Shown here one piece after another: positions 1 through 64,000 of a stretch of 64,000 nt of DNA (its first letter is position 1; the number at the start of each line of letters is the position of its first letter). A program made the position numbers and the translations under genes. The notes under the pieces were generated by a model, which did not search any database, had not been told where the DNA came from, and saw only the letters and a list, made by a program, of their open reading frames with translations. The stretch comes from Nocardia sp. NBC_01327 (lineage in GTDB: Bacteria > Actinomycetota > Actinomycetes > Mycobacteriales > Mycobacteriaceae), in assembly GCF_035958815.1 (NCBI RefSeq), contig NZ_CP108383.1, positions 124,001 through 188,000 on the forward strand. Reading direction: 5' to 3'.

Positions 1-571
1 TGGTCATGGACACCAGCTCGCCGACCACCGATGAGGCTCGCCCGCAGGCAATTTCGGCATCGACCCGGGCGGAGGCGACCAGCAGTCGCTCCTCATCCAT
101 TGCGGTGGCGAAACTTTCAGCGAAGGACAGCCCCGGCAGATCGTCCAGCGCGCGTCCGGTCCACTCGGCCAGCGCCGCCGCGTACAGCCGCGCCGCGCCC
201 TCGTGATCGCCCGCATTGGCGGCCTCGGTACCGGACCGGCGAATGCTCTCGAAACGCCCGATATCGCAATTCTCATCGGGGATTTCGAGCCGGTACCCGG
301 AGGATTCGGTGCGCAGCACGGCGGCCGGATCGATGCCCGCATTGCGGAGCGTCTTCCGGATATTCGAGACGAACACCTGCAGGCTGGCCTGATAGGAGTC
401 CGGCGGTTCGTCGTTCCAGACGATGTCGGCCAGGGCCTGCGAAGACACCGCCCGCCGCCGGTTCACCGTCAATGCCGCCAGCAGTGCGCGCGGCTTCGGG
501 CCGCCGACCAGGACCGGCCGGCCGCCGACCAGCACTTGCACAGGTCCGAGGACCCGCACATCGAGAGTCAT
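1..571 (-). CDS. SARP/BTAD-family transcriptional regulator (3' end outside window)
   Basis: The ATG at 571 opens a frame that stays open to the window edge, so only the first 190 residues are visible. It begins MTLDVRVLGPVQVLVGG, followed by a winged-helix OmpR-like DNA-binding domain (about residues 1-95, with the pattern ALLAALTVN...LADIVW...LQVFVSNIRKTL...GYRL) and the start of a bacterial transcriptional activation (BTAD) domain. This order is typical of Streptomyces antibiotic regulatory proteins and of AfsR/DnrI-like regulators. It lies downstream of fba on the same strand but is separated from it by a hairpin, so it is probably transcribed independently. Whether an NB-ARC or other C-terminal domain follows cannot be seen. 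The family call is firm; the target is unknown. Confidence 0.85.
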   Translation of the reverse strand, partial: MTLDVRVLGPVQVLVGGRPVLVGGPKPRALLAALTVNRRRAVSSQALADIVWNDEPPDSYQASLQVFVSNIRKTLRNAGIDPAAVLRTESSGYRLEIPDENCDIGRFESIRRSGTEAANAGDHEGAARLYAAALAEWTGRALDDLPGLSFAESFATAMDEERLLVASARVDAEIACGRASSVVGELVSMT

Positions 572-659
572 TGCGCTGCACCTCGTATAACAAGCGAGCC
601 GCCGCGGCGACCGATTCGGTCGGAGACCGAACGGCTACCGCGGCACGCTCTGCTCACCT

Positions 660-679
660 GGCCGGAGTTTTCTCCGGCC
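660..679 (-). terminator. Hairpin terminator after fba
   Basis: A perfect 8-bp stem (GGCCGGAG / CTCCGGCC) with a TTTT loop starts 14 nt past the fba stop. There is no clear U-tract on the minus strand, which is common for actinobacterial terminators. It separates fba from the SARP-type regulator. Confidence 0.6.
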
Positions 680-692
680 TCGGGGTTCAACC

Positions 693-1730
693 TTACTTGG
701 CGCTGATAGAGCGACCGGCCGACTTCAGGTCGTTGGCGGCCTCGAAAACGCGTGCGGCCATGGAGGACTCCGCCTTCTTGAGGTAGCTGCGCGGGTCGTA
801 GACCTTCTTGTTGCCGACCTCACCGTCGATCTTCAGCACGCCGTCGTAGTTGGCGAACATATGCCCGGCCAGCGGGCGGGTGAAGGCGTACTGGGTGTCG
901 GTGTCGACGTTCATCTTCACCACGCCGTAGCGCAGCGAATCCTCGATCTCCGACTTCAGCGAACCGCTGCCGCCGTGGAAGACGAAGTCGAACGGCTGCG
1001 CGTCGGGGCTCAGGCCCAGCTTGGCGGCCGCGACCCGCTGGCCCTCGGCCAGCACCTCGGGCTTGAGCACCACATTGCCGGGCTTGTACACACCGTGCAC
1101 ATTGCCGAAGGTGGCGGCGAGCAGGTACTTGCCGTTCTCGCCGGCGCCCAGCGCGTCGATGGTCTTCTGGAAATCCTCGGGGGAGGTGTAGAGCTTCTCG
1201 TTGATCTCGGCCTCTACGCCGTCCTCTTCACCGCCGACGACGCCGATCTCGACCTCGAGAATGATGTTGGCCGCGTGGCACTGCTTGAGCAGCTCCTTCG
1301 CGATCTCCAGGTTCTCGTCGATCGGGATGGCCGAACCGTCCCACATGTGCGACTGGAACAGCGGGTTCTGCCCGGCCTTCACACGCTCGGCCGAAATGGC
1401 CAGCAGCGGGCGGACGAAGGTGTCCAGCTTGTCCTTCGGGCAGTGGTCGGTGTGCAGCGCGATGGTGATGTCGTACTCAGCCGCGATCACATGCGCGAAC
1501 TCGGCGAGCGCGACCGCGCCGGTCACCATGCTCTTCACGCCCAGGCCGGAACCGAATTCGGCGCCGCCGGTGGAGAACTGGATGATGCCGTCACTGCCCG
1601 CGTCGGCGAAACCCTTGATCGCGGCATTGATCGTCTCGGACGAGGTGCAGTTGATCGCGGGGAACGCGAAGGAGTTCTCCTTGGCCCGAGCAATCATCTC
1701 GGCGTAGATCTCCGGAGTCGCGATGGGCAC
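693..1730 (-). CDS. fba: Class II fructose-1,6-bisphosphate aldolase
   Basis: This is the zinc-dependent aldolase of glycolysis and gluconeogenesis, which interconverts fructose-1,6-bisphosphate with dihydroxyacetone phosphate and glyceraldehyde-3-phosphate. The 345-residue length matches mycobacterial class II enzymes. The LHTDHCPK motif supplies the catalytic Asp95 and zinc ligand His96; the DGSAIP and HGGSGS motifs further on are also characteristic. The GTG at 1730 is chosen because GGAGGT ends 4 nt upstream and the protein then starts MPIATPEIYAEM, as in relatives. A longer in-frame upstream start exists but has no ribosome binding site. It is divergent from the DedA pair, as in M. tuberculosis, where fba (Rv0363c) is next to a DedA gene (Rv0364). 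Confidence 0.97.
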   Translation of the reverse strand: MPIATPEIYAEMIARAKENSFAFPAINCTSSETINAAIKGFADAGSDGIIQFSTGGAEFGSGLGVKSMVTGAVALAEFAHVIAAEYDITIALHTDHCPKDKLDTFVRPLLAISAERVKAGQNPLFQSHMWDGSAIPIDENLEIAKELLKQCHAANIILEVEIGVVGGEEDGVEAEINEKLYTSPEDFQKTIDALGAGENGKYLLAATFGNVHGVYKPGNVVLKPEVLAEGQRVAAAKLGLSPDAQPFDFVFHGGSGSLKSEIEDSLRYGVVKMNVDTDTQYAFTRPLAGHMFANYDGVLKIDGEVGNKKVYDPRSYLKKAESSMAARVFEAANDLKSAGRSISAK

Positions 1731-1779
1731 AATGACCTCCGTAGTGGTGTGCTGTGTACAACAAATTCTGTCAGGCGAC

Positions 1780-1807
1780 ACCCTAGGGCAGTCGTGTTTC
1801 GCCATAA
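1780..1807 (-). promoter_or_regulatory. Possible fba promoter
   Basis: On the minus strand, TTATGG (1807-1802) is followed after 16 nt by TAGGGT (1785-1780), about 50 nt upstream of the fba GTG start. This is a plausible SigA-like promoter with a leader of about 43 nt. It was found by eye only. Confidence 0.35.
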
Positions 1808-1889
1808 GCGGTGCCCTGGAAGCGAACCACCTGAGAGCACGCTGTGCGACATTCTGTGGCAGACCGCATTCACCGGTAGGGTGGTCGCC

Positions 1890-2594
1890 GTGACCTTGCT
1901 GGCCTTGTCAGATGCCGTGACGACCAACGCCGCCCTGCCCGCGATTCTCGATCCCATGCATCTCCTAACGGATACCTGGATGAAGCACGCGGTGCTCCCG
2001 GCGATCTTGGTGATTGTTTTCATCGAGACAGGGCTGCTGTTCCCGATCCTGCCCGGCGATTCGCTGTTGTTCACTGGCGGTCTGCTGTCCGCGCAGTCGA
2101 ATCCGCCGGTCAATTTCTGGGTGCTGCTGTTCTCGGTCATCGTGATCGCGTTCCTCGGCGACCAGTCCGGTTACTGGATAGGCAGGGCCATCGGCCCCGC
2201 GCTGTTCCAGAAGGAGGACAGTCGCTTCTTCAAGAAGCGGTATGTCACCGAGACCCACGAGTTCTTCGAGAAGCACGGCCCGAAGACCATCATCCTGGCC
2301 CGCTTCGTGCCCATCGTGCGCACGTTCATGCCGGTGCTGGCCGGTGTCTCGAAGATGGAGTACCGCAAGTTCGTCACCTTCGACATCGTCGGCGCGATCC
2401 TCTGGGGTGGCGGCGTCACCGTGCTCGGCTACTTCCTGGGCAATGTCGAATTCATCCGTAAGAACGTTGAGGCCATCTTCCTGCTCATCGTGCTCGTCTC
2501 GATCCTGCCGGGCATCGTCACCGTGGTGAAGAACCTGCGCAATCGTGGCGCGGCGCCGGAGCTGGCCGCCACGTCGAACGAGCCGACCCACTGA
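1890..2594 (+). CDS. DedA-family integral membrane protein (first of two)
   Basis: This 234-residue polytopic membrane protein belongs to the DedA/SNARE-associated (VTT) family, whose members are implicated in lipid flipping and envelope homeostasis. Diagnostic features are the re-entrant segment ETGLLFPILPGDSLL, the GDQSGYWIGR segment, and the family signature ILARFVPIVRTFMPVLAG. Several hydrophobic helices follow, and the C-terminal tail is short and hydrophilic. The GTG at 1890 is preceded by GGTAGG with about 9 nt spacing; a GTG at 1881 in the same frame is the alternative. A second DedA gene starts 7 nt after its stop, so the two are probably co-transcribed. It corresponds to M. tuberculosis Rv0364 by position and sequence pattern. 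Confidence 0.9.
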   Translation: MTLLALSDAVTTNAALPAILDPMHLLTDTWMKHAVLPAILVIVFIETGLLFPILPGDSLLFTGGLLSAQSNPPVNFWVLLFSVIVIAFLGDQSGYWIGRAIGPALFQKEDSRFFKKRYVTETHEFFEKHGPKTIILARFVPIVRTFMPVLAGVSKMEYRKFVTFDIVGAILWGGGVTVLGYFLGNVEFIRKNVEAIFLLIVLVSILPGIVTVVKNLRNRGAAPELAATSNEPTH

Positions 2595-2601
2595 GCCATC
2601 G

Positions 2602-3312
2602 GTGTCGACCACCCCACTAACCCTCGCCATGAGCGGCTTCGGACCGCTCGAGACGGCCGGGCCGGTGCTGGTGTGGACTGTTGTCCTCACCTTCGTTTTC
2701 CTGGAGTGCGCGTTCATCATCGGGCTGTTCCTGCCCGGAGATTCGATGCTCATCACCGCGGGTGTCGTGCTGGCCTCGCAGGCCAGCGGCCAATTGCACA
2801 TCTGGGCGCTGGCGGTCGGCACCATGATCGCCGCGATCGCGGGCAATCAGGTCGGCTATGTGGTCGGACAGCGCACCGGGCATCATCTGGTGGCGCGTAA
2901 GAACGGCAAATACATCAATACCCGCAATCTCGGGCGGGTGGCCGAACTACTGCACCGGCACGGGTTCCTGGCCGTCCTGGTGGCGCGCTGGATCCCGTGG
3001 GTGCGCACGCTGTGCCCCATGGTCGCCGGGGCCGCGGATATGGATCACCGCAAGTACACGATCGCCTCCACCATCGGCGCGATCATCTGGGCGCCGGTGC
3101 TGCTACTGGTCGGCTACTACGCCGGCAGCTTCCTGGAGCAGGTGTCCTGGCTGATGCCCGCCGTGATCGGGACGCTCGTGGTCGGCCTGATTCTGGGCAC
3201 CCTCGTCGGCGTCCGCCAGTACCGGGCCGAAATGTCGCGGCCGGTCGAGGATTTCGACCTCGACAGCGAATGCGAGACGGTACCGCCCGAGGTGCGGCGG
3301 AAGAATATCTGA
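2602..3312 (+). CDS. DedA-family integral membrane protein (second of two)
   Basis: This second DedA/VTT-family protein (236 residues) carries ECAFIIGLFLPGDSMLI, GNQVGYVVGQRTG and LVARWIPWVRTLCPMVAG, which match the same three conserved blocks as its neighbour with clear sequence divergence. It has hydrophobic segments near both ends of the domain and an acidic C-terminus. The start is uncertain: the GTG at 2602, 7 nt after the previous stop, suits translational coupling, while the ATG at 2629 would remove 9 residues. Neither has a good Shine-Dalgarno. Tandem DedA paralogs suggest partly redundant or specialised lipid substrates, but no substrate can be read from sequence. Confidence 0.88.
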   Translation: MSTTPLTLAMSGFGPLETAGPVLVWTVVLTFVFLECAFIIGLFLPGDSMLITAGVVLASQASGQLHIWALAVGTMIAAIAGNQVGYVVGQRTGHHLVARKNGKYINTRNLGRVAELLHRHGFLAVLVARWIPWVRTLCPMVAGAADMDHRKYTIASTIGAIIWAPVLLLVGYYAGSFLEQVSWLMPAVIGTLVVGLILGTLVGVRQYRAEMSRPVEDFDLDSECETVPPEVRRKNI

Positions 3313-3326
3313 CGTTCCACGCTGTT

Positions 3327-3356
3327 GATCCCGGCCGCAAACACGCCGGGATGACG
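3327..3356. repeat. Palindromic intergenic repeat, copy 1
   Basis: An 8-bp inverted repeat (ATCCCGGC / GCCGGGAT) with a 9-nt loop is embedded in about 30 bp that recur almost identically at 9134-9163. Both copies lie shortly after a stop codon (here 14 nt after the second DedA gene), so the element may act as a REP-like terminator or mRNA end. It sits between convergent genes. Confidence 0.6.
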
Positions 3357-3365
3357 GGGTTCGAG

Positions 3366-4508
3366 TCAGAGTCCGGCGGCCGAGACGGTGTGCGCCGCCT
3401 CCATGAGCTTCCAGCCCGAAAGCTGAACCGACAGATCGCGTTCGGGGGTGCGCGAGGCGGAGACCGATCCCCCTTCGAAGCGGCCCGCACCCGATACCGC
3501 GGGTAGTCGGGCCGGTAATCGCCAGTCCGGGCCGAAGAGCGGGTCGCCCTCCACCTCCAGGCGGTTCTCCCAGGCGGCCGTCGCGGAATTGCGCACGATG
3601 GCGGCCGCGGTGCGGCGCGCGTTGACCTGTGCACTCTCCTCACCGGGCAGCATCACCGCCATGAGCGCCAGGTAGCGCACGAGAATGCCGTTGAACAGGC
3701 CGCCGTCCCCGCCCCCGCCGCCGATGACCACGCCGCCGCCGACCATATGCTCCTCGATCGCGGCGAGCAGGCGCACCGCGCGCTCGACGTGCCGGGGTTC
3801 CCCGGTGCGCACGGCGAGTTCGGTTTCCAGGCCGAGCACCACGCCCTGGCAGTAGCTGTAGACGGGACGCTCGACCTCACCCGAGGGCAGATGGACGCCA
3901 TCGAAGATGAGGCCGGTTTCCTTGTCGCGCAGGGTGTTGTCGAGCCAGTCGGAGATCTCCTGGGCGCGGGCGTAGCGGCCGAGCCGGGCCATCGCGATAC
4001 CGACCGGGCCGTTCGCGGGAGCATTGAAGAAATCGGAGTTCCTGCGCCAGGGCACCGCACCGAACTCCGGCTCGAAGCCGTTGTACAGCTCCTTGTCCAG
4101 CGCGATCAGCGCGCCGCGGACCTCGGTGACCTGCTGGGTGCGCTCGGCACGCTCCAAAGAGATTGTCAGCCAGGCCATATCGTCGTAGTAGTTATTGGTC
4201 CAGCCGGTGAGATTGCGCATCCGCATCCCGTGCGCGATCGACCAGATCCGGCGCTGCCGCACCGGGGTCGGCGCCCGATTGGCCGCATCCACCGCGCAGT
4301 CCACCAGATGCGCCTGCCACCAGTAGTGCCAGTTCGCGAAGCCGCGTTCGCGTTTGGTGGCCGGCCACCCCACCACCCCGAGCGCGGTGCCCGGCACCGC
4401 CCACAGCGTTCTCAGATGCCGCGAAACGATCGCCGACTCGGCCAGATCGGCACGCTCCGACCAGAGCGCAGCGGTCGGCTCGATATTGCGTCCGGTCCGC
4501 GAAGTCAT
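3366..4508 (-). CDS. Glycoside hydrolase family 76-like protein
   Basis: This 380-residue protein has no signal peptide and carries the GH76 (endo-alpha-1,6-mannanase type) signature NNYYDDMAWL with adjacent aspartates Asp109 and Asp110, the usual catalytic pair. It also has repeated aromatic/Asp-rich (alpha/alpha)-barrel-like segments (FANWHYWWQAHLVD, YSYCQGVVLGLE) and a Gly-rich loop near residue 275. In actinobacteria, relatives lie next to fba and DedA genes (Rv0365c in M. tuberculosis). A role in trimming alpha-1,6-mannose polymers of lipomannan-type glycans is an inference from the family, and the lack of a secretion signal leaves the substrate location unclear. ATG start at 4508. Confidence 0.8.
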   Translation of the reverse strand: MTSRTGRNIEPTAALWSERADLAESAIVSRHLRTLWAVPGTALGVVGWPATKRERGFANWHYWWQAHLVDCAVDAANRAPTPVRQRRIWSIAHGMRMRNLTGWTNNYYDDMAWLTISLERAERTQQVTEVRGALIALDKELYNGFEPEFGAVPWRRNSDFFNAPANGPVGIAMARLGRYARAQEISDWLDNTLRDKETGLIFDGVHLPSGEVERPVYSYCQGVVLGLETELAVRTGEPRHVERAVRLLAAIEEHMVGGGVVIGGGGGDGGLFNGILVRYLALMAVMLPGEESAQVNARRTAAAIVRNSATAAWENRLEVEGDPLFGPDWRLPARLPAVSGAGRFEGGSVSASRTPERDLSVQLSGWKLMEAAHTVSAAGL

Positions 4509-4553
4509 AGGACAAATAGTGCCAGCCGCACGCCCGGTTTCGTGGCTGATTTG

Positions 4554-5246
4554 TTACCAGGCGTGTGACAGATCCGCATGCTCTCTGATCCAGGCATGCA
4601 TGGCGATGCCCGCGGCCACGCCCGCATTGATGCTCCGGGTGGAACCGAACTGCGCGATCGACACGGTCAGGACGGCGGCGTCACGTGCGGCATCGGTGAC
4701 TCCCGGGCCCTCCTGACCGAAGAGCAGCAGGCAATTGCGGGGCAGCCGAGCGGTTTCCAGCGGGACCGAACCGGGGACATTGTCGACCGCGACCACGGTC
4801 AGGCCTTCGGACGCGGCGAATTTCAGCAGTTCGGCGGTATCGGCGTGATGGTGGATGTGCTGGTAGCGGTCGGTGACCATGGCCCCGCGGCGGTTCCAGC
4901 GCTTGCGGCCGACAATGTGCACGGCGGCCGCGCCGAAGGCATTGGCGGTGCGCACGACCGTGCCGATATTCGCGTCGTGGCCGAAGTTCTCGATGGCCAC
5001 GTGGAAGGGATGCCGGCGGCTGTCGATATCGGCGATGATGGCCTCGCGGGCCCAATAGCGGTAGGCGTCCACCACATTGCGGCGGTCGCCGTGTGCGAGC
5101 AACTCCGGGTCCAGGCGCGGATCCTCCGGTGGTTCGGTGCCGTATTCCTCGCGCCACGGTCCGACCCCGTGCGGATGCTCACCCCATTCGGTGGGACCGG
5201 GGGCGAGCGATTCGTCGGCTGTCGGGCGTGAACTCACCTGCGTCAT
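4554..5246 (-). CDS. TrmH/SpoU-family RNA 2'-O-methyltransferase
   Basis: This 230-residue SPOUT-class methyltransferase is predicted to transfer a methyl group from S-adenosylmethionine to a ribose 2'-OH of tRNA or rRNA. It has the three SpoU motifs: motif 1 NFGHDANIGTVVRTANAFG (Asn93, Arg99), motif 2 LLLFGQEGPGV, and motif 3 STRSINAGVAAGIAMHAW near the C-terminus, which form the trefoil-knot SAM site. The N-terminal ~70 residues are a linker with Pro/Glu-rich sequence and are less conserved. It resembles Rv0380c of M. tuberculosis by neighbourhood. The RNA target is not predictable. Confidence 0.9.
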   Translation of the reverse strand: MTQVSSRPTADESLAPGPTEWGEHPHGVGPWREEYGTEPPEDPRLDPELLAHGDRRNVVDAYRYWAREAIIADIDSRRHPFHVAIENFGHDANIGTVVRTANAFGAAAVHIVGRKRWNRRGAMVTDRYQHIHHHADTAELLKFAASEGLTVVAVDNVPGSVPLETARLPRNCLLLFGQEGPGVTDAARDAAVLTVSIAQFGSTRSINAGVAAGIAMHAWIREHADLSHAW

Positions 5247-5281
5247 CGTAATGACAGGTCAGGGCGTACCTGCCCGGCCCG

Positions 5282-5608
5282 TCAGTGGCTGCCGATGATC
5301 GCGAACAGAATGATCCCGCCGTAGACCAGGACCGCCAGGCAGAGGATCGCGGTCGCGACGATCCCGCAGATCATTCCGGCCAGCAGATTGCCACGCCCGC
5401 CCAGCATGCCGCCCGAAAGCTCCACCTCCCGGCGCGCCCTATGACCCATGACCCACGCGACCGGGCCGAGCAGCAGGGGGACCAGGCACAGGAAGCCGCC
5501 GACCAGGCTGATGATCCCGAGCACCATGACCGTCGTCGCCTGCGGGTGATCCGGCGGCCGGAGGGGGTAACCGGGATAACCCTGGTAGCCGTAAGGCGGA
5601 TAGCTCAC
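5282..5608 (-). CDS. Small DUF4190-like membrane protein
   Basis: Starting at the GTG at 5608, this encodes 108 residues: a Tyr/Pro/Gly-rich cytoplasmic N-terminus (SYPPYGYQGYPGYPLRPP) followed by two strongly hydrophobic segments (about residues 28-55 and 75-105) joined by a basic loop, GHRARREVELSGG. This layout is typical of actinobacterial DUF4190 proteins, whose function is unknown. An open frame continues upstream, but it overlaps the divergent kinase gene and has no typical start, so the short form is preferred. A three-codon frame (ATGGTGCGGTGA) overlaps the GTG start by sequence; whether it is translated is unknown. Confidence 0.65.
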   Translation of the reverse strand: MSYPPYGYQGYPGYPLRPPDHPQATTVMVLGIISLVGGFLCLVPLLLGPVAWVMGHRARREVELSGGMLGGRGNLLAGMICGIVATAILCLAVLVYGGIILFAIIGSH

Positions 5609-5750
5609 CGCACCATGGTATTTCGCGGTATCCCGGAACGACGATTCATGCCGGAGCGCGACAAATCGCACGATGGTCGTGCTGGCCACACCCCGGATCG
5701 ACGGGTCTGCTCGCTCGTGCTCGGCGCCCGCCGCCAGCCACGATGAGGGT

Positions 5751-7142
5751 ATGAGCGATACGGCAGCCTTCCCCACTATCGTGCTCGATATGCCCGATCC
5801 GGAACCCGCGCCGCCGCCGCGCCCCGATCCGGCCGCCATGCTGCGCACCTTCCTGGTGGCACCGTTCCGGGCGCGCACCTGGAAGGAATTCGCCTATCTG
5901 ATCATCGTCTTCGGGCTCGGCTGCCTCGGCGCGGTCTATCTGGCCTTCGGATTCGCGGGCAGCCTGTACGCGTTCATCGTCCTGATCGGCATTCCGCTGA
6001 TGGCCTGTGTGATCCTCGGCGGGCGGATCTGGGGCCGGATCTACCGGGTGCTGTCCGCGCTGCTGCTGGGTACGCCGCTGCCGGAGCCGCCCCCGTTCAC
6101 CTTCCAGCCCGGCATCTGGGGCTGGCTGCGCGGCGCGTTCACCGATCGAACCTCGTGGCGCGCAGTACTTTTCCTGGCCTTCGAATGCGTGCTCGGCATC
6201 GGGGTCGGCTATCTGACGCTGATGGTCGTCGCCATGACGGGATTCCTGGCGCTCTCCCCCGTTCCGTGGGCGCTGTTCCATCCCACGAATGTGGATGCCG
6301 ATGGGGTGGAACACCATTCGCTCATGCAGTTCAACCAGTACTTCGTGGATACCTGGCCGCGCGTGCTCGCCTTCTCGGCGCTGGGTGTGCTCGGCTGCTT
6401 CCTGCTGCCGTGGCTGATCCGCGGCGTCTGCGTGCTGCACCGGCTGCTGGGGCAGTGGCTGCTCACGCCCACCGCCCGGGACCGCCGGCTGGTCGAACTG
6501 CAGGAGAGTCGCCGCGCGGCGGTCGACGATTCCGCCGCCACCCTGCGCCGGCTGGAACGCGATCTGCACGACGGCACCCAGGCGCGACTGGTCAGCATTG
6601 CCATGATGCTCGGCCGCGCCGAGGAACGGCTGGCCACGGGCGGTGACGCCGGTGAACTCATCGCCCAGGCCCGCACCGGCTCCAAGGAGGCGCTGACCGA
6701 ATTGCGCGAACTGGTGCGCGGCATCCACCCGCCCGCACTGGATCTGGGCCTGGAGGCGGCCCTGGAAACCCTGGCCGCCCGGTGCGCGATACCGGTGGAA
6801 CTGCGGGTGCTGCTGCCGGTGCGCCCCAGCCCCGCCATCGAGGCCATCGCCTACTTCTCGGTGGCCGAACTACTCACCAATGTGGTGAAACACGCTGGTG
6901 CGAATCGGATCTGGGTGGCAGTCCTGCCCACCGGCACGGACGCGCTGATGGTGAGTGTGCGCGACAACGGCCAAGGCGGTGCGCTGCAACCGGCCACCGG
7001 TCACGGGGAAGCCGCTGTTGCGGGCGGGCTTTCGGGCCTGGCCGCCCGCGCCCGCTCGGTCGACGGCACCCTGACCGTGGACAGCCCCGGCGGCGGTCCC
7101 ACCGTCGTGACACTGGTCCTGCCCTTGGCCGGCCCACAGTGA
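5751..7142 (+). CDS. NarL-type sensor histidine kinase
   Basis: This 463-residue membrane kinase has a short Pro-rich N-terminus, then a putative-sensor region of four hydrophobic segments in two pairs (about residues 45-100 and 135-235). A HisKA_3 dimerisation domain follows, with H-box LERDLHDGTQARLV (phospho-accepting His273), then a HATPase domain with N-box ELLTNVVKHAGANRI and G-box GLSGLAARARSVDG. The ATG at 5751 follows GAGGG. It pairs with the response regulator that begins 103 nt after its stop. The large extracytoplasmic loop between the second pair of helices (FHPTNVDADGVEHH) is the likely sensing surface. The signal is unknown. Confidence 0.93.
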   Translation: MSDTAAFPTIVLDMPDPEPAPPPRPDPAAMLRTFLVAPFRARTWKEFAYLIIVFGLGCLGAVYLAFGFAGSLYAFIVLIGIPLMACVILGGRIWGRIYRVLSALLLGTPLPEPPPFTFQPGIWGWLRGAFTDRTSWRAVLFLAFECVLGIGVGYLTLMVVAMTGFLALSPVPWALFHPTNVDADGVEHHSLMQFNQYFVDTWPRVLAFSALGVLGCFLLPWLIRGVCVLHRLLGQWLLTPTARDRRLVELQESRRAAVDDSAATLRRLERDLHDGTQARLVSIAMMLGRAEERLATGGDAGELIAQARTGSKEALTELRELVRGIHPPALDLGLEAALETLAARCAIPVELRVLLPVRPSPAIEAIAYFSVAELLTNVVKHAGANRIWVAVLPTGTDALMVSVRDNGQGGALQPATGHGEAAVAGGLSGLAARARSVDGTLTVDSPGGGPTVVTLVLPLAGPQ

Positions 7143-7245
7143 AGGCGTCTGCACGCGTCACACGAGCGGACCGCCGCGACGAAGCGATAGCCGGGCCATG
7201 CGCTCCGGCCCCCGACCGTGATCGCACCGAGCGCCCGAGCACCGC

Positions 7246-7920
7246 ATGAACGGCACCGCGGGCGCCGGGCCTGTGCCGTTGCGGGTGGTGATCGCCGAGG
7301 ACAATGGGATTCTGCGTGATGGGCTGACCGCGCTGCTCACCGAGCGTGGTCATGCGGTGGTCGCGGCGGTGGGTGACGCGGACGGGCTGGCGGCGGCCGT
7401 GGGTGCGCACCGTCCCGATGTGGCGGTGGTGGATGTGCGCATGCCGCCGAGCTTCACCGACGAGGGTTTGCTGGCGGCGCTCGCGCTGCGCCGCAGTCAT
7501 CCCGAAATAGGGGTGCTGGTCTTCTCGCAGTGGATCGAAACGCGCTATGCCACGGAACTTCTCGCCGCCGGTGCGGGCGGGGTGGGCTATCTGCTCAAGG
7601 ATCGGGTGGCCGATATCGGTGATTTCGTGGATGCCCTGCAGCGGGTCGCGACCGGCGGCACCGCGCTCGATCCGGAGGTGGTGAGTCAGCTGATGGGTGC
7701 GGCCCGGCAACAGGATTCGCTGGCCCGGCTCACCCCGCGCGAGCGCGAGGTGCTGGAACTGATGGCGCAGGGCCTGTCCAATTCCGCGCTGGCGCAGGCG
7801 CTCACGGTGACCGAGCGGGCGGTGGAGAAGCACATCGGCAATATCTTCACCAAGCTGGAGTTGCCGCCGTCGGATCTGCATCATCGGCGGGTGCTGGCGG
7901 TTCTGCGATTGAAGGGGTGA
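7246..7920 (+). CDS. NarL/LuxR-family response regulator
   Basis: This 224-residue partner of the upstream kinase has a receiver domain with acidic pair Glu18-Asp19, phospho-acceptor Asp63 in VAVVDVRMPP, and the conserved Lys in GYLLKDR near residue 118. It is followed by a LuxR/GerE helix-turn-helix: LTPREREVLELMAQGLSNSALAQAL...TERAVEKHIGNIFTKL. The domain order and length are standard for NarL-type regulators. Targets are unknown; autoregulation of the pair would be typical but no operator was identified. Confidence 0.94.
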   Translation: MNGTAGAGPVPLRVVIAEDNGILRDGLTALLTERGHAVVAAVGDADGLAAAVGAHRPDVAVVDVRMPPSFTDEGLLAALALRRSHPEIGVLVFSQWIETRYATELLAAGAGGVGYLLKDRVADIGDFVDALQRVATGGTALDPEVVSQLMGAARQQDSLARLTPREREVLELMAQGLSNSALAQALTVTERAVEKHIGNIFTKLELPPSDLHHRRVLAVLRLKG

Positions 7921-7960
7921 AACGTCGCTGCGGGGTTGCCGGGCGTGAAAGACTGGCGGA

Positions 7961-8578
7961 ATGCGTCGGTCGAGTCCTGCGGTAGCGCTGGCGGAAACAA
8001 TGAAAGCTGTTGAGTCCTGGCCTGATCACCTGTTGACGCTGGCCGAGTGGTCGGCGTTCCCCGAGGAGCAGCGCGGGCGCTGCCGCGAACTGGTCGACGG
8101 GGTACTGGTGCTGGCGCCGCAGCCGCCCCGGCATCAGCTGGCGGTGTGGCGGCTGGCGGCCCAATTGGAACCCGCGCTACCCAGGCGGGTCGCGGCACTG
8201 GCCCGCATCGAATTGGTTATCGAACAGGCGCATCCGGCGACCGTCCGCGTGCCCGATGTGCTGGTGGTGGGCGGTGAGGCGGGTGCGGCGCACGCCACCC
8301 GGGTACTGCCCCCGGATGTCTTGGCCGCCATAGAGATCGTCTCGCCGGGCTCGCGGCGCACGGATCGGGTCATGAAATTCGCGGAGTACGCGGAGAGCGG
8401 TATCGAGCACTACTGGCTGCTCGATACCGAAGGGTCGGTGCGACTGTTCACGTATCGGCTGCGCGACGGCCGCTACGAACCGACCGGTGAGTATTCGGGA
8501 CAGGTGACCCTCGAGCTCGACGGCATCGTCCTCCCGCTCGATCTGGATGCACTCACCGCACTGCGCACAACAGCCTGA
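7961..8578 (+). CDS. Uma2-family (DUF820) putative endonuclease
   Basis: This 205-residue protein matches the Uma2/DUF820 family, which has a restriction-endonuclease-like PD-(D/E)xK fold. The hallmark blocks are LTLAEWSAFPEE, ELVDGVLVLAPQP, RVPDVLVV (the PD of the core), and AIEIVSPGSRRTDRVMKFAEYAESGIEHYWLLD, which supplies the E-x-V and Lys positions. The family is common and multicopy in actinobacteria and cyanobacteria and its cellular role is unsettled. No partner helicase, toxin or transposase is adjacent. Start may be 7961 or the ATG at 8000, which is preceded by GCGGAAAC. Confidence 0.85.
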   Translation: MRRSSPAVALAETMKAVESWPDHLLTLAEWSAFPEEQRGRCRELVDGVLVLAPQPPRHQLAVWRLAAQLEPALPRRVAALARIELVIEQAHPATVRVPDVLVVGGEAGAAHATRVLPPDVLAAIEIVSPGSRRTDRVMKFAEYAESGIEHYWLLDTEGSVRLFTYRLRDGRYEPTGEYSGQVTLELDGIVLPLDLDALTALRTTA

Positions 8579-8653
8579 CCTCGCCCGATCCGCTACGCGG
8601 ACGGAGATTCGGGACTATCCTGGAGTCCCGGAAGCCGTGGTTGGAGGGTCTCG

Positions 8654-9100
8654 ATGGACCACGCGCGTATTTTTCGCACTGTGCTCGGCGTGACGGCCGC
8701 ATATGTCGTCTCACTCTGCATCTGGCTGGCCTGGCTCGAGCCGCTGACTCCGCCCGGCACCGTACCGCTGCAGATTGTCGTGCTGGTCGGCCTGTTCGGC
8801 ACCTTCCTCGGCCTCGGAATGCTGCTGGCGCAGCAGCCCTCTCGCCAGGATCGCCGGCTCAAACGCTACGGCCTGGAGGGCTGGGCGACCATCGAGGGCG
8901 TGTACCCGCTCAGTCGCACCGACCACTGCACCGAGCTCACCGCACTCGATCTGGAACTGGTGGTGCCGGGGTCGGAGACCTATCACGGCAGCATCGTCTT
9001 CGATGTCGAACCGGTGGTGCAGCCGAGAATCGCAGTGGGCGGCATACTTTCGATCCGCGTCGATCCGCGCAACCGCGACCGCATCATGCTGTGCCTGTGA
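8654..9100 (+). CDS. Small two-helix membrane protein of unknown function
   Basis: This 148-residue protein is not assigned to a named family. GGAGGG 5 nt upstream of the ATG makes the start secure. Two hydrophobic helices (about residues 8-28 and 40-60) are followed by a soluble domain with WATIEGVYPLSRTDHC, LDLELVVPGSETYHG and GGILSIRVDPRNRDRIML. That pattern resembles the beta-rich DUF3592-like domains that follow two helices in other actinobacterial proteins. It is followed by the second copy of the palindromic repeat, so it probably ends its own transcription unit. Confidence 0.75.
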   Translation: MDHARIFRTVLGVTAAYVVSLCIWLAWLEPLTPPGTVPLQIVVLVGLFGTFLGLGMLLAQQPSRQDRRLKRYGLEGWATIEGVYPLSRTDHCTELTALDLELVVPGSETYHGSIVFDVEPVVQPRIAVGGILSIRVDPRNRDRIMLCL

Positions 9101-9133
9101 GAGCGACCGAGCGGTGGCGCTGAGGACGGTGTG

Positions 9134-9163
9134 GATCCCGGCCGAAAGCACGCCGGGATGACG
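9134..9163. repeat. Palindromic intergenic repeat, copy 2
   Basis: Near-identical to 3327-3356: GATCCCGGCCG, a few variable bases, then CACGCCGGGATGACG, with the same 8-bp stem. It lies 33 nt after the stop of the preceding gene and about 110 nt before the transporter start. Confidence 0.6.
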
Positions 9164-9275
9164 AGCGGGCCAGGCGGGACAGCGGGCGGGCCACGGCCGG
9201 ATGGCGGGCGGTGTCCCGCCCGAGAGGGCGGCTAGCTGCCCGTTTTGCCCGACCCGCCCCGTAGCATCACCGATC

Positions 9276-10625
9276 ATGACCACCGCTACACCGCCCGACC
9301 GCCAGGAAGCGCCGCTGCTGCTCGATACCGAGCCGCCGCGCACGCTGAGCTTCAGTGACCAGGCGGCCTTCTGGCTGAATCTCGGCGTCAGCCTCATCGG
9401 GTTCAGCGGCGCGGCCTACGTCCTGTTCCCCACCGGGCATCCCCCGCTGCCGATCGCGGGCGCGTTGCTGGCCACCCTGGTGGGCACCGTGGCCGGTATC
9501 GCCATGGTCGCCGGCACCGGAGCCGTCGGCACCCGCACCGGCGCGCCCGCCATGGCGGTGCTGCGCGGACTCTTCGGCACCAGGCTCTCCTACCTGCCGA
9601 CGGCCGCCAATATCGTGCAGTGCATCGGCTGGGGCGTGTACGAACTCACCGTCATCGCGCTCGGTGTCTCTGCGCTCACGCACGATCATGTTCCGCACGC
9701 GCTGGTGATCGTGGCGGGTGGCGCACTCTCCACCGCCATGGCCATCTGGCCGCTGCGCGTCATGCACATCCTGCGCAAGTATGTGGCCGTGGCGGTGGGC
9801 ATCGCGCTCATCTACTTCACGATTCAGCTACTGCGGCAACCGATTCCGGAGGTCGCGGGCACCAGCTGGAGTGGATTCTTCCCGGCGGTGGACACCACCC
9901 TCGCGGTATCGGTGTCGTTCGTACCGCTGGCCGCCGACTACACCCGGCACTCGCGGTCGGCGCGTACCGCCGCCGGGGCCACCGTGCTCGGCTACTCGGT
10001 GGCGCAGTTCTGGTGCTATCTGCTCGGCATCCTCGCGATTCTGCAGGCGGGCGGCGATGCCACCCGTATCTTCGACACCTTCCTGGGAGTCACTGCGGGC
10101 TGGGCCTTCTTCGCGGTACTGGTGCTGCGCGAGGCCGATCAGTCCTTCGCGAATGTGTACTCGACCGCCATGTCCATCCAGAACCTGCTGCCGCGGGTGG
10201 ACCGCCGCCTGCTGACCCTCGGTGTCGGCGTGGTCGTCACGCTGCTGGCGCTGCCGGTGCACGACTTCAGCAGCTACGCCAATTTCCTCTACCTGATCGG
10301 GTCCGTCTTCGTGCCGCTGAGCGCGGTGCTGATCGTCGACTACTTCTTCGGCAGCGGACGGCACGGCTGGAATCTCGCGCAGGACGCCCCCACCCGCCCG
10401 CTCATGCTGCTGCCGTGGCTCTGCGGATTCGTGGTCTATCAGCTCTGCAATCCCGGCTCGATCGACTGGTGGGTGACCTTCTGGACCAAGGTGCAGGACG
10501 GCATCGGCTTCCATCCCGGCTGGTGGTCCTCGGCCTCCCTGTTCTCCTGGCTGGTGGCCGCAGCGGTGACCGCCGTTCTTGTTGTCGCACAGCGGCGGAG
10601 GGCCCCGGCCGATGGCAGGGTCTGA
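9276..10625 (+). CDS. NCS1-family nucleobase/vitamin-precursor transporter
   Basis: This 449-residue permease with about 12 hydrophobic segments belongs to nucleobase:cation symporter family 1. Typical blocks are SFSDQAAFWLNLGVSLIGF near the N-terminus, NIVQCIGWGVYELTVIALG, SFVPLAADYTRHSRSARTAAG, and QSFANVYSTAMSIQNLLPR. Members transport cytosine, uracil, allantoin, hydantoin or hydroxymethylpyrimidine (CytX). The sequence is closest in feel to the cytosine/CytX branch, but substrate cannot be fixed. The ATG at 9276 is chosen from alignment with the typical N-terminus. Its 3' end overlaps the next gene, a small-molecule kinase, which suggests uptake coupled to phosphorylation. No TPP riboswitch was recognised upstream. 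Confidence 0.88.
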   Translation: MTTATPPDRQEAPLLLDTEPPRTLSFSDQAAFWLNLGVSLIGFSGAAYVLFPTGHPPLPIAGALLATLVGTVAGIAMVAGTGAVGTRTGAPAMAVLRGLFGTRLSYLPTAANIVQCIGWGVYELTVIALGVSALTHDHVPHALVIVAGGALSTAMAIWPLRVMHILRKYVAVAVGIALIYFTIQLLRQPIPEVAGTSWSGFFPAVDTTLAVSVSFVPLAADYTRHSRSARTAAGATVLGYSVAQFWCYLLGILAILQAGGDATRIFDTFLGVTAGWAFFAVLVLREADQSFANVYSTAMSIQNLLPRVDRRLLTLGVGVVVTLLALPVHDFSSYANFLYLIGSVFVPLSAVLIVDYFFGSGRHGWNLAQDAPTRPLMLLPWLCGFVVYQLCNPGSIDWWVTFWTKVQDGIGFHPGWWSSASLFSWLVAAAVTAVLVVAQRRRAPADGRV

Positions 10626-11733
10626 TTCGGCCGGGGGTGACCGCGTCTTCGGGATGGGGTCGGATCCGCTGGTCGCGCCCGATTGGCCACCGCTGACCCA
10701 GCCCGAGATCATGGCCCTGCTCGATGCGGACGCCGTCATCGAATGGCGCAGTCCGCGACCGCTTTCCGCGACCGCGCAGGTCCGCGCCGCCAGCGGGCTC
10801 GCGGTCATCGTCAAGCGCCTGCCCCGCACCCTGCGTGATGCGGCGGCGCTGGCCGAGGAGCACGGCTTCATGAATCACCTGCGGGAGAACGGAATTCCGA
10901 TCCCGCGGGTACTGCTCACCCGAGAGATGGGCGAATTCGTCTACGAGGTACAGGAACTGGGGGTCGGCGACGATCTGTACCGGGGAACGTTCACCTGGTC
11001 GCCCTATCAGTCCCTGGCGCAGGCCGAGTCCGCCGGTCGCATGCTGGCCCGAGTGCACCTGGCCGCACTCGGATACGACGCTCCGGCGCGGCCGCCCCGC
11101 CCGCTGCTGGGGAGCTTCACGGTCTTCTCCTCCCCCGATCCGATCGCGGCCATCGAGAAACTGGCCGCCGCCCGCCCCGCCCTCACCGCATTCCTGGACG
11201 GGCGCGACTGGCGCGCCGACGTGGAGCGGCTCCATCTCCCGTTCCACGCCCGCCTCTACCCGCTGCTGGACGGCGTATCCCCCCGGTGGACCCACAATGA
11301 CTGGCACGGCACCAACCTGCTCTGGCAGCACGAAACCCCCTCCACCGTCATAGATTTCGGCCTCTGCGACCGCACCACCGCCGTCCACGACATCGCCATC
11401 GCCCTCGAGCGCTGCGCCGTCGACTGGATCTCCCTCCGCAACGGCGGCCCCGCGCGCACCCAGATCGACCAGGTCAACGCCCTACTCCACGGCTACGAAT
11501 CCCTCCGCCCCCTCACCAGCGCCGAATCCCGCGCCCTCCCAGCACTTCTCCCCCTGGTCCACGCCGAATACGAACTCTCCGAGATCGACTACTTCCTCAG
11601 CGTGGTCCCCTCCGGCAACCCCCCCAACGCCGAAATCGCCTACCACCACTATTTCCTAGGCCACACCGACTGGTGGTCCACCGAAGGCGCCCCCCTCCTC
11701 ACCCACCTCCACCACCGCCCCGCAACCCGCTAA
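10612..11733 (+). CDS. APH/choline-kinase-fold phosphotransferase
   Basis: This 373-residue protein has the aminoglycoside phosphotransferase/choline kinase fold: an N-lobe Lys (LAVIVKRLP), the catalytic-loop motif THNDWHGTNLLW, and the metal-binding motif VIDFGLCDRTTAVHDIAIALER. It starts at the ATG at 10612, which overlaps the transporter by 14 nt and has GGAGGG 9 nt upstream, so it is translationally coupled to it. The pairing suggests that it phosphorylates the imported compound, but the family is broad (aminoglycosides, choline, thiamine, homoserine, sugars) and antibiotic resistance should not be assumed. The last ~100 codons are markedly rich in C-ending codons. Confidence 0.85.
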   Translation: MAGSDSAGGDRVFGMGSDPLVAPDWPPLTQPEIMALLDADAVIEWRSPRPLSATAQVRAASGLAVIVKRLPRTLRDAAALAEEHGFMNHLRENGIPIPRVLLTREMGEFVYEVQELGVGDDLYRGTFTWSPYQSLAQAESAGRMLARVHLAALGYDAPARPPRPLLGSFTVFSSPDPIAAIEKLAAARPALTAFLDGRDWRADVERLHLPFHARLYPLLDGVSPRWTHNDWHGTNLLWQHETPSTVIDFGLCDRTTAVHDIAIALERCAVDWISLRNGGPARTQIDQVNALLHGYESLRPLTSAESRALPALLPLVHAEYELSEIDYFLSVVPSGNPPNAEIAYHHYFLGHTDWWSTEGAPLLTHLHHRPATR

Positions 11734-11970
11734 CCCCACCAAACAGCCCCTCCCCCAGTCGCACAGCCCCTACCGGCACTGTGCGACACCTACACGAGCT
11801 GTACCGCACAGATACGCGATGCGCGATGCGCACACGCGCTGGCGGGTGTGTACGCACACTGTCCGGTGAATGCGGGCACTACCGAACAGTGCCCGTCTCA
11901 ATCGAACAGCCTCAATAGACGCTGTTCGGTGCGGGTACGCGCTGTTCGGTGCGGGGGAAGCCGGGCCTGC
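11734..11970. repeat. Hairpin- and repeat-rich gap between convergent genes
   Basis: This 237-nt gap holds a perfect 9-bp hairpin (GTCGCACAG / CTGTGCGAC, 11758-11787) and an 8-bp hairpin (CGGGCACT / AGTGCCCG, 11873-11895). Both can serve as terminators for the convergent kinase and YhhN-like genes. A direct repeat of CGCTGTTCGGTGCGGG occurs twice near 11930-11962. No coding frame with a credible start was found. Confidence 0.55.
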
Positions 11971-12657
11971 TCAGTGGTGAGCGCGGGGGTCGGCGAGGAG
12001 GTATTGGGCGGCGGCGTAGGTGGTGAGGATGACGCCCTCGGTGATATGGCGGGAGCGGGTGCTGCGGGCGAAGATCTTGCGCAGCACTATGAGGCCGTCG
12101 GAGAGGGTGAAGAGGAGAGCGCCGAGGCCTAGGCGGCTGCGCGGGTCGAGGCCCGGGATGTTCAGGCCTGCAATGTTTTTCGCGCCGGGGGCGAGGCCGG
12201 GGTCGCCCGCCAGGGTGGCGGCGGTGCCGAGAGTGGCTCCGTACGCGGTGAGCGGCAGGGCGACCGCGGGAGCCTTGGCGCGCATGAGGGCGGCCGCGCC
12301 GAGCCACGCGGCTAGGCGAGGGGCGGCGATCTGGGCGCGCGGGCGAGCGCCGCGGCGCCACCACAGCCAGGAGTAGGCCGACTGCATGAGCGCGAAAGAC
12401 GAAGCGCCCGCGATCAATCGGCGATCGTCGTCCGGTGCGATGAGCAGGATGTCGCCGACCGTCGCCGCGGCGAGGGCGCCGAGTAGGACGGTGCGGTCCG
12501 CCGGGTCGAGGCCGTCGTCGTTGGTGGCGATATCCGCCGCCAGCAGCGGCATCAGCAAAGGCTTTGCGGCCCACTGGAGTTTGTCGCGGCCGGTGACGGC
12601 GCCGAACACCGTCACGGCGGCGGCGCCGGCGAACGCGGCTCGGAATGGCCTGGGCAT
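11971..12657 (-). CDS. YhhN/TMEM86-family (lysoplasmalogenase-like) membrane protein
   Basis: This 228-residue protein has about seven hydrophobic segments and matches the YhhN/TMEM86 family. Conserved elements are LQWAAKPLLMPLLAADI, an acidic motif ATVGDILLIAPDDDRR, and GALLFTLSDGLIVLRKI near the C-terminus. Animal members hydrolyse the vinyl-ether bond of lysoplasmalogens; the activity of actinobacterial members is uncertain. It starts 15 nt after the stop of the KAS III gene and is probably its operon partner. Confidence 0.78.
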   Translation of the reverse strand: MPRPFRAAFAGAAAVTVFGAVTGRDKLQWAAKPLLMPLLAADIATNDDGLDPADRTVLLGALAAATVGDILLIAPDDDRRLIAGASSFALMQSAYSWLWWRRGARPRAQIAAPRLAAWLGAAALMRAKAPAVALPLTAYGATLGTAATLAGDPGLAPGAKNIAGLNIPGLDPRSRLGLGALLFTLSDGLIVLRKIFARSTRSRHITEGVILTTYAAAQYLLADPRAHH

Positions 12658-12671
12658 CAGCGGATCTCGGC

Positions 12672-13730
12672 TCAGAAGCTGGCTTCGGCCGGGGCGGGGG
12701 GCAGTACGGCGACCTGGCCGGCGTAGGACAGGCCCGCGCCGAAACCGAGCAGCAGTGCGAGCTGACCGCCCTTGGCCTTACCGGTCACCAGCATCTCCTC
12801 GATGGCGAGGGGTACCGACGCCGCCGAGGTATTGCCGGTGTTCTCGATGTCATTGGCCATCGGCAGATCGTCGGGCAGGCCGAGGTTCTTGCGCATGAGC
12901 TCATTGATGCGCGCATTGGCCTGATGCGGGACGAACACCTCGATGTCCTCCTTGGCCACGCCCGACAGCTCGATGGCGCTGGAGAGCGCGCGCGGCAGCG
13001 TGACCGCGGCCCAGCGGAAGACCTTGGGGCCCTCCATATGCAGCGACATGCGGCCGATGGGCTCGACCTCCGGATCGGTGCCCTGCATGGCCTGCGCCTT
13101 GTTCATGTACGCGAGGAAGTCGACGTCCTGGGCGATGGCCTCGGCGTTCTCGCCGTCGCTGCCCCACACCGTCGGGGAGATGCCGTTCTCCTCGCTCGGG
13201 CCGATCACGACCGCGCCCGCACCGTCGCCGAAGATCATGGCGGTGCCGCGATCGGTCGGGTCGAGTCCGACGGTCATGGTCTCGGCGCCGATGACGAGAA
13301 TGTATTCGGCCGAGCCCGAACGGATCATGTCCGTCGCCACCCCGAGGCCGTAGCAGAAGCCGCCGCAGCCGGAGACCAGGTCGAAGGCCGGGATACCGTT
13401 CATGCCCAGGTCGGAGGCGACGCTCGGCGCACCGTGCGGGGTGAGTTTGAGCCAGCTGGAGGTGCACAGCACCAGGGCGCCGATCTTGGACCGATCGATG
13501 CCGGTGTTCTTCAGCGCGCGTTCGCCCGCCGCCACCGACATCGATCGAATCGTCTCGTCACCACTGATCCAGCGCCGGTTGTGAATGCCGGTGCGGTCGA
13601 AGATCCACTCGGGAGTGGAGTCGAGCCGCTCGCACACCTCAGCGTTGCTGACGATGCGCTCGGGGCGATAGGCACCGATGCCGAGCATCGCAACATTCTG
13701 ATGACCCTTGTTGATTGCAATGCTCACCAC
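12672..13730 (-). CDS. Beta-ketoacyl-ACP synthase III (FabH-like)
   Basis: This 352-residue thiolase-fold condensing enzyme has the KAS III Cys-His-Asn triad: Cys122 in VSGCGGFCYGL, His269 in VPHQANARI and Asn300 in ENTGNTSAASVP. It also has the FGDGAGAVVIG and LLLGFGAGLSYAG glycine-rich motifs. KAS III enzymes condense acyl-CoA with malonyl-ACP to start fatty-acid or polyketide synthesis. It is not next to other FAS II genes, so it may serve a specialised lipid rather than housekeeping synthesis. Tandem GTG codons at 13730 and 13727 make the exact start ambiguous, and no strong Shine-Dalgarno is present. A perfect palindrome lies 32 nt upstream. Confidence 0.92.
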   Translation of the reverse strand: MVSIAINKGHQNVAMLGIGAYRPERIVSNAEVCERLDSTPEWIFDRTGIHNRRWISGDETIRSMSVAAGERALKNTGIDRSKIGALVLCTSSWLKLTPHGAPSVASDLGMNGIPAFDLVSGCGGFCYGLGVATDMIRSGSAEYILVIGAETMTVGLDPTDRGTAMIFGDGAGAVVIGPSEENGISPTVWGSDGENAEAIAQDVDFLAYMNKAQAMQGTDPEVEPIGRMSLHMEGPKVFRWAAVTLPRALSSAIELSGVAKEDIEVFVPHQANARINELMRKNLGLPDDLPMANDIENTGNTSAASVPLAIEEMLVTGKAKGGQLALLLGFGAGLSYAGQVAVLPPAPAEASF

Positions 13731-13761
13731 AGGTGACTCACACGACCCTTCACAACCAGTT

Positions 13762-13775
13762 CGACAACGTTGTCG
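13762..13775. promoter_or_regulatory. Candidate operator upstream of the KAS III gene
   Basis: A perfect 14-bp palindrome, CGACAACGTTGTCG, lies 32 bp upstream of the GTG start on the minus strand, in the gap to pyrE. Its position suits a repressor site. No regulator gene is adjacent, and the binding protein is unknown. Confidence 0.45.
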
Positions 13776-13814
13776 GACAGAAAACCAGCACTCAGGCTAA
13801 CCCAGGGCACCGAA

Positions 13815-14360
13815 TCAGCCCAGAGCCAGATCCTTCAGCCCGAGAATGGACCGATACTCCAGTCCTTCAGCCGCGATCACGCCATCGGCCCCGGTTTCCC
13901 GATCCACGACGGTCGCCACACCGACCACGATGGCGCCGGCATCACGCAGTGCGCGCACCGCGGTGACCGGCGAGTTACCGGTGGTCGTGGTGTCCTCCAC
14001 CACCAGTACGCGCTTGCCCACGATGTCGGGACCCTCGATCTGCCGCTGCATGCCGTGCGTTTTGGCGGCCTTGCGGACCACGAACGCATTGACGGGCCGG
14101 CCCGGCGCGTGCAGCACCGCGGCCGCCACCGGATCGGCACCCATGGTGAGCCCGCCGACAGCCTCGAAGTCCCAGTCCGCCACGAGCTCACGCAGCAGTT
14201 TGCCGATGAGCGGCGCCGCCTCGTGGTGCAGGGTGGCGCGCCGCAGGTCCACGTAGTAGTCGGCTTCCTTGCCCGAGGACAGGGTGACCTTGCCGTGCAC
14301 GACAGCGAGTGCGCGCACCAGTTCGGCCAGTCTGTCCCGGTCGGTCGTCGTTACCTGCAT
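13815..14360 (-). CDS. pyrE: Orotate phosphoribosyltransferase
   Basis: This catalyses the PRPP-dependent conversion of orotate to orotidine-5'-phosphate, the fifth step of pyrimidine synthesis. The 181-residue length is typical. It has the catalytic-loop region (VRKAAKTHGMQRQIEG) and the PRPP-binding motif VLVVEDTTTTGNSPVTAV. The ATG at 14360 gives the normal N-terminus (MQVTTTDRDRLAELVRAL); the frame is open far upstream, but that part overlaps the SDR gene. It starts 8 nt after the SDR stop, so the two form an operon. The pairing and its location upstream of clpB match M. tuberculosis Rv0382c. Confidence 0.96.
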   Translation of the reverse strand: MQVTTTDRDRLAELVRALAVVHGKVTLSSGKEADYYVDLRRATLHHEAAPLIGKLLRELVADWDFEAVGGLTMGADPVAAAVLHAPGRPVNAFVVRKAAKTHGMQRQIEGPDIVGKRVLVVEDTTTTGNSPVTAVRALRDAGAIVVGVATVVDRETGADGVIAAEGLEYRSILGLKDLALG

Positions 14361-14368
14361 TGCTGTGT

Positions 14369-15211
14369 CTATGTCCTTCCGCGTGCGTTGAAAAGGCCAC
14401 GATTCAGGCGGGTCACCAGGGACCGCGGGATCAGTCCGGCGACCGCGGCGATCGCTTTGTACTGCGCGCCGGGCACGCTGATCACCCGGTTCTTCTCCAG
14501 ATCGGCCAGTGAGCCCGCCACCACCTCGTCCACGGTCAGCCACAGTGGTCGCGGCAGCGAGCCCATATCGATTCCGGCCCGTTCGTGGAATTCGGTGCGG
14601 ACGAACCCCGGGCACAATGCCTGCACCCGGACTCCGGTCCCGGCCAGCCCGCCTGCCAGCCCTTGCGAGAAGGATACGACGTACGCCTTGGAGGCCGAAT
14701 AGGTCGAGCCCCTCCCGGGTATCAGACCGGCCATGCTGGCCAGATTCACCACCGTGCCGTCGGCGGCGTGCACCATGGACGGCACCGCCGCCCGGGTCAA
14801 TTGCACGACCGCGGTGACGTTCACATCCAATTGCGCCTGCAGGGCGTCCGGCGCCAGCGTCCAGAACTCACCGGACATATCGAATCCCGCATTGTTGACC
14901 AGGAATTGGACGCCCTCACCCAGCCGGGCGGCCACCCGATCCCGATCCTTCGCGAGCGCCAGATCGGCCGGCAGTACCTGAGCACGCGCCCCGAACCGGA
15001 CCTCGACATCGTGTGCGAGTGTCGCGAGCCGCGCTTCGTCACGCGCCACCAGCACCAGGTCGTAGCCGAGGGCCGCGAGCCGCAGCGCGTACGCCTGACC
15101 GATACCGGACGTCGGCCCGGTGACCAATGCCACCGGGCGATGCGCACCGGGCAAACGCGCGGCGCTCATCGCGGCGTCATCTACATGAGCATCAGGAGAG
15201 CTCTCGGTCAT
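14369..15211 (-). CDS. Short-chain dehydrogenase/reductase
   Basis: This 280-residue classical SDR has a Rossmann motif VTGPTSGIGQAYALRLAALG, the NNAG motif, the catalytic Ser in NLASMAGLIPG, and the YSASK motif providing Tyr and Lys. It is an NAD(P)-dependent oxidoreductase of unknown substrate. The C-terminal region (LEKNRVISVPGAQYKAIAAVAGLIPRSLVTRL) is the pattern seen in mycobacterial SDRs thought to act on lipid or ketone substrates. It is upstream of pyrE in one operon with 8 nt spacing. The ATG at 15211 is used; Met16 is an alternative. Confidence 0.92.
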   Translation of the reverse strand: MTESSPDAHVDDAAMSAARLPGAHRPVALVTGPTSGIGQAYALRLAALGYDLVLVARDEARLATLAHDVEVRFGARAQVLPADLALAKDRDRVAARLGEGVQFLVNNAGFDMSGEFWTLAPDALQAQLDVNVTAVVQLTRAAVPSMVHAADGTVVNLASMAGLIPGRGSTYSASKAYVVSFSQGLAGGLAGTGVRVQALCPGFVRTEFHERAGIDMGSLPRPLWLTVDEVVAGSLADLEKNRVISVPGAQYKAIAAVAGLIPRSLVTRLNRGLFNARGRT

Positions 15212-15316
15212 CGACAACCCGTCACTCGCACGATATGGGCACGGTCGGCGATGACCGGGACTGCGGACCCATTGTGGTCCCTCCTGGCTTTCCGCGCGGC
15301 GAATACACGCACGAAA

Positions 15317-15341
15317 ACGCCCCGGTCTTCGACCGGGGCGT
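15317..15341 (-). terminator. Terminator after the acidic-tail membrane protein gene
   Basis: An 11-bp perfect stem (ACGCCCCGGTC / GACCGGGGCGT) with a 3-nt loop lies 6 nt past the stop at 15348. Reading on the minus strand it is followed by TTTT, a convincing intrinsic terminator. Confidence 0.8.
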
Positions 15342-15347
15342 GGCGAC

Positions 15348-16469
15348 TCACCGGGGAGCGGGTCCCTGGAACGGCCGGAAGCCGGGATGGAAGGGGCCGC
15401 CGGGCGGAGCGCTGCGGCCCTGATCCTTGCGCCAGCCCTCTTCGGGTTCTTCGTCGCGGAGTTCTTCGGACTCGTCCTCGTGCCAGTCACCGGATTCGGA
15501 CTCGTGCCAGTCGTCGTCACCGACCAGCGGGCGGCGGGGGCGGCCCTGCTCGTCCTCGTCGGACCACTCGCCTTCCGCCTCGGGCGCGGGCGGCCAGTTG
15601 CGGCGCGGGCGATTACGCGGATCCGGCACGACTTTCAGTGCGGGACGCCAGTTCTCGGACTCGGACTCGGATTCCTCGCCGGCGATATCGTTCAGCAGCG
15701 GGCTGTACTCGTCCTCGTCGTCCGGTTCGCCGGCGCGGGCCGGGCGGGCGGCGGGGCGGTCGTAATCGCCGTCCTCGTCGTAACCGTCGTAGTCCTCGTC
15801 CTCCGGAACCGGGTGCGAGCGACCGGGTTCCGGAAGTTCGTCGCGACCGCGCTCGGAGCTGATGACCGGCGGCAGCACGTGCAGCAGCCCGGACAGCCGC
15901 AGCACCGCGTCGATGGCCATCTCCCAGTCCTTGGACACGGAGGCCACATGCAGCATGCCGAGGGTCCAGTTGCCCTCACTCCACAGCTGCTGCACGGTAT
16001 CGGGCAGCGATTCGATGAACGCCACCATGCGCTGATCCACGGCATGCCTGGCGATATCCGGATTCGTGGCGAACACGACCCGATCACCAATGGCGCCAAG
16101 GAGTTCCAGATCGTGGTCCTTGGGCGGGGCAGCCGTCTTCAGGCGCAGGTCGATATCGATGTCCGAGCCGATCTGGCGGCGCACCGCGACCAGGGTGGCG
16201 GCGTCCTCCAGATCGAAGAGCACGAACTTCTCGCCCTTGCGGTTGCCGGACACCACATCCACCGCGGACAGGTAGCCGAGTTTGGCGAGCGCGCCGCGCC
16301 GCCAGGTGGAGGCCAGCGCCGGTTCCACCGAGACATAGGTGTAGCCCTGGGATTTCGCCCAGACCTGTCGCACATGTCCCGTGCGCTGCCGTTGCAGCCG
16401 ATCGAAATAGAGCAGCACGATCGCACCCACCAGCGCGATCGCCGCCAACCCGAACCATATAGCCGTCAT
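15348..16469 (-). CDS. Membrane-anchored conserved protein with acidic C-terminal tail (Rv0383c-like)
   Basis: This 373-residue protein has one N-terminal membrane helix (about residues 4-22), a cytoplasmic-type conserved domain to about residue 200 (QVWAKSQGYTYVSVEP, FVLFDLEDAATLVAVRRQIGS, MVAFIESLPDTVQQLWSEGNW), then a long low-complexity tail very rich in Glu, Asp, Ser and Trp. Its position between pyrE and clpB matches M. tuberculosis Rv0383c, of unknown function, which is shorter; the extra length here is the acidic tail. The gene is followed by a strong hairpin terminator, separating it from the SDR-pyrE operon. Confidence 0.78.
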   Translation of the reverse strand: MTAIWFGLAAIALVGAIVLLYFDRLQRQRTGHVRQVWAKSQGYTYVSVEPALASTWRRGALAKLGYLSAVDVVSGNRKGEKFVLFDLEDAATLVAVRRQIGSDIDIDLRLKTAAPPKDHDLELLGAIGDRVVFATNPDIARHAVDQRMVAFIESLPDTVQQLWSEGNWTLGMLHVASVSKDWEMAIDAVLRLSGLLHVLPPVISSERGRDELPEPGRSHPVPEDEDYDGYDEDGDYDRPAARPARAGEPDDEDEYSPLLNDIAGEESESESENWRPALKVVPDPRNRPRRNWPPAPEAEGEWSDEDEQGRPRRPLVGDDDWHESESGDWHEDESEELRDEEPEEGWRKDQGRSAPPGGPFHPGFRPFQGPAPR

Positions 16470-16528
16470 CGCCGCCTACCCTATCCAGCCGGGCGGGTGT
16501 GTGCCCGGTACGCCTGCACCCTTAATTC

Positions 16529-17398
16529 TCACCGAGGTCCGCTCGGCAGCGACGTACTGATGATGATCTTGGCCTGAACGGATCCGTCGGCGTTCTTATC
16601 GCCCTGCACCATCACCATCTCGCCCACGGGTAGATCCGCCACCTTGGTACTGCTCAGCGAAATCACCTGCGTCCGTTCATCGGTGTGCACGGTCACCGTA
16701 GTGCCGGACAGGGCGGTCATGGTCAGGGTGGTGCCGTCATTGCTCGCGATGGTGCCCATATTCGCGCCGAGCTGGTCGATATCGCCGAGGCCCGGGATGC
16801 TGGGGACGCCGCTCGGCAGCGGCTGCGCCGAGGTGTTGCCGGGGAAGCCCGGCATCACGAATCCGCTCGTTCGCGTGGTGGTGGCCGAGGCGGCATTATC
16901 GGATGAATCCCTGTGCGCCAGTAGCACTCCCACCACCACGCCGACCAGTGCGACCAGGGCGAACGCGGCAATGCCGAGACCGATCCAGAGATTGGTCCGC
17001 GAGGGTGGCGGCGGCGGTCCCGGCTGCTGCGGGAACCCTGCCGGTGGATAGCCGCCGCCGGGTCCACCAGGTCCGCCCGGATACCCGGGCGCGGCGTACT
17101 GGGCGGTCGGCCCGTAACCCATGCCGCCGTCGTTGCCCGGAGCCGGCCCGTAACCGGACACGGCCGGATAGGTCGCCGTCGGCGGCAGCCCGCCGCCGTT
17201 CTCGTACCCACCCCACTGCGGGTCGTGCGGTGGCAGCACCCGGGTGGCCTCCGGCCCTTGCTGCTGCGCGAAGTATTCGGTCGGCGAGACTTCCGACGCA
17301 TGCCCCACCTGCTCGGCAGCCGGCCCGATCTTCTCGGTCGGACCATCCACCGGCTCAGGTTCGGGCCGCCGCGACCACGGATCGCTCGGACTAGTCAT
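16529..17398 (-). CDS. Single-pass membrane protein with DUF5666-like C-terminal domain
   Basis: This 289-residue protein has three parts. The N-terminal ~125 residues are Pro/Gly/Tyr-rich and probably disordered. One membrane helix follows (about 137-158, LWIGLGIAAFALVALVGVVV). The C-terminal ~115 residues form a small beta-rich domain with repeated IASNDGTTLTMTALSGTTVTVHTDERTQV-like strands, as in DUF5666/OB-like proteins. The C-terminus would be extracytoplasmic. Function is unknown. The ATG is at 17398 and the gap to the next gene downstream is 59 nt, so the two envelope-protein genes may be co-transcribed. Confidence 0.72.
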   Translation of the reverse strand: MTSPSDPWSRRPEPEPVDGPTEKIGPAAEQVGHASEVSPTEYFAQQQGPEATRVLPPHDPQWGGYENGGGLPPTATYPAVSGYGPAPGNDGGMGYGPTAQYAAPGYPGGPGGPGGGYPPAGFPQQPGPPPPPSRTNLWIGLGIAAFALVALVGVVVGVLLAHRDSSDNAASATTTRTSGFVMPGFPGNTSAQPLPSGVPSIPGLGDIDQLGANMGTIASNDGTTLTMTALSGTTVTVHTDERTQVISLSSTKVADLPVGEMVMVQGDKNADGSVQAKIIISTSLPSGPR

Positions 17399-17477
17399 GA
17401 CCTCCAGACTAGGTGGAGGAGGCCACTCGAGCCTTGAACTCGGGCTGTGTTTAATTGCCTACGCTTCGCTCCGGCCC

Positions 17478-17568
17478 GTTCGTGGCCCTGTTACCCGGTT
17501 CTTCCCTCCCTGCGCTCGCCGCTGCGCGGCATGGCTCCGCTCAGTCCAGAACCGGGCGGGCCACGAAC
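17478..17568. other. Large interrupted inverted repeat downstream of clpB
   Basis: Two arm segments pair exactly: GTTCGTGGCCC (17478-17488) with GGGCCACGAAC (17558-17568), and CCCGGTTCT (17494-17502) with AGAACCGGG (17548-17556). A 5-nt versus 1-nt internal bulge interrupts them, and they enclose 45 nt. It lies in the 244-nt gap between clpB and the next gene and is additional to the clpB terminator. Confidence 0.6.
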
Positions 17569-17591
17569 TCGGAATGGATGTTCACAAGGCG

Positions 17592-17623
17592 ACGGCCCCG
17601 AAGACCTGTGTCTTCGGGGCCGT
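17592..17623 (-). terminator. clpB terminator
   Basis: A perfect 14-bp stem (ACGGCCCCGAAGAC / GTCTTCGGGGCCGT) with loop CTGT lies 19 nt past the clpB stop. Confidence 0.8.
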
Positions 17624-17642
17624 GGACTGTGCGCAGGCCGAA

Positions 17643-20198
17643 TCAGCGGCCGACGATGAGGGAGTCTCCGTCGGGGGTGACGTTGACCTTTACGGTGTCA
17701 CCGTCCTGGACCTCGCCCGACAGCAATTCCTTGGCGAGGGTGTCGCCGATGGACTGCTGGATGAGGCGGCGCAGCGGGCGCGCCCCGTAGGCCGGGTCGT
17801 AGCCGCGGACCGCGAGCCAGAAGCGGGCCGAATCGGAGACCTCCAGGGTGAGCCGGCGCTGGGCGAGCCGCTTCTGGAGCTGGTTCAGCTGGATGTCGAC
17901 GATCTCCTCCAGCTGCTCCTCGTCGAGCGGGTGGAACATGACCACATCGTCGAGCCGGTTCAGGAACTCCGGCTTGAACGCCGCGCGCACGGCATTCATG
18001 ACCATTTCGTGCGAGCCGCCCGCACCCAGGTTGGAGGTGAGGATGAGGATGGTGTTCCGGAAGTCGACCGTGCGGCCCTGACTGTCGGTGAGCCGGCCTT
18101 CGTCGAGCACCTGCAGCAGGATGTCGAAGACATCCGGGTGCGCCTTCTCGATCTCGTCGAAGAGCACCACCGAGTACGGCCGCCGCCGCACCGCTTCGGT
18201 CAGCTGACCACCCTGGTCGTAGCCGACGTATCCGGGCGGCGCACCGACCAGGCGAGCCACCGAATGCTTCTCGCTGTACTCGCTCATATCGATGCGGATC
18301 ATGGCGCGTTCGTCGTCGAACAGGAAGTCGGCCAGCGCCTTTGCCAGTTCGGTCTTGCCGACGCCGGTGGGTCCGACGAACAGGAACGATCCGGTCGGGC
18401 GGTTCGGGTCGGCGACACCGGCCCGCGCCCGGCGCACCGCATCGGAGACGGCCTGCACGGGCTCGACCTGACCGATGACCCGGTGGCGCAGCTCGTCCTC
18501 CATGCGGAGCAGCTTCTGGGTCTCGCCCTCCATCATCCGGCCCACGGGGATACCGGTCCACGCCGATACCACCTCGGCGATATCGTCGGGCCCGACCTCC
18601 TCCTTGAGCATGACGTCACCGTCGGAGGCACCCTTGGCCTTGGCCTCGGCCTCGCCGAGTTCCTTCTCCAGCTTGGGGATTCGCCCGTACCGGAGTTCGG
18701 CGGCCTTGCCCAGATCGCCGTCGCGCTCGGCGCGCTCGGATTCCCCGCGCAGTGCCTCGAGCTCTTCCTTGAGCCCGCTCACCGAATCGATGGCCTGCTT
18801 CTCGTTCTGCCAGCGGGTCATCAATTGGTTGAGTTGCTCACGGTCGTCGGCCAATTCGGAGCGCAGCTTCTCCAGGCGCTGTTTGGAGGCTTCGTCGGTC
18901 TCCTTGGCGAGCGCGACCTCCTCGATCTCGAGGCGCCGCACCGCCCGCTCGACCTGATCGATTTCCACGGGGCGGGAATCGATTTCCATGCGCAGCCGGG
19001 ACGAGGCCTCGTCGATCAGGTCGATGGCCTTGTCCGGCAGGAACCGGGAGGTGATGTAGCGATCCGACAGCGTGGCCGCGGCGACCAGCGCGGAGTCGGT
19101 GATGCGAACGTGGTGGTGGTTCTCGTAGCGCTCCTTGAGCCCGCGCAGAATGCCGACGGTGTCCTCCACCGAGGGCTCACCGACGAACACCTGCTGGAAG
19201 CGGCGTTCCAGCGCCGGATCCTTCTCGATGTGCTGGCGGAATTCGTCGAGCGTGGTCGCGCCGACCAGCCGCAGTTCGCCGCGGGCGAGCATGGGCTTGA
19301 TCATATTGCCCGCGTCCATGGCGGATTCACCGGTCGCGCCCGCACCGACGATGGTGTGCAGCTCGTCGATGAACGTGATGATCTGTCCCGCACTGGATTT
19401 GATCTCCTCCAGCACGGCCTTGAGCCGCTCCTCGAATTCACCGCGGTACTTCGCCCCGGCGACCATGGCGCCCAGGTCGAGCGAGACCAGCTTCTTACCG
19501 CGCAGCGACTCCGGCACATCGCCGGCGATGATGCGCTGCGCGAGGCCCTCCACGATGGCGGTCTTGCCCACGCCGGGTTCGCCGATGAGCACCGGATTGT
19601 TCTTGGTGCGCCGCGACAGCACCTGCACCACGCGGCGAATCTCGGTGTCGCGCCCGATGACCGGGTCCAGTTTGCCCTCGCGGGCGGCGGCGGTCAGGTC
19701 GGTGGAGTACTTCTCCAGCGCCTGGTAGCTGCCCTCGGGATCGGCGGTGGTGACGCGGGTGTTGCCGCGCACGGTGGTGAACGCCTCACGCAGTGCGTCG
19801 GCGGTGGCCCCGTACTTCAGCAGCAGCTGCGAGATATCGGAGTCACCGGCGGCGAGGCCGACCATGAGGTGTTCGGTGGAGACGTATTCGTCGCCCATTT
19901 CGGTGGCGAGCCGCTGGGCGGCCGTGATGGCGGCGAGCGCCTCCCGGCCGAGTTGAGGCTGGGTGGTCGCTCCGGATGCGCGGGGCAGCCGGTCGACAAT
20001 GTCCTGGGCCTCGCGCCGGACCGTTGCCGGATCGACTGCGACGGCCTTCAACAGGGGTGCGGCGATGCCGTCGGTCTGATCCAGCAACGCCACCAGCAAG
20101 TGTGCCGGACGAATTTCCGGATTGCCCGCGGCGGAGGCCGCCTGCAACGCGGCGGTCAGAGCCGCCTGGGTCTTGGTGGTGGGATTGAACGAGTCCAC
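17643..20198 (-). CDS. clpB: ClpB disaggregase (Hsp100)
   Basis: This hexameric AAA+ chaperone solubilises protein aggregates together with DnaK/DnaJ/GrpE. It has an N domain (residues ~1-150), NBD1 with Walker A GEPGVGKT (Lys212), a coiled-coil middle domain (~400-530) containing Glu/Lys-rich heptads, and NBD2 with Walker A GPTGVGKT (Lys615), Walker [12 protein letters not shown] and sensor [11 protein letters not shown]. The GTG at 20198 gives the conserved start (V/M)[16 protein letters not shown], 851 residues, with AGGAAGG about 5 nt upstream. The frame is open 7 codons further up, but that start is less likely. A HAIR motif upstream places it in the HspR regulon with dnaK. Confidence 0.97.
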
Positions 20199-20274
20199 GT
20201 TCACCTTCCTGCTAGTCACTTATTCGATGCAGCACTTGTTCGATGCGGCGCTCAGTGAATCCAACGCGACAAGA

Positions 20275-20295
20275 CTTGAGTCTGTTCCGCTCAAG
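20275..20295. promoter_or_regulatory. HAIR element (HspR-binding site) upstream of clpB
   Basis: CTTGAGT-N7-GCTCAAG matches the HspR-associated inverted repeat (CTTGAGT-N7-ACTCAAG) at 13 of 14 positions. HspR of Streptomyces and mycobacteria represses heat-shock genes through this motif. It is 77 bp upstream of the clpB start, and hspR itself lies at 25382-25774. Confidence 0.9.
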
Positions 20296-20476
20296 TCTGC
20301 AAAATTTTCGGCGCAACCGAAAGAGTCGAAGGTCATCGTTCACGCTACGCGCCACGACCAAGACCGAAAGGCCTGAATCGCGGAGTTCTCGGAGGTGAGC
20401 TGCTTACGATGGTCCGGGTTCGTTGACGCATCACCCGCTCACCGCAAGCTCGGACATCCGAACGAATGGAGCAGCA

Positions 20477-21454
20477 ATGCGCGCGATCGTGGTTCGTGAG
20501 TTCGGCGGCCGCCCCGAGGCCACGGATATGCCCACCCCCGAGGCCGGACCCGGCACCCTGAAGATCGAACTCGAGGCCGCGGGCGTCAACCCCTTCGACC
20601 GACGCATTATCGACGGCTTCCTGGATGGCAAACTGCCGCACGACTTTCCGCTCATCCCGGGCGTGGACGGCGCGGGCCGGGTGGTGGCCATGGGCGCGGG
20701 CGTGAACGATTTCGAGATCGGCGACCGGGTGGTCGGCAAATTCCTCATCCCGCCGGTCGGGCACGGCACCTTCGCCGAATTCATCGTGGTCCCGCGCGAG
20801 AGCACCCTCGCCAAGGTCCCGGACGAGATCACCTCGATCCAGGCCGCCGCACTGCCCACCGCGGGTCTGACCGCCCTCGATCTGATCAAGTCCGCCGCGG
20901 TCACCTCCGGACAGCACGTGCTGGTCGTCGGCGCGGCGGGCGGTGTCGGCTCCTTCCTGGTGCAGCTGGCCGCCCTGGCCGGCGCGCATGTCATTGCCAC
21001 CGCCCGCCCCGACGACACCGATCGGATGATCCGGCTGGGCGCGACCGAGGTGGTCAATTACGGCCGCATCACCGTCACCGACTCCCCCACCCATCCGGAG
21101 GATTCGCAGCTTTCGGTTGCCGATTCGGTGCGCACCAGCATTCCGGGCGGTGTGGATGTGCTGTTCGATCTGGTGAGCCCGCCCACGGTCTTCTCCGACA
21201 ATGCGAGCCTGGTCAAAGCCGGCGGCACCGCCCTGTCCACCATCGGGTCGGCCGACGAGGCGGATCTGAAGGCGCGCGGCATCACGGGCGGCAATTTCGA
21301 ATCCACCGGGGGCGCAACAGAATTGCGGGAATTGCTGCGCCATGTGGGCAATGGCGATCTGGTGGTGCCCATCGACAACACGCCTCCGCTGGAGGCGGCG
21401 CCCGATGTGATCGGCGCCTCAGGTGCGCGCGGTAAGACGGTGCTGGTCATCTGA
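20477..21454 (+). CDS. Zinc-independent MDR-family NADPH:quinone reductase-like protein
   Basis: This 325-residue medium-chain dehydrogenase/reductase has MRAIVVREFGG at the N-terminus, the quinone-oxidoreductase signature ALPTAGLTALDLIKSA, and a Rossmann motif VLVVGAAGGVGSFLVQLAAL. The zinc-binding Cys/His positions of alcohol dehydrogenases are absent, as in quinone reductases. The ATG at 20477 is preceded by GGAG; an earlier in-frame ATG lacks conservation. It is divergent from clpB and shares the HAIR-containing intergenic region, so heat-shock control is possible but unproven. Confidence 0.88.
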   Translation: MRAIVVREFGGRPEATDMPTPEAGPGTLKIELEAAGVNPFDRRIIDGFLDGKLPHDFPLIPGVDGAGRVVAMGAGVNDFEIGDRVVGKFLIPPVGHGTFAEFIVVPRESTLAKVPDEITSIQAAALPTAGLTALDLIKSAAVTSGQHVLVVGAAGGVGSFLVQLAALAGAHVIATARPDDTDRMIRLGATEVVNYGRITVTDSPTHPEDSQLSVADSVRTSIPGGVDVLFDLVSPPTVFSDNASLVKAGGTALSTIGSADEADLKARGITGGNFESTGGATELRELLRHVGNGDLVVPIDNTPPLEAAPDVIGASGARGKTVLVI

Positions 21455-21575
21455 AGTATCGAGCAGCCTCCGCTATATCCGTGCGACCACCGTTTTTTCA
21501 GGGATACTTGACGCGGAGGACGGCCTGGAACCAGGTGCGTCCGGTGTAGTAGCAAGGAAAGGAAAGCTCGACGTC

Positions 21576-22736
21576 GTGGATGCGCGTTCAGCAGCGCTGG
21601 TCCGCGCAAACTTCCGGACAGTCGTCGCAGCCCCTCAGGGCGCCGAACGACTTATCAGCGCGTTCTACGGTCACCTCTTCGCGGAGATCCCCGCCCTGCG
21701 GGAACTGTTCCCCACGGCGATGGATATGCAGCCCAAGCGGCTGATGACGGCCATTCAGTACGTGCTCGACAATCTGGAGGACTGGGACCGCGCACAGCGT
21801 TTCCTGGAACAACTCGCGCGTGACCACCGCAAATATGGAGTAGAAGCAGCGCATTACGACATTGCCGGTCGTGCGCTGCTCTCCGCGTTCCGCTCCTACA
21901 ACGGGGTGGCGAACTGGAGCCGGCAGCTGGAGGCGGGATGGCGCGACATCACCATTCTGATCTCGGCGTCGATGGCCATAGGAGCCAATTCCGATAAATC
22001 GCAACCCTATTGGGAGGCGACGGTGGTCGGCCACCGCCGGGTGGTCGACGATCTGGCCATCGTGCGGCTGCAATCGGATACGCCGATCCCCTATCAGGCG
22101 GGCCAGTACGTACCGGTGGCGATTCCGCAGCGGCCGAAGATGTGGCGATACCTGTCCCCCGCCATTCCCACCAATCCGTACGGTGAGATCGAATTCCACG
22201 TCCGCAAGGTGCGCACCGGCTGGGTGAGCCCGGCCATCATCAATGAGACCAAGGTCGGCGACCGCTGGATGATCGCCTCCCCGCTGGGCGGTCTGCACGT
22301 GGATCTGCGCAGTCGCCGCGATGTGCTCATGATCAGCTCGGGCACCGGTATCGCCCCCATCCGCGCGCAGCTGATCGAGATGGGCCGCCGTGGTATCAAT
22401 CCGCGGGTGCACCTGTTCATGGGCGGGCGCTATCCGTGCGATCTGTACGACGTCGAGAACATGTGGCAGCTCTCGCAGAGCAATCCGTGGTTGACGGTGA
22501 TTCCGGTCTGCGAGAACGAAACCAATCCGTGGTGGCATCCGTACGCTCCCGCCGATCCGCCGTTCGGTATGCACCGGCGGCTGATCGGTAACCTGGGCGC
22601 GGTGGTGGCCAGTTTCGGCGCGTGGGCGGATCGGCAGATCCAGATCGCCGGTTCGGCGCGCATGATCGCCGATACCAAGCGGGCGCTGCTCGCGGTGGGC
22701 ACCCCGGAGTCGGCCATCGCCTGCGATCCGGTGTGA
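21576..22736 (+). CDS. Flavohemoglobin-like globin-FAD/NAD reductase 1 (Rv0385-like)
   Basis: This 386-residue two-domain protein has an N-terminal globin fold (1-~140), with B10 Tyr31, distal Gln52 and proximal His84 in ARDHRKYGV. A ferredoxin-reductase domain follows: flavin-binding KMWRYLSPAIP in place of the usual RxYS motif, and nucleotide-binding ISSGTGIAPIRAQL. It resembles Rv0385 of M. tuberculosis, a type II flavohemoglobin reported to differ from classical NO dioxygenases. NO detoxification is therefore possible but not assured. The start is the GTG at 21576, with AGGAAAGGAAAG upstream. It heads a plus-strand pair with a globin-less paralog 70 nt downstream. Confidence 0.9.
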   Translation: MDARSAALVRANFRTVVAAPQGAERLISAFYGHLFAEIPALRELFPTAMDMQPKRLMTAIQYVLDNLEDWDRAQRFLEQLARDHRKYGVEAAHYDIAGRALLSAFRSYNGVANWSRQLEAGWRDITILISASMAIGANSDKSQPYWEATVVGHRRVVDDLAIVRLQSDTPIPYQAGQYVPVAIPQRPKMWRYLSPAIPTNPYGEIEFHVRKVRTGWVSPAIINETKVGDRWMIASPLGGLHVDLRSRRDVLMISSGTGIAPIRAQLIEMGRRGINPRVHLFMGGRYPCDLYDVENMWQLSQSNPWLTVIPVCENETNPWWHPYAPADPPFGMHRRLIGNLGAVVASFGAWADRQIQIAGSARMIADTKRALLAVGTPESAIACDPV

Positions 22737-22806
22737 GCGCGCCCCGGCCGCCGGCCGGGGCGAATATGGTTGCAGTGCAAGGTGTGTGGATGATCAGGAG
22801 AATGCG

Positions 22807-23592
22807 GTGACCCTCGGCCCGGACGATACCGGCCCCATCAGGATCGGCGAGACCGCCGAGTGGACGGCCACGGTGGTCGGCGCGCACCGCCTGCGCGAGG
22901 ACCTCGCGGTGGTCCGGCTGATCGGCGAATTCGTACCCTTCGCGCCCGGCCAGTCGGTGGAGGTGCGCACGCCGCAGCACCCGAATATGGTGCGCCGCCT
23001 CTATCCCGCGCTGCCGCCCTCGCTCGACGGCAAGCTGGAATTCCACATTCGCACCGTCCCGGGCGGCTGGTGCAGCGGTTCCCTGGTCTCGGACACCCGG
23101 ACCGGTGACGAATGGCGGATCAGCGCCCCCGCCGGTTGGCTGGCCGTGGACGAGGCGGCCACCGAGGTGGTCATGCTCGCCGACAGCGTCGGCCTGGCCC
23201 CGATGCGCGCACTGCTGCTGGATCTCTCGCGCCGCGAGACGCCGCCGCGCACCCATCTGTTCGTGGGCGGCAGATACCCCCGGGACCTCTACGCCGACGA
23301 TATGCTGCACCTGATGGCCAATGAACTACCTTGGCTCACAGTGCTTCCCGTGGTCCTGGACGAGGACAATCCGGACTGGACCGACCACTGGTACGAGGCC
23401 TGCCGCGTGGATATCGGGTTCGAGCCGGAGGAGCTGCTGCCCGGCACCCTGGCGGAGATCGTCACCCGCTTCGCGCCGCTGGATCATCAGCACATCGTGG
23501 TGTGCGGCAATGCCGCCGCCGTGCATTCGGCCGTGGAACGGCTCGTTGCCACCGGTACGGCTCCGGAAGCCATTCGCTACGAAGGCTTTTGA
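22807..23592 (+). CDS. Globin-less paralog: stand-alone FAD/NAD reductase
   Basis: This 261-residue protein aligns along its whole length with the reductase half of its neighbours: TAEWTATVVGAHRLREDLAVVRL against SQPYWEATVVGHRRVVDDLAIVRL, RRLYPALPP against RYLSPAIP, and HLFVGGRYPRDLYADDM against HLFMGGRYPCDLYDVEN. The nucleotide motif is altered (ADSVGLAPMRALL instead of SSGTGIAP). The GTG at 22807 has AGGAG with 6 nt spacing; a GTG at 22786 is in frame but poorer. No globin domain or Fe-S cluster is present, so it may reduce a partner protein or have lost activity. It probably arose by tandem duplication and domain loss. Confidence 0.82.
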   Translation: MTLGPDDTGPIRIGETAEWTATVVGAHRLREDLAVVRLIGEFVPFAPGQSVEVRTPQHPNMVRRLYPALPPSLDGKLEFHIRTVPGGWCSGSLVSDTRTGDEWRISAPAGWLAVDEAATEVVMLADSVGLAPMRALLLDLSRRETPPRTHLFVGGRYPRDLYADDMLHLMANELPWLTVLPVVLDEDNPDWTDHWYEACRVDIGFEPEELLPGTLAEIVTRFAPLDHQHIVVCGNAAAVHSAVERLVATGTAPEAIRYEGF

Positions 23593-23632
23593 GTCACGAA
23601 GCGCGTGCGTCGACACCTACGAGAAGGTGGTT

Positions 23633-23670
23633 CCCCGCACCGCTGCCCGAAGACCGACAGCGGCGCGGGG
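23633..23670. terminator. Bidirectional terminator between convergent reductase genes
   Basis: A long stem CCCCGC-x-CCGCTG / CAGCGG-x-GCGGGG (12 paired bases with one internal mismatch, 12-nt loop) lies midway in the 92-nt gap between the convergent reductase genes. Confidence 0.75.
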
Positions 23671-23684
23671 GCTTGGGGGCCCGC

Positions 23685-24854
23685 CTAGAACAGCGGGTCG
23701 TGGCGGATATTGTCGGTCGAGGTACCCGCGGCCATGAGACGGAACTTGGTGGTCTGCACCATGGAGGGCGAACCGACGATCTGCACATCGCGATCCTCCC
23801 AGGGCCCGAAACCGGCGACGATCTTGCCGATCTGGCCGACCCGGCGCGGTTGCAGACCCGGATGGTCCTGGGGCTCACTGGAATTGGCGAGCTGCCACCA
23901 GGGATTCTCATCGCTCTCGGTGACCGGGGTGACGGTGAGCCACTTGTTGGCCAGCGCGAGCTGACTGAGAATCTCGAGGTCGTAGAGATCGCAGGGGTAG
24001 TGCCCGCCCACGAACAGATCGACCTTCGGGTTGGAACGGCGCTGCGTCATGGCCATGAGTTGTGCACGGAGCGGGGCGATTCCGGTGCCGCAGGCGATCA
24101 TCAGCATTTTGCGCCGGGTATTGCGCGGAACGCCGAGTCCGCCGAGCGATGATCCGATCAGCCACTGTTCGCCGACCTTGGTGTGGCCTACCATGGCCGG
24201 GCTGACCCAGCCGCCGGTGACGCCGCGCACATGGAATTCGATCTCACCGCCGGCATTGGCGGGGATGGCCGGGGAGAGATACCGCCACATCCGCGGGCGG
24301 GAAGGGATCTGCACGCTCATGTACTGGCCGGCCGCGTACTGCATCGGCTGATCCAGCTTGAGCCGCACGATGGCGAGATTGCGCAGTACTTCACGGTGTT
24401 CGATGACGGTGCCCGTCCACACCGGCGGGGTGCTCTCCTTCTCCGCCGCGCCCATCATGGTTCCGGCGATGACGCCGAGGCCCTCGTCCCAGGCGCTGTC
24501 GACCTCGTCGGTCCACATCTCGGTGCCCGCGTAGGCCTGCATGGCGGTCTTCAATGATTTGCCCACGGCCGCATAGTGTTCGGGCACCACACCGTATTTG
24601 CGGTGGTCGCGGCCGAGCTGAGCGAGGAAGGGCAGCAACTTGTCCGGCTCCTCCAGCCGATCGACCACATAGGCGATCGCTTTCACCAATCTGTCGCGCT
24701 GGGCGTCCAGCGCGGCGGGGAAGAAATCCCGCACTTGGGGATACTCCGTGAAGAGAATGGCGTAGAACGAACGAGCGAGCTTTTCAGGGCCACCGTCTTC
24801 CGCAGCAACCGACTTGAACGTCGTTCTAATCAATGCGACGGTCCGCGAATCCAT
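23685..24854 (-). CDS. Flavohemoglobin-like globin-FAD/NAD reductase 2
   Basis: This 389-residue paralog of the gene at 21576 is on the opposite strand. Globin residues are conserved: Tyr31 (B10), Gln52 and proximal His84 in RDHRKYGV. The reductase half has RMWRYLSPAIP and IACGTGIAPLRAQL, and ends SPSMVQTTKFRLMAAGT. The ATG at 24854 is chosen; a GTG three codons upstream is equally possible. Its upstream region is an unusually AT-rich 450 nt, so it likely has its own regulated promoter. Family knowledge suggests NO, redox or D-lactate-linked chemistry; the sequence alone does not decide. Confidence 0.9.
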   Translation of the reverse strand: MDSRTVALIRTTFKSVAAEDGGPEKLARSFYAILFTEYPQVRDFFPAALDAQRDRLVKAIAYVVDRLEEPDKLLPFLAQLGRDHRKYGVVPEHYAAVGKSLKTAMQAYAGTEMWTDEVDSAWDEGLGVIAGTMMGAAEKESTPPVWTGTVIEHREVLRNLAIVRLKLDQPMQYAAGQYMSVQIPSRPRMWRYLSPAIPANAGGEIEFHVRGVTGGWVSPAMVGHTKVGEQWLIGSSLGGLGVPRNTRRKMLMIACGTGIAPLRAQLMAMTQRRSNPKVDLFVGGHYPCDLYDLEILSQLALANKWLTVTPVTESDENPWWQLANSSEPQDHPGLQPRRVGQIGKIVAGFGPWEDRDVQIVGSPSMVQTTKFRLMAAGTSTDNIRHDPLF

Positions 24855-25289
24855 TTGTGTCACAACCCCATTTCGCACTCGAACACAGCTCGGGCCGGTG
24901 AGTGCAGTGCTGCGGGACACTCGACAGCTGCCGTTGCTGAGCAAGTGTAGGCGAGGTTTGCCAGCAACGGAACGGGACGTTTCAACTACGTGCCTGTAAT
25001 TCCCTAAAAACGAACAAGCAGCAAGCAAACTACCCGGAAAACAGACTGTTCAACTGGGACTCACCGTAGGACACGGGGTTTCGCACGTCGAATCTGGGAC
25101 ATTCGTTTTGCAAGACTCAGAAAATGAGCGATCCTCCCGCAACCTCGACGGTTGCCGAAATGCGTTGCGACATATGGACAAAACTCTCAATCAGAAGATA
25201 TTAACAACCGGCCGGTCTGTATTTAATACTCCCCCAGGCTTATCCGCAATCTTTGTTTCGCACAAAGAAATGCAGCACATTGCCTGCAA
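24855..25289. other. AT-rich non-coding stretch upstream of the second globin-reductase gene
   Basis: This part of the 527-nt gap has no credible gene. It is visibly less GC-rich than the flanking sequence, with runs such as CCTAAAAACGAACAAG and TCAATCAGAAGATATTAAC. It must contain the promoter of the minus-strand globin-reductase gene. No operator could be assigned. A 119-codon open frame from 25108 has low-complexity composition, no ribosome site and runs through the hspR terminator. Confidence 0.5.
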
Positions 25290-25362
25290 CAAAGAAAACA
25301 GCGCCCCTATCCAGGGACGCTGCTTCTACTTCTGCCAGGGCTCCGGGAACAGAGTCCCCGGA
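25290..25362 (-). terminator. Double-hairpin terminator of the dnaK-hspR operon
   Basis: Reading on the minus strand, the first hairpin (25362-25342, TCCGGG-G-AC / GT-T-CCCGGA, closed by a G-U pair) begins 20 nt after the hspR stop. A second follows at 25320-25301 (GCG-x-CCCT stem, loop GGAT), and then a T-rich tract TGTTTTCTTTG. The second is a classic intrinsic terminator. Confidence 0.75.
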
Positions 25363-25381
25363 ATCCCTTACACCGCACCGA

Positions 25382-25774
25382 TCAGGTGCGGCGGTGGCGC
25401 GGTTGCCACACAACCAGCGCCGTACTGCGCTGCGGCGGACTCAGATCCGGGCGATATCCCGACCTGAGCCTGTCCACCTCGGCGCCCAGTTCGGCAACTC
25501 GCTGCTGCAGCTGCTCGACCTGATTGGTGAGTTCGATGATCCGTTTGATGCCCGCCAGGTTGACGCCCTCGTCCTGGGACAGGCGCTGCACCTCGCGGAG
25601 CAGCTGCACATCCCGGTCCGAGTAGCGCCGGCCGCCGCCCGAAGTACGTTGCGGCGACACCAGACCCAGCCGGTCATAGGTACGCAGCGTCTGGGCGTGC
25701 ATGCCCGCCAGCTGCGCAGCCACCGAGATCAGGAAGTACTGAGCCTCGGCGGCCTGTTTCGGATCGGGATTCAT
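25382..25774 (-). CDS. hspR: HspR, MerR-family heat-shock repressor
   Basis: This 130-residue MerR-type repressor binds HAIR elements and autoregulates the dnaK operon, with DnaK acting as co-repressor in known systems. It has a winged-helix motif FLISVAAQLAGMHAQTLRTYDRLGLVSPQRTSGGGRRYSDRDV, followed by a coiled coil (NLAGIKRIIELTNQVEQLQQRVAELGAEV). The ATG at 25774 overlaps the dnaJ stop in a TGATG arrangement, indicating translational coupling as last gene of dnaK-grpE-dnaJ-hspR. HAIR motifs occur upstream of dnaK and of clpB in this window. Confidence 0.96.
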   Translation of the reverse strand: MNPDPKQAAEAQYFLISVAAQLAGMHAQTLRTYDRLGLVSPQRTSGGGRRYSDRDVQLLREVQRLSQDEGVNLAGIKRIIELTNQVEQLQQRVAELGAEVDRLRSGYRPDLSPPQRSTALVVWQPRHRRT

Positions 25775-26955
25775 CACGCACCTGCCCAGCCGGCTCGCGG
25801 ATCGAAACCACTGGTCTTCTCCGCCTCCGCATAGCGCCGCAGCGCCTCGGTGGCTTCGTCGTCCAGTTTCTGCGGGATCGCGACTTTGACGGTCACGAGC
25901 AGATCGCCCGCGACGCCGTCGCGCTTGGGCACACCGCGTCCGCGCACGCGCAGGGTACGGCCGTCGGCGGTGCCCGGGGGCACCTTGACGCCGACGCGTC
26001 CCTCCAGCGTGGGCACGGAAACCGTTGTCCCCAACACCAGTTCGCTGTAACTGACCGGCAGCACCAGGGTCAGGTCGTCGCCATTGCGGCCGAAGACCTT
26101 GTCCTGACTGACGTGCACGGCGACGAAGAGGTCACCGGGCGGCGCACCGCGCAGCCCCGCTTCGCCCTGGCCCGCCAACCGGATTCGCTGACCGTCACGC
26201 ACCCCCGGGGGAATGCGCACGGTGATCGTCCGGGTCCGGTTCTGGATGCCGCTGCCGTGGCAATCGACGCACGGGTCGTCGATGATCGACCCGGTGCCCC
26301 GGCAGTCCTCGCACGGCTCACTGAATCCGAACGCACCCTGGTTCCGGCTGACTACGCCGGATCCGTTGCAGTGCGGGCAGACCCGCGGGCTGGTGCCCGG
26401 CTTGGCGCCGCTGCCGTGGCAGGTGGTGCAGGCCGCCGGACTGGTCATGCGCAGTGGAACCGTCACACCCTGGGCGGCCTCGCGGAAGCCCAGTGTCGTC
26501 TCGGTCTCCACATCGCTGCCGCGCCGGGGGCGCGAGGAGGTGCGGGTGCCGCCGCGATTGAACAGCCCGCCGAGCAGATCGCCCAGCCCGCCGTCACCCG
26601 CGCCGGCTCCGGCCGTCTGACCGCCGAAGATATCGCCCAGGTTGAAGTCGCCGGAGAATCCGCCGGGCTGGCCGTAGCCACCACCGCCGGGCGAGAAGCC
26701 ACCGCGGCCGAAACCGCCGTTGGCGAAGAGCTTTCGCGCCTCGTCGTACTCCTTGCGCTTCTCCGGATCGGACAGCACGGCATGCGCCTCGCTGACGACC
26801 TTGAACCGCTCCTCCGCCTTGGCGTCACCCGGGTTCTTGTCCGGATGCAGATCACGGGCGAGCTTGCGGTACGCCTTCTTGATCTCTTCCTGGGTCGCGC
26901 CGGAGGCGATACCCAGCTCCTTGTAGAAGTCCTTTTCGAGCCACTCCCGGTTCAC
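25774..26955 (-). CDS. dnaJ: DnaJ co-chaperone (type I Hsp40)
   Basis: This 393-residue protein stimulates DnaK ATPase and delivers substrates. It has a J domain (~10-75) with HPD in [13 protein letters not shown], a Gly/Phe-rich segment ([16 protein letters not shown], ~80-135), a zinc-finger domain with four CxxCxGxG repeats ([32 protein letters not shown]), and the C-terminal substrate-binding domain. The GTG start at 26955 has GGAGGAG about 7 nt upstream. It is the third gene of the heat-shock operon, preceded by a hairpin in the gap from grpE. Confidence 0.97.
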
Positions 26956-26993
26956 CGGGCATCTCCTCCTTCCAGATTCCTCGATGTCGGCAT

Positions 26994-27027
26994 CCCGTAT
27001 GGGACCGACGTGGTGGCCCCATACGGG
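26994..27027 (-). other. Hairpin between grpE and dnaJ
   Basis: A perfect 10-bp stem (CCCGTATGGG / CCCATACGGG) with a 14-nt loop lies in the 84-nt grpE-dnaJ gap, with no U-tract. It is a candidate attenuator or processing/stability site within the operon. Confidence 0.6.
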
Positions 27028-27039
27028 GCCGCCACCGTA

Positions 27040-27644
27040 TTAGGCGCCAGCGGCATCGGGGCCGGCGTTCGTCGAATCCGATGCGGCCGAGCCGTTCAGA
27101 TCTGCCACCCCGTCGGTGACGCCGACCAGCGCATGGCGCAGGACGCGGTCGCCGAAGCGGTAACCCTTGCGCATGACCATGCCGATCACCGGGTCGTGCC
27201 CGGAGCCCTCGTGCTGCACGGCCTCGTGCAGGGTCGGGTCGAAAGGCTCGCCCTCCGAACCGAAGTCCTCGAGGCCCTGCTTCTGCAGGGCGGTGACCAG
27301 TTTGTCGGCAACGGATTTGAGCGGTCCGTTGTCCAGGTCGCCGTGTGCGCGGGCGCGGTCGAGATCGTCGAGCACGGCCAGCAGTTCGCTCACGACCGTC
27401 GCCTTGGCATTGTCGATGGTGGCCTTGCGGTCCCGTTCGACGCGGCGGCGGTAGTTGGCGTATTCGGCGGTGAGCCGCTGCAGATCGTTGGTGCGCTCGG
27501 CGAGCTCGGCGGTGATGGTGTCGGCGAGCGAATCCTCGCTCATGGCAACATCATCCGCGGCCGAAGCCGCGGCGAATCCGTCCGCCGCGGCCTGGCCGCC
27601 CTCACCCGAGACCGTGATCGGTTCTTGTTCCGGGTTCGGGTTCG

Positions 27645-27648
<4 letters not shown>
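27040..27648 (-). CDS. grpE: GrpE nucleotide exchange factor
   Basis: This 202-residue co-chaperone releases ADP from DnaK. It has a disordered acidic N-terminus (1-~50), a long coiled coil ([28 protein letters not shown]), and the conserved C-terminal beta domain signature [21 protein letters not shown]. The GTG start at 27648 overlaps the dnaK stop (GTGA, 4 nt), so translation is coupled. Length and order are normal. Confidence 0.96.
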
Positions 27649-29483
<1,835 letters not shown>

Positions 29484-29525
29484 GGTGATTCCTCCTGATT
29501 GACGTACCGATGTGTCCTAGCGGCG

Positions 29526-29554
29526 GGATCTTGCCCCGAATCGGGGCAGGATCC
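29526..29554 (-). other. Hairpin in the dnaK 5' leader
   Basis: Arms GGATC-x-TGCCCCG / CGGGGCA-x-GATCC (12 pairs, one mismatch, 3-nt loop) lie 43-71 nt upstream of the dnaK start, inside the predicted leader of about 92 nt. It could affect leader stability or translation. No pairing with the AGGAGG ribosome site is evident. Confidence 0.5.
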
Positions 29555-29581
29555 TCAGCAACACTGAGCGTGGTCGGCTCA

Positions 29582-29610
29582 ATCCTGCACCGGATGTCCG
29601 TCTGGTGCAA
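29582..29610 (-). promoter_or_regulatory. Predicted dnaK promoter
   Basis: On the minus strand TTGCAC (29610-29605) is followed after exactly 17 nt by CAGGAT (29587-29582). The transcription start would fall near 29575. The HAIR element begins 7 bp upstream of the -35 box. Confidence 0.55.
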
Positions 29611-29616
29611 CTTGAA

Positions 29617-29637
29617 CTTGAGTCCGCCTCACTCAAC
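29617..29637. promoter_or_regulatory. HAIR element (HspR-binding site) upstream of dnaK
   Basis: CTTGAGT-N7-ACTCAAC, one base from the perfect HspR-associated inverted repeat. An additional CTTGAA half-site abuts it on the dnaK side. It lies immediately upstream of the predicted dnaK -35 box. Confidence 0.9.
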
Positions 29638-29714
29638 CTTGTCTGAACAGCACCAACGGGCGACTCTCGACATCTATTCCAGGGAGCGCAGAAATTTTTC
29701 GGGCAGGGTCGAGA

Positions 29715-30482
29715 TTACTGCGGGAGGTTCACCTGGATCGGCTCGCCCTGGAGCGATACCTGCAGGTATCCGGTTTTGGAGCCGTTCGCGACGTAGATGC
29801 TGACCACCGGGTCCTTGCCGGTCCTGTGCTCGATATCTATGTGACTCACCGCACGGCCGGGCATCGAGAGCGTCTGCGGCGCGCCTGCGATCAGGCCCGC
29901 GAGCTTCGGAAGATCGAGCGTGGCCAGATCGATGGAGTCGGTGCCGGACATCCGCGTGGAGTTGTCCATGGAGTCGAAACCGCCGTCGTAGCGGATGTGG
30001 TCGGAGGTATCGGTCTGCCCCACCCGCCGTTCCACCACCACATAGGTCGGAAAAAGCGTGACCTCATCGGCCACGGCGTCACCGTAGTGATTGCGGTATG
30101 CCGCAAGGAAACTCGCGAGACCGGCGGGCGTGGTCGCGTCCGGCATGGCCGGTTTCGACACGGTGGCACGGGCGAGGCAGCCGCCGAGCGCACCGGCCAG
30201 CAGCGCCACCGACAGCGCACCGGCCGCGATCTTCCAGCGCAGCGCACTGTTCCGCCGCGGCGGATGCAGCAGCGGGGTGCCGACCAGATTGCGCGGAATC
30301 TGCAGATCGCTGATCAGCACATCGAGCGCACCGAAGGTCCGCGCCTGCATGGCGTCCGCCGTTCGCCGCGCATGCTCGGCCTCGGTCAATTCGCCTTGGG
30401 CGCGGGCATTGTCGAGTAGTGCACAGGCGTCCACACGATCGGAGTCGCGGGCGCGCATGCCTTGGTTCCGGTTCTCGGCCAT
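29715..30482 (-). CDS. DUF1707-domain membrane protein
   Basis: This 255-residue protein has an N-terminal DUF1707 domain (MRARDSDRVDACALLDNARAQGELTEAEHARR, residues ~9-65), one membrane helix (about 83-103), and an extracytoplasmic domain with FLAAYRNHYGDAVADEVTLFPTYVVVERRV and a beta-rich C-terminus. Function is unknown. The larger paralog immediately upstream ends 8 nt before this start, and both share the C-terminal domain layout, so they are an operon formed by duplication. Confidence 0.82.
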   Translation of the reverse strand: MAENRNQGMRARDSDRVDACALLDNARAQGELTEAEHARRTADAMQARTFGALDVLISDLQIPRNLVGTPLLHPPRRNSALRWKIAAGALSVALLAGALGGCLARATVSKPAMPDATTPAGLASFLAAYRNHYGDAVADEVTLFPTYVVVERRVGQTDTSDHIRYDGGFDSMDNSTRMSGTDSIDLATLDLPKLAGLIAGAPQTLSMPGRAVSHIDIEHRTGKDPVVSIYVANGSKTGYLQVSLQGEPIQVNLPQ

Positions 30483-30490
30483 CTCTTCGC

Positions 30491-31582
30491 CTATCCGCGG
30501 AACGGGGAGGATCGGGTGATGACGCCCGCGGGCGTCGCCTCGACGTAGCCGGCCTCGTTCGCCTTGTTGCTCACGTAGACGCGCACGGTCGGTGCGGACC
30601 CGCCGCCGCGCGCCGAGGACACGTCCTCCATGTCGAACATAATGTCGCTGATGGTGCCCTGATCGACGTTCATGGTGGTCAGCGCGGTGCTGATCAATCG
30701 GCCGAGGGCCGCCGGATCGACTGCGCCCAAATCGAATACGGGGGTGTTCAGCTTGCGGGTGGTGGGATTGTCGCCCGCGGCGAAGCCCCCGCGATAGTCG
30801 TAGCGGACCTGCCTGTTCGACTGGCCCGGCACGGACCGCGTCAGGATGGCGTAGCCGGGGTACAGCGTCAGATCATCGGTGAGAACGTCACCGAACTTGG
30901 CGCGGTACAGATCGCGGAAGGTGGTAAAGCCCTCCGCGGTAAGAAGATTCGGCATCGGCACGACTACCGGCTGGACCACGCCGAGCGGCGCGACGGGCGC
31001 ACCCGCCGGAATATCCGGCGGCTGATCCACCGCCACGAATCCGGCCGCGAACATTGCCGCACAGGCCGCGAGCACCGCCCACCCGAAAACCTTGCGCCGG
31101 TGCGTCTTCGGCGGTTGCGCGACGGTGGGCGCATTGTCCGGCCGCTGCAGGTCCGAGGTCAGGTCGGCCAGTTCGCCCAGGGTCGCGGCTTCCCCGGCGA
31201 GTTCGATGAGCGCCCGATGATCGGCCTCGTTCAGCTGCCCGTCGGCCAGCGCCGCGTCCAGCAGCTGTGCGGTCGCCGCCCGGTCACTGTCCCGCGCTCG
31301 GGTCCGAGTCGGATACCGGCTCAACTCCGCCGGTTTCGCGGGCGTCGCCGTCGGCGGCGGCGAGTTGCGGCCGGGCTGCAAATCCGCCACCAGCTGCCCG
31401 AGCTCGCCCACCGTCTGCGCGGCCTGAGCCCGCTGCGACCGCTGGTCGTACTCGTCCGCCCCCAGCTGCCCTTCCTCATAAGCGGCATCGAGGCGGGCGC
31501 GCGCATCCACTCGATCCACATCCCGAGCCCGCATTCGCCCGGCGCTCGCAAACCCCGACGCATCGGACGACCTCGCACTCAC
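30491..31582 (-). CDS. Membrane protein with two DUF1707 domains
   Basis: This 363-residue protein carries two N-terminal DUF1707 domains (MRARDVDRVDARARLDAAYEEGQL and TRARDSDRAATAQLLDAALADGQL), a single membrane helix (KVFGWAVLAACAAMFAAGFVAV), and an extracytoplasmic domain (FRDLYRAKFGDVLTDDLTLYPGYAILTRSVPGQ) homologous to that of the next gene. The start is uncertain: the GTG at 31582 is used, with the ATG at 31534 (directly before MRARD) as the alternative. No function is known for either paralog. Confidence 0.8.
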   Translation of the reverse strand: MSARSSDASGFASAGRMRARDVDRVDARARLDAAYEEGQLGADEYDQRSQRAQAAQTVGELGQLVADLQPGRNSPPPTATPAKPAELSRYPTRTRARDSDRAATAQLLDAALADGQLNEADHRALIELAGEAATLGELADLTSDLQRPDNAPTVAQPPKTHRRKVFGWAVLAACAAMFAAGFVAVDQPPDIPAGAPVAPLGVVQPVVVPMPNLLTAEGFTTFRDLYRAKFGDVLTDDLTLYPGYAILTRSVPGQSNRQVRYDYRGGFAAGDNPTTRKLNTPVFDLGAVDPAALGRLISTALTTMNVDQGTISDIMFDMEDVSSARGGGSAPTVRVYVSNKANEAGYVEATPAGVITRSSPFRG

Positions 31583-31863
31583 CCCCGAAGGGTAACGGCC
31601 CCAACCCCGACTAGCTGGGCGAAGCGGACATACCCAACGGTTCATCGGGTGCGGACCGGCGGTGCGGACCACATCCGGGACACGGCGGCCGCTCCGGATC
31701 CGCCCACCGAATCCACCGGATGCCGTGGACTTTCGATCGGGGGCTGCATTTAGCGCCTTCACCAGCTGTCATAGCTAGAAGACACGCTGGCAAAACGGTA
31801 ATTCCGGACATCGCCTGCTGTGCAGTCGAAGATCCTCTTGGCGTCGCACGCGAAGGAGGCGGG

Positions 31864-32760
31864 ATGAATATTCGATTCGGCATTTCGATCCCGCCCACCG
31901 CGGCGGCGCTGGAGGACGTCCTCGATATGGCCAAGGCCGCCGAGGACGAGGGGCTGGATCTGGTGGGGATTCAGGATCATCCGTACGCGGCGGAATTCGG
32001 GGACACCTTCGCGGTGCTCGGGGCGTGTTTGAGCGCGACCAGGCGGATCAGCGTGTATCCGGGGGTCGCGAATATGCCGCTGCGGCGGCCTTCGATGCTG
32101 GCGAAGCAGGCCGCCACCTTCGATCTGCTGAGCGGCGGGCGGTTCGAACTCGGGGTCGGGGCGGGGGCTTTCGAGGACGGCGTGGTCGCCATGGGCGGAC
32201 CGGCGCTCACCGGGCGGGCGGCGCTGCGGGCGCTCGAGGAGGGGATAGAGATCATTCGCGCCGCCTGGAGACCCGGGCGGCTGGTATCGGTGCTGGGCGA
32301 CGAGTACACGGTGCAGGGCATTGCGGGCGGGCCCGCGCCGGCGCACCGGATCGGCATCTGGATCGGGGCCATGGGCCCGCACGCCCTCGACCTGATCGGC
32401 CGGGTCGCCGACGGATGGGTTGCGCCACTGCCGAATTGGCTGCCCTGGGAACGGTGGCGCGCCGCGCAGGACCGCATCGATACCGCCGCACTCGCCGAAC
32501 ACCGCGATCCCCGCACCATCACCCGCATGGCCGCACTCCCCGGCGTCATCAGCGATCAGCGACTGCAGCCCCGCCCCCGCGGCAACGACCCGATCCAAGG
32601 CTCCGCGCAGGAATGGGCCGAAATCATTGCCGCCCTGCACAAGAACGCCCGCTTCGACACCTTCATCTACTGGCCGCCCGGCTTCGACGTAGACCAGGTC
32701 CACCGCTTCGCCCGCCGCGTAGTCCCCGCCGCCCGCAACCTACTGGCCGCACACACCTAA
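31864..32760 (+). CDS. LLM-class flavin/F420-dependent oxidoreductase
   Basis: This 298-residue protein has the luciferase-like monooxygenase TIM barrel: MNIRFGISIPP at the N-terminus, MAKAAEDEGLDLVGIQDHPY, KQAATFDLLSGGRFELGVGAG and GIWIGAMGPHALDLIGRVADGWV. In Mycobacteriales, such proteins often use coenzyme F420, but flavin use is also possible. The ATG at 31864 has AGGAGG at good spacing. The substrate is unknown. The gene is followed by a 19-bp tandem array. Confidence 0.88.
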   Translation: MNIRFGISIPPTAAALEDVLDMAKAAEDEGLDLVGIQDHPYAAEFGDTFAVLGACLSATRRISVYPGVANMPLRRPSMLAKQAATFDLLSGGRFELGVGAGAFEDGVVAMGGPALTGRAALRALEEGIEIIRAAWRPGRLVSVLGDEYTVQGIAGGPAPAHRIGIWIGAMGPHALDLIGRVADGWVAPLPNWLPWERWRAAQDRIDTAALAEHRDPRTITRMAALPGVISDQRLQPRPRGNDPIQGSAQEWAEIIAALHKNARFDTFIYWPPGFDVDQVHRFARRVVPAARNLLAAHT

Positions 32761-32781
32761 CCCCGAATCCTCCGATGCCGG

Positions 32782-33123
32782 GACCGCGCAGGTCCCATCC
32801 GACCGCACTGGTCCCATCCGCCCGCACAGGTCTTGTCCGCCCGCACAGGTCCCATCTGACCGCGCAGATCCCGTCCGACCGCGCAGATCCCGTCCGACCG
32901 CGCAGATCCCGTCCGACCGCGCAGATCCCGTCCGACCGCGCAGATCCCGTCCGACCGCGCAGATCCCGTCCGACCGCGCAGATCCCGTCCGACCGCGCAG
33001 ATCCCGTCCGACCGCACAGATCCCGTCCGACCGCGCAGATCCCGTCCGACCGCGCAGATCCCGTCCGACCGCGCAGATCCCGTCCGACCGCGCAGATCCC
33101 GTCCGACCGCGCAGGTCTTGTCC
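32782..33123. repeat. Tandem array of eighteen 19-bp units
   Basis: Exactly 342 bp comprise 18 head-to-tail units of GACCGCGCAGATCCCGTCC without spacers. Units 5-17 (32858-33104) are identical except one G-to-A change in the unit at 33010. The first four and the last unit diverge (for example GCCCGCACAGGTCTTGTCC). The gap is between a plus-strand and a minus-strand gene end. Because 19 is not a multiple of three, all frames stay open and produce spurious long frames. Downstream at 33135-33180 a different 20-bp motif (ATAAGG-GTGT-CGGTT) is duplicated. Confidence 0.97.
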
Positions 33124-33215
33124 CAGCGGCACAACCCATATAAGGCGTGTCCGGTTCGGATAAGGGGTGTGCGGTTGCGGTTCGGGGAGTCATGGTGCTG
33201 GTACTGAGGGGACTG

Positions 33216-34268
33216 TCAGTCCAGGAGGGGGAAGCGGCCTGAGGTTAGGAGGGTGGTGATGGCGTCCATTTTCGCTTGGGGCGCAGCGTAATCCGGGTGG
33301 GCGCCGAGGACGGCGGCGGCGTCGTGCAGCTGCGCCATCTGGCGCTCCACCTCCTGGGCGGCGCGGCCGCCGGTTGCCGGGGCCGCGGCGCGGGTGCCTG
33401 TCAGCTGCCGGGCGGCGGTGTCCACGGTTCGCCCGCCCGCGGTGAGGGGGTGGGCGGCGAAGGCGGGGCGTCGGGGGTCGATGCGGCCCAGGTCGACGGC
33501 CTTCTCCACGCGGCGGGAGCAGCGGCAGAAGGCCTGCGGATTCGCCAGGCCGCAGGTCGAGGTGAGGAAGTTGCCGAGTCGTTTCTTGGCGCGCTCCAGG
33601 CGCTTTCGGTAGGCGGGTGCGGTGGTGCCGGAGATCCACGCGGCCTCCGCGGAGCTGAGTTCGAAGATCTCGGAGAGTACGAAGGCGAGGCGTTCCTCGC
33701 GGGCCAGGCACTGCAGCATGGCCTGACTGCAATTGAGCCGCACCTCATGGGTCAGCAGGGCCGATTCCGGTCCGCGGTAATCCTGTTCGGCCAGACCGTC
33801 TTTCAAGCCCTCGCCAAATTCGTCGAGGCTCAATTGCTGCTGCTCCTGTGGCGTCCGGCGCTTCAGGTTCAGCAGATAGTTGACCCCGATCCGGTACGCC
33901 CAGGTGAGCAGTTTGGCCTCACCCCGCCAGGTGCCCAGCTTCCCGACCACCCGCAGCAGAATCTCCTGACAGGCATCCTCCGCATCGGCTGGCCGCAACA
34001 CCATCCGCAGCGCCAGCCGATAGATCGGATCCTGCAGCAGCCGAACCACTTCGGAAATCGCCCCCCGATCCCCGCCGACAGCCCGCGCCACCAACTCCCG
34101 CTCCGCCGCATCCGGCCCGACAGCCACCTCGCTCGCATGCGCCGCATCCGGCTCATTGACCTCCGGCACGACACTTCGGGCAGTGTCGGTGCCGGAGCTG
34201 CTCGCGGCGCCGTCCAACCGCAGGGCGGACTCGTCGGCGGAAGTCCGCCTACTGCCATCGGTCTCCAT
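33216..34268 (-). CDS. ECF-type sigma-70 factor with Cys-rich C-terminal extension
   Basis: This 350-residue sigma-70 family factor has region 2 (AISEVVRLLQDPIYRLALRMVLRPADAEDACQEILLRVVGKLGTW) and region 4 (CLAREERLAFVLSEIFELSSAEAAWISGTTAPAYRKRLERAKKRL). Together these span about residues 75-240. After region 4 comes a Cys-rich motif STCGLANPQAFCRCSRRV and ~110 further residues. No anti-sigma gene is adjacent, so the C-terminal extension may self-regulate activity or bind metal. The ATG at 34268 is used. It lies 47 nt downstream of the haloalkane dehalogenase gene on the same strand. Confidence 0.88.
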   Translation of the reverse strand: METDGSRRTSADESALRLDGAASSSGTDTARSVVPEVNEPDAAHASEVAVGPDAAERELVARAVGGDRGAISEVVRLLQDPIYRLALRMVLRPADAEDACQEILLRVVGKLGTWRGEAKLLTWAYRIGVNYLLNLKRRTPQEQQQLSLDEFGEGLKDGLAEQDYRGPESALLTHEVRLNCSQAMLQCLAREERLAFVLSEIFELSSAEAAWISGTTAPAYRKRLERAKKRLGNFLTSTCGLANPQAFCRCSRRVEKAVDLGRIDPRRPAFAAHPLTAGGRTVDTAARQLTGTRAAAPATGGRAAQEVERQMAQLHDAAAVLGAHPDYAAPQAKMDAITTLLTSGRFPLLD

Positions 34269-34315
34269 CCCGCCAGCTTGGGCGCGAAGGCGGAGCGATG
34301 CAAGGCAGTCGACGG

Positions 34316-35188
34316 TCAGGCGATTGCCGGGGCCGTGGTCAACGCGTGGCGCTGGATCCATTCGGCGACGGCGGAACCGATGGCGTCGGGCTGGTCTTCG
34401 GGGCAGTGGTGTCCGGCGGGGCCGATATTCGTGATCTCGGCGGCGGCGAAGGTGGCTGCCGCCCAGTCCATCGTCTCCGGCGAACCGAGGCCGACGCCGT
34501 TCTCGACGGCCATGACGAGCTTGGGCACCTGCGGGGTGGAGGCCATCCAGCGGTCGTAGTTCTCGATGATCGCGACCACGTCGGCCGGTTCACCGTCGAG
34601 CGGGAATTCGCGCGGCCACACCAGCATCGGCTTGCGGGATGCCGGCGTCGGGTAGGGCGCGCGGTAGGCGTCGAGGGCTTCCAGGGACAGCTTGTGGGTG
34701 GAGGCGGGCAGGTTGAATTCGATGAACATATTGCGTTCCAGCACCATCTCCTCGCCTTCCGGGGACCGGAAGCGGCGGAAGAGTTCGGCGCCCTGCGGCG
34801 GCATATCCGACCAGCGCATGGGGCGCAGGAAGGTCTCCACCACGGCAATACCGCGCACGCGGCCGGGATGCCGTGCGGCCCAGTCCATTCCGAGGGCGCC
34901 GCCCCAGTCGTGGCCGACGATGATCACCTGATCCAGCCCGAGCGCCTCGAACCAGGCGTCGAGGTAGCGGGCGTGGTCGACGAACCGGTAGTCGCTGTCG
35001 GGCTTGCCCGAAGCCCCCATGCCGATGAGATCCGGTGCCAGCACCCGGGTTTCACCGCTCACATACGGAATCACATTGCGCCAGATATAGGACGAAGTCG
35101 GATTGCCGTGCAGGAACACGACCGGGATGTCACCGCTGCCGGTGTCGCTGTAATTGAGGAACGAGTCGAGTACGTCGATGCGGGCCAT
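34316..35188 (-). CDS. Haloalkane dehalogenase (DhaA-like)
   Basis: This 290-residue alpha/beta hydrolase carries the haloalkane dehalogenase signature: HGNPTSSYIWRN with halide-binding Asn29, nucleophile Asp94 and halide-binding Trp95 in VGHDWGGALG, acid Glu118 in VVETFLRP, and His260 in GPAGHHCPEDQPD. Such enzymes hydrolyse carbon-halogen bonds to alcohols plus halide without cofactors. The natural substrate is often unknown. It lies 74 nt downstream of a MarR regulator on the same strand, with an efflux pump divergent, suggesting regulated detoxification of a xenobiotic. Confidence 0.9.
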   Translation of the reverse strand: MARIDVLDSFLNYSDTGSGDIPVVFLHGNPTSSYIWRNVIPYVSGETRVLAPDLIGMGASGKPDSDYRFVDHARYLDAWFEALGLDQVIIVGHDWGGALGMDWAARHPGRVRGIAVVETFLRPMRWSDMPPQGAELFRRFRSPEGEEMVLERNMFIEFNLPASTHKLSLEALDAYRAPYPTPASRKPMLVWPREFPLDGEPADVVAIIENYDRWMASTPQVPKLVMAVENGVGLGSPETMDWAAATFAAAEITNIGPAGHHCPEDQPDAIGSAVAEWIQRHALTTAPAIA

Positions 35189-35262
35189 GATGGCTGTCCT
35201 TCCGGGTGAATTTTGCCTTCACCTGGTTGGACACCGGCCGCAAGCCGCTGTGACCGGCAGCG

Positions 35263-35775
35263 TCAGTGACCTGCGTCACATCCGGAATCATCGGGTCGTT
35301 CGGTGGTGAATCCCGGATGGATGCCGGGCAGCAGACCGCTTCCAGCCGCCGCCTTCTGCAGCAGAACCAGCAGTGTCGCCCGTTCCGCGGCATCGAGCTC
35401 CGAGGTGATCTCCCGCTCCAGCCCGGCAGCGATTTCCGCTCCGCGCGTGAGCATTTCGCGACCTGCGGGCAGCAGGTACACCGCGTGCGCACGCCGGTCG
35501 GTCGGATGTTTGCGGCGCTCGGCGAGTCCACGCTTCTCCAGATCGTCGACGAGGCCGACCATCACATTGCGGTGGATGCCGAGCGCTTCGGACAACTGCT
35601 GCTGCGAGCGCCCACCACTGGCCTCGAGGATGCGCAGCATGCCGAACTGCTGCGGCTTGATGCCGAGCGGAGCCAACAGGTCGGTGAACCGGTAGGCCGC
35701 GTGCGTACCCAATTGCCCCAGCAGGAAGGGGATGGAGTCGGCGAGCAGCACGTGGCGAGGATCGGCGTCGGTCAC
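35263..35775 (-). CDS. MarR-family transcriptional regulator
   Basis: This 170-residue MarR winged-helix regulator has PFLLGQLGTHAAYRFTDLLAPLGIKPQQFGMLRIL, a recognition helix in SQQQLSEALGIHRNVMVGLVDDLEKRGLAERRKHPTDRRAHAVYLLPAGRE, and a C-terminal dimerisation helix. GTG start at 35775. It is divergent from the DHA2 efflux pump and upstream of the dehalogenase, the usual layout for a ligand-released repressor controlling both directions. Three overlapping or adjacent palindromes lie in the shared promoter. Confidence 0.92.
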   Translation of the reverse strand: MTDADPRHVLLADSIPFLLGQLGTHAAYRFTDLLAPLGIKPQQFGMLRILEASGGRSQQQLSEALGIHRNVMVGLVDDLEKRGLAERRKHPTDRRAHAVYLLPAGREMLTRGAEIAAGLEREITSELDAAERATLLVLLQKAAAGSGLLPGIHPGFTTERPDDSGCDAGH

Positions 35776-35799
35776 ACCGGAATTCTACATGCGAGCACT

Positions 35800-35844
35800 A
35801 ATCATGATTGCCATCTTGCGTGATAATCACTTCAAGTGCATAGT
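35800..35844 (+). promoter_or_regulatory. MFS-pump promoter with candidate MarR operators
   Basis: TTGCGT (35816-35821) and CATAGT (35839-35844) are separated by exactly 17 nt. Three perfect palindromes crowd this site: AATCATGATT (35800-35809), GTGATAATCAC (35820-35830) and CACTTCAAGTG (35828-35838), the last two filling the spacer. A repressor bound there would block the promoter. The region is AT-rich relative to its surroundings. Confidence 0.7.
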
Positions 35845-35887
35845 TTGAGGGGTCGTATCACCCCCACCCAGTCGAAGAGAGCTCGCC

Positions 35888-37570
35888 GTGGAATCCGACA
35901 CCATCCCCACCACCCTCGATCCACGCCGGTGGATCGCCTTCGCCGTCGTGCTGGCCGCCGGGTTCATGGACCTGCTCGACGTGACCATCGTCAATGTCGC
36001 GGTGCCCAGCATCCAGAAGGATCTGGGCGCCGAGTACGCGCAGATCGAATGGATCATCGCCGCCTATGTCCTGGCCTTCGCGGCAGTGCTGATCACCGGC
36101 GGCCGGCTCGGTGACATCTACGGCCGCAAACGCATGTTCCTGCTCGGCATGACCGGATTCACGCTGGCCTCGGCCGCCGGCGGACTGGCCTCCGACCCGA
36201 CCATGCTCATCACCTCACGATTCGTGCAGGGCGCCATGGCCGGACTGATGGTGCCGCAGATCCTCGCCATCATTCGCGTGACCTTCCCGAAAGAGGAGCG
36301 CACCAAGGCGATTGCCATCTACAGCGGTGTCGGCGGTTCCGCCTCCGCGGTCGGCCTGGCACTGGGCGGACTGCTGGTGCAGTGGAATGTGCTCGATCTG
36401 GGCTGGCGGCCGATCTTCCTGGTGAACATCCCGATCGGCATTCTCGCGCTGGCCGCCGCCGCGGTCGTCATGCGGGATTCGCGCTCGCCGCAGCCGCCGC
36501 GCCTGGACATCATCGGCATGGTGCTGGCCGTGTCCGCGGTGGTACTGCTGGTGTACCCGCTCACCGAAGGCCGCCGATTGGATTGGCCCACTTGGACTTT
36601 CGTTCTGATCGGCGCTTCCGCGGTCACCTTCACGGCCTTCGTGCTCTACGAGCGGTGGCGCTCGCGCACCGTCGGCTCCCCGCTCATCGACCTCGAGCTG
36701 TTCCGGTCCCGGGCCTTCACCGTCGGCTTGGCGAGCTGGCTGCTGTTCTGGATCGGCTTCGGCGGGTTCTTCCTCATCTGGACCCTGTTCATGCAGGCGG
36801 GACTCGGCTGGTCACCCATGCGGGCCGGATTGACCTCGGTCTTCTTCGCGGTCGGTGCGGGCATCGGAGCCGGAACCTCGGTGAGTCTGCTGGCCCCGCG
36901 CTTCGGGCGCTGGGTGCTGATGGGCGGCGGGCTCGTCACGGCGGCCGGATTCGGGTTGTACGGCTGGATGGCCGCGCACTACGGTTCGGATTTCGCGTCC
37001 TGGCAGATGGTCCTGCCGCTCATCATCACCGGCACCGGATTCGGCATCGTGGTCGCGCCGACCATCGATATGCTGCTCGGCCAGATCCCCGATGGGGAGG
37101 CCGGAGCGGCGTCGGGGTTGCTCAATACCGGCCAGCAGCTGGGGATGGCGCTGGGCGTGGCACTGGTCGGGATCGTGTTCTTCACACAGCTCGATCATGA
37201 TTCGGGGCGCGGTGTGGACGCGGTCGCGGCGCAGACCCGCACGGAGTTGAGTGCGGCCGGGCTGCCGGGGCCCGCACAGGATCAGATACTCGCCAATTTC
37301 CGTGCCTGCGTGCAGGATCGGTCCGCCGAGGTGGATCCGTCGGTCGTGCCCGACAGCTGCCGTAGCACCGGCGGCGACCCGGCCATGGGCGTCACACTCG
37401 CCAAGGCGGGCAAGGAGGCCACGGCCGTCAATTTCGCGCACACCTTCGACTACACGCTGGTGTGGGGCATCGGCATCATGGTGCTGGTCTGCCTCGGATT
37501 CGCCGCGCTTCCCAGGGACACCAAGCTGGAAGTCCACGAGTTGGCGGAGGACGAATTGGTGCAGGTCTGA
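35888..37570 (+). CDS. DHA2-family (EmrB/QacA-type) MFS drug exporter
   Basis: This 560-residue, probably 14-helix, proton-coupled exporter has helix 1 with AAGFMDLLDVTIVNVAVPSI (motif D1), the motif A loop GGRLGDIYGRKRMFLLG, and motif C-like glycine-rich GGSASAVGLALGGLL. A periplasmic insertion with two Cys (FRACVQDRS...PDSCRSTGG) precedes the last helix. GTG start at 35888. Typical substrates are cationic or hydrophobic drugs; the neighbouring dehalogenase suggests a halogenated or toxic compound, an inference. It ends at a strong intrinsic terminator. Confidence 0.92.
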   Translation: MESDTIPTTLDPRRWIAFAVVLAAGFMDLLDVTIVNVAVPSIQKDLGAEYAQIEWIIAAYVLAFAAVLITGGRLGDIYGRKRMFLLGMTGFTLASAAGGLASDPTMLITSRFVQGAMAGLMVPQILAIIRVTFPKEERTKAIAIYSGVGGSASAVGLALGGLLVQWNVLDLGWRPIFLVNIPIGILALAAAAVVMRDSRSPQPPRLDIIGMVLAVSAVVLLVYPLTEGRRLDWPTWTFVLIGASAVTFTAFVLYERWRSRTVGSPLIDLELFRSRAFTVGLASWLLFWIGFGGFFLIWTLFMQAGLGWSPMRAGLTSVFFAVGAGIGAGTSVSLLAPRFGRWVLMGGGLVTAAGFGLYGWMAAHYGSDFASWQMVLPLIITGTGFGIVVAPTIDMLLGQIPDGEAGAASGLLNTGQQLGMALGVALVGIVFFTQLDHDSGRGVDAVAAQTRTELSAAGLPGPAQDQILANFRACVQDRSAEVDPSVVPDSCRSTGGDPAMGVTLAKAGKEATAVNFAHTFDYTLVWGIGIMVLVCLGFAALPRDTKLEVHELAEDELVQV

Positions 37571-37579
37571 TCTATCCAC

Positions 37580-37629
37580 AACTGTCCACAGCCTCGGTGC
37601 ACACCGGCGCTGTGGACAGTTTTCCTTTC
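37580..37629 (+). terminator. Intrinsic terminator after the MFS gene
   Basis: A perfect 13-bp stem (AACTGTCCACAGC / GCTGTGGACAGTT) with a 16-nt loop is followed by TTTCCTTT, 10 nt after the stop. The arms and flanks contain four DnaA-box-like words (NTNTCCACA or its complement), probably coincidental. Confidence 0.85.
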
Positions 37630-37687
37630 CACAGCACGCCGGGCGCGGAAGAATCCGACCGACAATGTCTTTCGACGGGAGTCAGCC

Positions 37688-38848
37688 ATGCGCGCGGTCA
37701 CGGTAACCAAGGGCGAATTCCGAGTCCAGGAGCTGCCCGCTCCCACTCCCGGTCCCGGGCAGGTGCTGGTGAACGTGCTGCGGTGCGGCATCTGCGGCTC
37801 CGACCTGCACGCCCGGGTGCACTGCGACGAACTGGCCGATATGGCCGCCGCCACCGGATACCAGCACTTCATGCGCTCGGACCAGAGCGTGGTGATGGGG
37901 CACGAATTCTCCGGCGAGGTCGTAGATTACGGCTCGGGCGCCCGCCGGCGGTGGAAGCCTGGCACGCCGGTGGTGTCGCTGCCCATCCTGCGAACCGGGC
38001 GCACGCCGCACCTCACCGGGCTGTCGGCCGACGCGCCGGGCGGGTATGCCGAACAGGTGCTGGTGCAGGAGTCGATGACCTTTCCGATTCCGAACGGACT
38101 CTCCGCCGAGCATGCGGCGCTCACCGAGCCGATGGCGGTCGCCTGGCACGCCGTGCGCAAGGGGCGCGTCGGCAAGGGGCAGACCGCATTCGTCATCGGT
38201 TGCGGGCCCATCGGTCTCGCCGTCATCACCATGCTGAAGGCCTCCGGTGTCGCACTGGTGATCGCCAGCGATTTCTCCCCGCGCCGCCGGGAACTCGCCG
38301 CCGCCTGCGGAGCGGATGTGGTGGTCGACCCGGGCGCCGACTCGCCCTGGACCGCGTCACCGAAGAAGTCGCGCATCACCGGTGCCAGCGACATTCTCAA
38401 CCTCGGCTTCGACGCCATGGAACGACTGCGGCGGATTCCGAATCTGCCCTGGTGGTACATATTCCGGGCCGCGCACACCCTCAACAAGGGGCCCGCCGGG
38501 CCGGTCATCTTCGAATGTGTCGGCGTGCCGGGCATGATCGACCAGATCCTCACGGCCGCACCGCCGATGTCCCGCATCGTGGTGGTCGGCGTGTGTATGG
38601 AATCGGATCGCATCCATCCGGCCACCGCCATCAACAAGGAAATCGAACTGCGCTTCGTCCTCGGCTACGACCCCGGCGAATTCCGCGACACCCTGCACAT
38701 GATCGCCGACGGCAAAGTCGACCCCTCCCCCCTCATCACCGGCACCATCGGCCTGGACGGCGTCGATCCCGCCTACACCACCCTCGCCTCCCCCGACCAC
38801 CACGCCAAAATCCTGATCGACCCGGCCAGCACCGCAACCACCCTCTAG
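37688..38848 (+). CDS. Zinc-dependent medium-chain alcohol dehydrogenase
   Basis: This 386-residue MDR enzyme has a catalytic zinc site: CGICGSDLHARVH near residue 33-45 and the MGHEFSG motif (His, Glu), with a Rossmann motif VIGCGPIGLAVITMLKASG. The structural-zinc lobe with four closely spaced Cys is missing. An ~35-residue insertion (DMAAATGYQHFMRSDQS) precedes GHE. The insertion and C-terminal NKEIELRFVLGYDPGEFRDTLHMIADGKVD are typical of mycobacterial AdhD/zinc-type dehydrogenases. GGGAG precedes the ATG. Substrate unknown. The gene ends at a 23-bp perfect inverted repeat. Confidence 0.9.
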   Translation: MRAVTVTKGEFRVQELPAPTPGPGQVLVNVLRCGICGSDLHARVHCDELADMAAATGYQHFMRSDQSVVMGHEFSGEVVDYGSGARRRWKPGTPVVSLPILRTGRTPHLTGLSADAPGGYAEQVLVQESMTFPIPNGLSAEHAALTEPMAVAWHAVRKGRVGKGQTAFVIGCGPIGLAVITMLKASGVALVIASDFSPRRRELAAACGADVVVDPGADSPWTASPKKSRITGASDILNLGFDAMERLRRIPNLPWWYIFRAAHTLNKGPAGPVIFECVGVPGMIDQILTAAPPMSRIVVVGVCMESDRIHPATAINKEIELRFVLGYDPGEFRDTLHMIADGKVDPSPLITGTIGLDGVDPAYTTLASPDHHAKILIDPASTATTL

Positions 38849-38877
38849 CGGGCATCCACCAGGAACTGGGTAGCGCG

Positions 38878-38940
38878 CATCGACCAGGAACTGGTGGCGG
38901 GCCGTACTCGCACAATGCCGCCACCAGTTCCTGGTCGATG
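38878..38940. terminator. Perfect 23-bp inverted repeat between convergent genes
   Basis: The arms at 38878-38900 and 38918-38940 are exact reverse complements (core GACCAGGAACTGGTGGC) with a 17-nt loop. It ends 3 nt before the iniC-like stop and about 30 nt after the dehydrogenase stop, so it can terminate both. A partial third copy of the arm (ATCCACCAGGAACTGGG) lies at 38854-38870. Confidence 0.85.
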
Positions 38941-38943
38941 ACG

Positions 38944-40524
38944 TTATGGGTTGTGTGGTGGGGTGATTCGGGCGAAAGGGGTGGTGGGGGGTTCGTGGAG
39001 GATTTCCAGGAGGCCTTCGGCGCTGCGGGAGGCGGTCAGGCAGGCATTGACCATGGATTGGTCGGCGAGGGGGTGACGGGCTCGGGTACGCCACTTGTGG
39101 ACTGCGGTCAGGGCCTGCTCGCGTTGGGTGTGGATATCGGTGTGCGGGGGCAGTCCGAGGCGGCGGTGGGGGGCTACGCCTACGCCGCCGATCAGGCGAT
39201 GCAATTCCGCGAGATCGGCTGGGGGCAAGGGTAATTCGTCGGTGCGCAGGTGGCCCAGCAGCCGAAGTTCGGCGAAGCCGTGTACGTCGGAGAGCAGGGT
39301 CTTCACCCGGGGCAGCAGGGCATCGGCCTCGGTGCCGGGGTTGGCGACGAGAATGCGCGCCAGGGCGGTCAATGCGGAGTGCGCCTTCAATTCCTCTGCG
39401 CGCTGGGCGAATTGCACATCCAGGACGGTGCGCAGTTCGCCGAGGCCGCTGCGGGCGGTGAGTTCCGCTGCCAGCGAGGCGGAGTCGCGGACGCCGAGCC
39501 GAATCAGGGTGACGGCCAGGCGAATACCGAACAGGCCGAAGCGCGCCGCCAGGTGGGCGCGCAGGTCCGGCGGTACCGGGAGCGGCAGATCGGGGCGGGC
39601 GAAGCGGTCGGCCGACAGCAGGGCGGCGCTCACCTCGTCCACGGGTGCGGCGGCCAGGGCCTCGAAGGCCGCGTACTCGCGCTGCCGCAGGGTGGCCGCG
39701 GCGAAGGCCAGCAGGCCCGCGACCGGAATCACCGACTGGCACAGCCCGGTTCGCTCCAATTCGCCCGCGAATCGTGAGGCCACATCGCGCGCGGAATGCA
39801 GTGCGTCGATGCGCCCCGCACCGATCTCATCCGCACGCGACACCACACCGATCACCCCGAGCGGTCCGCCCGCGCCCGTGCCGGCGCCGATCTGTTCGAG
39901 AAAGTCCACGTCGGCGGTATCGAGCCGGCGCAGCAGGTAGACGACCGCATCCGCACCGGGCAGGGCGACTCCGGTTCCGCCGGGGGTGAGCAGGCGCGAG
40001 GTGCGCGCCGACACATCCCGCGACAGTGAGGAGATTCCGGGGGTGTCGATAATCGTGGTCTGGGCCAATTCCGCGGACGGCCACTCCACCGCCAGGTGGT
40101 CGACCTCACGGGCCCCGCCCGTATTCCAGCGCAGCGCAGCCAGATCGAAGGTGAGCCCGTGCGCACCCGGCAGCCCCTCCGCGCCGCGGCCGCGGCGCAC
40201 CACCACATCGGCGCGCGAGCCCTCCGGCGAATACGCGGTGACGCGGGGTGCGGCGCCGTGCCGATACCAGGTCACCAGGCGGGTGCACTCGGTCGCATCG
40301 GTGGGCGCGATATCCTGCCCCACCAGCGCATTCAACAGTGTCGACTTGCCCGCCTTGAGCTGTCCGGCCAGGGCGATCCGCAGCGGCTCGTCCAGCCGCC
40401 GCACACATTCCTCGAGCTGCCCGCGCACCCGTCCACGGTCGGCAAAGGACCGCCGGGCGGCCGCCAGCAGTCCCCGCGTCTCACCCCCCACCCCGTATCC
40501 GGGCCCGCCCACATCAAATCTCAT
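38944..40524 (-). CDS. iniC: IniC-like dynamin-family GTPase
   Basis: This 526-residue bacterial dynamin-like protein has a P-loop GQLKAGKSTLLNAL (Lys60), switch/G3 IIDTPGISSL, and a degenerate G4 (SRAD in place of T/NKxD). Predicted helical stalk regions follow (LGVRDSASLAAELTAR, QRAEELKAHSALTALARIL). It sits 327 nt downstream of iniA. In mycobacteria, IniA and IniC are induced by isoniazid, ethambutol and other cell-wall inhibitors, and IniA remodels membranes. The ATG at 40524 follows GGGAGC. Assignment as IniC rests on order and GTPase type. Confidence 0.82.
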   Translation of the reverse strand: MRFDVGGPGYGVGGETRGLLAAARRSFADRGRVRGQLEECVRRLDEPLRIALAGQLKAGKSTLLNALVGQDIAPTDATECTRLVTWYRHGAAPRVTAYSPEGSRADVVVRRGRGAEGLPGAHGLTFDLAALRWNTGGAREVDHLAVEWPSAELAQTTIIDTPGISSLSRDVSARTSRLLTPGGTGVALPGADAVVYLLRRLDTADVDFLEQIGAGTGAGGPLGVIGVVSRADEIGAGRIDALHSARDVASRFAGELERTGLCQSVIPVAGLLAFAAATLRQREYAAFEALAAAPVDEVSAALLSADRFARPDLPLPVPPDLRAHLAARFGLFGIRLAVTLIRLGVRDSASLAAELTARSGLGELRTVLDVQFAQRAEELKAHSALTALARILVANPGTEADALLPRVKTLLSDVHGFAELRLLGHLRTDELPLPPADLAELHRLIGGVGVAPHRRLGLPPHTDIHTQREQALTAVHKWRTRARHPLADQSMVNACLTASRSAEGLLEILHEPPTTPFARITPPHNP

Positions 40525-40851
40525 AGCGCTCCCGACCCGAACCACACACCGCACACATCGCCAACCTTTCGCCCCAACCCCGCCCGGTGTTAGCAACACG
40601 CCAGTTCCGGCGAGTGCGGGGCCCTATCGATGGCGCGCCCAGAGACTCGCCTCGAACCGCACCTGTGTCGTGCGAATCCCGCCTTCCGGCCGAACCAACC
40701 TCGGCTCACCGACACAGCCATGCCGGCGCAGCGGACATGCCGTGACCTGGAGACGGCGGGCTGTGGCAGACCCGCAGCGGGCCTGTGCACGCCGTAGCAG
40801 ACGCGCGACCAGCGGCCTCAGGCGAGCGGCCGGAGTCGGGGTGGCGGACGT
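40525..40851. other. Non-coding gap between iniA and iniC
   Basis: The 327-nt gap between the iniA stop and the iniC start is long for genes in one operon. No credible gene or strong terminator hairpin is visible, so it may carry a separate iniC promoter. It is GC-rich throughout, with scattered short repeats such as GACACAG and CGCACCTGTG. Confidence 0.4.
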
Positions 40852-42690
40852 TCAGGCGGGTGGCGGGAGGGCGGCCGGAGGCTGGGCGGGGGTGAGGGTG
40901 GCGGCGCGGCGGCGGAGGTCGGCTACGGCGTGCAGGCGGCGCTCGAGGAGGGCGGTGCGGGTGGCCCGGGCGGTGGATTCGAGGGTGGCGGCCTCCTGGG
41001 CGGCGCGGAGGGATTCGTCGAGGGAGCGCAGGGTGCGTTCGGCGATCGCGGTGAAGTGGTCGCGGAGCAGGCGGTGGATGCGGTGCAGGCGGTCCTTCGT
41101 CTCCTTGGCGGTGTGGAAGGCGACATCGTCCAGGTAGCGGCGCACGGCGAGTTTGGCATCGGCGCGGCGTTTGGCCAGGCGGGCCTGCTTATCGTCGCGG
41201 AAAGCCTTGCTGCCGAGGAGAAGTCCGGCACCCAGGGACAGCGGGTTGACCAGGGACAGGCCGGCGAGGGTGCCGACCAGACCGGCCATGACCACGCCGC
41301 CGTACGACCCGCGCACGCCGACCAGGAGTTTGTGGCCGAGGCCGAGGTCCGGTTCCAGATCCGAGAGGGTGCAGGAGCCGGCGCGAGAAGCGTCGCCGTC
41401 CAGGGTTTCCCGCACATCGGGGAGGTCGACCGCGCCCAGTTCGGTGAAATGGGTGGAGACCTGTTCGGCCAGCCGCACCGCGCGCGTGCGCGTCCACAGC
41501 AGATTGTCGCCGACCGCGGTGCCGACGGTGCCGGTGAGCCACTCCTCCATGCGTTCCCAGTGCCGGCCCGGATCATGCTCGTCGATCCAGTCCTCCGCGG
41601 TGCGGGAGATATTCCGCAGCCGATTGCGCAGATCGTGGTCGACATCGCCGACCAGATCGGTGATTCCGTCCCCGAGCGTCTGCTGCCAGACGGAGGTCTT
41701 GCGATGCAGCTGCTCGGCAGCTGTTCTCGCTGACTGCAATTCACGCACCGCGGCGGCGCCGCGCTCCGGATCCCGCAGCGCCACCAGCTCGCTGCCGAGC
41801 GCCAGCGCCAAATGCTCTGTGGCGGAATTGATATCGAGCGCGACGGCCTGCCGCACCGCCGCCTGATCACGGGCGACCACATGCTCGCGCAGGAAACCGA
41901 AGACCTCGCCGAACCCGGATTCGCGTCCGAGCTGCTCGTCCTGCAGGCGCAGGGCATGGGTGCGCAGCACCGAGGACACCGGCAGCATCGGCACGTCGAT
42001 TCCCGCACGGCTCAGGTGATTCCGGTTCGCCTCGGACACCTGCCGCCAGTGCGGATACAGATCGATCTTGGTGAGCAGCACCGCGACCGCCGGGCACAAC
42101 TCCCGCACCTGCCGCAGGAATTCGACCTCCGGATCGGTGAGTTCGGTGGACGCGTCGGTGAGCACCAGCACCGCATCGGCCGTCGGCACCGCGCCGAGCA
42201 CTCCGGCCGCACCGCTGCCGCCGTGCGCACCCAGCGCGGGGGTATCCACGACCACTATTCCGTCGGCGAGCAGCCGATTCGGCACCTCGATCTCGAGGCG
42301 TAATACCGCCCGCCCCTGCGCATGCGGTGACCGCGCGCCGACCGCGCCGATCTCCTCGACGGGCACCGGTAATCGGGTGACCTCCCCGTCCTGTGCGCCC
42401 GCGACCACCAGTTCCGCCCGGGCCGTCTGCCCGAACGCCAATACGGTGGTCACCGTGGTCGTCGTATCGTCGGCCACCGGGCAGATATCCAGATTGATCA
42501 GGGCGTTCACGAACTGGCTGCGCCCCTGATTCCCCAACCCGCACACCACGATCCGCCGCCGGGGGTCGCGCACCCGCCCCGCCACCGTCTCCAGCTGCGC
42601 GACCAGATCCCCGCGCTCCGCCCCCTCCGCCACCGCTATGGTTTCGGACAGTATCGACAGCAGCGGATCAACCGCCACGATCCCGCTCAT
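40852..42690 (-). CDS. iniA: IniA-like dynamin-family protein with altered P-loop
   Basis: This 612-residue dynamin-like protein has a P-loop region CGLGNQGRSQFVNAL in which the usual GKS Lys is Arg57, G3 VVDTPALGAHG, and G4 LLTKID. A long helical stalk follows, then a hydrophobic paddle-like segment (GGVVMAGLVGTLAGLSLVNPLSLGAGLLLGSKAF, about 455-490) that could contact membrane, and a C-terminal helical region ending in a Pro/Ala tail. M. tuberculosis IniA acts at the membrane during cell-wall stress. The ATG at 42690 has GAGGA upstream. Family assignment is solid; GTP hydrolysis is doubtful without the Lys. Confidence 0.85.
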   Translation of the reverse strand: MSGIVAVDPLLSILSETIAVAEGAERGDLVAQLETVAGRVRDPRRRIVVCGLGNQGRSQFVNALINLDICPVADDTTTTVTTVLAFGQTARAELVVAGAQDGEVTRLPVPVEEIGAVGARSPHAQGRAVLRLEIEVPNRLLADGIVVVDTPALGAHGGSGAAGVLGAVPTADAVLVLTDASTELTDPEVEFLRQVRELCPAVAVLLTKIDLYPHWRQVSEANRNHLSRAGIDVPMLPVSSVLRTHALRLQDEQLGRESGFGEVFGFLREHVVARDQAAVRQAVALDINSATEHLALALGSELVALRDPERGAAAVRELQSARTAAEQLHRKTSVWQQTLGDGITDLVGDVDHDLRNRLRNISRTAEDWIDEHDPGRHWERMEEWLTGTVGTAVGDNLLWTRTRAVRLAEQVSTHFTELGAVDLPDVRETLDGDASRAGSCTLSDLEPDLGLGHKLLVGVRGSYGGVVMAGLVGTLAGLSLVNPLSLGAGLLLGSKAFRDDKQARLAKRRADAKLAVRRYLDDVAFHTAKETKDRLHRIHRLLRDHFTAIAERTLRSLDESLRAAQEAATLESTARATRTALLERRLHAVADLRRRAATLTPAQPPAALPPPA

Positions 42691-42719
42691 CGCAGTCCTC
42701 GCAAATCTCTTCTCCGAGA

Positions 42720-42741
42720 CCGCATCCCGTCAAGGATGCGG
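42720..42741 (-). other. Hairpin between iniB and iniA
   Basis: An 8-bp stem (CCGCATCC / GGATGCGG) with a 6-nt loop lies in the 91-nt gap between iniB and iniA. It could reduce expression of the dynamin genes relative to iniB. Confidence 0.45.
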
Positions 42742-42781
42742 CCTCCCGCCAATACTCGCCCGGCACCGGGTCGCACCCCAC

Positions 42782-45115
42782 TCACGAGTGCAGCATGTCC
42801 CCGATAATGTCCCCACCCGGATGCGTCCCCAGATCGATCCCGGAATGCACCCCGCCATCCCCGAACAACCCCGCATCCGCACCCCCGGCATGCACCCCCT
42901 CCCCGAACGCATTCGAAACATCCAGCCCCGCCCAAGGATTCAACCCCGACCCCACCCCAACCTCAGCCCCACCCACCCCATGCGCCCCCACATCAACCCC
43001 ACTCCCCACCTGAGCCCCCACCCCACCGGCACCCTGCGCACCGACATCCACCCCGGTCCCCAACCCCCCGGAAACCCCGGCCCCCAATTCATTCCCGGCG
43101 TGCACCCCCGCCCCAACCGCAGAGTCAACCCCACCCGTAATTCCCGCACCCACCTGCGAACCACCGTGCAGCGCCGAATCCAAGCCCGAATCGAGCCCCG
43201 CGCCAACGCCACCGGCAGTCTGCGCACCAACATCGATGCCACTGGTCAACCCGGTCTCGAGACCAGCGCCAACCTGCGAACCACCGTGCAAGGCTGTATC
43301 CAAACCGGAGTTGAGCCCTGCGCCGACACCGCCGGCGGTCTGCGCACCGATATCCACACCGGTCCCCAACCCGCCGGAAAGCCCGGCAGACAGGTCATTT
43401 CCGGCGTGCACGCCAGCGCCGACCGCCGAATCGATACCACCGTTCAACCCGGTCTCGAGGCCCGCACCAATCTGCGAACCACCATGCAGGGCAGCATCCG
43501 GGCCCGAATTGAGGCCCGCCCCGAGACCACCGGCAGTCTGCGCACCGGCATCGATCCCGGTATTCAGACCGGCACCGAGCTGAGTTCCACCCCCGACAGC
43601 CGCGTTAGCTGCCCCGGAAAGCCCTGTCTCCAAACCACTTCCGATCTGCGCGCCCGCCCCCGCACCGGCTGCCAAACCACCGGAAAGCCCTGCATTCAGC
43701 TCACTCCCGAGCTGAGCACCCAGGCCGGTCGCACCGTTCACCGCACCATTCAGGCCGGTCTCCAAACCACCACCGAGCCCCACACCGGCGCCAACTGTGG
43801 AATCGATACCGCCGGAAAGCCCTGCGCCGAGATCACTTCCGAGATGCGCACCGAGATCCGTGGCACCGTTGACAGCGCCGTCGAGGCCGGTCTGCAGACC
43901 ACCGGATGCACCCAGGGCTGAATTCAGTCCGCCGGAAAGGTCCGCGGCCGCGCCGGTACCTGCATTCACCGCACCGGACAAGCCGGTCGCCAAACCACCG
44001 CCGAGGCCCGCACCAGCCTGTGCACCCGCACCGATCGCGGAATCTATGCCGCCGGAAAGCCCCGCGTTGAGATCGCTCCCGAGCTGGGTGCTGAGGCCGG
44101 TTGCGGCGTTGACCGCGCCATTCAGACCGGTGGCTACGTCGCCGCCGAGGCCCGCACCAAGCTGCGCGCCCGCACCGATTGCGGAGTCGATGCCGCCGGA
44201 AAGCCCTGTGCCGAGGTCACTTCCGAGGTGCGCGCCGAGGTCGGTCGCGCCGTTCAGCGCGCCATTGAGGCCGGTCTGCAGGCCACCGCCTGCGCCGAGG
44301 GCGGAGTCCAGTCCGCCGGAAAGGTTTGCGCCGAGATCTGCGGCAGCGGCGGTGCCTGCGTTGACTGCGCCGGAGAGGGTGGCTCCGGCTTGGCCGAGGG
44401 CGTCGGCGGCGGCTTGGACTCCGGCGGTCAGGCCGGCGCCGGCGGAGAGGCCACCGGTCAGGGCGGAGGTGAGGTCGGCGGCGGCTTGGGTGCCGAGGAC
44501 GCCGGAGAGGTTGGCTTCCAGGCCGGTTGCGGCGTTGGCGGCGCCGTCCAGGCCGGCGGAGAGACCGGCGCCGAGGGTGGAGGCCGCACCGGCGAGGGCG
44601 CCGATACCGGAGGAGAGGCCCAGTTCGAGGCCGGTTCCGGCGTCGCCGGTGAAGCAGACCTCGGTGCCGGTGGCGGTGGCCGTGCTGAGGTTCACGGTGG
44701 CGCCGGTCGTCCCCGCCGCGACCGTGCCGGTGTTCACCCCTACCGCACCATTGAGACCTGCGGCACCGTTCAGGCCGCTGGCGCCATTCAGCCCGGCAGC
44801 ACCATTGAGCCCGGCAGCACCATTGAGCCCACCTGCACCGTTCAACCCGAGGCCTCCATTCACTCCGAGGTTCCCGTTGAGCCCGGCGCCGGTGTCGGCC
44901 CCGGCCCCGGCGGCACAGATCGCGGACAGCTGCGAACCTCCCGCTACCAGCGCGGATTCGGCCACCATCGGCGCGACGGCGGTGATGTCCTCCGGCGTCA
45001 CCGACCCGAGCCCGGCGTCGGCGAGCGACTGTGCGGGGTTGGTGCAGTAGCCGGCCGCGGCTTCGTGATCCCGCAGCAGGTTGAGGATGAACTCGAGAAT
45101 TGCATTGGGGCTCAT
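42782..45115 (-). CDS. iniB: IniB-like protein with long Gly/Ala/Leu repeat region
   Basis: This protein begins with the IniB N-terminal domain (MSPNAILEFILNLLRDHEAAAGYCTNP...GLGSVTPEDITAVAPMV, ~1-65), then about 700 residues of low-complexity repeats rich in Gly, Ala, Leu, Ser and Asn. These include GLNGA pentads near 115-140 and later modules such as GLSGGIDSAIGAGAQ and QTAGGVGAGLNSGLD. At 777 residues it is much longer than mycobacterial IniB (about 480). The ATG at 45115 has AGGAGA upstream. It is first in the iniB-iniA-iniC row and divergent from the Hsp70-like gene. No signal peptide or membrane helix is evident; the biochemical role of IniB is unknown. Confidence 0.85.
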   Translation of the reverse strand: MSPNAILEFILNLLRDHEAAAGYCTNPAQSLADAGLGSVTPEDITAVAPMVAESALVAGGSQLSAICAAGAGADTGAGLNGNLGVNGGLGLNGAGGLNGAAGLNGAAGLNGASGLNGAAGLNGAVGVNTGTVAAGTTGATVNLSTATATGTEVCFTGDAGTGLELGLSSGIGALAGAASTLGAGLSAGLDGAANAATGLEANLSGVLGTQAAADLTSALTGGLSAGAGLTAGVQAAADALGQAGATLSGAVNAGTAAAADLGANLSGGLDSALGAGGGLQTGLNGALNGATDLGAHLGSDLGTGLSGGIDSAIGAGAQLGAGLGGDVATGLNGAVNAATGLSTQLGSDLNAGLSGGIDSAIGAGAQAGAGLGGGLATGLSGAVNAGTGAAADLSGGLNSALGASGGLQTGLDGAVNGATDLGAHLGSDLGAGLSGGIDSTVGAGVGLGGGLETGLNGAVNGATGLGAQLGSELNAGLSGGLAAGAGAGAQIGSGLETGLSGAANAAVGGGTQLGAGLNTGIDAGAQTAGGLGAGLNSGPDAALHGGSQIGAGLETGLNGGIDSAVGAGVHAGNDLSAGLSGGLGTGVDIGAQTAGGVGAGLNSGLDTALHGGSQVGAGLETGLTSGIDVGAQTAGGVGAGLDSGLDSALHGGSQVGAGITGGVDSAVGAGVHAGNELGAGVSGGLGTGVDVGAQGAGGVGAQVGSGVDVGAHGVGGAEVGVGSGLNPWAGLDVSNAFGEGVHAGGADAGLFGDGGVHSGIDLGTHPGGDIIGDMLHS

Positions 45116-45174
45116 GGCGAATCGTCTCCTGGGTGGGCGGGCCCGGCTGACCCGCACTGTTCGAATTGCTTTTC

Positions 45175-45273
45175 ACGCTAGGAACCCGACCCGTTACGCC
45201 GTAACGGGGTGAACTCCCCCCGTTTCGCGTGTCGCCTCGGTAGGGGGTTGATGGCGATTAGGGGAATTTCCCC
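45175..45273. promoter_or_regulatory. Divergent ini control region with palindromes
   Basis: In the 316-nt gap between iniB and the Hsp70-like gene, CCCGTTAC-GCC-GTAACGGG (45190-45208) is a perfect inverted repeat just upstream of a -10-like TAGCGT for iniB (minus strand, 45180-45175), overlapping where the -35 would lie. A second perfect palindrome, GGGGAA-T-TTCCCC, lies at 45261-45273. GGTAACGG at about 45290 resembles a half-site of the first. These are candidate sites for IniR or another envelope-stress regulator. The rest of the gap shows no gene. Confidence 0.5.
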
Positions 45274-45431
45274 GGAATCGCGCGGGAAACGGTAACGGCG
45301 GTCCCCCAGCAACCGACAGGTCCCATGGGTCATCCGGCCTGCACCACAGCCTTTCGCACATTTCGGACGTAACAGCTTTCGGCCAGCACGCGAATCACCC
45401 GACGCGTGTTTCGATCGACAGGGGATCTCGA

Positions 45432-47195
45432 ATGAGTCAGGGGATGGCGCTCGGCATTACTGTCGGGGCGTCCAATACGGTTGCCGTGACGACTTCGGGG
45501 GGACAGCGCAGACTGCACATCCGGCCGAGCATGATCGGCGCGGAGCACGAACTTCCGGAAAGCTTCCTGTCCAGGGTCGGAGACCCGGTGGATATCCGGA
45601 TGCGAGACGGATCCGCTGTGCGCGCAGCGGATCTCGTGGCCGCGGCGATCGGCCGGGCGGTGGACGATTCCGGCCTCGCCGCGGCCATGGTGGCCTGCTA
45701 TCCGGCCTGGTGGTCACAGCACACAGTGGAGGTACAGCGCGCGGCCCTCGCCGCCGCCGGACTCGACAGTGTGGCCCTGGTACCGGAACCTGCCGCCGCC
45801 ATGCGCTGGCTGCAGGAGGTGCACGAATCCACCCACGACGGCGCCATGATCGTGTACGACCTGGGCGCAACGGGTTTGACCGTTTCGGTGGCACGCACCG
45901 GCGCGCTGTCCGGTCTGCTCGGCGAGCCGGTGCGGTCGACCGCCGTGGCGGGCGCCGAGTTCGACCTCCTGACCATGCGTTACGCCCTGGGACTCGCCAT
46001 GGGTGAGACCGATTTCGACCCCTTCGATCCACTGGTCGAAAAGGAATTGGCCGAACTGCGGGTGCGCTGCAGGATCGCGAAAGAGGCGCTCTCCACACAC
46101 ACGGCGACCGTGATTCCGGTCCGCATGCCCGGCCAGAGCCCGATCGATGTCCGCCTGGTGCGTGATGAAGCCGAAGATCTCTACCGGGGTCCGCTGGTCG
46201 CCTCCATCGACCTGGTCCACGAGGCCGTGCGCCGCGCCGGACTGACCGCCGCCGAGGTGGACGGCATCCTGCTCACCGGCGGCGGCGCGGCCATCCCGCT
46301 GGTCACCGAACTGCTCTCCACCGAGTTCGGCGTCCCGGTGGCGGCCGCGGCCGATCCGGCCCATCTCAGTGCGCACGGCGCCGCATTGCTCGCCGCCGAC
46401 CTGCTGGCCGATACGACCGACACCGAAGCCCATCCGACCATCGCGCCACCGGCGCGCCGCGAGGATCACGACGGCAGCCGGACTCCTGCGGGCGAACGCG
46501 GAAATACCCAGCGCGACATCGCCACTCGGCTGGATGACCCGCGCAGCATGCAGATCGCCGCGATCGGCGATCTGTCCGGCGGCGCGGTCGAACCGGTTAC
46601 CGCCGTGAACAACAGCGGTGGTGAAGTCACCGGAAGCACTGTGGCAGCGGCGGTTCCACCACTACCCGAGCTACCCGACGAGGAACCTCGCACGGGTTTC
46701 ACACACTGGCGCAGGGTCGCGGTGATCGGCGCGGTGGCCATCGCGGTGGCCGCCCTCGCCACCGGAACCCTGGCCATGGGTACCGGTGCGCAGTCCGCGC
46801 CCTCGAATTCCACTGCGCCACAGGCTCCTGCGACATCCGTCGTCGCGCCGAATCCTTCTGCCGCCCCGGTGAATGCCGGTGGGCAGACGGCGAATACCGG
46901 CGGGCAGACGATACCGGTCACGCACGCGGGAGCTCCGGCACACGCGGGCGCCCCCGCCCCGGGCACGACGGCGGCGGCGCCGAACGCGGCAGCACCGGCG
47001 ACGCCCGGAGCGCCCGCACCCGCACCGGAGCAGGCGAATTCTCCCGCACCCCAGACGGTTCCGGCCGCACCCCAGCCGCAACTGCCCACGATTCCACAGC
47101 CCGTGATTACCGCGCCGACGGTCCAGCTTCCCGATCTGGGCCAGCTCGGCAAGGCAGTTCCCGCGGCGCCGACCATTCCGCATATCGGTGGCTGA
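45432..47195 (+). CDS. Membrane-anchored Hsp70-like (actin-fold) protein
   Basis: This 587-residue protein has an N-terminal Hsp70/actin-like nucleotide domain (1-~330): phosphate-1 LGITVGASNTVAV with Thr10 where DnaK has the catalytic Asp, phosphate-2 MIVYDLGATGLTVSVA, and adenosine motif DGILLTGGGAAIPLV. There is no substrate-binding domain. A linker follows, then one membrane helix (about 430-450, VAVIGAVAIAVAALATGTLAMG), and ~135 residues rich in Ala, Pro, Gly, Thr predicted outside the membrane. The ATG at 45432 has AGGGGA upstream. It lies divergent from iniBAC and 14 nt before iniR, so it probably works with them. ATPase activity is uncertain. Confidence 0.85.
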   Translation: MSQGMALGITVGASNTVAVTTSGGQRRLHIRPSMIGAEHELPESFLSRVGDPVDIRMRDGSAVRAADLVAAAIGRAVDDSGLAAAMVACYPAWWSQHTVEVQRAALAAAGLDSVALVPEPAAAMRWLQEVHESTHDGAMIVYDLGATGLTVSVARTGALSGLLGEPVRSTAVAGAEFDLLTMRYALGLAMGETDFDPFDPLVEKELAELRVRCRIAKEALSTHTATVIPVRMPGQSPIDVRLVRDEAEDLYRGPLVASIDLVHEAVRRAGLTAAEVDGILLTGGGAAIPLVTELLSTEFGVPVAAAADPAHLSAHGAALLAADLLADTTDTEAHPTIAPPARREDHDGSRTPAGERGNTQRDIATRLDDPRSMQIAAIGDLSGGAVEPVTAVNNSGGEVTGSTVAAAVPPLPELPDEEPRTGFTHWRRVAVIGAVAIAVAALATGTLAMGTGAQSAPSNSTAPQAPATSVVAPNPSAAPVNAGGQTANTGGQTIPVTHAGAPAHAGAPAPGTTAAAPNAAAPATPGAPAPAPEQANSPAPQTVPAAPQPQLPTIPQPVITAPTVQLPDLGQLGKAVPAAPTIPHIGG

Positions 47196-47209
47196 GAGTT
47201 GGTTCTCCC

Positions 47210-50200
47210 GTGATAGGCAATACCCCCGTCGCACTGGATTCCCTGCCGTGCACGCGAGAGATCTTCCGGGAGTTGGATTCCGATGATCCCGCTCCCCTGC
47301 TGTATCTGATTCGCGGACGCTCCGGCACCGGCAAATCAACCCTGCTGACTGCCATCCGCAATCGCCTCCGCGCCCGCGGCATCCCCCTGATCGAGGCCGC
47401 CGCCATCATGTCGGCCGACCCCGCATCGACGCGGCACGACCCCCTTCGGCCCGATGTATCCACCGAGCCGATCGCGGGCGAGCCGCAGAGCCGCAACGGT
47501 TCCGGCACCCCGGCTGACACGGTCGCGAGCACAACGCGACAAACCCGCAACGGTTCCGGCACTCCCACCGACGCGGTCACGAGCGCAACGCAGCAGGCCC
47601 GCAACGGTTCCGGCTCCCCCGCCGCCTCGATCGCGAGCACAACGCGACAAACCCGCAACGGTTCCGGCACTCCCACCGACGCGGTCACGAGCGCAACGCA
47701 GCAAGCCCGCAACGGTTCCGGCTCCCCCGCCGCCTCGATCGCGAGCGCAGTGCCGCAGGCTCGCGGCGGTTCTGGGGCGGCGGCCCGCTCGCGGGTCGCC
47801 GTGGTGGTCGACGATGCGCACGGTTTGAGCCCGGCGGAGTTCGACAGGTTGTGTGCCGTCGCCGAATCCGGCGCCTGCACCGTCGTGATCGCGACGCTGC
47901 CCCGACCGCACGACCCGCGATTGCGCGCCCTGGCCGAACTGGTGGCGCGGCGCGGGCGGGTGGTGGATCTACGGGCCCTCGGTGCGACCGAGATCGCCCC
48001 TTTTGCACGCGAACTGGGCATGATGGTGCCTCGCGGGCTGGCGCAGCACATCCACCGCCAGACCGCCGGGATCCACGGCGGCGTGGTGGCGGCGCTGACC
48101 GCGGCCTGCGCGACCCGCCTGGACGCGGGTCTCAGCGCGGTCGACGATGCCGTCGCCGGCTGGGCGCGAGGCCGGCTGGACGACGCCGATCCGGACCTGC
48201 TGGACACCTTCGTGGTGGCCGCCATCGGCGCGGGCCTGGATACCGCCGAACTTGCCGAGGTGCTGGACGTGACCCCCACGGCCGCACAGGATCTGGTCGA
48301 TCGCGCTCGCAGCAGCGCCCTGGTCACCGATGCCGATCTGCTGCTGACCCCGGCCATCGCACCGCTGCGCACGCTGGTCGGCGACCGCCGGGTGCTCGCG
48401 GTACAGCGCAGACTTCTGCAGGCCCGGCTGGACGCGGGCCTGCTGCGCGATCACACCGCACTGCTGCTGGCCGAATCCGGCGTCCGCGATCCCCGGTTGG
48501 CCGAATTCCTCTGCGCCACAGCTGAGAAGGCGGGCGACGAAGCCGTCCGCCACTACGCCGCCGCGGCCACGGCCGGCGCCGATCTCGAGGCCATCGCCCT
48601 GCGCTGGGCCGATGCCGCCGCCCGCACCGGCGACTGCGACACCGCCCTCCGCCTCGCCGAACCCGTCCTGGCCCGCCCGCATGCCGCGCCCGCGGAACTC
48701 GCTGCCGCGGTGCGCATCTGCGCGGGCGTCTGGACTCGCCGCGGTCTCGCCAATCGGGCCGCGCAGCTCTACACCTGGCTCGGCGCGGATCGAGTCGGCG
48801 CGGACTGGGCGGTGGCCGCCACCGTCCTGTACCTCGCGGGCCACGCGCCCACGGCCCGCGCCCTGTCCACCTGCTCCGCCCACTGGCCGCCCACCGAGGC
48901 CACCGCCCGCACCGCCCTCATCGCCGAAGCCCTGGCCGATTCGGTCGAAACCCTCCCACCCCCGGCACATTTCACCGCCGATCCCACAAACCGCACGTAC
49001 CCGACCCCCGCCGACGCCACCCAATTCGCCCCAGCCCCACAGCGCCCCACCGCCGGATTCGCCCCAGCGTCGCACCTGCCCACCGCCTATGCCGCCCGGG
49101 GCGCAGCTGATCGGGGTGGTGAAGGTGTGGATCGGCCGGCACTCACCGGCGCTGCCCGATTGACCGCCATGACGCATGGCTCGTCCGAACTCGCGCCGGT
49201 TCCACCGCGTTTCACGACTCGGGCGGGCGAGGCCGGGCGGAGTGCGGCGGTCGCGGCGGCGTCCGCGCTGATTCACGCGGCGCATTCGGGGGTGGCGCCC
49301 AATGAGAACGGCGGGGACCGATTCCTGCCGTGCTCGGCGGTATCCATTGCGACGCTGCTGTGCCTGTCGATGGGCGAACCCCGGCGGGCCGCGGACGCCT
49401 TGCGCGGCGCCGGCCACGATCCGCAGAGCCTGGTGCTCGGCGCGTGGGTCGCCATGCTGGGCGGCGACGAGCAGGCCGCGGCCGCCGTGGTCGCCGGACT
49501 GGACCTGGCCGCACTCGATCCCCGGGACCGGCTGCTGGCGCACGGCGTCATCGTCGGATTGGCCAGGCGCAGCGGCGATCACACGGCTCTCACGCTGGCT
49601 TGGCAGCAGGCCTACCCGCTGTTCGACGAGGTGAGCGCGGACCTGCTGGCCCTGCTGCCGATCGGCGAATTGTGGCTTGCCGGAATCCGATTGCGCGATG
49701 AGGGCCGGATGACAGCCCTGGTCGACGCGGCCGGAGAACTGCTGCGCGTCCTGGGCGATCCGCCCGCATGGTCGAATGCCTTCCACTGGTACGCGATTCA
49801 GGCCGCCATCGCCCACGAGAGCCCGAACGACCTGGTGCCGCACGCCCATCGACTCAAGGCCGCCGCCGAATCCGGTGATTCGCAAGCCGCCGCGCTGGCG
49901 GACGCGGGCCGCACCTGGGTGCTGGTGCTGCGCGGTCAGGTGGAGCGCGTCCAGGTGGAGGCCGCGGTCGGCCGCCTGGCCGGACTCGGCCTGATCTGGG
50001 ATGCCGCCCGCCTCGCCAGCGAGGCCGCCCTGGCCGCCGACGACCCGGTCACCGCGACCGCCCTGCTCAAGCTGGCCCGCACCCTGCGCACCCGGGCACG
50101 CCCGCCGGAGGTGCGCGCACCGGCTCCGGCCGCCCCGCCGCCGCGCCCGGAACCGCGCACCGATACGGTCCTGAGTGAACGCGAGCGAGAGGTCGCGGAG

Positions 50201-50368
50201 CTCGTACTGCTCGGCCTGACCTACCGGGAAATCGGGGCTCGCCTCTATATCTCCGCGAAAACCGTCGAGCATCACGTCGCCCGGATACGGCGTCGGATCG
50301 GTGCGAGCTCGCGTTCGGAGTTATTGTCAATGCTCCGCGCCATGGGTCACGGTTCCCTCCTCGTATGA
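47210..50368 (+). CDS. iniR: IniR-like ATPase/LuxR-type transcriptional regulator
   Basis: This 1052-residue regulator resembles M. tuberculosis IniR (Rv0339c), the large LuxR-type activator of iniBAC. An N-terminal STAND/AAA-type ATPase has Walker A GRSGTGKS (36-43) and Walker B VAVVVDDAH (196-204). A long helical repeat region follows, then a C-terminal LuxR HTH (about 986-1030): LSEREREVAELVLLGLTYREIGARLYISAKTVEHHVARIRRRIG. Between Walker A and B lie five 18-residue tandem repeats. GTG start at 47210. It sits between the two Hsp70-like genes, 14 and 46 nt from them, so the three form one operon. Confidence 0.85.
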   Translation: MIGNTPVALDSLPCTREIFRELDSDDPAPLLYLIRGRSGTGKSTLLTAIRNRLRARGIPLIEAAAIMSADPASTRHDPLRPDVSTEPIAGEPQSRNGSGTPADTVASTTRQTRNGSGTPTDAVTSATQQARNGSGSPAASIASTTRQTRNGSGTPTDAVTSATQQARNGSGSPAASIASAVPQARGGSGAAARSRVAVVVDDAHGLSPAEFDRLCAVAESGACTVVIATLPRPHDPRLRALAELVARRGRVVDLRALGATEIAPFARELGMMVPRGLAQHIHRQTAGIHGGVVAALTAACATRLDAGLSAVDDAVAGWARGRLDDADPDLLDTFVVAAIGAGLDTAELAEVLDVTPTAAQDLVDRARSSALVTDADLLLTPAIAPLRTLVGDRRVLAVQRRLLQARLDAGLLRDHTALLLAESGVRDPRLAEFLCATAEKAGDEAVRHYAAAATAGADLEAIALRWADAAARTGDCDTALRLAEPVLARPHAAPAELAAAVRICAGVWTRRGLANRAAQLYTWLGADRVGADWAVAATVLYLAGHAPTARALSTCSAHWPPTEATARTALIAEALADSVETLPPPAHFTADPTNRTYPTPADATQFAPAPQRPTAGFAPASHLPTAYAARGAADRGGEGVDRPALTGAARLTAMTHGSSELAPVPPRFTTRAGEAGRSAAVAAASALIHAAHSGVAPNENGGDRFLPCSAVSIATLLCLSMGEPRRAADALRGAGHDPQSLVLGAWVAMLGGDEQAAAAVVAGLDLAALDPRDRLLAHGVIVGLARRSGDHTALTLAWQQAYPLFDEVSADLLALLPIGELWLAGIRLRDEGRMTALVDAAGELLRVLGDPPAWSNAFHWYAIQAAIAHESPNDLVPHAHRLKAAAESGDSQAAALADAGRTWVLVLRGQVERVQVEAAVGRLAGLGLIWDAARLASEAALAADDPVTATALLKLARTLRTRARPPEVRAPAPAAPPPRPEPRTDTVLSEREREVAELVLLGLTYREIGARLYISAKTVEHHVARIRRRIGASSRSELLSMLRAMGHGSLLV
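47492..47761 (+). repeat. In-frame 54-bp minisatellite inside iniR
   Basis: Five units of 54 bp start at 47492, 47546, 47600, 47654 and 47708, each encoding 18 residues beginning RNGSG (for example RNGSGTPTDAVTSATQQA), followed by a degenerate RGGSG. Units 2 and 4 encode the same peptide and units 3 and 5 are nearly the same, so the array also has a 108-bp higher-order period. It encodes residues 95-184, between Walker A and Walker B. Confidence 0.95.
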
Positions 50369-50414
50369 CCACGGCGCGGAGGAAAATCAGGACGCACCGA
50401 GTGAGGTAACCACG

Positions 50415-51557
50415 ATGGCCACAGGGGTGGGCCTGCGGATAGCCGACGACGAATCCGTCGTGGCCGTCGTCACGGGCGATGACGCGACACTCCCGGTGCA
50501 CTACATCGTGCGCGAGTCGATCCTGCACATGGCCGATGACGGTGACGCGGTGCTCGGCGGCGATCCGCCGGAGGGCCCGTCGAATTCGATCCGCGGATTC
50601 GTGAGCGCCGTCGGCGATCCGGCGGGCATGCCGGTCGACGAGGGCGAGGCGTACCGCGCCGAAGACCTGATGGCCACCGCCGCCTTCTGCCTGATCAATC
50701 TGGCCGCCGATCATCTGAACGGCCCGGCCGAGTTCTATGCCACCTATCCGACGGCGTGGCCGGACGAGAATATCCAGGCCCTGCGCGAGGCCCTCGACTA
50801 TCTGGGCCTGAAGTCGGTGGTGCTGGTCAGCGAACGCGATCTGCCCCAGCCGGACGCCGACGACGCCGGAAAGTCGTTCGCACACAATGCCGCTCGCGCC
50901 GCACTGGCCGCGGTGCTCGCGACCCCCGCCGGTCTGACCCCGCCCGATCCCACCGCCAGCACCCAGAATGCCGCCGACGTCACCGATATCCTGCCCGCGC
51001 TGTCGGCGCCCGAGCCGCTCGCACAGGCGTATTCGGCGGCGTTCCCGGCGGCCACCACCGTCGATTCGGCGGTCGGTCCGATCACCGCCGAACAGCCGAT
51101 CGTGCAGCTGCCGAAGCAGCGTGCCAATCGCGGTCCGTACATGATCGCCGCCGCCACGGCCATTATCGGTTTGCTCCTGGGTGGCCTCGGGGTGGCGGCG
51201 GTGTTGCGTCCGGACGACTCCCCGGCCGGTCCGCCGCGCGGTGAGGTGGCCAATCAACCGGCGGCGACCGCGGGCGCGGTACCGCCGCTGCTACCACCGA
51301 GTCCCGGCCCGCCGGCGGCCGCAGTGCCCGCACCCGCCGATTCGTTCGAAGCCCCGGCAACGACGAATCCGCCCATCACCACGGTGCCGCCGACCACCAC
51401 CACCGAACCGCCCCCGCCGACCACCACGGTTCGGCCCACACCACCGCCGACCACGACGCCGGCCTACCCGCCGTATTACACGTACCCGCCGGTGCCCACC
51501 TGGCAGCTGCCGACGGCCCCGGTCTTCCAGGACCCCTGGCCACAGAGTCCGTACTGA
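50415..51557 (+). CDS. Truncated Hsp70-like membrane protein (half nucleotide domain)
   Basis: This 380-residue paralog of the Hsp70-like protein at 45432 keeps only its first half. GVGLRIADDESVVAVVT matches its start. AEDLMATAAFCLINLAADHLNGPAEFYATYP...LREALDYLGLKSVVLVSE matches AADLVAAAIGRAVDDS...ACYPAWWSQHTVEVQRAALAAAGLDSVALVPE. The phosphate-2 and adenosine motifs are missing. A membrane helix follows (about 241-262, MIAAATAIIGLLLGGLGVAAVL), then a ~115-residue Pro/Thr-rich extracytoplasmic tail ending in Tyr/Pro-rich sequence. It cannot bind nucleotide like an Hsp70, so a scaffold or sensor role is more likely. The ATG at 50415 has GAGG 8 nt upstream. Confidence 0.82.
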   Translation: MATGVGLRIADDESVVAVVTGDDATLPVHYIVRESILHMADDGDAVLGGDPPEGPSNSIRGFVSAVGDPAGMPVDEGEAYRAEDLMATAAFCLINLAADHLNGPAEFYATYPTAWPDENIQALREALDYLGLKSVVLVSERDLPQPDADDAGKSFAHNAARAALAAVLATPAGLTPPDPTASTQNAADVTDILPALSAPEPLAQAYSAAFPAATTVDSAVGPITAEQPIVQLPKQRANRGPYMIAAATAIIGLLLGGLGVAAVLRPDDSPAGPPRGEVANQPAATAGAVPPLLPPSPGPPAAAVPAPADSFEAPATTNPPITTVPPTTTTEPPPPTTTVRPTPPPTTTPAYPPYYTYPPVPTWQLPTAPVFQDPWPQSPY

Positions 51558-51661
51558 TTTAGTAGAGACCTTCTGTGGTTTGTACCCTAAAGTGGTGCGC
51601 TGACCGATGTTCCGCAAAGTAACCGGACTGTCGGTCTGCTGGTGCACTACGAAGGGACTCC

Positions 51662-53020
51662 ATGCGCAAGTTCATGGCGCGCCGCGCCACGGTCCGAGCT
51701 GCAACCATCACGTTCGCTTCGACCGTCCTAGTCGGAACCTTGTTCGCATCGATTCCCGCCGGCGCCGAGCCGGCCGATCAACTCGCCGCCGACAAGCTGC
51801 CTGCCGAACTGGTGCAGGCGATTTCGCGCGATCTGAAGATGACGCCGTCCGAATATCTGGACCGCGCCGCCAAGGCTCAGCAATTGCGGGACTACGCAAC
51901 GGAATTCCGCTCCCAGCGCCCCGACGAGTTCGCGGGCGCCTGGATGGGCACCGACGGTAAGCCCGTCCTCGCCGTCACCTCCCTCGATGCGGCCAAGGTG
52001 GTCGCCGCCGATGGTTACCAGACCCGGCTGGCTCCGATCAGCGCCGACAATCTGGAGGGTTCGGTGGATCAGCTGAACCACTGGATCACCAGCCTGCCGC
52101 GGGAAATCTCCGGCGCCATCAACTCGGTGGCAATCGATTTCCTCAACAGCCAACTGGTACTGAGTGTGGCGAACACTCCGGCCGGACATCTGCTGAATCT
52201 GCCGACCCTGATCGCGAATATCAAGGTGGTGCTGTCTCCCGACAGCGGCGGCCCGGTCGAGCGGCGCCCTATGGGTGGCGACACCTATATCAGCGCTCCC
52301 ACCTCGCTCAATGATTCGGCGTTGACGACTGTGGATGTCTGCTCGTTCGGATTCAACAGTGTCGATTCGTCCGGTAATGCGCTGAACATCAGTGCCGGGC
52401 ACTGCAATCCGAATATCGGCAAGGACAATCAGCAGGCCGATGTCTACCTGCCGAATGTTCACAATCTGACCGCCAGCCCGCAGCTGGGCAGCTTCGTGCG
52501 CTCACAGCTGGGTGGCGGCAATGCCCTCGACTACTCGGTGATCAAGCTGAACGACTCCGCGGTGAAGGCGGGCATGGATCAGCCGTCGGTCCGCGGCGCC
52601 AACGGCACCACGCTCACCATTACCGGTGTGGCCGATCCGATCACCGGCGCGCCGGTCTGCAAGTCGGGCCAATCCTCCACGTTCACTTGTGGTTTCGTCG
52701 TGGCCGATCGGGTCGAGACGCAGCTGTACACCTCGGAGGGCCAGTCCAAGACGGTGCGCGGCTTCGCCAGCAGCGCCTGCACCCTCGGCGGTGACAGCGG
52801 TGGCGCGATCGTGTCGGGCACCATGGCGCTCGGCATCACCAGCGGCTCGAATGCCGCCGACGCGCCGAATTGCAACGAGGCCAATACCCAGCTGGCGCAG
52901 TACGGTGGAACCGCGAGCCTGGGCATTCCGATCCGCGCCATTCTCACTGATATCGATGCGAATTCCGGCGGCGGTCTCGGCAGTGGCATTCAGGTGCGTT
53001 CGCGCTCCAACACGAACTGA
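51662..53020 (+). CDS. Secreted S1-family serine protease, first of two
   Basis: This 452-residue preproprotein has a signal peptide (about residues 1-35, cleavage after IPAGA-E), a prodomain with LPAELVQAISRDLKMTPSEYLDRA typical of alpha-lytic-protease-like enzymes, and a trypsin/chymotrypsin-fold domain with triad His247 (NISAGHCNP), Asp290 (ALDYSVIKL) and Ser379 (GGDSGGAI). Several Cys probably form disulfides. The ATG at 51662 follows GAAGGGA. It lies downstream of the ini-associated operon but across a 104-nt gap with its own likely promoter, and is followed by a 15-bp hairpin and a paralog. Confidence 0.9.
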   Translation: MRKFMARRATVRAATITFASTVLVGTLFASIPAGAEPADQLAADKLPAELVQAISRDLKMTPSEYLDRAAKAQQLRDYATEFRSQRPDEFAGAWMGTDGKPVLAVTSLDAAKVVAADGYQTRLAPISADNLEGSVDQLNHWITSLPREISGAINSVAIDFLNSQLVLSVANTPAGHLLNLPTLIANIKVVLSPDSGGPVERRPMGGDTYISAPTSLNDSALTTVDVCSFGFNSVDSSGNALNISAGHCNPNIGKDNQQADVYLPNVHNLTASPQLGSFVRSQLGGGNALDYSVIKLNDSAVKAGMDQPSVRGANGTTLTITGVADPITGAPVCKSGQSSTFTCGFVVADRVETQLYTSEGQSKTVRGFASSACTLGGDSGGAIVSGTMALGITSGSNAADAPNCNEANTQLAQYGGTASLGIPIRAILTDIDANSGGGLGSGIQVRSRSNTN

Positions 53021-53036
53021 ATCTGAACTTCGGCCG

Positions 53037-53086
53037 AACGCGAGCCGAACCCGAATCCCCTGCGGGTTCGTGGTTCGGCTCGCGTT
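53037..53086 (+). terminator. Terminator after the first S1 protease gene
   Basis: A perfect 15-bp stem (AACGCGAGCCGAACC / GGTTCGGCTCGCGTT) with a 20-nt loop, itself partly paired, begins 16 nt after the stop. Confidence 0.8.
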
Positions 53087-53209
53087 TGTGATCGAGCCGC
53101 GCACCCTACGCCTATGCCCACGAACCCTCAGCGCGAAACGCTCAGGAATTACGCTCGGGCGCGCGGCAATAAGTAGGCATAACGGGCTGGAGCCCATATA
53201 GTCGGCGTC

Positions 53210-54562
53210 ATGCTCCTGCCACGTATGCGCTATTCCTCGCTGCCCGTGGGCCGCAGGCCGCGGTCCCTCGTCCGATCCGCCGCGATCGCAGCCGCCGCGC
53301 TGCTGGTCGCCGGGCCGATGGCGGCAAGCGCACACGCAGACCCCGCCGCTCCCCCGGCTCCCGCCGGCCCGGCGCTGCCCGCGGAACTGATCACCGCCAT
53401 CACTCGCGACCTCAAGATTTCGCCCCAGGAATACCTGGACCGCGCGACCCTCGGCCAGAAGGTGGCCGCCTTCTCCGCCACCGCGCAGCGCCAGTTCCCA
53501 CAGGTGTTCGCCGGCTCCTGGCTGGACGAGAACGGTAAGGCCGTCGTGGCGCTGGCCAACGGTGACGGCATCGACGGCGCCCGCAAGGCCGTCTCGGACG
53601 CCGGTTTCACCGTCAAGGACGTCGCCAAGAGCGAGACCACGCTGCGCGGCGAGAAGAACGCCTTCCAGAAGTGGCTCGAGGGTCAGCCCGATACGGTCGC
53701 CAAGTCCGTGCGCGGTGTGGCCATCAACACCATGAACAACAGCATCGCGGTGCGGGTCGACCAGGCCGGCCTGGCGCTGCCCAGCTTCGTCGATCCGGCG
53801 CAGGTCATCGTGATGGCCGTCCCGCCGACCGGCGGCGAGGACGCCACTGTCCCGCAGGCCGATCCGGTCGCCGGAGCGGGCGGCGGCCCCCTGGCCGCGG
53901 GCGACTCCTACGCCTCGGTGGCCGGCCGCATGTCGCTGCGCTGCTCGCTGGGCTTCAACGGTGACCTCAATGGCGCTGTCGTGAATATCACTGCGGGACA
54001 CTGCGATCCGAACATCCCGGCGGCCGGTGGCGCGAATGCGCCCGGCGTCTACGAGCTGGCCGCGGGCGATCACATCGGCAACCAGCTCGGTTCCTTCCAG
54101 AAGTCGATCCTGGCCGCGCAGGACTACTCGATCGTCTCGATCAACGATCAGTCCCGCGATCGCTTCAGCAATAACCTGGTTCGCGTCCCCGGCGCGGCGC
54201 CGGTCGCCATCACCGGTGTGGCCGATCCGGTCGTCGGTGCGCCCGTCTGCAAGTCGGGTTCGCGCACCGGCTTCAGCTGCGGCGTGGTGAACGCCATCGA
54301 CCAGACCGTCCAGGTCGGCGACCACCAGCAGACCCAGAGCTTCTCCGCCAATATCTGCGCCCTCCCCGGCGACAGCGGCGGCCCGATCGTCACCGGCACC
54401 CTGGCCCTGGGCATCTCCAGCGCCTCCTCGGTCGCCGACTACCCGATCTGCGAGATCCCCAACCTCATCGGCCTGATCACGGGCAATGCGCCCCAGCTGT
54501 TCGCGCAGCCGATCAGCACCGTGCTCTCCGACAACCCCGGATTGCGCGTCCGCACCAACTGA
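53210..54562 (+). CDS. Secreted S1-family serine protease, second of two
   Basis: This 450-residue paralog of the preceding protease has a signal peptide ending near AASAHA-DP, a prodomain LPAELITAITRDLKISPQEYLDRA matching its neighbour, and a catalytic triad of His264 (NITAGHCDP), Asp305 (AAQDYSIVSI) and Ser389 (LPGDSGGPI). The two share similar motif order and C-termini (VLSDNPGLRVRTN against ILTDIDANSG...QVRSRSN). Either Met at 53210 or 53225 may start it. Separate terminators after each gene imply independent expression. Substrates are unknown. Confidence 0.9.
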   Translation: MLLPRMRYSSLPVGRRPRSLVRSAAIAAAALLVAGPMAASAHADPAAPPAPAGPALPAELITAITRDLKISPQEYLDRATLGQKVAAFSATAQRQFPQVFAGSWLDENGKAVVALANGDGIDGARKAVSDAGFTVKDVAKSETTLRGEKNAFQKWLEGQPDTVAKSVRGVAINTMNNSIAVRVDQAGLALPSFVDPAQVIVMAVPPTGGEDATVPQADPVAGAGGGPLAAGDSYASVAGRMSLRCSLGFNGDLNGAVVNITAGHCDPNIPAAGGANAPGVYELAAGDHIGNQLGSFQKSILAAQDYSIVSINDQSRDRFSNNLVRVPGAAPVAITGVADPVVGAPVCKSGSRTGFSCGVVNAIDQTVQVGDHQQTQSFSANICALPGDSGGPIVTGTLALGISSASSVADYPICEIPNLIGLITGNAPQLFAQPISTVLSDNPGLRVRTN

Positions 54563-54575
54563 GCATGAGCAGCTG

Positions 54576-54609
54576 AAAAGGCCGGTAGCCCCAGGGCTAC
54601 CGGCCTTTT
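54576..54609. terminator. Strong intrinsic terminator after the second protease gene
   Basis: AAAAGGCCGGTAGCC pairs with GGCTACCGGCCTTTT, giving a long GC stem flanked by A4 and T4, functional in either direction. Confidence 0.92.
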
Positions 54610-54713
54610 CGCATTCCCGGTCCGAGCAGTGGCAGCGATCGGGCGGCAAGTCGCCCGGTAACGGCACTGTTGAGCCGTGGTCCGCGCACCGGCTGATCCG
54701 TCATGCTGGATGT

Positions 54714-55550
54714 ATGTGTTTGGTGTTGCTCGGGTGGCGGGCGCATCCGGAGTATCGGTTGATCGTCGCCGCCAATCGGGACGAGTTCTTCACGCGTCCA
54801 ACGGAATCGCTGCGCTGGTGGGACGAGGTGCCCGGAATGCTGGCAGGGCGGGATCTGGGCGCCGGGGGCGCGGTGCCGGGAACGTGGCTGGGTCTGGCCC
54901 GGGAATCGCATCGATTCGCGACGGTGACCAATGTGCGCGGGGTGAACGAGAAGCGGGCCGATGCGCGCTCCCGCGGGGCGCTACTGCTGGATTTCCTGCG
55001 GGGCGAGGCGGATTCGGAAAAATTCGTGCGCGGCGTCGCGGCCGCATCGGACGAATACAACGGCTTCAATCTCGTTGTGTCCGATCTGGAAACGCTGTGG
55101 TGGCACGGCAATCGCAGCGGGCAGGGTCCGCGCGAGCTGACCCCCGGATTCCACGGCCTGTCCAATGGCGCGCTCGCCGCGTCCCTGGAGGCGGGCGGTG
55201 AGATCCGCACCGGCACGGGCGCACCGGCGTGGCCGAAGGTCCGGGAAGGGGTGCTGGGCTTGCGCAGGGTCGTCGAAAACGATCCCGGTGAGGTATCGGC
55301 CTACCTCGGGGTGCTGGCGGACCGCACACGGGCCGCGGACGCGGAACTACCGGATACCGGAATCGGCATACTCGGTGAGCGCGTGGCCTCCTCGCGCTTC
55401 GTCAACCATCCGCTGCACGGAACCCGGTGCAGCACCGTGCTGTTGGTGCGCGAGGACGGGCGCTTCGAGATGACCGAGCGCACCTTCGCTCGCTTCGGCC
55501 GCCGCAAGGGCACGGTGTCCTTCCACGGCCGCCTCGAACTGCCGGACTGA
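54714..55550 (+). CDS. NRDE-family (TANGO2-like) protein
   Basis: This 278-residue protein begins MCLVLLGWRAHPEYRLIVAANRDEFFTRPTE, with the NRDE motif that names the family. After removal of Met, Cys2 would be N-terminal, as in Ntn-type hydrolases, and GLSNGAL further on fits the family. Eukaryotic TANGO2 has been linked to heme or lipid metabolism, but bacterial roles are unclear. The ATG is chosen because the family begins there; a longer open frame upstream runs into the protease terminator. Confidence 0.88.
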   Translation: MCLVLLGWRAHPEYRLIVAANRDEFFTRPTESLRWWDEVPGMLAGRDLGAGGAVPGTWLGLARESHRFATVTNVRGVNEKRADARSRGALLLDFLRGEADSEKFVRGVAAASDEYNGFNLVVSDLETLWWHGNRSGQGPRELTPGFHGLSNGALAASLEAGGEIRTGTGAPAWPKVREGVLGLRRVVENDPGEVSAYLGVLADRTRAADAELPDTGIGILGERVASSRFVNHPLHGTRCSTVLLVREDGRFEMTERTFARFGRRKGTVSFHGRLELPD

Positions 55551-55588
55551 GACGACACGCCCGGGGCGCACAGGCCGGAAAACACGAC

Positions 55589-55617
55589 CGGCCCGCCCCG
55601 ACGAAGCGGGCGGGCCG
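55589..55617. terminator. Bidirectional terminator between convergent genes
   Basis: A 10-bp perfect stem (CGGCCCGCCC / GGGCGGGCCG) with a 9-nt loop lies in the 85-nt gap between the NRDE gene and the convergent secreted-protein gene. Confidence 0.7.
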
Positions 55618-55635
55618 AACCGAGCGGTGGGCGTA

Positions 55636-56373
55636 TTACTTACCGGAGGCCCACTGGGTGGTGCCATCGGGCGCCTGCATCGTATTGATGAGGTCGATAC
55701 CGGTGGCGAGCAGCGCCGGGCCACCCACGGCGATGGTGCCGAGGATGCCGCCGATGCCGGCGCCCGCGAGCAGGCCGGGGACGCAGGCGGCGACGATGGT
55801 GACGATGCAGCCGATGATCGCGCCGACGGCAGTGCCGACGAAGCCGCCGATGGCGGTGGCGATACCGAACTTGCTGGAGAAGTCATTCATCGCGCGCTGG
55901 TTTTCCATCGGCGAGGCGATGGGCTGGGCAGCCGCGACCGGAGCGACCGCGACCGGCTGGGTGCTGATCTGCGCATCGGCCGGCTTGGTCGGCACGACCT
56001 CGAGGACCTTGCCGTCCTCCTTGACGTCGGCCGTGGCCGGAACCTTGGTGCCCGCGACGTCGAACTGCAGCGGGAAGGAGATCACAGTCGCCCCCTGAAC
56101 GTCCTTGACGTTCACGACCGTCTGCTTCGGGTCTTCAGGCGTAGCGCCATCCTGCTGAGTGAGCTCGAAGGTCCCGTTCTTCAACGTGGACACAACGGTC
56201 TTACCGTCCACCTGCTTGCCATCGACGATGTGGCTGTCGACAAGCTTGGTGGAGTACGAGATCCCCGCGGGCTGAGCCGGAGCGGGAGCATCGTCGGCAT
56301 GGGCAACGGTCATCCCCGTGGTCATTGCGCCGATGACCAAGGCAGCCGCCGCAGTGGTGCTGCGAAACTTCAT
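55636..56373 (-). CDS. Secreted protein with glycine-rich hydrophobic C-terminal domain
   Basis: This 245-residue exported protein has a signal peptide (MKFRSTTAAAALVIGAMTTG...AHA, about 1-26) and a beta-rich region (ISYSTKLVDSHIVDGKQVDGKTVVSTLKNGTFEL). After residue ~165 comes a hydrophobic, Gly/Ala-rich stretch with small-residue helices (ATAIGGFVGTAVGAIIGCIVTIVAACVPGLLAGAGIGGILG), as in many actinobacterial secreted proteins with glycine-zipper helices. Function is unknown; the C-terminus could insert into a membrane. The ATG at 56373 is preferred; the ATG at 56394 would add 7 residues to the signal peptide. Confidence 0.75.
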   Translation of the reverse strand: MKFRSTTAAAALVIGAMTTGMTVAHADDAPAPAQPAGISYSTKLVDSHIVDGKQVDGKTVVSTLKNGTFELTQQDGATPEDPKQTVVNVKDVQGATVISFPLQFDVAGTKVPATADVKEDGKVLEVVPTKPADAQISTQPVAVAPVAAAQPIASPMENQRAMNDFSSKFGIATAIGGFVGTAVGAIIGCIVTIVAACVPGLLAGAGIGGILGTIAVGGPALLATGIDLINTMQAPDGTTQWASGK

Positions 56374-56658
56374 TCGGTTTTTCCAATCCTTCATCAGGGT
56401 CGATCCATCGTCCGCATCTTCGCCACGCGAGGCCCTGGCTTCCCTCGGGCCCTGCCACGCGCTAACGGCAAACACTCCCCGAGCATGTGAAGATGCGCAC
56501 AGACGTCGGACGGAGTGATCTTAATCGAAGGTTTGCCGGTAAGCGAGATTCCTGCTGCCCCCAAGAACTGTGTCTTTACTGTGACTTTCGAAGTAAGCCT
56601 GCCCTTTGTTAAGCGTGTGATTTGCCGGGATTTACGGTGTGGGAACACGCTGGACAGT

Positions 56659-56694
56659 TAAGTTACCGACGGGTAACTTACTGTTCGTTAGGAT
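56659..56694. promoter_or_regulatory. Candidate operator and -10 element upstream of etfD
   Basis: A perfect inverted repeat TAAGTTACC-N4-GGTAACTTA (56659-56680) is followed 8 nt later by TAGGAT (56689-56694), a plausible -10 box, 68 bp before the etfD ATG. The palindrome overlaps the expected -35, as for a repressor. The rest of the 388-nt gap is AT-rich for this genome and contains no gene; the minus-strand promoter of the secreted-protein gene must also lie here. Confidence 0.55.
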
Positions 56695-56761
56695 ACGAGC
56701 CAACCAAGGCGGACCAGGCCGTCCTCGGAGAGCTTGTTGAACCGGTCAGAAAGGTCGCGAC

Positions 56762-59700
56762 ATGAATGCCCTGACAGTGACACTGGGCACGATTGGAGCG
56801 GTGCTCACCATCTTCTGTTGGGCATCGCTCATCGGTGGCGCGCGAAGTATCGTGCGCACCATCATGGTCGGCCAGTCCGCACCGGATCGGTGGCGGCCGT
56901 TCTTCCCCCGCCTGAAAACCATGCTGGTCGAGTTCCTCGCGCATACGCGGATGAACAAGTTCCGCACCGTCGGCTGGGCGCACTGGCTGGTCATGATCGG
57001 CTTCCTCGCCGGCTTCATCCTCTGGTTCGAGGCCTACGGTCAGGTCTTCGACCCCGAATTCCACTGGCCCATCGTCGGCGGCTGGGGCATCTACCACCTG
57101 GTGGACGAGATCCTCGGCATCGGAACGGTCATCGGCATCGTCACGCTGATCACCATCCGGCAGCTGAACCACCCGCGCCGGCCGGAGCGGCTCTCGCGCT
57201 TCAGCGGTTCCAAGTTCGCGCCCGCCTACGTCATCGAGTCCATCGTGCTCGTCGAGGGCCTGGGCATGATCTTCGTGAAGGCCGGCAAGATCGCCACCTA
57301 CCACGAATCCCACACCTGGAGTGACTTCTTCACCCAGGAGGTCGCCAAGCTGCTGCCCGAGAGCGTCACCATGGTGTCGATCTTCGCGTTCATCAAGCTG
57401 ATGTCGGGCGCGCTGTTCCTGCTGCTCGTCGGCCGCAATGTCACCTGGGGCGTTGCGTGGCACCGTTTCTCGGCGTTCTTCAATATCTACTTCAAGCGCG
57501 AGGCCGACGGCACCGTCGCGCTCGGCGCGCTGAAGCCCATGATGTCGCAGGGCAAGCCGATCGATATGGAGACGGCCGACCCGGACAACGACACCTTCGG
57601 TGTCGGCAAGTTCGAGGACTTCTCCTGGAAGGACATCCTCGACGTCACCACCTGCACCGAATGCGGTCGCTGCCAATCCCAGTGTCCCGCTTGGAATACC
57701 GGTAAGCCGCTGTCGCCGAAGCTGCTGATCATGTCGCTGCGCGATCACGGCTACGCCAAGGCGCCGTACCTGCTGGCCGGTGGCCGCAAGGATATGGGCG
57801 GCGACGAGATCGGTCTCGTCGATGCCGAGGGCAAGCCGGATGAGGTTGCGCTGTCGAAGATTTCGGCGGAGGCGCGGGCGGAGGCGGAGCGGCCGCTGGT
57901 CGGTGGTGCGGAGGTCAACGGCATCATCGATCCCGAAGTCCTGTGGTCGTGCACCAGCTGTGGTGCGTGTGTGGAGCAGTGCCCGGTCGATATCGAGCAT
58001 GTGGACCACATCATCGATATGCGCCGCTACCAGGTGCTGATCGAATCGGACTTCCCGTCCGAGCTGGCGGGCCTGTTCAAGAATTTGGAGAACAAGGGCA
58101 ATCCGTGGGGGCAGAACTCCAAGGATCGCCTGAACTGGATCTCCGAGGTGGACTTCGAGATCCCGGTCTACGGCAGGGATGCTGATTCCTTCGACGGGTA
58201 CGAGTACCTGTTCTGGGTCGGCTGTGCCGGTGCGTACGAGGATCGGGCGAAGAAGACCACCAAGGCCGTCGCGGAGTTGCTCGCGACCGCGGGGGTGAAG
58301 TTCATGGTGCTGGGTCAGGAAGAGACCTGTACCGGTGACTCGGCGCGGCGGGCGGGTAACGAGTTCTTGTTCCAGCAGTTGGCGATGCAGAACATCGCGG
58401 TCCTCGATGGGGTGTTCGAGGGGGTGGAGGCGTCGAAGAAGAAGATCGTCGTCACCTGTGCGCATTGCTTCAACGCCTTGAACAACGAGTACCCGCAGGT
58501 CGGTGGCTCCTACGAGGTGGTGCACCACACGCAGTTGCTGAACCGGTTGGTGCGCAGCAAGAATTTGGTGCCGGTGTCGCCGGTCGCGAAGAACGTCACC
58601 TATCACGACCCGTGCTATCTGGGTCGGCACAACAAGATCTACGACGCCCCGCGTGAGTTGATGGAAGCTTCCGGCTCGACGCTGGTGGAGATGCCGCGCC
58701 ATGGTGAGCGTTCGATGTGCTGTGGTGCCGGTGGTGCGCGCATGTGGATGGAAGAGAACCTGGGCAAGCGCATCAACGTCGACCGGGTCGATGAGGCCCT
58801 GGATACGTTGAAGGGTGGCAACGAGCCGTCGTTGATCGCGACCGGTTGCCCGTTCTGCCGGGTCATGCTGACCGATGGTGTGACCGCCCGTAAGGACGGT
58901 GGCGAGGTCGGCCAAGGTGTCGAGGTCGTGGATGTCGCCCAGTTGATGCTGGACTCGATCACCCGGGTCGAGGGTTCGGTGCTGACGCAGAACCTGAAGG
59001 TCGTGCAGCAGCCCAAGGTGCAGGAGCCGGAACCGGTTTCCGAGCCCGAGCCGGTCGCCGAGGCTGTCGTCGAAGAGGCTGCGGCCGAGCCCAAGTCCGC
59101 TCCGGCCGCGGGCAAGGGTCTGGGTATGAAGGGTCCGGCGAAGGCTCCCGGCGGCAAGGGTCTGGGCATGAAGGGCGGTCTCAAGGCCCCCGGCGCCAAG
59201 GCCGCCGCTGCGGCTGCCGAAACCGCCGCTCCGGCAGAAGCTTCCACCGAAGCTGCTGCGGCCCCGGCCGCACCCGCCAAGGGCCTCGCTATGAAGGGCC
59301 CGGCCAAGGCACCCGGTGGCAAGGGTCTCGCAATGAAGGGCCCCGCGAAGGCTCCCGGCGCGAAGGCTGCCGCTCCGGCCGCAGCCGCCGCTGAAACCGC
59401 CGCTCCCGCAGAGGCTTCCACCGAGGCCACCGCCGCGCCCGCCGCACCCGTCAAGGGCCTGGCAATGAAGGGTCCGGCGAAAGCTCCCGGCAAGGGCCTC
59501 GCCATGAAGGGCGCCGGCAAGGCTCCGGGCGCCAAGCCCGCCGCCGCACCGGCTGCTGCGGAAGCCTCCGCGGCAGCAACCGCTCCGGCGGAAGCCGCTG
59601 CGGCACCGGCAGAATCGGCTCCGGCCACTCCGGCCCCCGCCGCTCCGGCGGAATCGGGCACGGCTGCTCCGGCAGCGGCCGCCGAGGCCAAGCCGTCCAT

Positions 59701-60049
59701 CGCCCCCAAGGGCCTGGCCATGAAGTCCGGCCTCAAGCGCCCCGGCCCGAAGGCCCCCGGCGCTGCGGCCCCGGCCGCCGCACCGGCACCTGCTCCGGCC
59801 GAACCGGCAGCTGCTCCGGCCGAACCGGCAGCTGCTCCGGCCGAACCGGCGGCTCCCGCCGCCGAGGCGCCCGCGGCCCCCGAAGCTCCGGCTCCCACCG
59901 AGCCGACAGCCCCGGAGACCAACGGCACCAAGGAAAACGGCTCCGAAGGCAATGGCAGCAAGGACAGTGGCGCCGCCACCCCTCCCGCCGCCAAGCCCGG
60001 CGGCCTCGGCTTCAAGTCCGGCCTGAAAGCCCCCGGCAAGAAGAGCTGA
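56762..60049 (+). CDS. etfD: EtfD-like membrane Fe-S oxidoreductase with long repeat tail
   Basis: This 1095-residue protein has about six membrane helices (1-~240), then an HdrC-like part with two [4Fe-4S] motifs, CTECGRCQSQCP (from Cys298) and CTSCGACVEQCP (from Cys397), and CCG-type domains (GCAGAYED, CCGAGGARMWME, GCPFC). It matches Rv0338c (EtfD) of M. tuberculosis, which passes electrons from ETF (FixAB) during fatty-acid oxidation to the respiratory chain. After about residue 745 comes a ~350-residue Ala/Pro tail carrying eight Lys-rich KGLxMKGPAKAPG-type motifs, the last at the C-terminus. AAAGG precedes the ATG. A terminator follows. Confidence 0.9.
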   Translation: MNALTVTLGTIGAVLTIFCWASLIGGARSIVRTIMVGQSAPDRWRPFFPRLKTMLVEFLAHTRMNKFRTVGWAHWLVMIGFLAGFILWFEAYGQVFDPEFHWPIVGGWGIYHLVDEILGIGTVIGIVTLITIRQLNHPRRPERLSRFSGSKFAPAYVIESIVLVEGLGMIFVKAGKIATYHESHTWSDFFTQEVAKLLPESVTMVSIFAFIKLMSGALFLLLVGRNVTWGVAWHRFSAFFNIYFKREADGTVALGALKPMMSQGKPIDMETADPDNDTFGVGKFEDFSWKDILDVTTCTECGRCQSQCPAWNTGKPLSPKLLIMSLRDHGYAKAPYLLAGGRKDMGGDEIGLVDAEGKPDEVALSKISAEARAEAERPLVGGAEVNGIIDPEVLWSCTSCGACVEQCPVDIEHVDHIIDMRRYQVLIESDFPSELAGLFKNLENKGNPWGQNSKDRLNWISEVDFEIPVYGRDADSFDGYEYLFWVGCAGAYEDRAKKTTKAVAELLATAGVKFMVLGQEETCTGDSARRAGNEFLFQQLAMQNIAVLDGVFEGVEASKKKIVVTCAHCFNALNNEYPQVGGSYEVVHHTQLLNRLVRSKNLVPVSPVAKNVTYHDPCYLGRHNKIYDAPRELMEASGSTLVEMPRHGERSMCCGAGGARMWMEENLGKRINVDRVDEALDTLKGGNEPSLIATGCPFCRVMLTDGVTARKDGGEVGQGVEVVDVAQLMLDSITRVEGSVLTQNLKVVQQPKVQEPEPVSEPEPVAEAVVEEAAAEPKSAPAAGKGLGMKGPAKAPGGKGLGMKGGLKAPGAKAAAAAAETAAPAEASTEAAAAPAAPAKGLAMKGPAKAPGGKGLAMKGPAKAPGAKAAAPAAAAAETAAPAEASTEATAAPAAPVKGLAMKGPAKAPGKGLAMKGAGKAPGAKPAAAPAAAEASAAATAPAEAAAAPAESAPATPAPAAPAESGTAAPAAAAEAKPSIAPKGLAMKSGLKRPGPKAPGAAAPAAAPAPAPAEPAAAPAEPAAAPAEPAAPAAEAPAAPEAPAPTEPTAPETNGTKENGSEGNGSKDSGAATPPAAKPGGLGFKSGLKAPGKKS

Positions 60050-60069
60050 CCGACCACGACTGACCGACA

Positions 60070-60100
60070 CGGGCGCGCTACCCACCAGGTAGCGCGCCCG
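60070..60100 (+). terminator. Terminator after etfD
   Basis: A perfect 13-bp stem (CGGGCGCGCTACC / GGTAGCGCGCCCG) with a CACCA loop lies 20 nt after the stop. Confidence 0.85.
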
Positions 60101-60118
60101 TCTCGCACTCTCCCCAAC

Positions 60119-60283
60119 CACACAGCCCGCGTTGCGATCGCACTCCTCCACCACACAGACCGCGTTGCGATCGCACTCCTCCACCACACAGACCGCGTCG
60201 CGACCGCACTCCTCCACCACACAGACCGCGTCGCGACCGCACTACTCCACCGCACAGACCGTGTCGGGGTCGCACTACTCAAC
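60119..60283. repeat. Tandem array of five 33-bp units
   Basis: Five head-to-tail units of 33 bp start at 60119, 60152, 60185, 60218 and 60251 (core CACAGACCGCGTTGCGA followed by TCGCACTCCTCCAC). The first four differ by few substitutions. The fifth and a probable sixth (60284-60316) are more degenerate. The array lies between the etfD terminator and cutC and probably does not code, although frames stay open because 33 is divisible by three. Confidence 0.92.
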
Positions 60284-60426
60284 GGCACAGCAAGTGTCTG
60301 GATCACACAGCACGCGCACGGGCTGTGCCGTCACTACATACGCTGTTCCGTTGCGGTACGCGTTGTTCCGCCGCAACACGGTCTGAGTAGGGGAAGACCG
60401 CCGGGCCGAAGATGAATAGCGGGTTG

Positions 60427-60474
60427 CGAAGATCGAATCTGCTAATGCTTAGCAAACGCCGGGGGCGATCTTCG
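60427..60474. promoter_or_regulatory. Nested palindromes and possible promoter upstream of cutC
   Basis: An outer 9-bp inverted repeat (CGAAGATCG 60427-60435 / CGATCTTCG 60466-60474) encloses an inner palindrome TGCTAA-TGC-TTAGCA (60440-60454). CATACT at 60477-60482 could be a -10 box, placing transcription start near 60489, at the cutC ATG (60490), so the mRNA may be leaderless. This layout suggests tight repression, perhaps metal-responsive. No regulator gene is adjacent. Confidence 0.5.
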
Positions 60475-60489
60475 ACCATACTTCGAGGT

Positions 60490-61254
60490 ATGACGGAAGC
60501 GCGGGCGGTTCGGGTCGAGATCGGGGTGGAGTCGCTCGCGGGGGTGCGTATCGCGGACGTGGCCGGGGCGGCGCGGGTCGAATTGTGCACCGGATTGTCG
60601 GTGGGCGGGTTGACGCCCAATGCCGCATTGGTGGAGGCAGCGGTGGGGGCCGCGGAGAATGTCCAGGTGCATGTGCTGATTCGGCCGCGGCCCGGGGACT
60701 TCCGGTACTCCGCCGAGGAGGTCGCGCTCATGCGCGCCGATATCGAGCTGGTGCGCCGACTGGGCGCGCACGGGGTGGTCATCGGCGTACTGGACGAACA
60801 CGGGCATGTGGATGCCGAAGCGAATGCCGGGCTACTGGCCGCCGCCGAGGGTATGGAGGTCACCTGTCATCGCGCGTTCGATGTGTGCGCGGATCCCTAC
60901 GACGGCTTCGACCAACTGCTGGAACTCGGCTTCACCCGCCTGCTCACCTCGGGCCGACAGGTGTCGGTGCTCGACGGCGCCGCGCTCATCACCCGGCTGG
61001 TCACCCTGGCCGACGGCCGCATCGAGGTGATGGCCTGCGGTGGCCTGCGCGCCGACAATGCCCGCCGCGTGATCGAGCTGACCGGCGTCCGGGATCTGCA
61101 TGCGGCCGTACGGATTCCGGTGCCGGCTCTGCCGCAGCCGGACAGCACCGAGGTCTCGTTCGAGGAGATCGGTGTGCCGCGCGGCTCCGATCACTTCGCC
61201 ACGGACGCCGACGGTGTCGCAGCCCTCTGCGAGGTGGCGCGCCTCACCGTATAA
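60490..61254 (+). CDS. cutC: CutC-family protein
   Basis: This 254-residue TIM-barrel protein matches the CutC family: EIGVESLAGVRIADVAGAARVELCTGLSVGGLTPN, VHVLIRPRPGDFRYSAEEVALMRADI, CHRAFDVCADPYDGFDQLLELGFTRLLTSG and IEVMACGGLRADNARR. Members were named for copper tolerance, but direct copper binding is disputed and an enzymatic role is possible. It is convergent with a YibE/F-family gene that has a natural His-rich N-terminus. Start at 60490 follows GAGG; start and promoter suggest a short or absent leader. Confidence 0.9.
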   Translation: MTEARAVRVEIGVESLAGVRIADVAGAARVELCTGLSVGGLTPNAALVEAAVGAAENVQVHVLIRPRPGDFRYSAEEVALMRADIELVRRLGAHGVVIGVLDEHGHVDAEANAGLLAAAEGMEVTCHRAFDVCADPYDGFDQLLELGFTRLLTSGRQVSVLDGAALITRLVTLADGRIEVMACGGLRADNARRVIELTGVRDLHAAVRIPVPALPQPDSTEVSFEEIGVPRGSDHFATDADGVAALCEVARLTV

Positions 61255-61265
61255 CCACGTCCGAT

Positions 61266-62894
61266 CTACGGCTTGGAGTGCCGCCCGCCGCGCGGCGGTT
61301 GCTGCGGCTTGGTGGGCCAGGGCGAATTCGGATCCGCCTGGTGCGGCGGCGTATTCGCCTGCTCCGCAGCAGCTCTCAGCGACCACGGCGCGGGCGGATC
61401 GGCCTGCTCCTGCACCCGGTCGACCGGCCCTGTCACCGGCCGGAACACCTGCGTCGGCGGCTGCTGCTCACCCCGGTACGGCGGCGGGCTCACCGCGGGG
61501 TTCTGCCGTGCACCCCGGGCTGCCGGAATCGGTTGTGCATCTTCGGCTACCGGCGCCTGCCGGGCCGCGCCGGTCCGTTCCGGACGGGGCGGGCGCGCGG
61601 ACTGGCGCGGACGATTCGGACCCCCGGCGCGCGGGCGCGCGGGCTGCTTGCCACCGAACGGCCGAGCCAGGATGACCGCGATGGCAGTGGTCAACGGCAC
61701 CGACAGCGCGAGCGCGATACCGCCGACCGCGGACCGCGCGATCTCGATGCCGACGGCGTCACCGGTGAGCACGTCCCGAATGGAGCGCCCCGCGACACTG
61801 AACAGCAGCAGCAGCGGCAGCGCACCACCGGCGTAGGCGAGCACCAGGGTGTAGACGGTACTGGCGATGTGATCCCGGCCGACCCGCATGGCGGCCGCGA
61901 AAATGCCGCGCCGGGTGGCCTTTTCATCGAGCGCCGCCAGCTCGAACGCGGCCGAGGCCTGGGTGATGGTCACATCGTTGAGCACACCGAGCGAGCCGAT
62001 GATGAAGCCCGCGAGCAGCAGTCCGGTAATGCTGACATGCTGCAGATAGGTCGCGACATTGGTGTTCTGTTCCTCGGACAGGCCCGTCAGATGCGTCATC
62101 TTCAGTGCGAGCCAGGACAATACGGCCGCCAGCACCATCGAGGTGAGTGTGCCCAGCAGCGCGGAACTGGTCCGCAGATTCACCCCGTGCGCGAGGTACA
62201 GCACCGAATAGAGAATGAGCGCACCGGCGATCAATGCCACCGGAATGGCCGGTTTCCCGTCCAGCAGCGCGGGCAGCATGAAGATCACCAGCACCCCGAA
62301 GGCGAAGATCAGTCCGATCAGCGCGCGCAGGCCGCGCCAGCGCGCGACGACGACAATGACCAATGCGAAGACCCCGACGATAATGCTGAGCGGCAACCCG
62401 CGCGCATAGTCGTCGAACGAGTACGTCGTGCCGCTGGTATCACCCGGCTTCGCCTTGGGGTCGACCTGCCGCACGATGCGCATGCGATCACCGACACGCA
62501 GATCCGGCTGCCCTGGACCGGGCGCGATTTCGAAGAGCGTGAGGCTGCCCTTGTCCGGCCCGGAGTCGATCGTGACGATGCTGCGCTGGCAGTTGTACCC
62601 GGTGGTGCGCGGCGCCTGCGGCTTCTCGTCGAACGGCTTCCCCTGCGAGGGGCTGCCGCACGCACCGAGATCCTGCGAAATCACCGTCCCGGCCTCGGTC
62701 TGCAGCGCCCCGCCGCCTCCGTTCTGCATGGGCAGCGGAATATCGACGTGCTGCGCACTGGGCCACAGCCAGAATGCCCCGGCCACAACCAGCACGCCGA
62801 TGAACGTCAGCAGTCCGACGACCACACGTGCGGCGGTAGTGCCGATCGCTATGGGCCCGGAGTGGTCGTGATGGTGATGATGGTGATCGCTCAC
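61266..62894 (-). CDS. YibE/F-family multipass membrane protein with His-rich N-terminus
   Basis: This 542-residue protein starts (GTG) with MSDHHHHHHDHSG, a natural six-His run, then has about eight membrane helices in the YibE/F domain (~20-420), with the family segments LRVGDRMRIVRQVDPKAKPGDT, LNDVTITQASAAFELAALDE and GRDHIASTVYTLVLAYAGGALPLLLLF. The C-terminal ~120 residues are Pro/Gln/Arg-rich and disordered. The function of YibE/F is unknown. The His run suggests metal binding, and cutC lies next to it, convergent. Confidence 0.88.
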   Translation of the reverse strand: MSDHHHHHHDHSGPIAIGTTAARVVVGLLTFIGVLVVAGAFWLWPSAQHVDIPLPMQNGGGGALQTEAGTVISQDLGACGSPSQGKPFDEKPQAPRTTGYNCQRSIVTIDSGPDKGSLTLFEIAPGPGQPDLRVGDRMRIVRQVDPKAKPGDTSGTTYSFDDYARGLPLSIIVGVFALVIVVVARWRGLRALIGLIFAFGVLVIFMLPALLDGKPAIPVALIAGALILYSVLYLAHGVNLRTSSALLGTLTSMVLAAVLSWLALKMTHLTGLSEEQNTNVATYLQHVSITGLLLAGFIIGSLGVLNDVTITQASAAFELAALDEKATRRGIFAAAMRVGRDHIASTVYTLVLAYAGGALPLLLLFSVAGRSIRDVLTGDAVGIEIARSAVGGIALALSVPLTTAIAVILARPFGGKQPARPRAGGPNRPRQSARPPRPERTGAARQAPVAEDAQPIPAARGARQNPAVSPPPYRGEQQPPTQVFRPVTGPVDRVQEQADPPAPWSLRAAAEQANTPPHQADPNSPWPTKPQQPPRGGRHSKP

Positions 62895-62965
62895 TCGGGC
62901 GAGCCTAAACGAGAACCGTTCCCGAAGTACGCACGGAGGCTCATAGTCTCACCTGAAAAGAAAGA

Positions 62966-62994
62966 GGTCCGAGCGGGGCGGACACGCTCGGACC
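62966..62994 (-). terminator. Intrinsic terminator downstream of the 6C RNA
   Basis: Reading on the minus strand: a 9-bp stem GGTCCGAGC / GCTCGGACC with an 11-nt loop, followed by TCTTTCTTTTC. It probably also protects the YibE/F gene from read-through. Confidence 0.8.
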
Positions 62995-63006
62995 AAAAGT
63001 TTGAGG

Positions 63007-63133
63007 GGGCGGCGGAGAGCAGGGGGATGTCTCCGCCGCCCGGGGATCAGCGGCCCAGGGGGGGTAGGCCGGCTAATCCAGGGCTGGACGTCCCAGGGGG
63101 GGTAGGAGGTCCAGCCGGGGCACCTGAGTGCCA
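63007..63133 (-). ncRNA. 6C small RNA (actinobacterial)
   Basis: On the minus strand, two consecutive stem-loops each present a run of seven C in the loop. In the first, GGCTGGAC (63116-63109) pairs with GTCCAGCC (63089-63082) around the C-run complementary to 63102-63096. In the second, GGAT-AGC-GGCC-type arms enclose the C-run at 63064-63058. They are followed by a 12-bp GC hairpin (63041-63030 with 63018-63007). Two C-rich loops define the 6C RNA family (B11 in M. tuberculosis), a conserved sRNA that binds G-rich ribosome sites. TACAGT (63145-63140) is a possible -10 box. The 5' end is estimated. The rest of the 411-nt gap shows no gene. Confidence 0.85.
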
Positions 63134-63305
63134 AGGCCTACTGTACACAAAAGACCGTTCTTTGCGCTAGCTAAGTCTCTAAAAACCCAACTTTTTCGTA
63201 CTAGCGGTTTGTTTTCGACCGTGTCACAACCGCGCCATTGGACAAATGCCCAGTTCAGCCGGATTCCGCGCCCGGAAACCGGGGGCGCGACCCCCGAATC
63301 CCCTA

Positions 63306-64000
63306 CTACTGCCGATAACTCGCGAGGAAATTGCCGAAGCGCTCGATCGCCACGGACAGATCCCGGGCCCACGGCAAAGTCACGATCCGCAGGTGGTCGT
63401 GATGCGGCCAGTTGAACCCGGTGCCCTGCACCATGAGGATCTTCTCCTGCAGCAGCAGATCCAGCACCAGCTTCGAATCATCGCGGATGGCATGCACTTC
63501 CGGATCCAGCCGCGGGAACGCGTACAGCGCGCCCTGCGGCTTCACACATGAGACACCCGGAATCGTATTGAGCTTCTCCCACGCCACATCGCGCTGCTCC
63601 AGCAGTCGCCCGCCGGGCAGGATGAGATCCTCGATGCTCTGATGTCCGCCCAGGGCCACCTGAATGGCATGCTGCGCGGGCACATTCGGGCACAGCCGGG
63701 ACGAGGCCAGCAGCGAGATGCCCTCCAGGAAGCCGGCGGCATGATCGGTCGGCCCGGTGATCACCAGCCAGCCGGAGCGGTAGCCCGCCACCCGGTACGC
63801 CTTCGACAGGCCGTTGAAGGTCAGGCAGAGCAGATCGGGCGCCAGCGAGGCCAGCGAGATGTGCTTGGCATCGTCGTAGAGGATCTTGTCGTAGATCTCG
63901 TCGGCCAGCAGCAGCAGTTGATGCTTGCGGGCCAGATCCACGATCTGCTGCAGCACCTCCGCCGAGTACACCGCACCCGTCGGATTGTTCGGGTTGATCA
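63306..64000 (-). CDS. AlaA/AspC-type aminotransferase (N-terminus outside window)
   Basis: The visible 230 C-terminal residues contain NPNNPTGAVYSAEVLQQIVDLARKH, LLADEIYDKILYDD, and the PLP-lysine motif TFNGLSKAYRVAGYRSGW, then NVPAQHAIQVALGG and VQGTGFNWPHHDHLRIVTLPW. This pattern is very close to Escherichia coli AlaA, a glutamate-pyruvate aminotransferase, and to M. tuberculosis Rv0337c (aspC), which lies next to Rv0338c (etfD) as here. It is a class I fold-type I PLP enzyme interconverting alanine and pyruvate with glutamate/2-oxoglutarate. The start is beyond 64000. Confidence 0.93.
   Translation of the reverse strand, partial: INPNNPTGAVYSAEVLQQIVDLARKHQLLLLADEIYDKILYDDAKHISLASLAPDLLCLTFNGLSKAYRVAGYRSGWLVITGPTDHAAGFLEGISLLASSRLCPNVPAQHAIQVALGGHQSIEDLILPGGRLLEQRDVAWEKLNTIPGVSCVKPQGALYAFPRLDPEVHAIRDDSKLVLDLLLQEKILMVQGTGFNWPHHDHLRIVTLPWARDLSVAIERFGNFLASYRQ

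What the first reader, a model, noticed from the sequence alone, without database searches (positions are those of the whole stretch)
38944..51557. An expanded ini locus pairing dynamins and IniB with membrane-anchored Hsp70-like proteins and IniR
In mycobacteria iniBAC (IniB plus dynamins IniA/IniC) responds to cell-wall inhibitors under IniR. Here the same set is divergent from an operon Hsp70TM-iniR-halfHsp70TM. Both Hsp70-like proteins have a cytoplasmic actin-type domain, one membrane helix and a Pro/Ala/Thr-rich outer tail, and the spacing (14 and 46 nt) ties them to iniR. I infer a membrane signalling system: outer tails sense wall integrity, actin-fold domains relay to the IniR ATPase, and IniR induces IniB and membrane-remodelling dynamins. 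I know of no description of this combination, but I could not search.
Basis: partly seen in the sequence, partly recalled or inferred. Interest (0 to 1): 0.85.

Follow-up and report, generated by a model that had tools for sequence, protein, structure and literature searches.

The report
Membrane actin-fold partners of IniR
In mycobacteria and their relatives the gene for IniR, the switch that turns on a cell-wall alarm, nearly always sits directly behind a gene for a predicted membrane-anchored relative of the chaperone Hsp70 that nearly always lacks one catalytic residue, and this overlooked protein likely holds the switch off until the envelope is damaged.

Summary
In detail: iniB-iniA-iniC (38944-45115, -) diverges from Hsp70TM-iniR-halfHsp70TM (45432-51557, +). 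It is not a local expansion but the common, probably ancestral, layout. Hsp70TM lies directly upstream of iniR in 96 of 98 informative loci of the window's GTDB family, 17 of 20 outside it, and 65 of 65 in a named collection (Mycolicibacterium, Micromonospora, Lentzea, Solihabitans). Hsp70TM is predicted to be a complete Hsp70-type ATPase fold without subdomain IB, one helix (N-in), and a Pro/Ala/Thr tail; the phosphate-1 aspartate is missing in 93 of 94 aligned, the phosphate-2 aspartate kept in 94 of 94. The second protein is a true half: lobe I only. New here: a TAGGGGA box, predicted to be IniR's site, in 87 of 93 iniB-Hsp70TM intergenic regions. In mycobacteria a second Hsp70TM sits either behind iniR with this box in front (16 of 17; 0 of 39 where it is absent) or behind iniC (19 loci), never both. 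Best reading (inferred): a MalK-like membrane brake on a MalT-like regulator. Main rival: part of the dynamin machine. Boot 2017 mentions a dnaK-like gene beside iniR in M. smegmatis in one sentence; I found nothing more in print.

The parts
38944..40599 (-). iniC, dynamin-like GTPase
   Evidence: PF00350 44.7 bits; conserved synteny
40852..42690 (-). iniA, dynamin-like GTPase
   Evidence: PF00350 39.4 bits; conserved synteny
42782..45115 (-). iniB, IniB N-terminal domain plus Gly/Ala-rich repeats (ORF open to 45157; ATG at 45115 likely start)
   Evidence: NF038175 65.6 bits; tandem repeats; start codon
45257..45273 (+). Predicted IniR operator, ATTAGGGGAATTTCCCC; exact match only here in the 9.4-Mb genome
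   Evidence: TAGGGGA in 87 of 93 homologous intergenic regions; genome search
45432..47195 (+). Hsp70TM: Hsp70-type actin-fold domain without subdomain IB, one membrane helix, Pro/Ala/Thr-rich outer tail
   Evidence: Pfam, AF2 model, Foldseek, conservation
46704..46760 (+). Hsp70TM membrane helix (aa 425-443)
   Evidence: AF2 helix 425-443; hydropathy and positive-inside rule
47210..50368 (+). iniR, STAND/AAA ATPase with LuxR-type HTH
   Evidence: NF038181 478 bits; GerE 52.8 bits; A5 profile over the order
50415..51557 (+). Half-Hsp70TM: lobe I of the Hsp70 ATPase fold only, one membrane helix, Pro/Thr-rich outer tail
   Evidence: AF2 model, Foldseek to DnaK lobe I; 57 of 106 family loci have a half or full-length relative downstream of iniR on its strand
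51135..51203 (+). Half-Hsp70TM membrane helix (aa 241-263)
   Evidence: AF2 helix 241-263

Best explanation
The locus is an order-wide envelope-stress module in which a predicted membrane-anchored, Hsp70-like protein (Hsp70TM) encoded directly upstream of iniR likely holds the IniR activator inactive at the membrane until envelope damage, after which IniR would bind TAGGGGA boxes and switch on iniB-iniA-iniC. Inferred steps: in the resting cell the cytoplasmic actin-fold domain, predicted to bind but hardly hydrolyse ATP, tethers IniR much as the idle MalK subunit anchors MalT in E. coli. A change felt through the outer tail (free trehalose or wall strain) and/or a rise in ATP would alter the lobes and release IniR. 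The half protein (Nocardia and others) or a second Hsp70TM predicted to be under IniR control (mycobacteria) would pair with the first and reset the switch. Shown: gene order, conserved box, sequence and predicted-fold homology, loss of the phosphate-1 aspartate, placement of second copies next to the box or behind iniC. Not shown: any binding, any signal, the sign of the effect.
For: Hsp70TM directly upstream of iniR in 96 of 98 informative family loci, 17 of 20 outside the family, 65 of 65 informative named loci. Topology N-in in 92 of 92 scored, giving the system a membrane-spanning part; Boot 2017 argues that the signal is sensed in the periplasm (PMC5760070 section 15, passage seen). Blocking the ATP surge suppresses iniBAC induction (PMC6104191, passages). 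The nucleotide pocket is partly kept: phosphate-2 Asp 94/94, two Gly 95/95, adenine-site Lys/Arg 94/94, while the phosphate-1 Asp is lost in 93/94. Second copies sit behind the box or behind iniC, never both, as two separate clades, fitting feedback. Precedents: MalK anchors MalT, the STAND regulator to which Boot likens IniR (PMC10427625, passages; PMC5760070 section 10); DnaK is HspR's co-repressor (PMC10415612, passages). IniR overexpression alone induces iniBAC (PMC5760070 section 11), as expected if a limiting brake is titrated.
Against: IniR functions in M. marinum and M. tuberculosis, for which Boot names no such neighbour. L065 has IniR and iniBAC with the Hsp70TM moved beyond iniC; L194 has IniR and iniBAC but no Hsp70TM, L189 IniR alone. 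In the window's own genome a second iniBAC-like locus pairs an Hsp70TM paralogue with dynamins and no IniR. In L143 and L187 the Hsp70-like gene is parted from iniR but stays beside iniBAC, though these copies score closer to DnaK. Hsp70TM distances follow IniA/IniC (0.89/0.94) more closely than IniR (0.79) over 67 loci. Boot's abstract and discussion report mce1 and iniR mutants, not such a gene, from the loss-of-induction screen. No interaction was modelled or measured.
Confidence: 0.43

Rival explanations
1. Hsp70TM and the half protein are part of the induced machine: membrane-bound actin-fold scaffolds that work with IniB and the dynamins IniA/IniC to seal or remodel the damaged envelope, and do not regulate IniR.
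For: In mycobacteria the second Hsp70TM is the gene after iniC on the same strand (19 of 58 loci; 23-128 nt from the iniC stop to the matched domain) or has its own box (16 of 17). The own-genome second locus has iniB2-A2-C2 divergent from an Hsp70TM and no IniR. Distances follow the dynamins best. When separated from iniR, the gene stays by iniBAC (L065, L143, L187).
Against: The first Hsp70TM is not in the iniBAC operon but directly before iniR, with near-invariant adjacency even in Micromonospora and Lentzea, which is unusual for a mere effector.
Confidence: 0.34
2. Hsp70TM is a positive relay: tails sense wall damage and the actin fold activates IniR.
For: Same gene order and topology evidence; periplasmic sensing argued in PMC5760070.
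Against: IniR overexpression induces without a drug signal; IniR operates in species for which no such neighbour is named, and L194 has none.
Confidence: 0.15
3. The adjacency is a relic of the nearby dnaK region and the proteins are ordinary chaperones.
For: dnaK lies in the same window at 27753-29474; the best PDB matches of Hsp70TM are Hsp70/DnaK chains.
Against: No substrate-binding domain matched and no subdomain IB, phosphate-1 Asp lost in 93 of 94, a VGD[PA] signature in 91 of 95 and in 0 of 12 DnaK, and second copies follow the box.
Confidence: 0.04

Closest known systems
Mycobacterial iniR-iniB*-iniBAC (Boot et al. 2017, PMC5760070)
   Same: IniR-type STAND activator, IniB-type proteins, two dynamins, dedicated locus; one sentence reports a dnaK-like gene beside iniR in M. 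smegmatis
   Different: The Hsp70-like genes, their membrane anchor, the half protein, their conservation and the box are not treated in the sections and passages I read
MalT with MalK/MalY/Aes (E. coli maltose system; PMC10427625)
   Same: STAND regulator of similar layout, kept inactive by a membrane-bound ATP-binding partner
   Different: [quoted passage not shown] Hsp70TM is an actin-fold protein with its own predicted membrane helix; binding to IniR is untested
HspR-DnaK (actinobacterial heat-shock repressor and co-repressor; PMC10415612)
   Same: An Hsp70-type protein controls a transcription factor encoded in the same operon
   Different: Soluble intact chaperone (recalled), repressor rather than activator
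Ssz1 and other non-canonical Hsp70s
   Same: Hsp70 ATPase fold with impaired hydrolysis (recalled); Ssz1 chains are among the Foldseek matches of the half protein
   Different: Ribosome-associated, no membrane helix (recalled)

Membership tests
iniBAC/IniR stress module | IniB N-terminal domain protein followed by two dynamin-like GTPases | tested here: met
iniBAC/IniR stress module | IniR: AAA/STAND ATPase with C-terminal LuxR HTH, encoded beside iniB | tested here: met
   GerE over its cut-off, AAA matches below theirs; NF038181 478 bits, under NCBI's naming cut-off of 750, which only 9 of 201 family genomes pass
iniBAC/IniR stress module | Induction by wall inhibitors through IniR | not testable with these tools
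   Needs an experiment; shown for mycobacteria in PMC5760070
Hsp70 chaperone (DnaK/HscA) | Hsp70-type ATPase (actin) fold | tested here: met
   for Hsp70TM; the half protein has lobe I only
Hsp70 chaperone (DnaK/HscA) | Catalytic phosphate-1 aspartate (Asp10 of Hsc70, numbering recalled) | tested here: not met
   Thr in the window; Asp in 1 (L125) and Glu in 1 (L127) of 94 aligned with a letter
Hsp70 chaperone (DnaK/HscA) | Substrate-binding domain after the ATPase domain | tested here: not met
   Pfam match ends at residue 326; disordered linker, membrane helix and Pro/Ala/Thr tail instead
MalK-type anchor of a STAND regulator | Membrane-bound and binds the regulator | not testable with these tools
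   Membrane helix predicted; binding not tested
IniR operator | Conserved DNA element upstream of iniB in IniR loci | tested here: met
   87 of 93 regions, 4.15 per kb against 0.040 per kb in the rest of the same loci
IniR operator | Bound by IniR | not testable with these tools
   Only a ChIP-seq peak upstream of iniBAC is in print (PMC5760070 section 11)

The most novel reading that the evidence does not exclude
A new kind of transmembrane signalling switch: a pair of membrane-anchored actin-fold proteins, one whole but catalytically crippled and one reduced to a single lobe, clasps a cytoplasmic STAND transcription activator and releases it on envelope damage or ATP surge, and has governed the wall-stress response of the mycobacterial order since before its families split.
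Probability: 0.25. Interest if true: 0.87.

Novelty: new variant of a known kind. Interest (0 to 1): 0.67.

Why it matters
The iniBAC promoter is the one most strongly induced by isoniazid and ethambutol in mycobacteria (PMC5760070 abstract), yet how its DNA-binding regulator learns of damage outside the membrane is open. This work names a conserved, predicted membrane-spanning candidate encoded beside the regulator across the order, and a predicted operator, so the question becomes testable with gene removals in harmless laboratory strains. A half-actin membrane protein would also be a new use of one of the oldest folds.

Tried and rejected
Sequence search of the half protein against the PDB gave nothing at E 1, so its relation to Hsp70 rests on profile, fold and AF2 evidence. 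Rfam found no RNA family at gathering thresholds in 38000-52000. Promoter -10 search: TANNNT is enriched about 70 nt from the first box toward iniB (24 of 85 in a 3-nt window; best of one shuffle 3), nothing toward Hsp70TM; I build nothing on it. Co-occurrence of IniR and Hsp70TM (100 of 106 IniR+ genomes against 7 of 95 IniR- ones have a match of about E 3e-60 or better, counted by hand; Fisher) is weak support for a direct link: the six IniR+ misses are five assemblies broken at the locus (G091, G098, G132, G133, G186) and G011, whose divergent copy (138 bits, L113) scores too low; and of 44 IniR- genomes examined, 4 Nocardia kept only a 38-39% identical IniA relative and the other 40 had nothing better than E 1e-18, so the whole locus is lost together. 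I first took G011 for a true loss of Hsp70TM; one search showed a divergent copy directly upstream of iniR. The Fisher values ignore relatedness. No TAGGGGA was found in the 15 Micromonospora loci, so the box is not universal. The other Hsp70TM-like paralogues of the genome (L159-L162) have no IniR-like neighbour; L162 has an HTH-type ORF two genes away that I did not follow. HpoR's motif (PMC13413693, passages) is a different sequence.

Rows dropped: 8 of 106 family loci had under about 350 bp upstream of iniR at a contig end (places); 12 of 77 named loci were truncated; 13 of 106 family loci gave no intergenic region; of 58 mycobacterial named loci, 2 had too little sequence behind iniR for the box contrast. 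Some species occur both in the unnamed and the named set, so I do not add the counts.
Full report
What is there. The window lies at C1:124001-188000 of a 9.4-Mb genome. Its closest named proteins are from Nocardia, Hsp70TM 89% identical in Nocardia sp. NBC_01388. Two start points: iniB likely starts at ATG 45115, and the half gene at ATG 50415.

Structure. From the window protein and 48 homologues (A1), AlphaFold2 gives Hsp70TM residues 1-329 mostly above pLDDT 90, then a disordered linker, a helix at 425-443 and a disordered tail. Foldseek matches it to DnaK ATPase domains (best E 2e-21). The half protein (A2, 48 homologues) folds confidently only for residues 1-170, plus a helix at 241-263. 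It matches the first lobe of DnaK (best E 2e-5). So it is a real lobe, closed by its own C-terminal helix, rather than a failed gene: comparable genes with a membrane helix and Pro/Ala/Thr tail recur in several genera, sometimes two in tandem; 57 of 106 family loci have a half or full-length relative downstream of iniR on its strand. Of 95 upstream Hsp70TM, 93 show a membrane helix by hydropathy, with a median tail of 176 residues.

Active site. In 95 family Hsp70TM aligned with the window's own DnaK, the position of the phosphate-1 Asp holds Asp in 1 (L125), Glu in 1 (L127), another residue in 92 (Thr in the window) and a gap in 1. The phosphate-2 Asp is kept in 94 of 94 with a letter, the two Gly of the adenosine motif in 95 of 95, the adenine-site Lys as Lys or Arg in 94 of 94, and the connect-1 Glu as Glu or Asp in 92 of 94. 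I infer nucleotide binding with poor hydrolysis. The Hsc70 residue roles are recalled.

Conservation. IniR matches of about 100 bits or more occur in 106 of 201 family genomes (counted). I fetched all 106 loci (and the window). A first count found Hsp70TM upstream of iniR on its strand in 95; a profile check added L113, a divergent copy (138 bits), for 96. Of these, 94 end within 250 nt of the start of the iniR match, L071 at 510 nt, and L056 overlaps it. Of the other 10, eight end at a contig break and two (L065, L143) carry the gene elsewhere in the locus. Divergent iniB-iniA-iniC is the usual partner. Outside the family, 43 of 170 genomes of the order have IniR (hand count); I took 20 of these 43 loci: 17 have the same order (in L179 the Hsp70TM frame stays open on through iniR), L187 has the gene beside iniB but away from iniR, L189 and L194 have none. 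In a scan of named species genomes, 77 loci were returned, 12 truncated; all 65 others have it, 63 within 250 nt.

The box. In 93 extractable iniB-Hsp70TM intergenic regions, TAGGGGA occurs in 87 on either strand. Its density there is 4.15 per kb against 0.040 per kb in the rest of the same loci, and 51 of 4483 random same-length segments hold it. Eighty regions carry two or more TAGGGG on the same strand, most often 18 nt apart (51 pairs). In the window it is part of the inverted repeat ATTAGGGGAATTTCCCC, found exactly once in the genome, with one other site at two mismatches. Boot 2017 found a ChIP-seq peak of IniR directly upstream of iniBAC (PMC5760070 section 11), so I predict that this is IniR's site. 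The distance from the first box to iniB varies less (s.d. 25 nt) than that from the last box to Hsp70TM (45 nt).

Second copies. Among 58 mycobacterial loci of the named set, 17 have a second Hsp70TM right after iniR; 16 of these carry TAGGGG[AG] (either strand) within 220 nt after the iniR stop, while 0 of 39 loci without that gene do. In 19 other loci a second Hsp70TM follows iniC on the same strand, 23-128 nt from the iniC stop to the matched domain. No locus has both; of the 35 loci with more than 900 bp beyond iniC, 25 have a second copy in one of the two places and 10 have none there. In a tree the two kinds form separate clades (17 and 20 sequences, support 0.99 and 1.0; one downstream copy, L215, falls apart, and deeper nodes have support near 0.5), so two lineages came under the box by different routes. 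This is the strongest sign that these proteins belong to the IniR response. In the non-mycobacterial loci the half gene follows iniR without a box of its own: of 49 family loci with a gene close behind iniR only the four full-length cases L059-L062 have one; there it would be co-transcribed with iniR.

Reading. Two roles fit. (a) Brake: Hsp70TM, directly before iniR, would tether IniR as MalK tethers MalT (PMC10427625), and induced second copies give feedback. (b) Effector: the proteins work with the dynamins, as suggested by the own-genome second iniBAC-like locus without iniR or box, by L065, L143 and L187, and by distance correlations. I favour (a) narrowly because adjacency to iniR is near-invariant, because the signal is argued to be sensed in the periplasm while IniR binds DNA (PMC5760070), and because the ATP surge is needed for induction (PMC6104191). 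Neither is shown.

Print. Searches: iniR/iniBAC, promoter and box words, Rv0312/Hsp70/actin-like, iniBAC with Hsp70/DnaK/Nocardia, membrane Hsp70 (no paper), iniBAC with dnaK-like (one paper), IniR with Hsp70 (none). Listings were seen in part: 20 of 101, 12 of 12, 15 of 127 and 15 of 131 papers in the first four. Of PMC5760070 I read the abstract, sections 10, 11 and 17, and passages. Its one sentence says that M. [quoted passage not shown] I saw no paper in this open-access library that describes the membrane anchor, the half protein, the conservation or the box; most subscription papers are not covered.

Noticed in passing
window 47491-47746: A 108-bp in-frame tandem repeat (2.4 copies, 95% matches) covers about 85 residues of the IniR ATPase domain between Walker A and the DDAH motif; probably a recent expansion.
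   Followed up: partly
L158 2106-10683 (own genome C1:1366000-1385900): A second iniBAC-like locus: two dynamins, a 1190-aa repeat protein in iniB's place, divergent Hsp70TM paralogue, no IniR and no TAGGGGA box.
   Followed up: partly
L039, L042, L046: Three Nocardia loci carry a second, shortened IniR-like gene (ATPase part and HTH, middle missing) between iniR and the half gene.
   Followed up: no
window 45190-45208: A second inverted repeat, CCCGTTACG-C-CGTAACGGG, near the box; related words (CCAACGGG in 46, GTAACGA in 37 of 93 regions) recur. Unexplained.
   Followed up: no
window 51662-54562: Two adjacent trypsin-like proteins with signal-peptide-like starts follow the half gene (19.8 and 21.7 bits, cut-off 20.6).
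   Followed up: no
L143 795-3287: In G031 the ini-locus Hsp70-like protein keeps a DnaK-like VDLGTT motif, lies after iniC, and has a TAGGGGA upstream: perhaps an intermediate form.
   Followed up: partly
L160 7883-9523: An Hsp70TM-like paralogue sits between ORFs that look by eye like tsaD and groES/groEL in the own genome.
   Followed up: no
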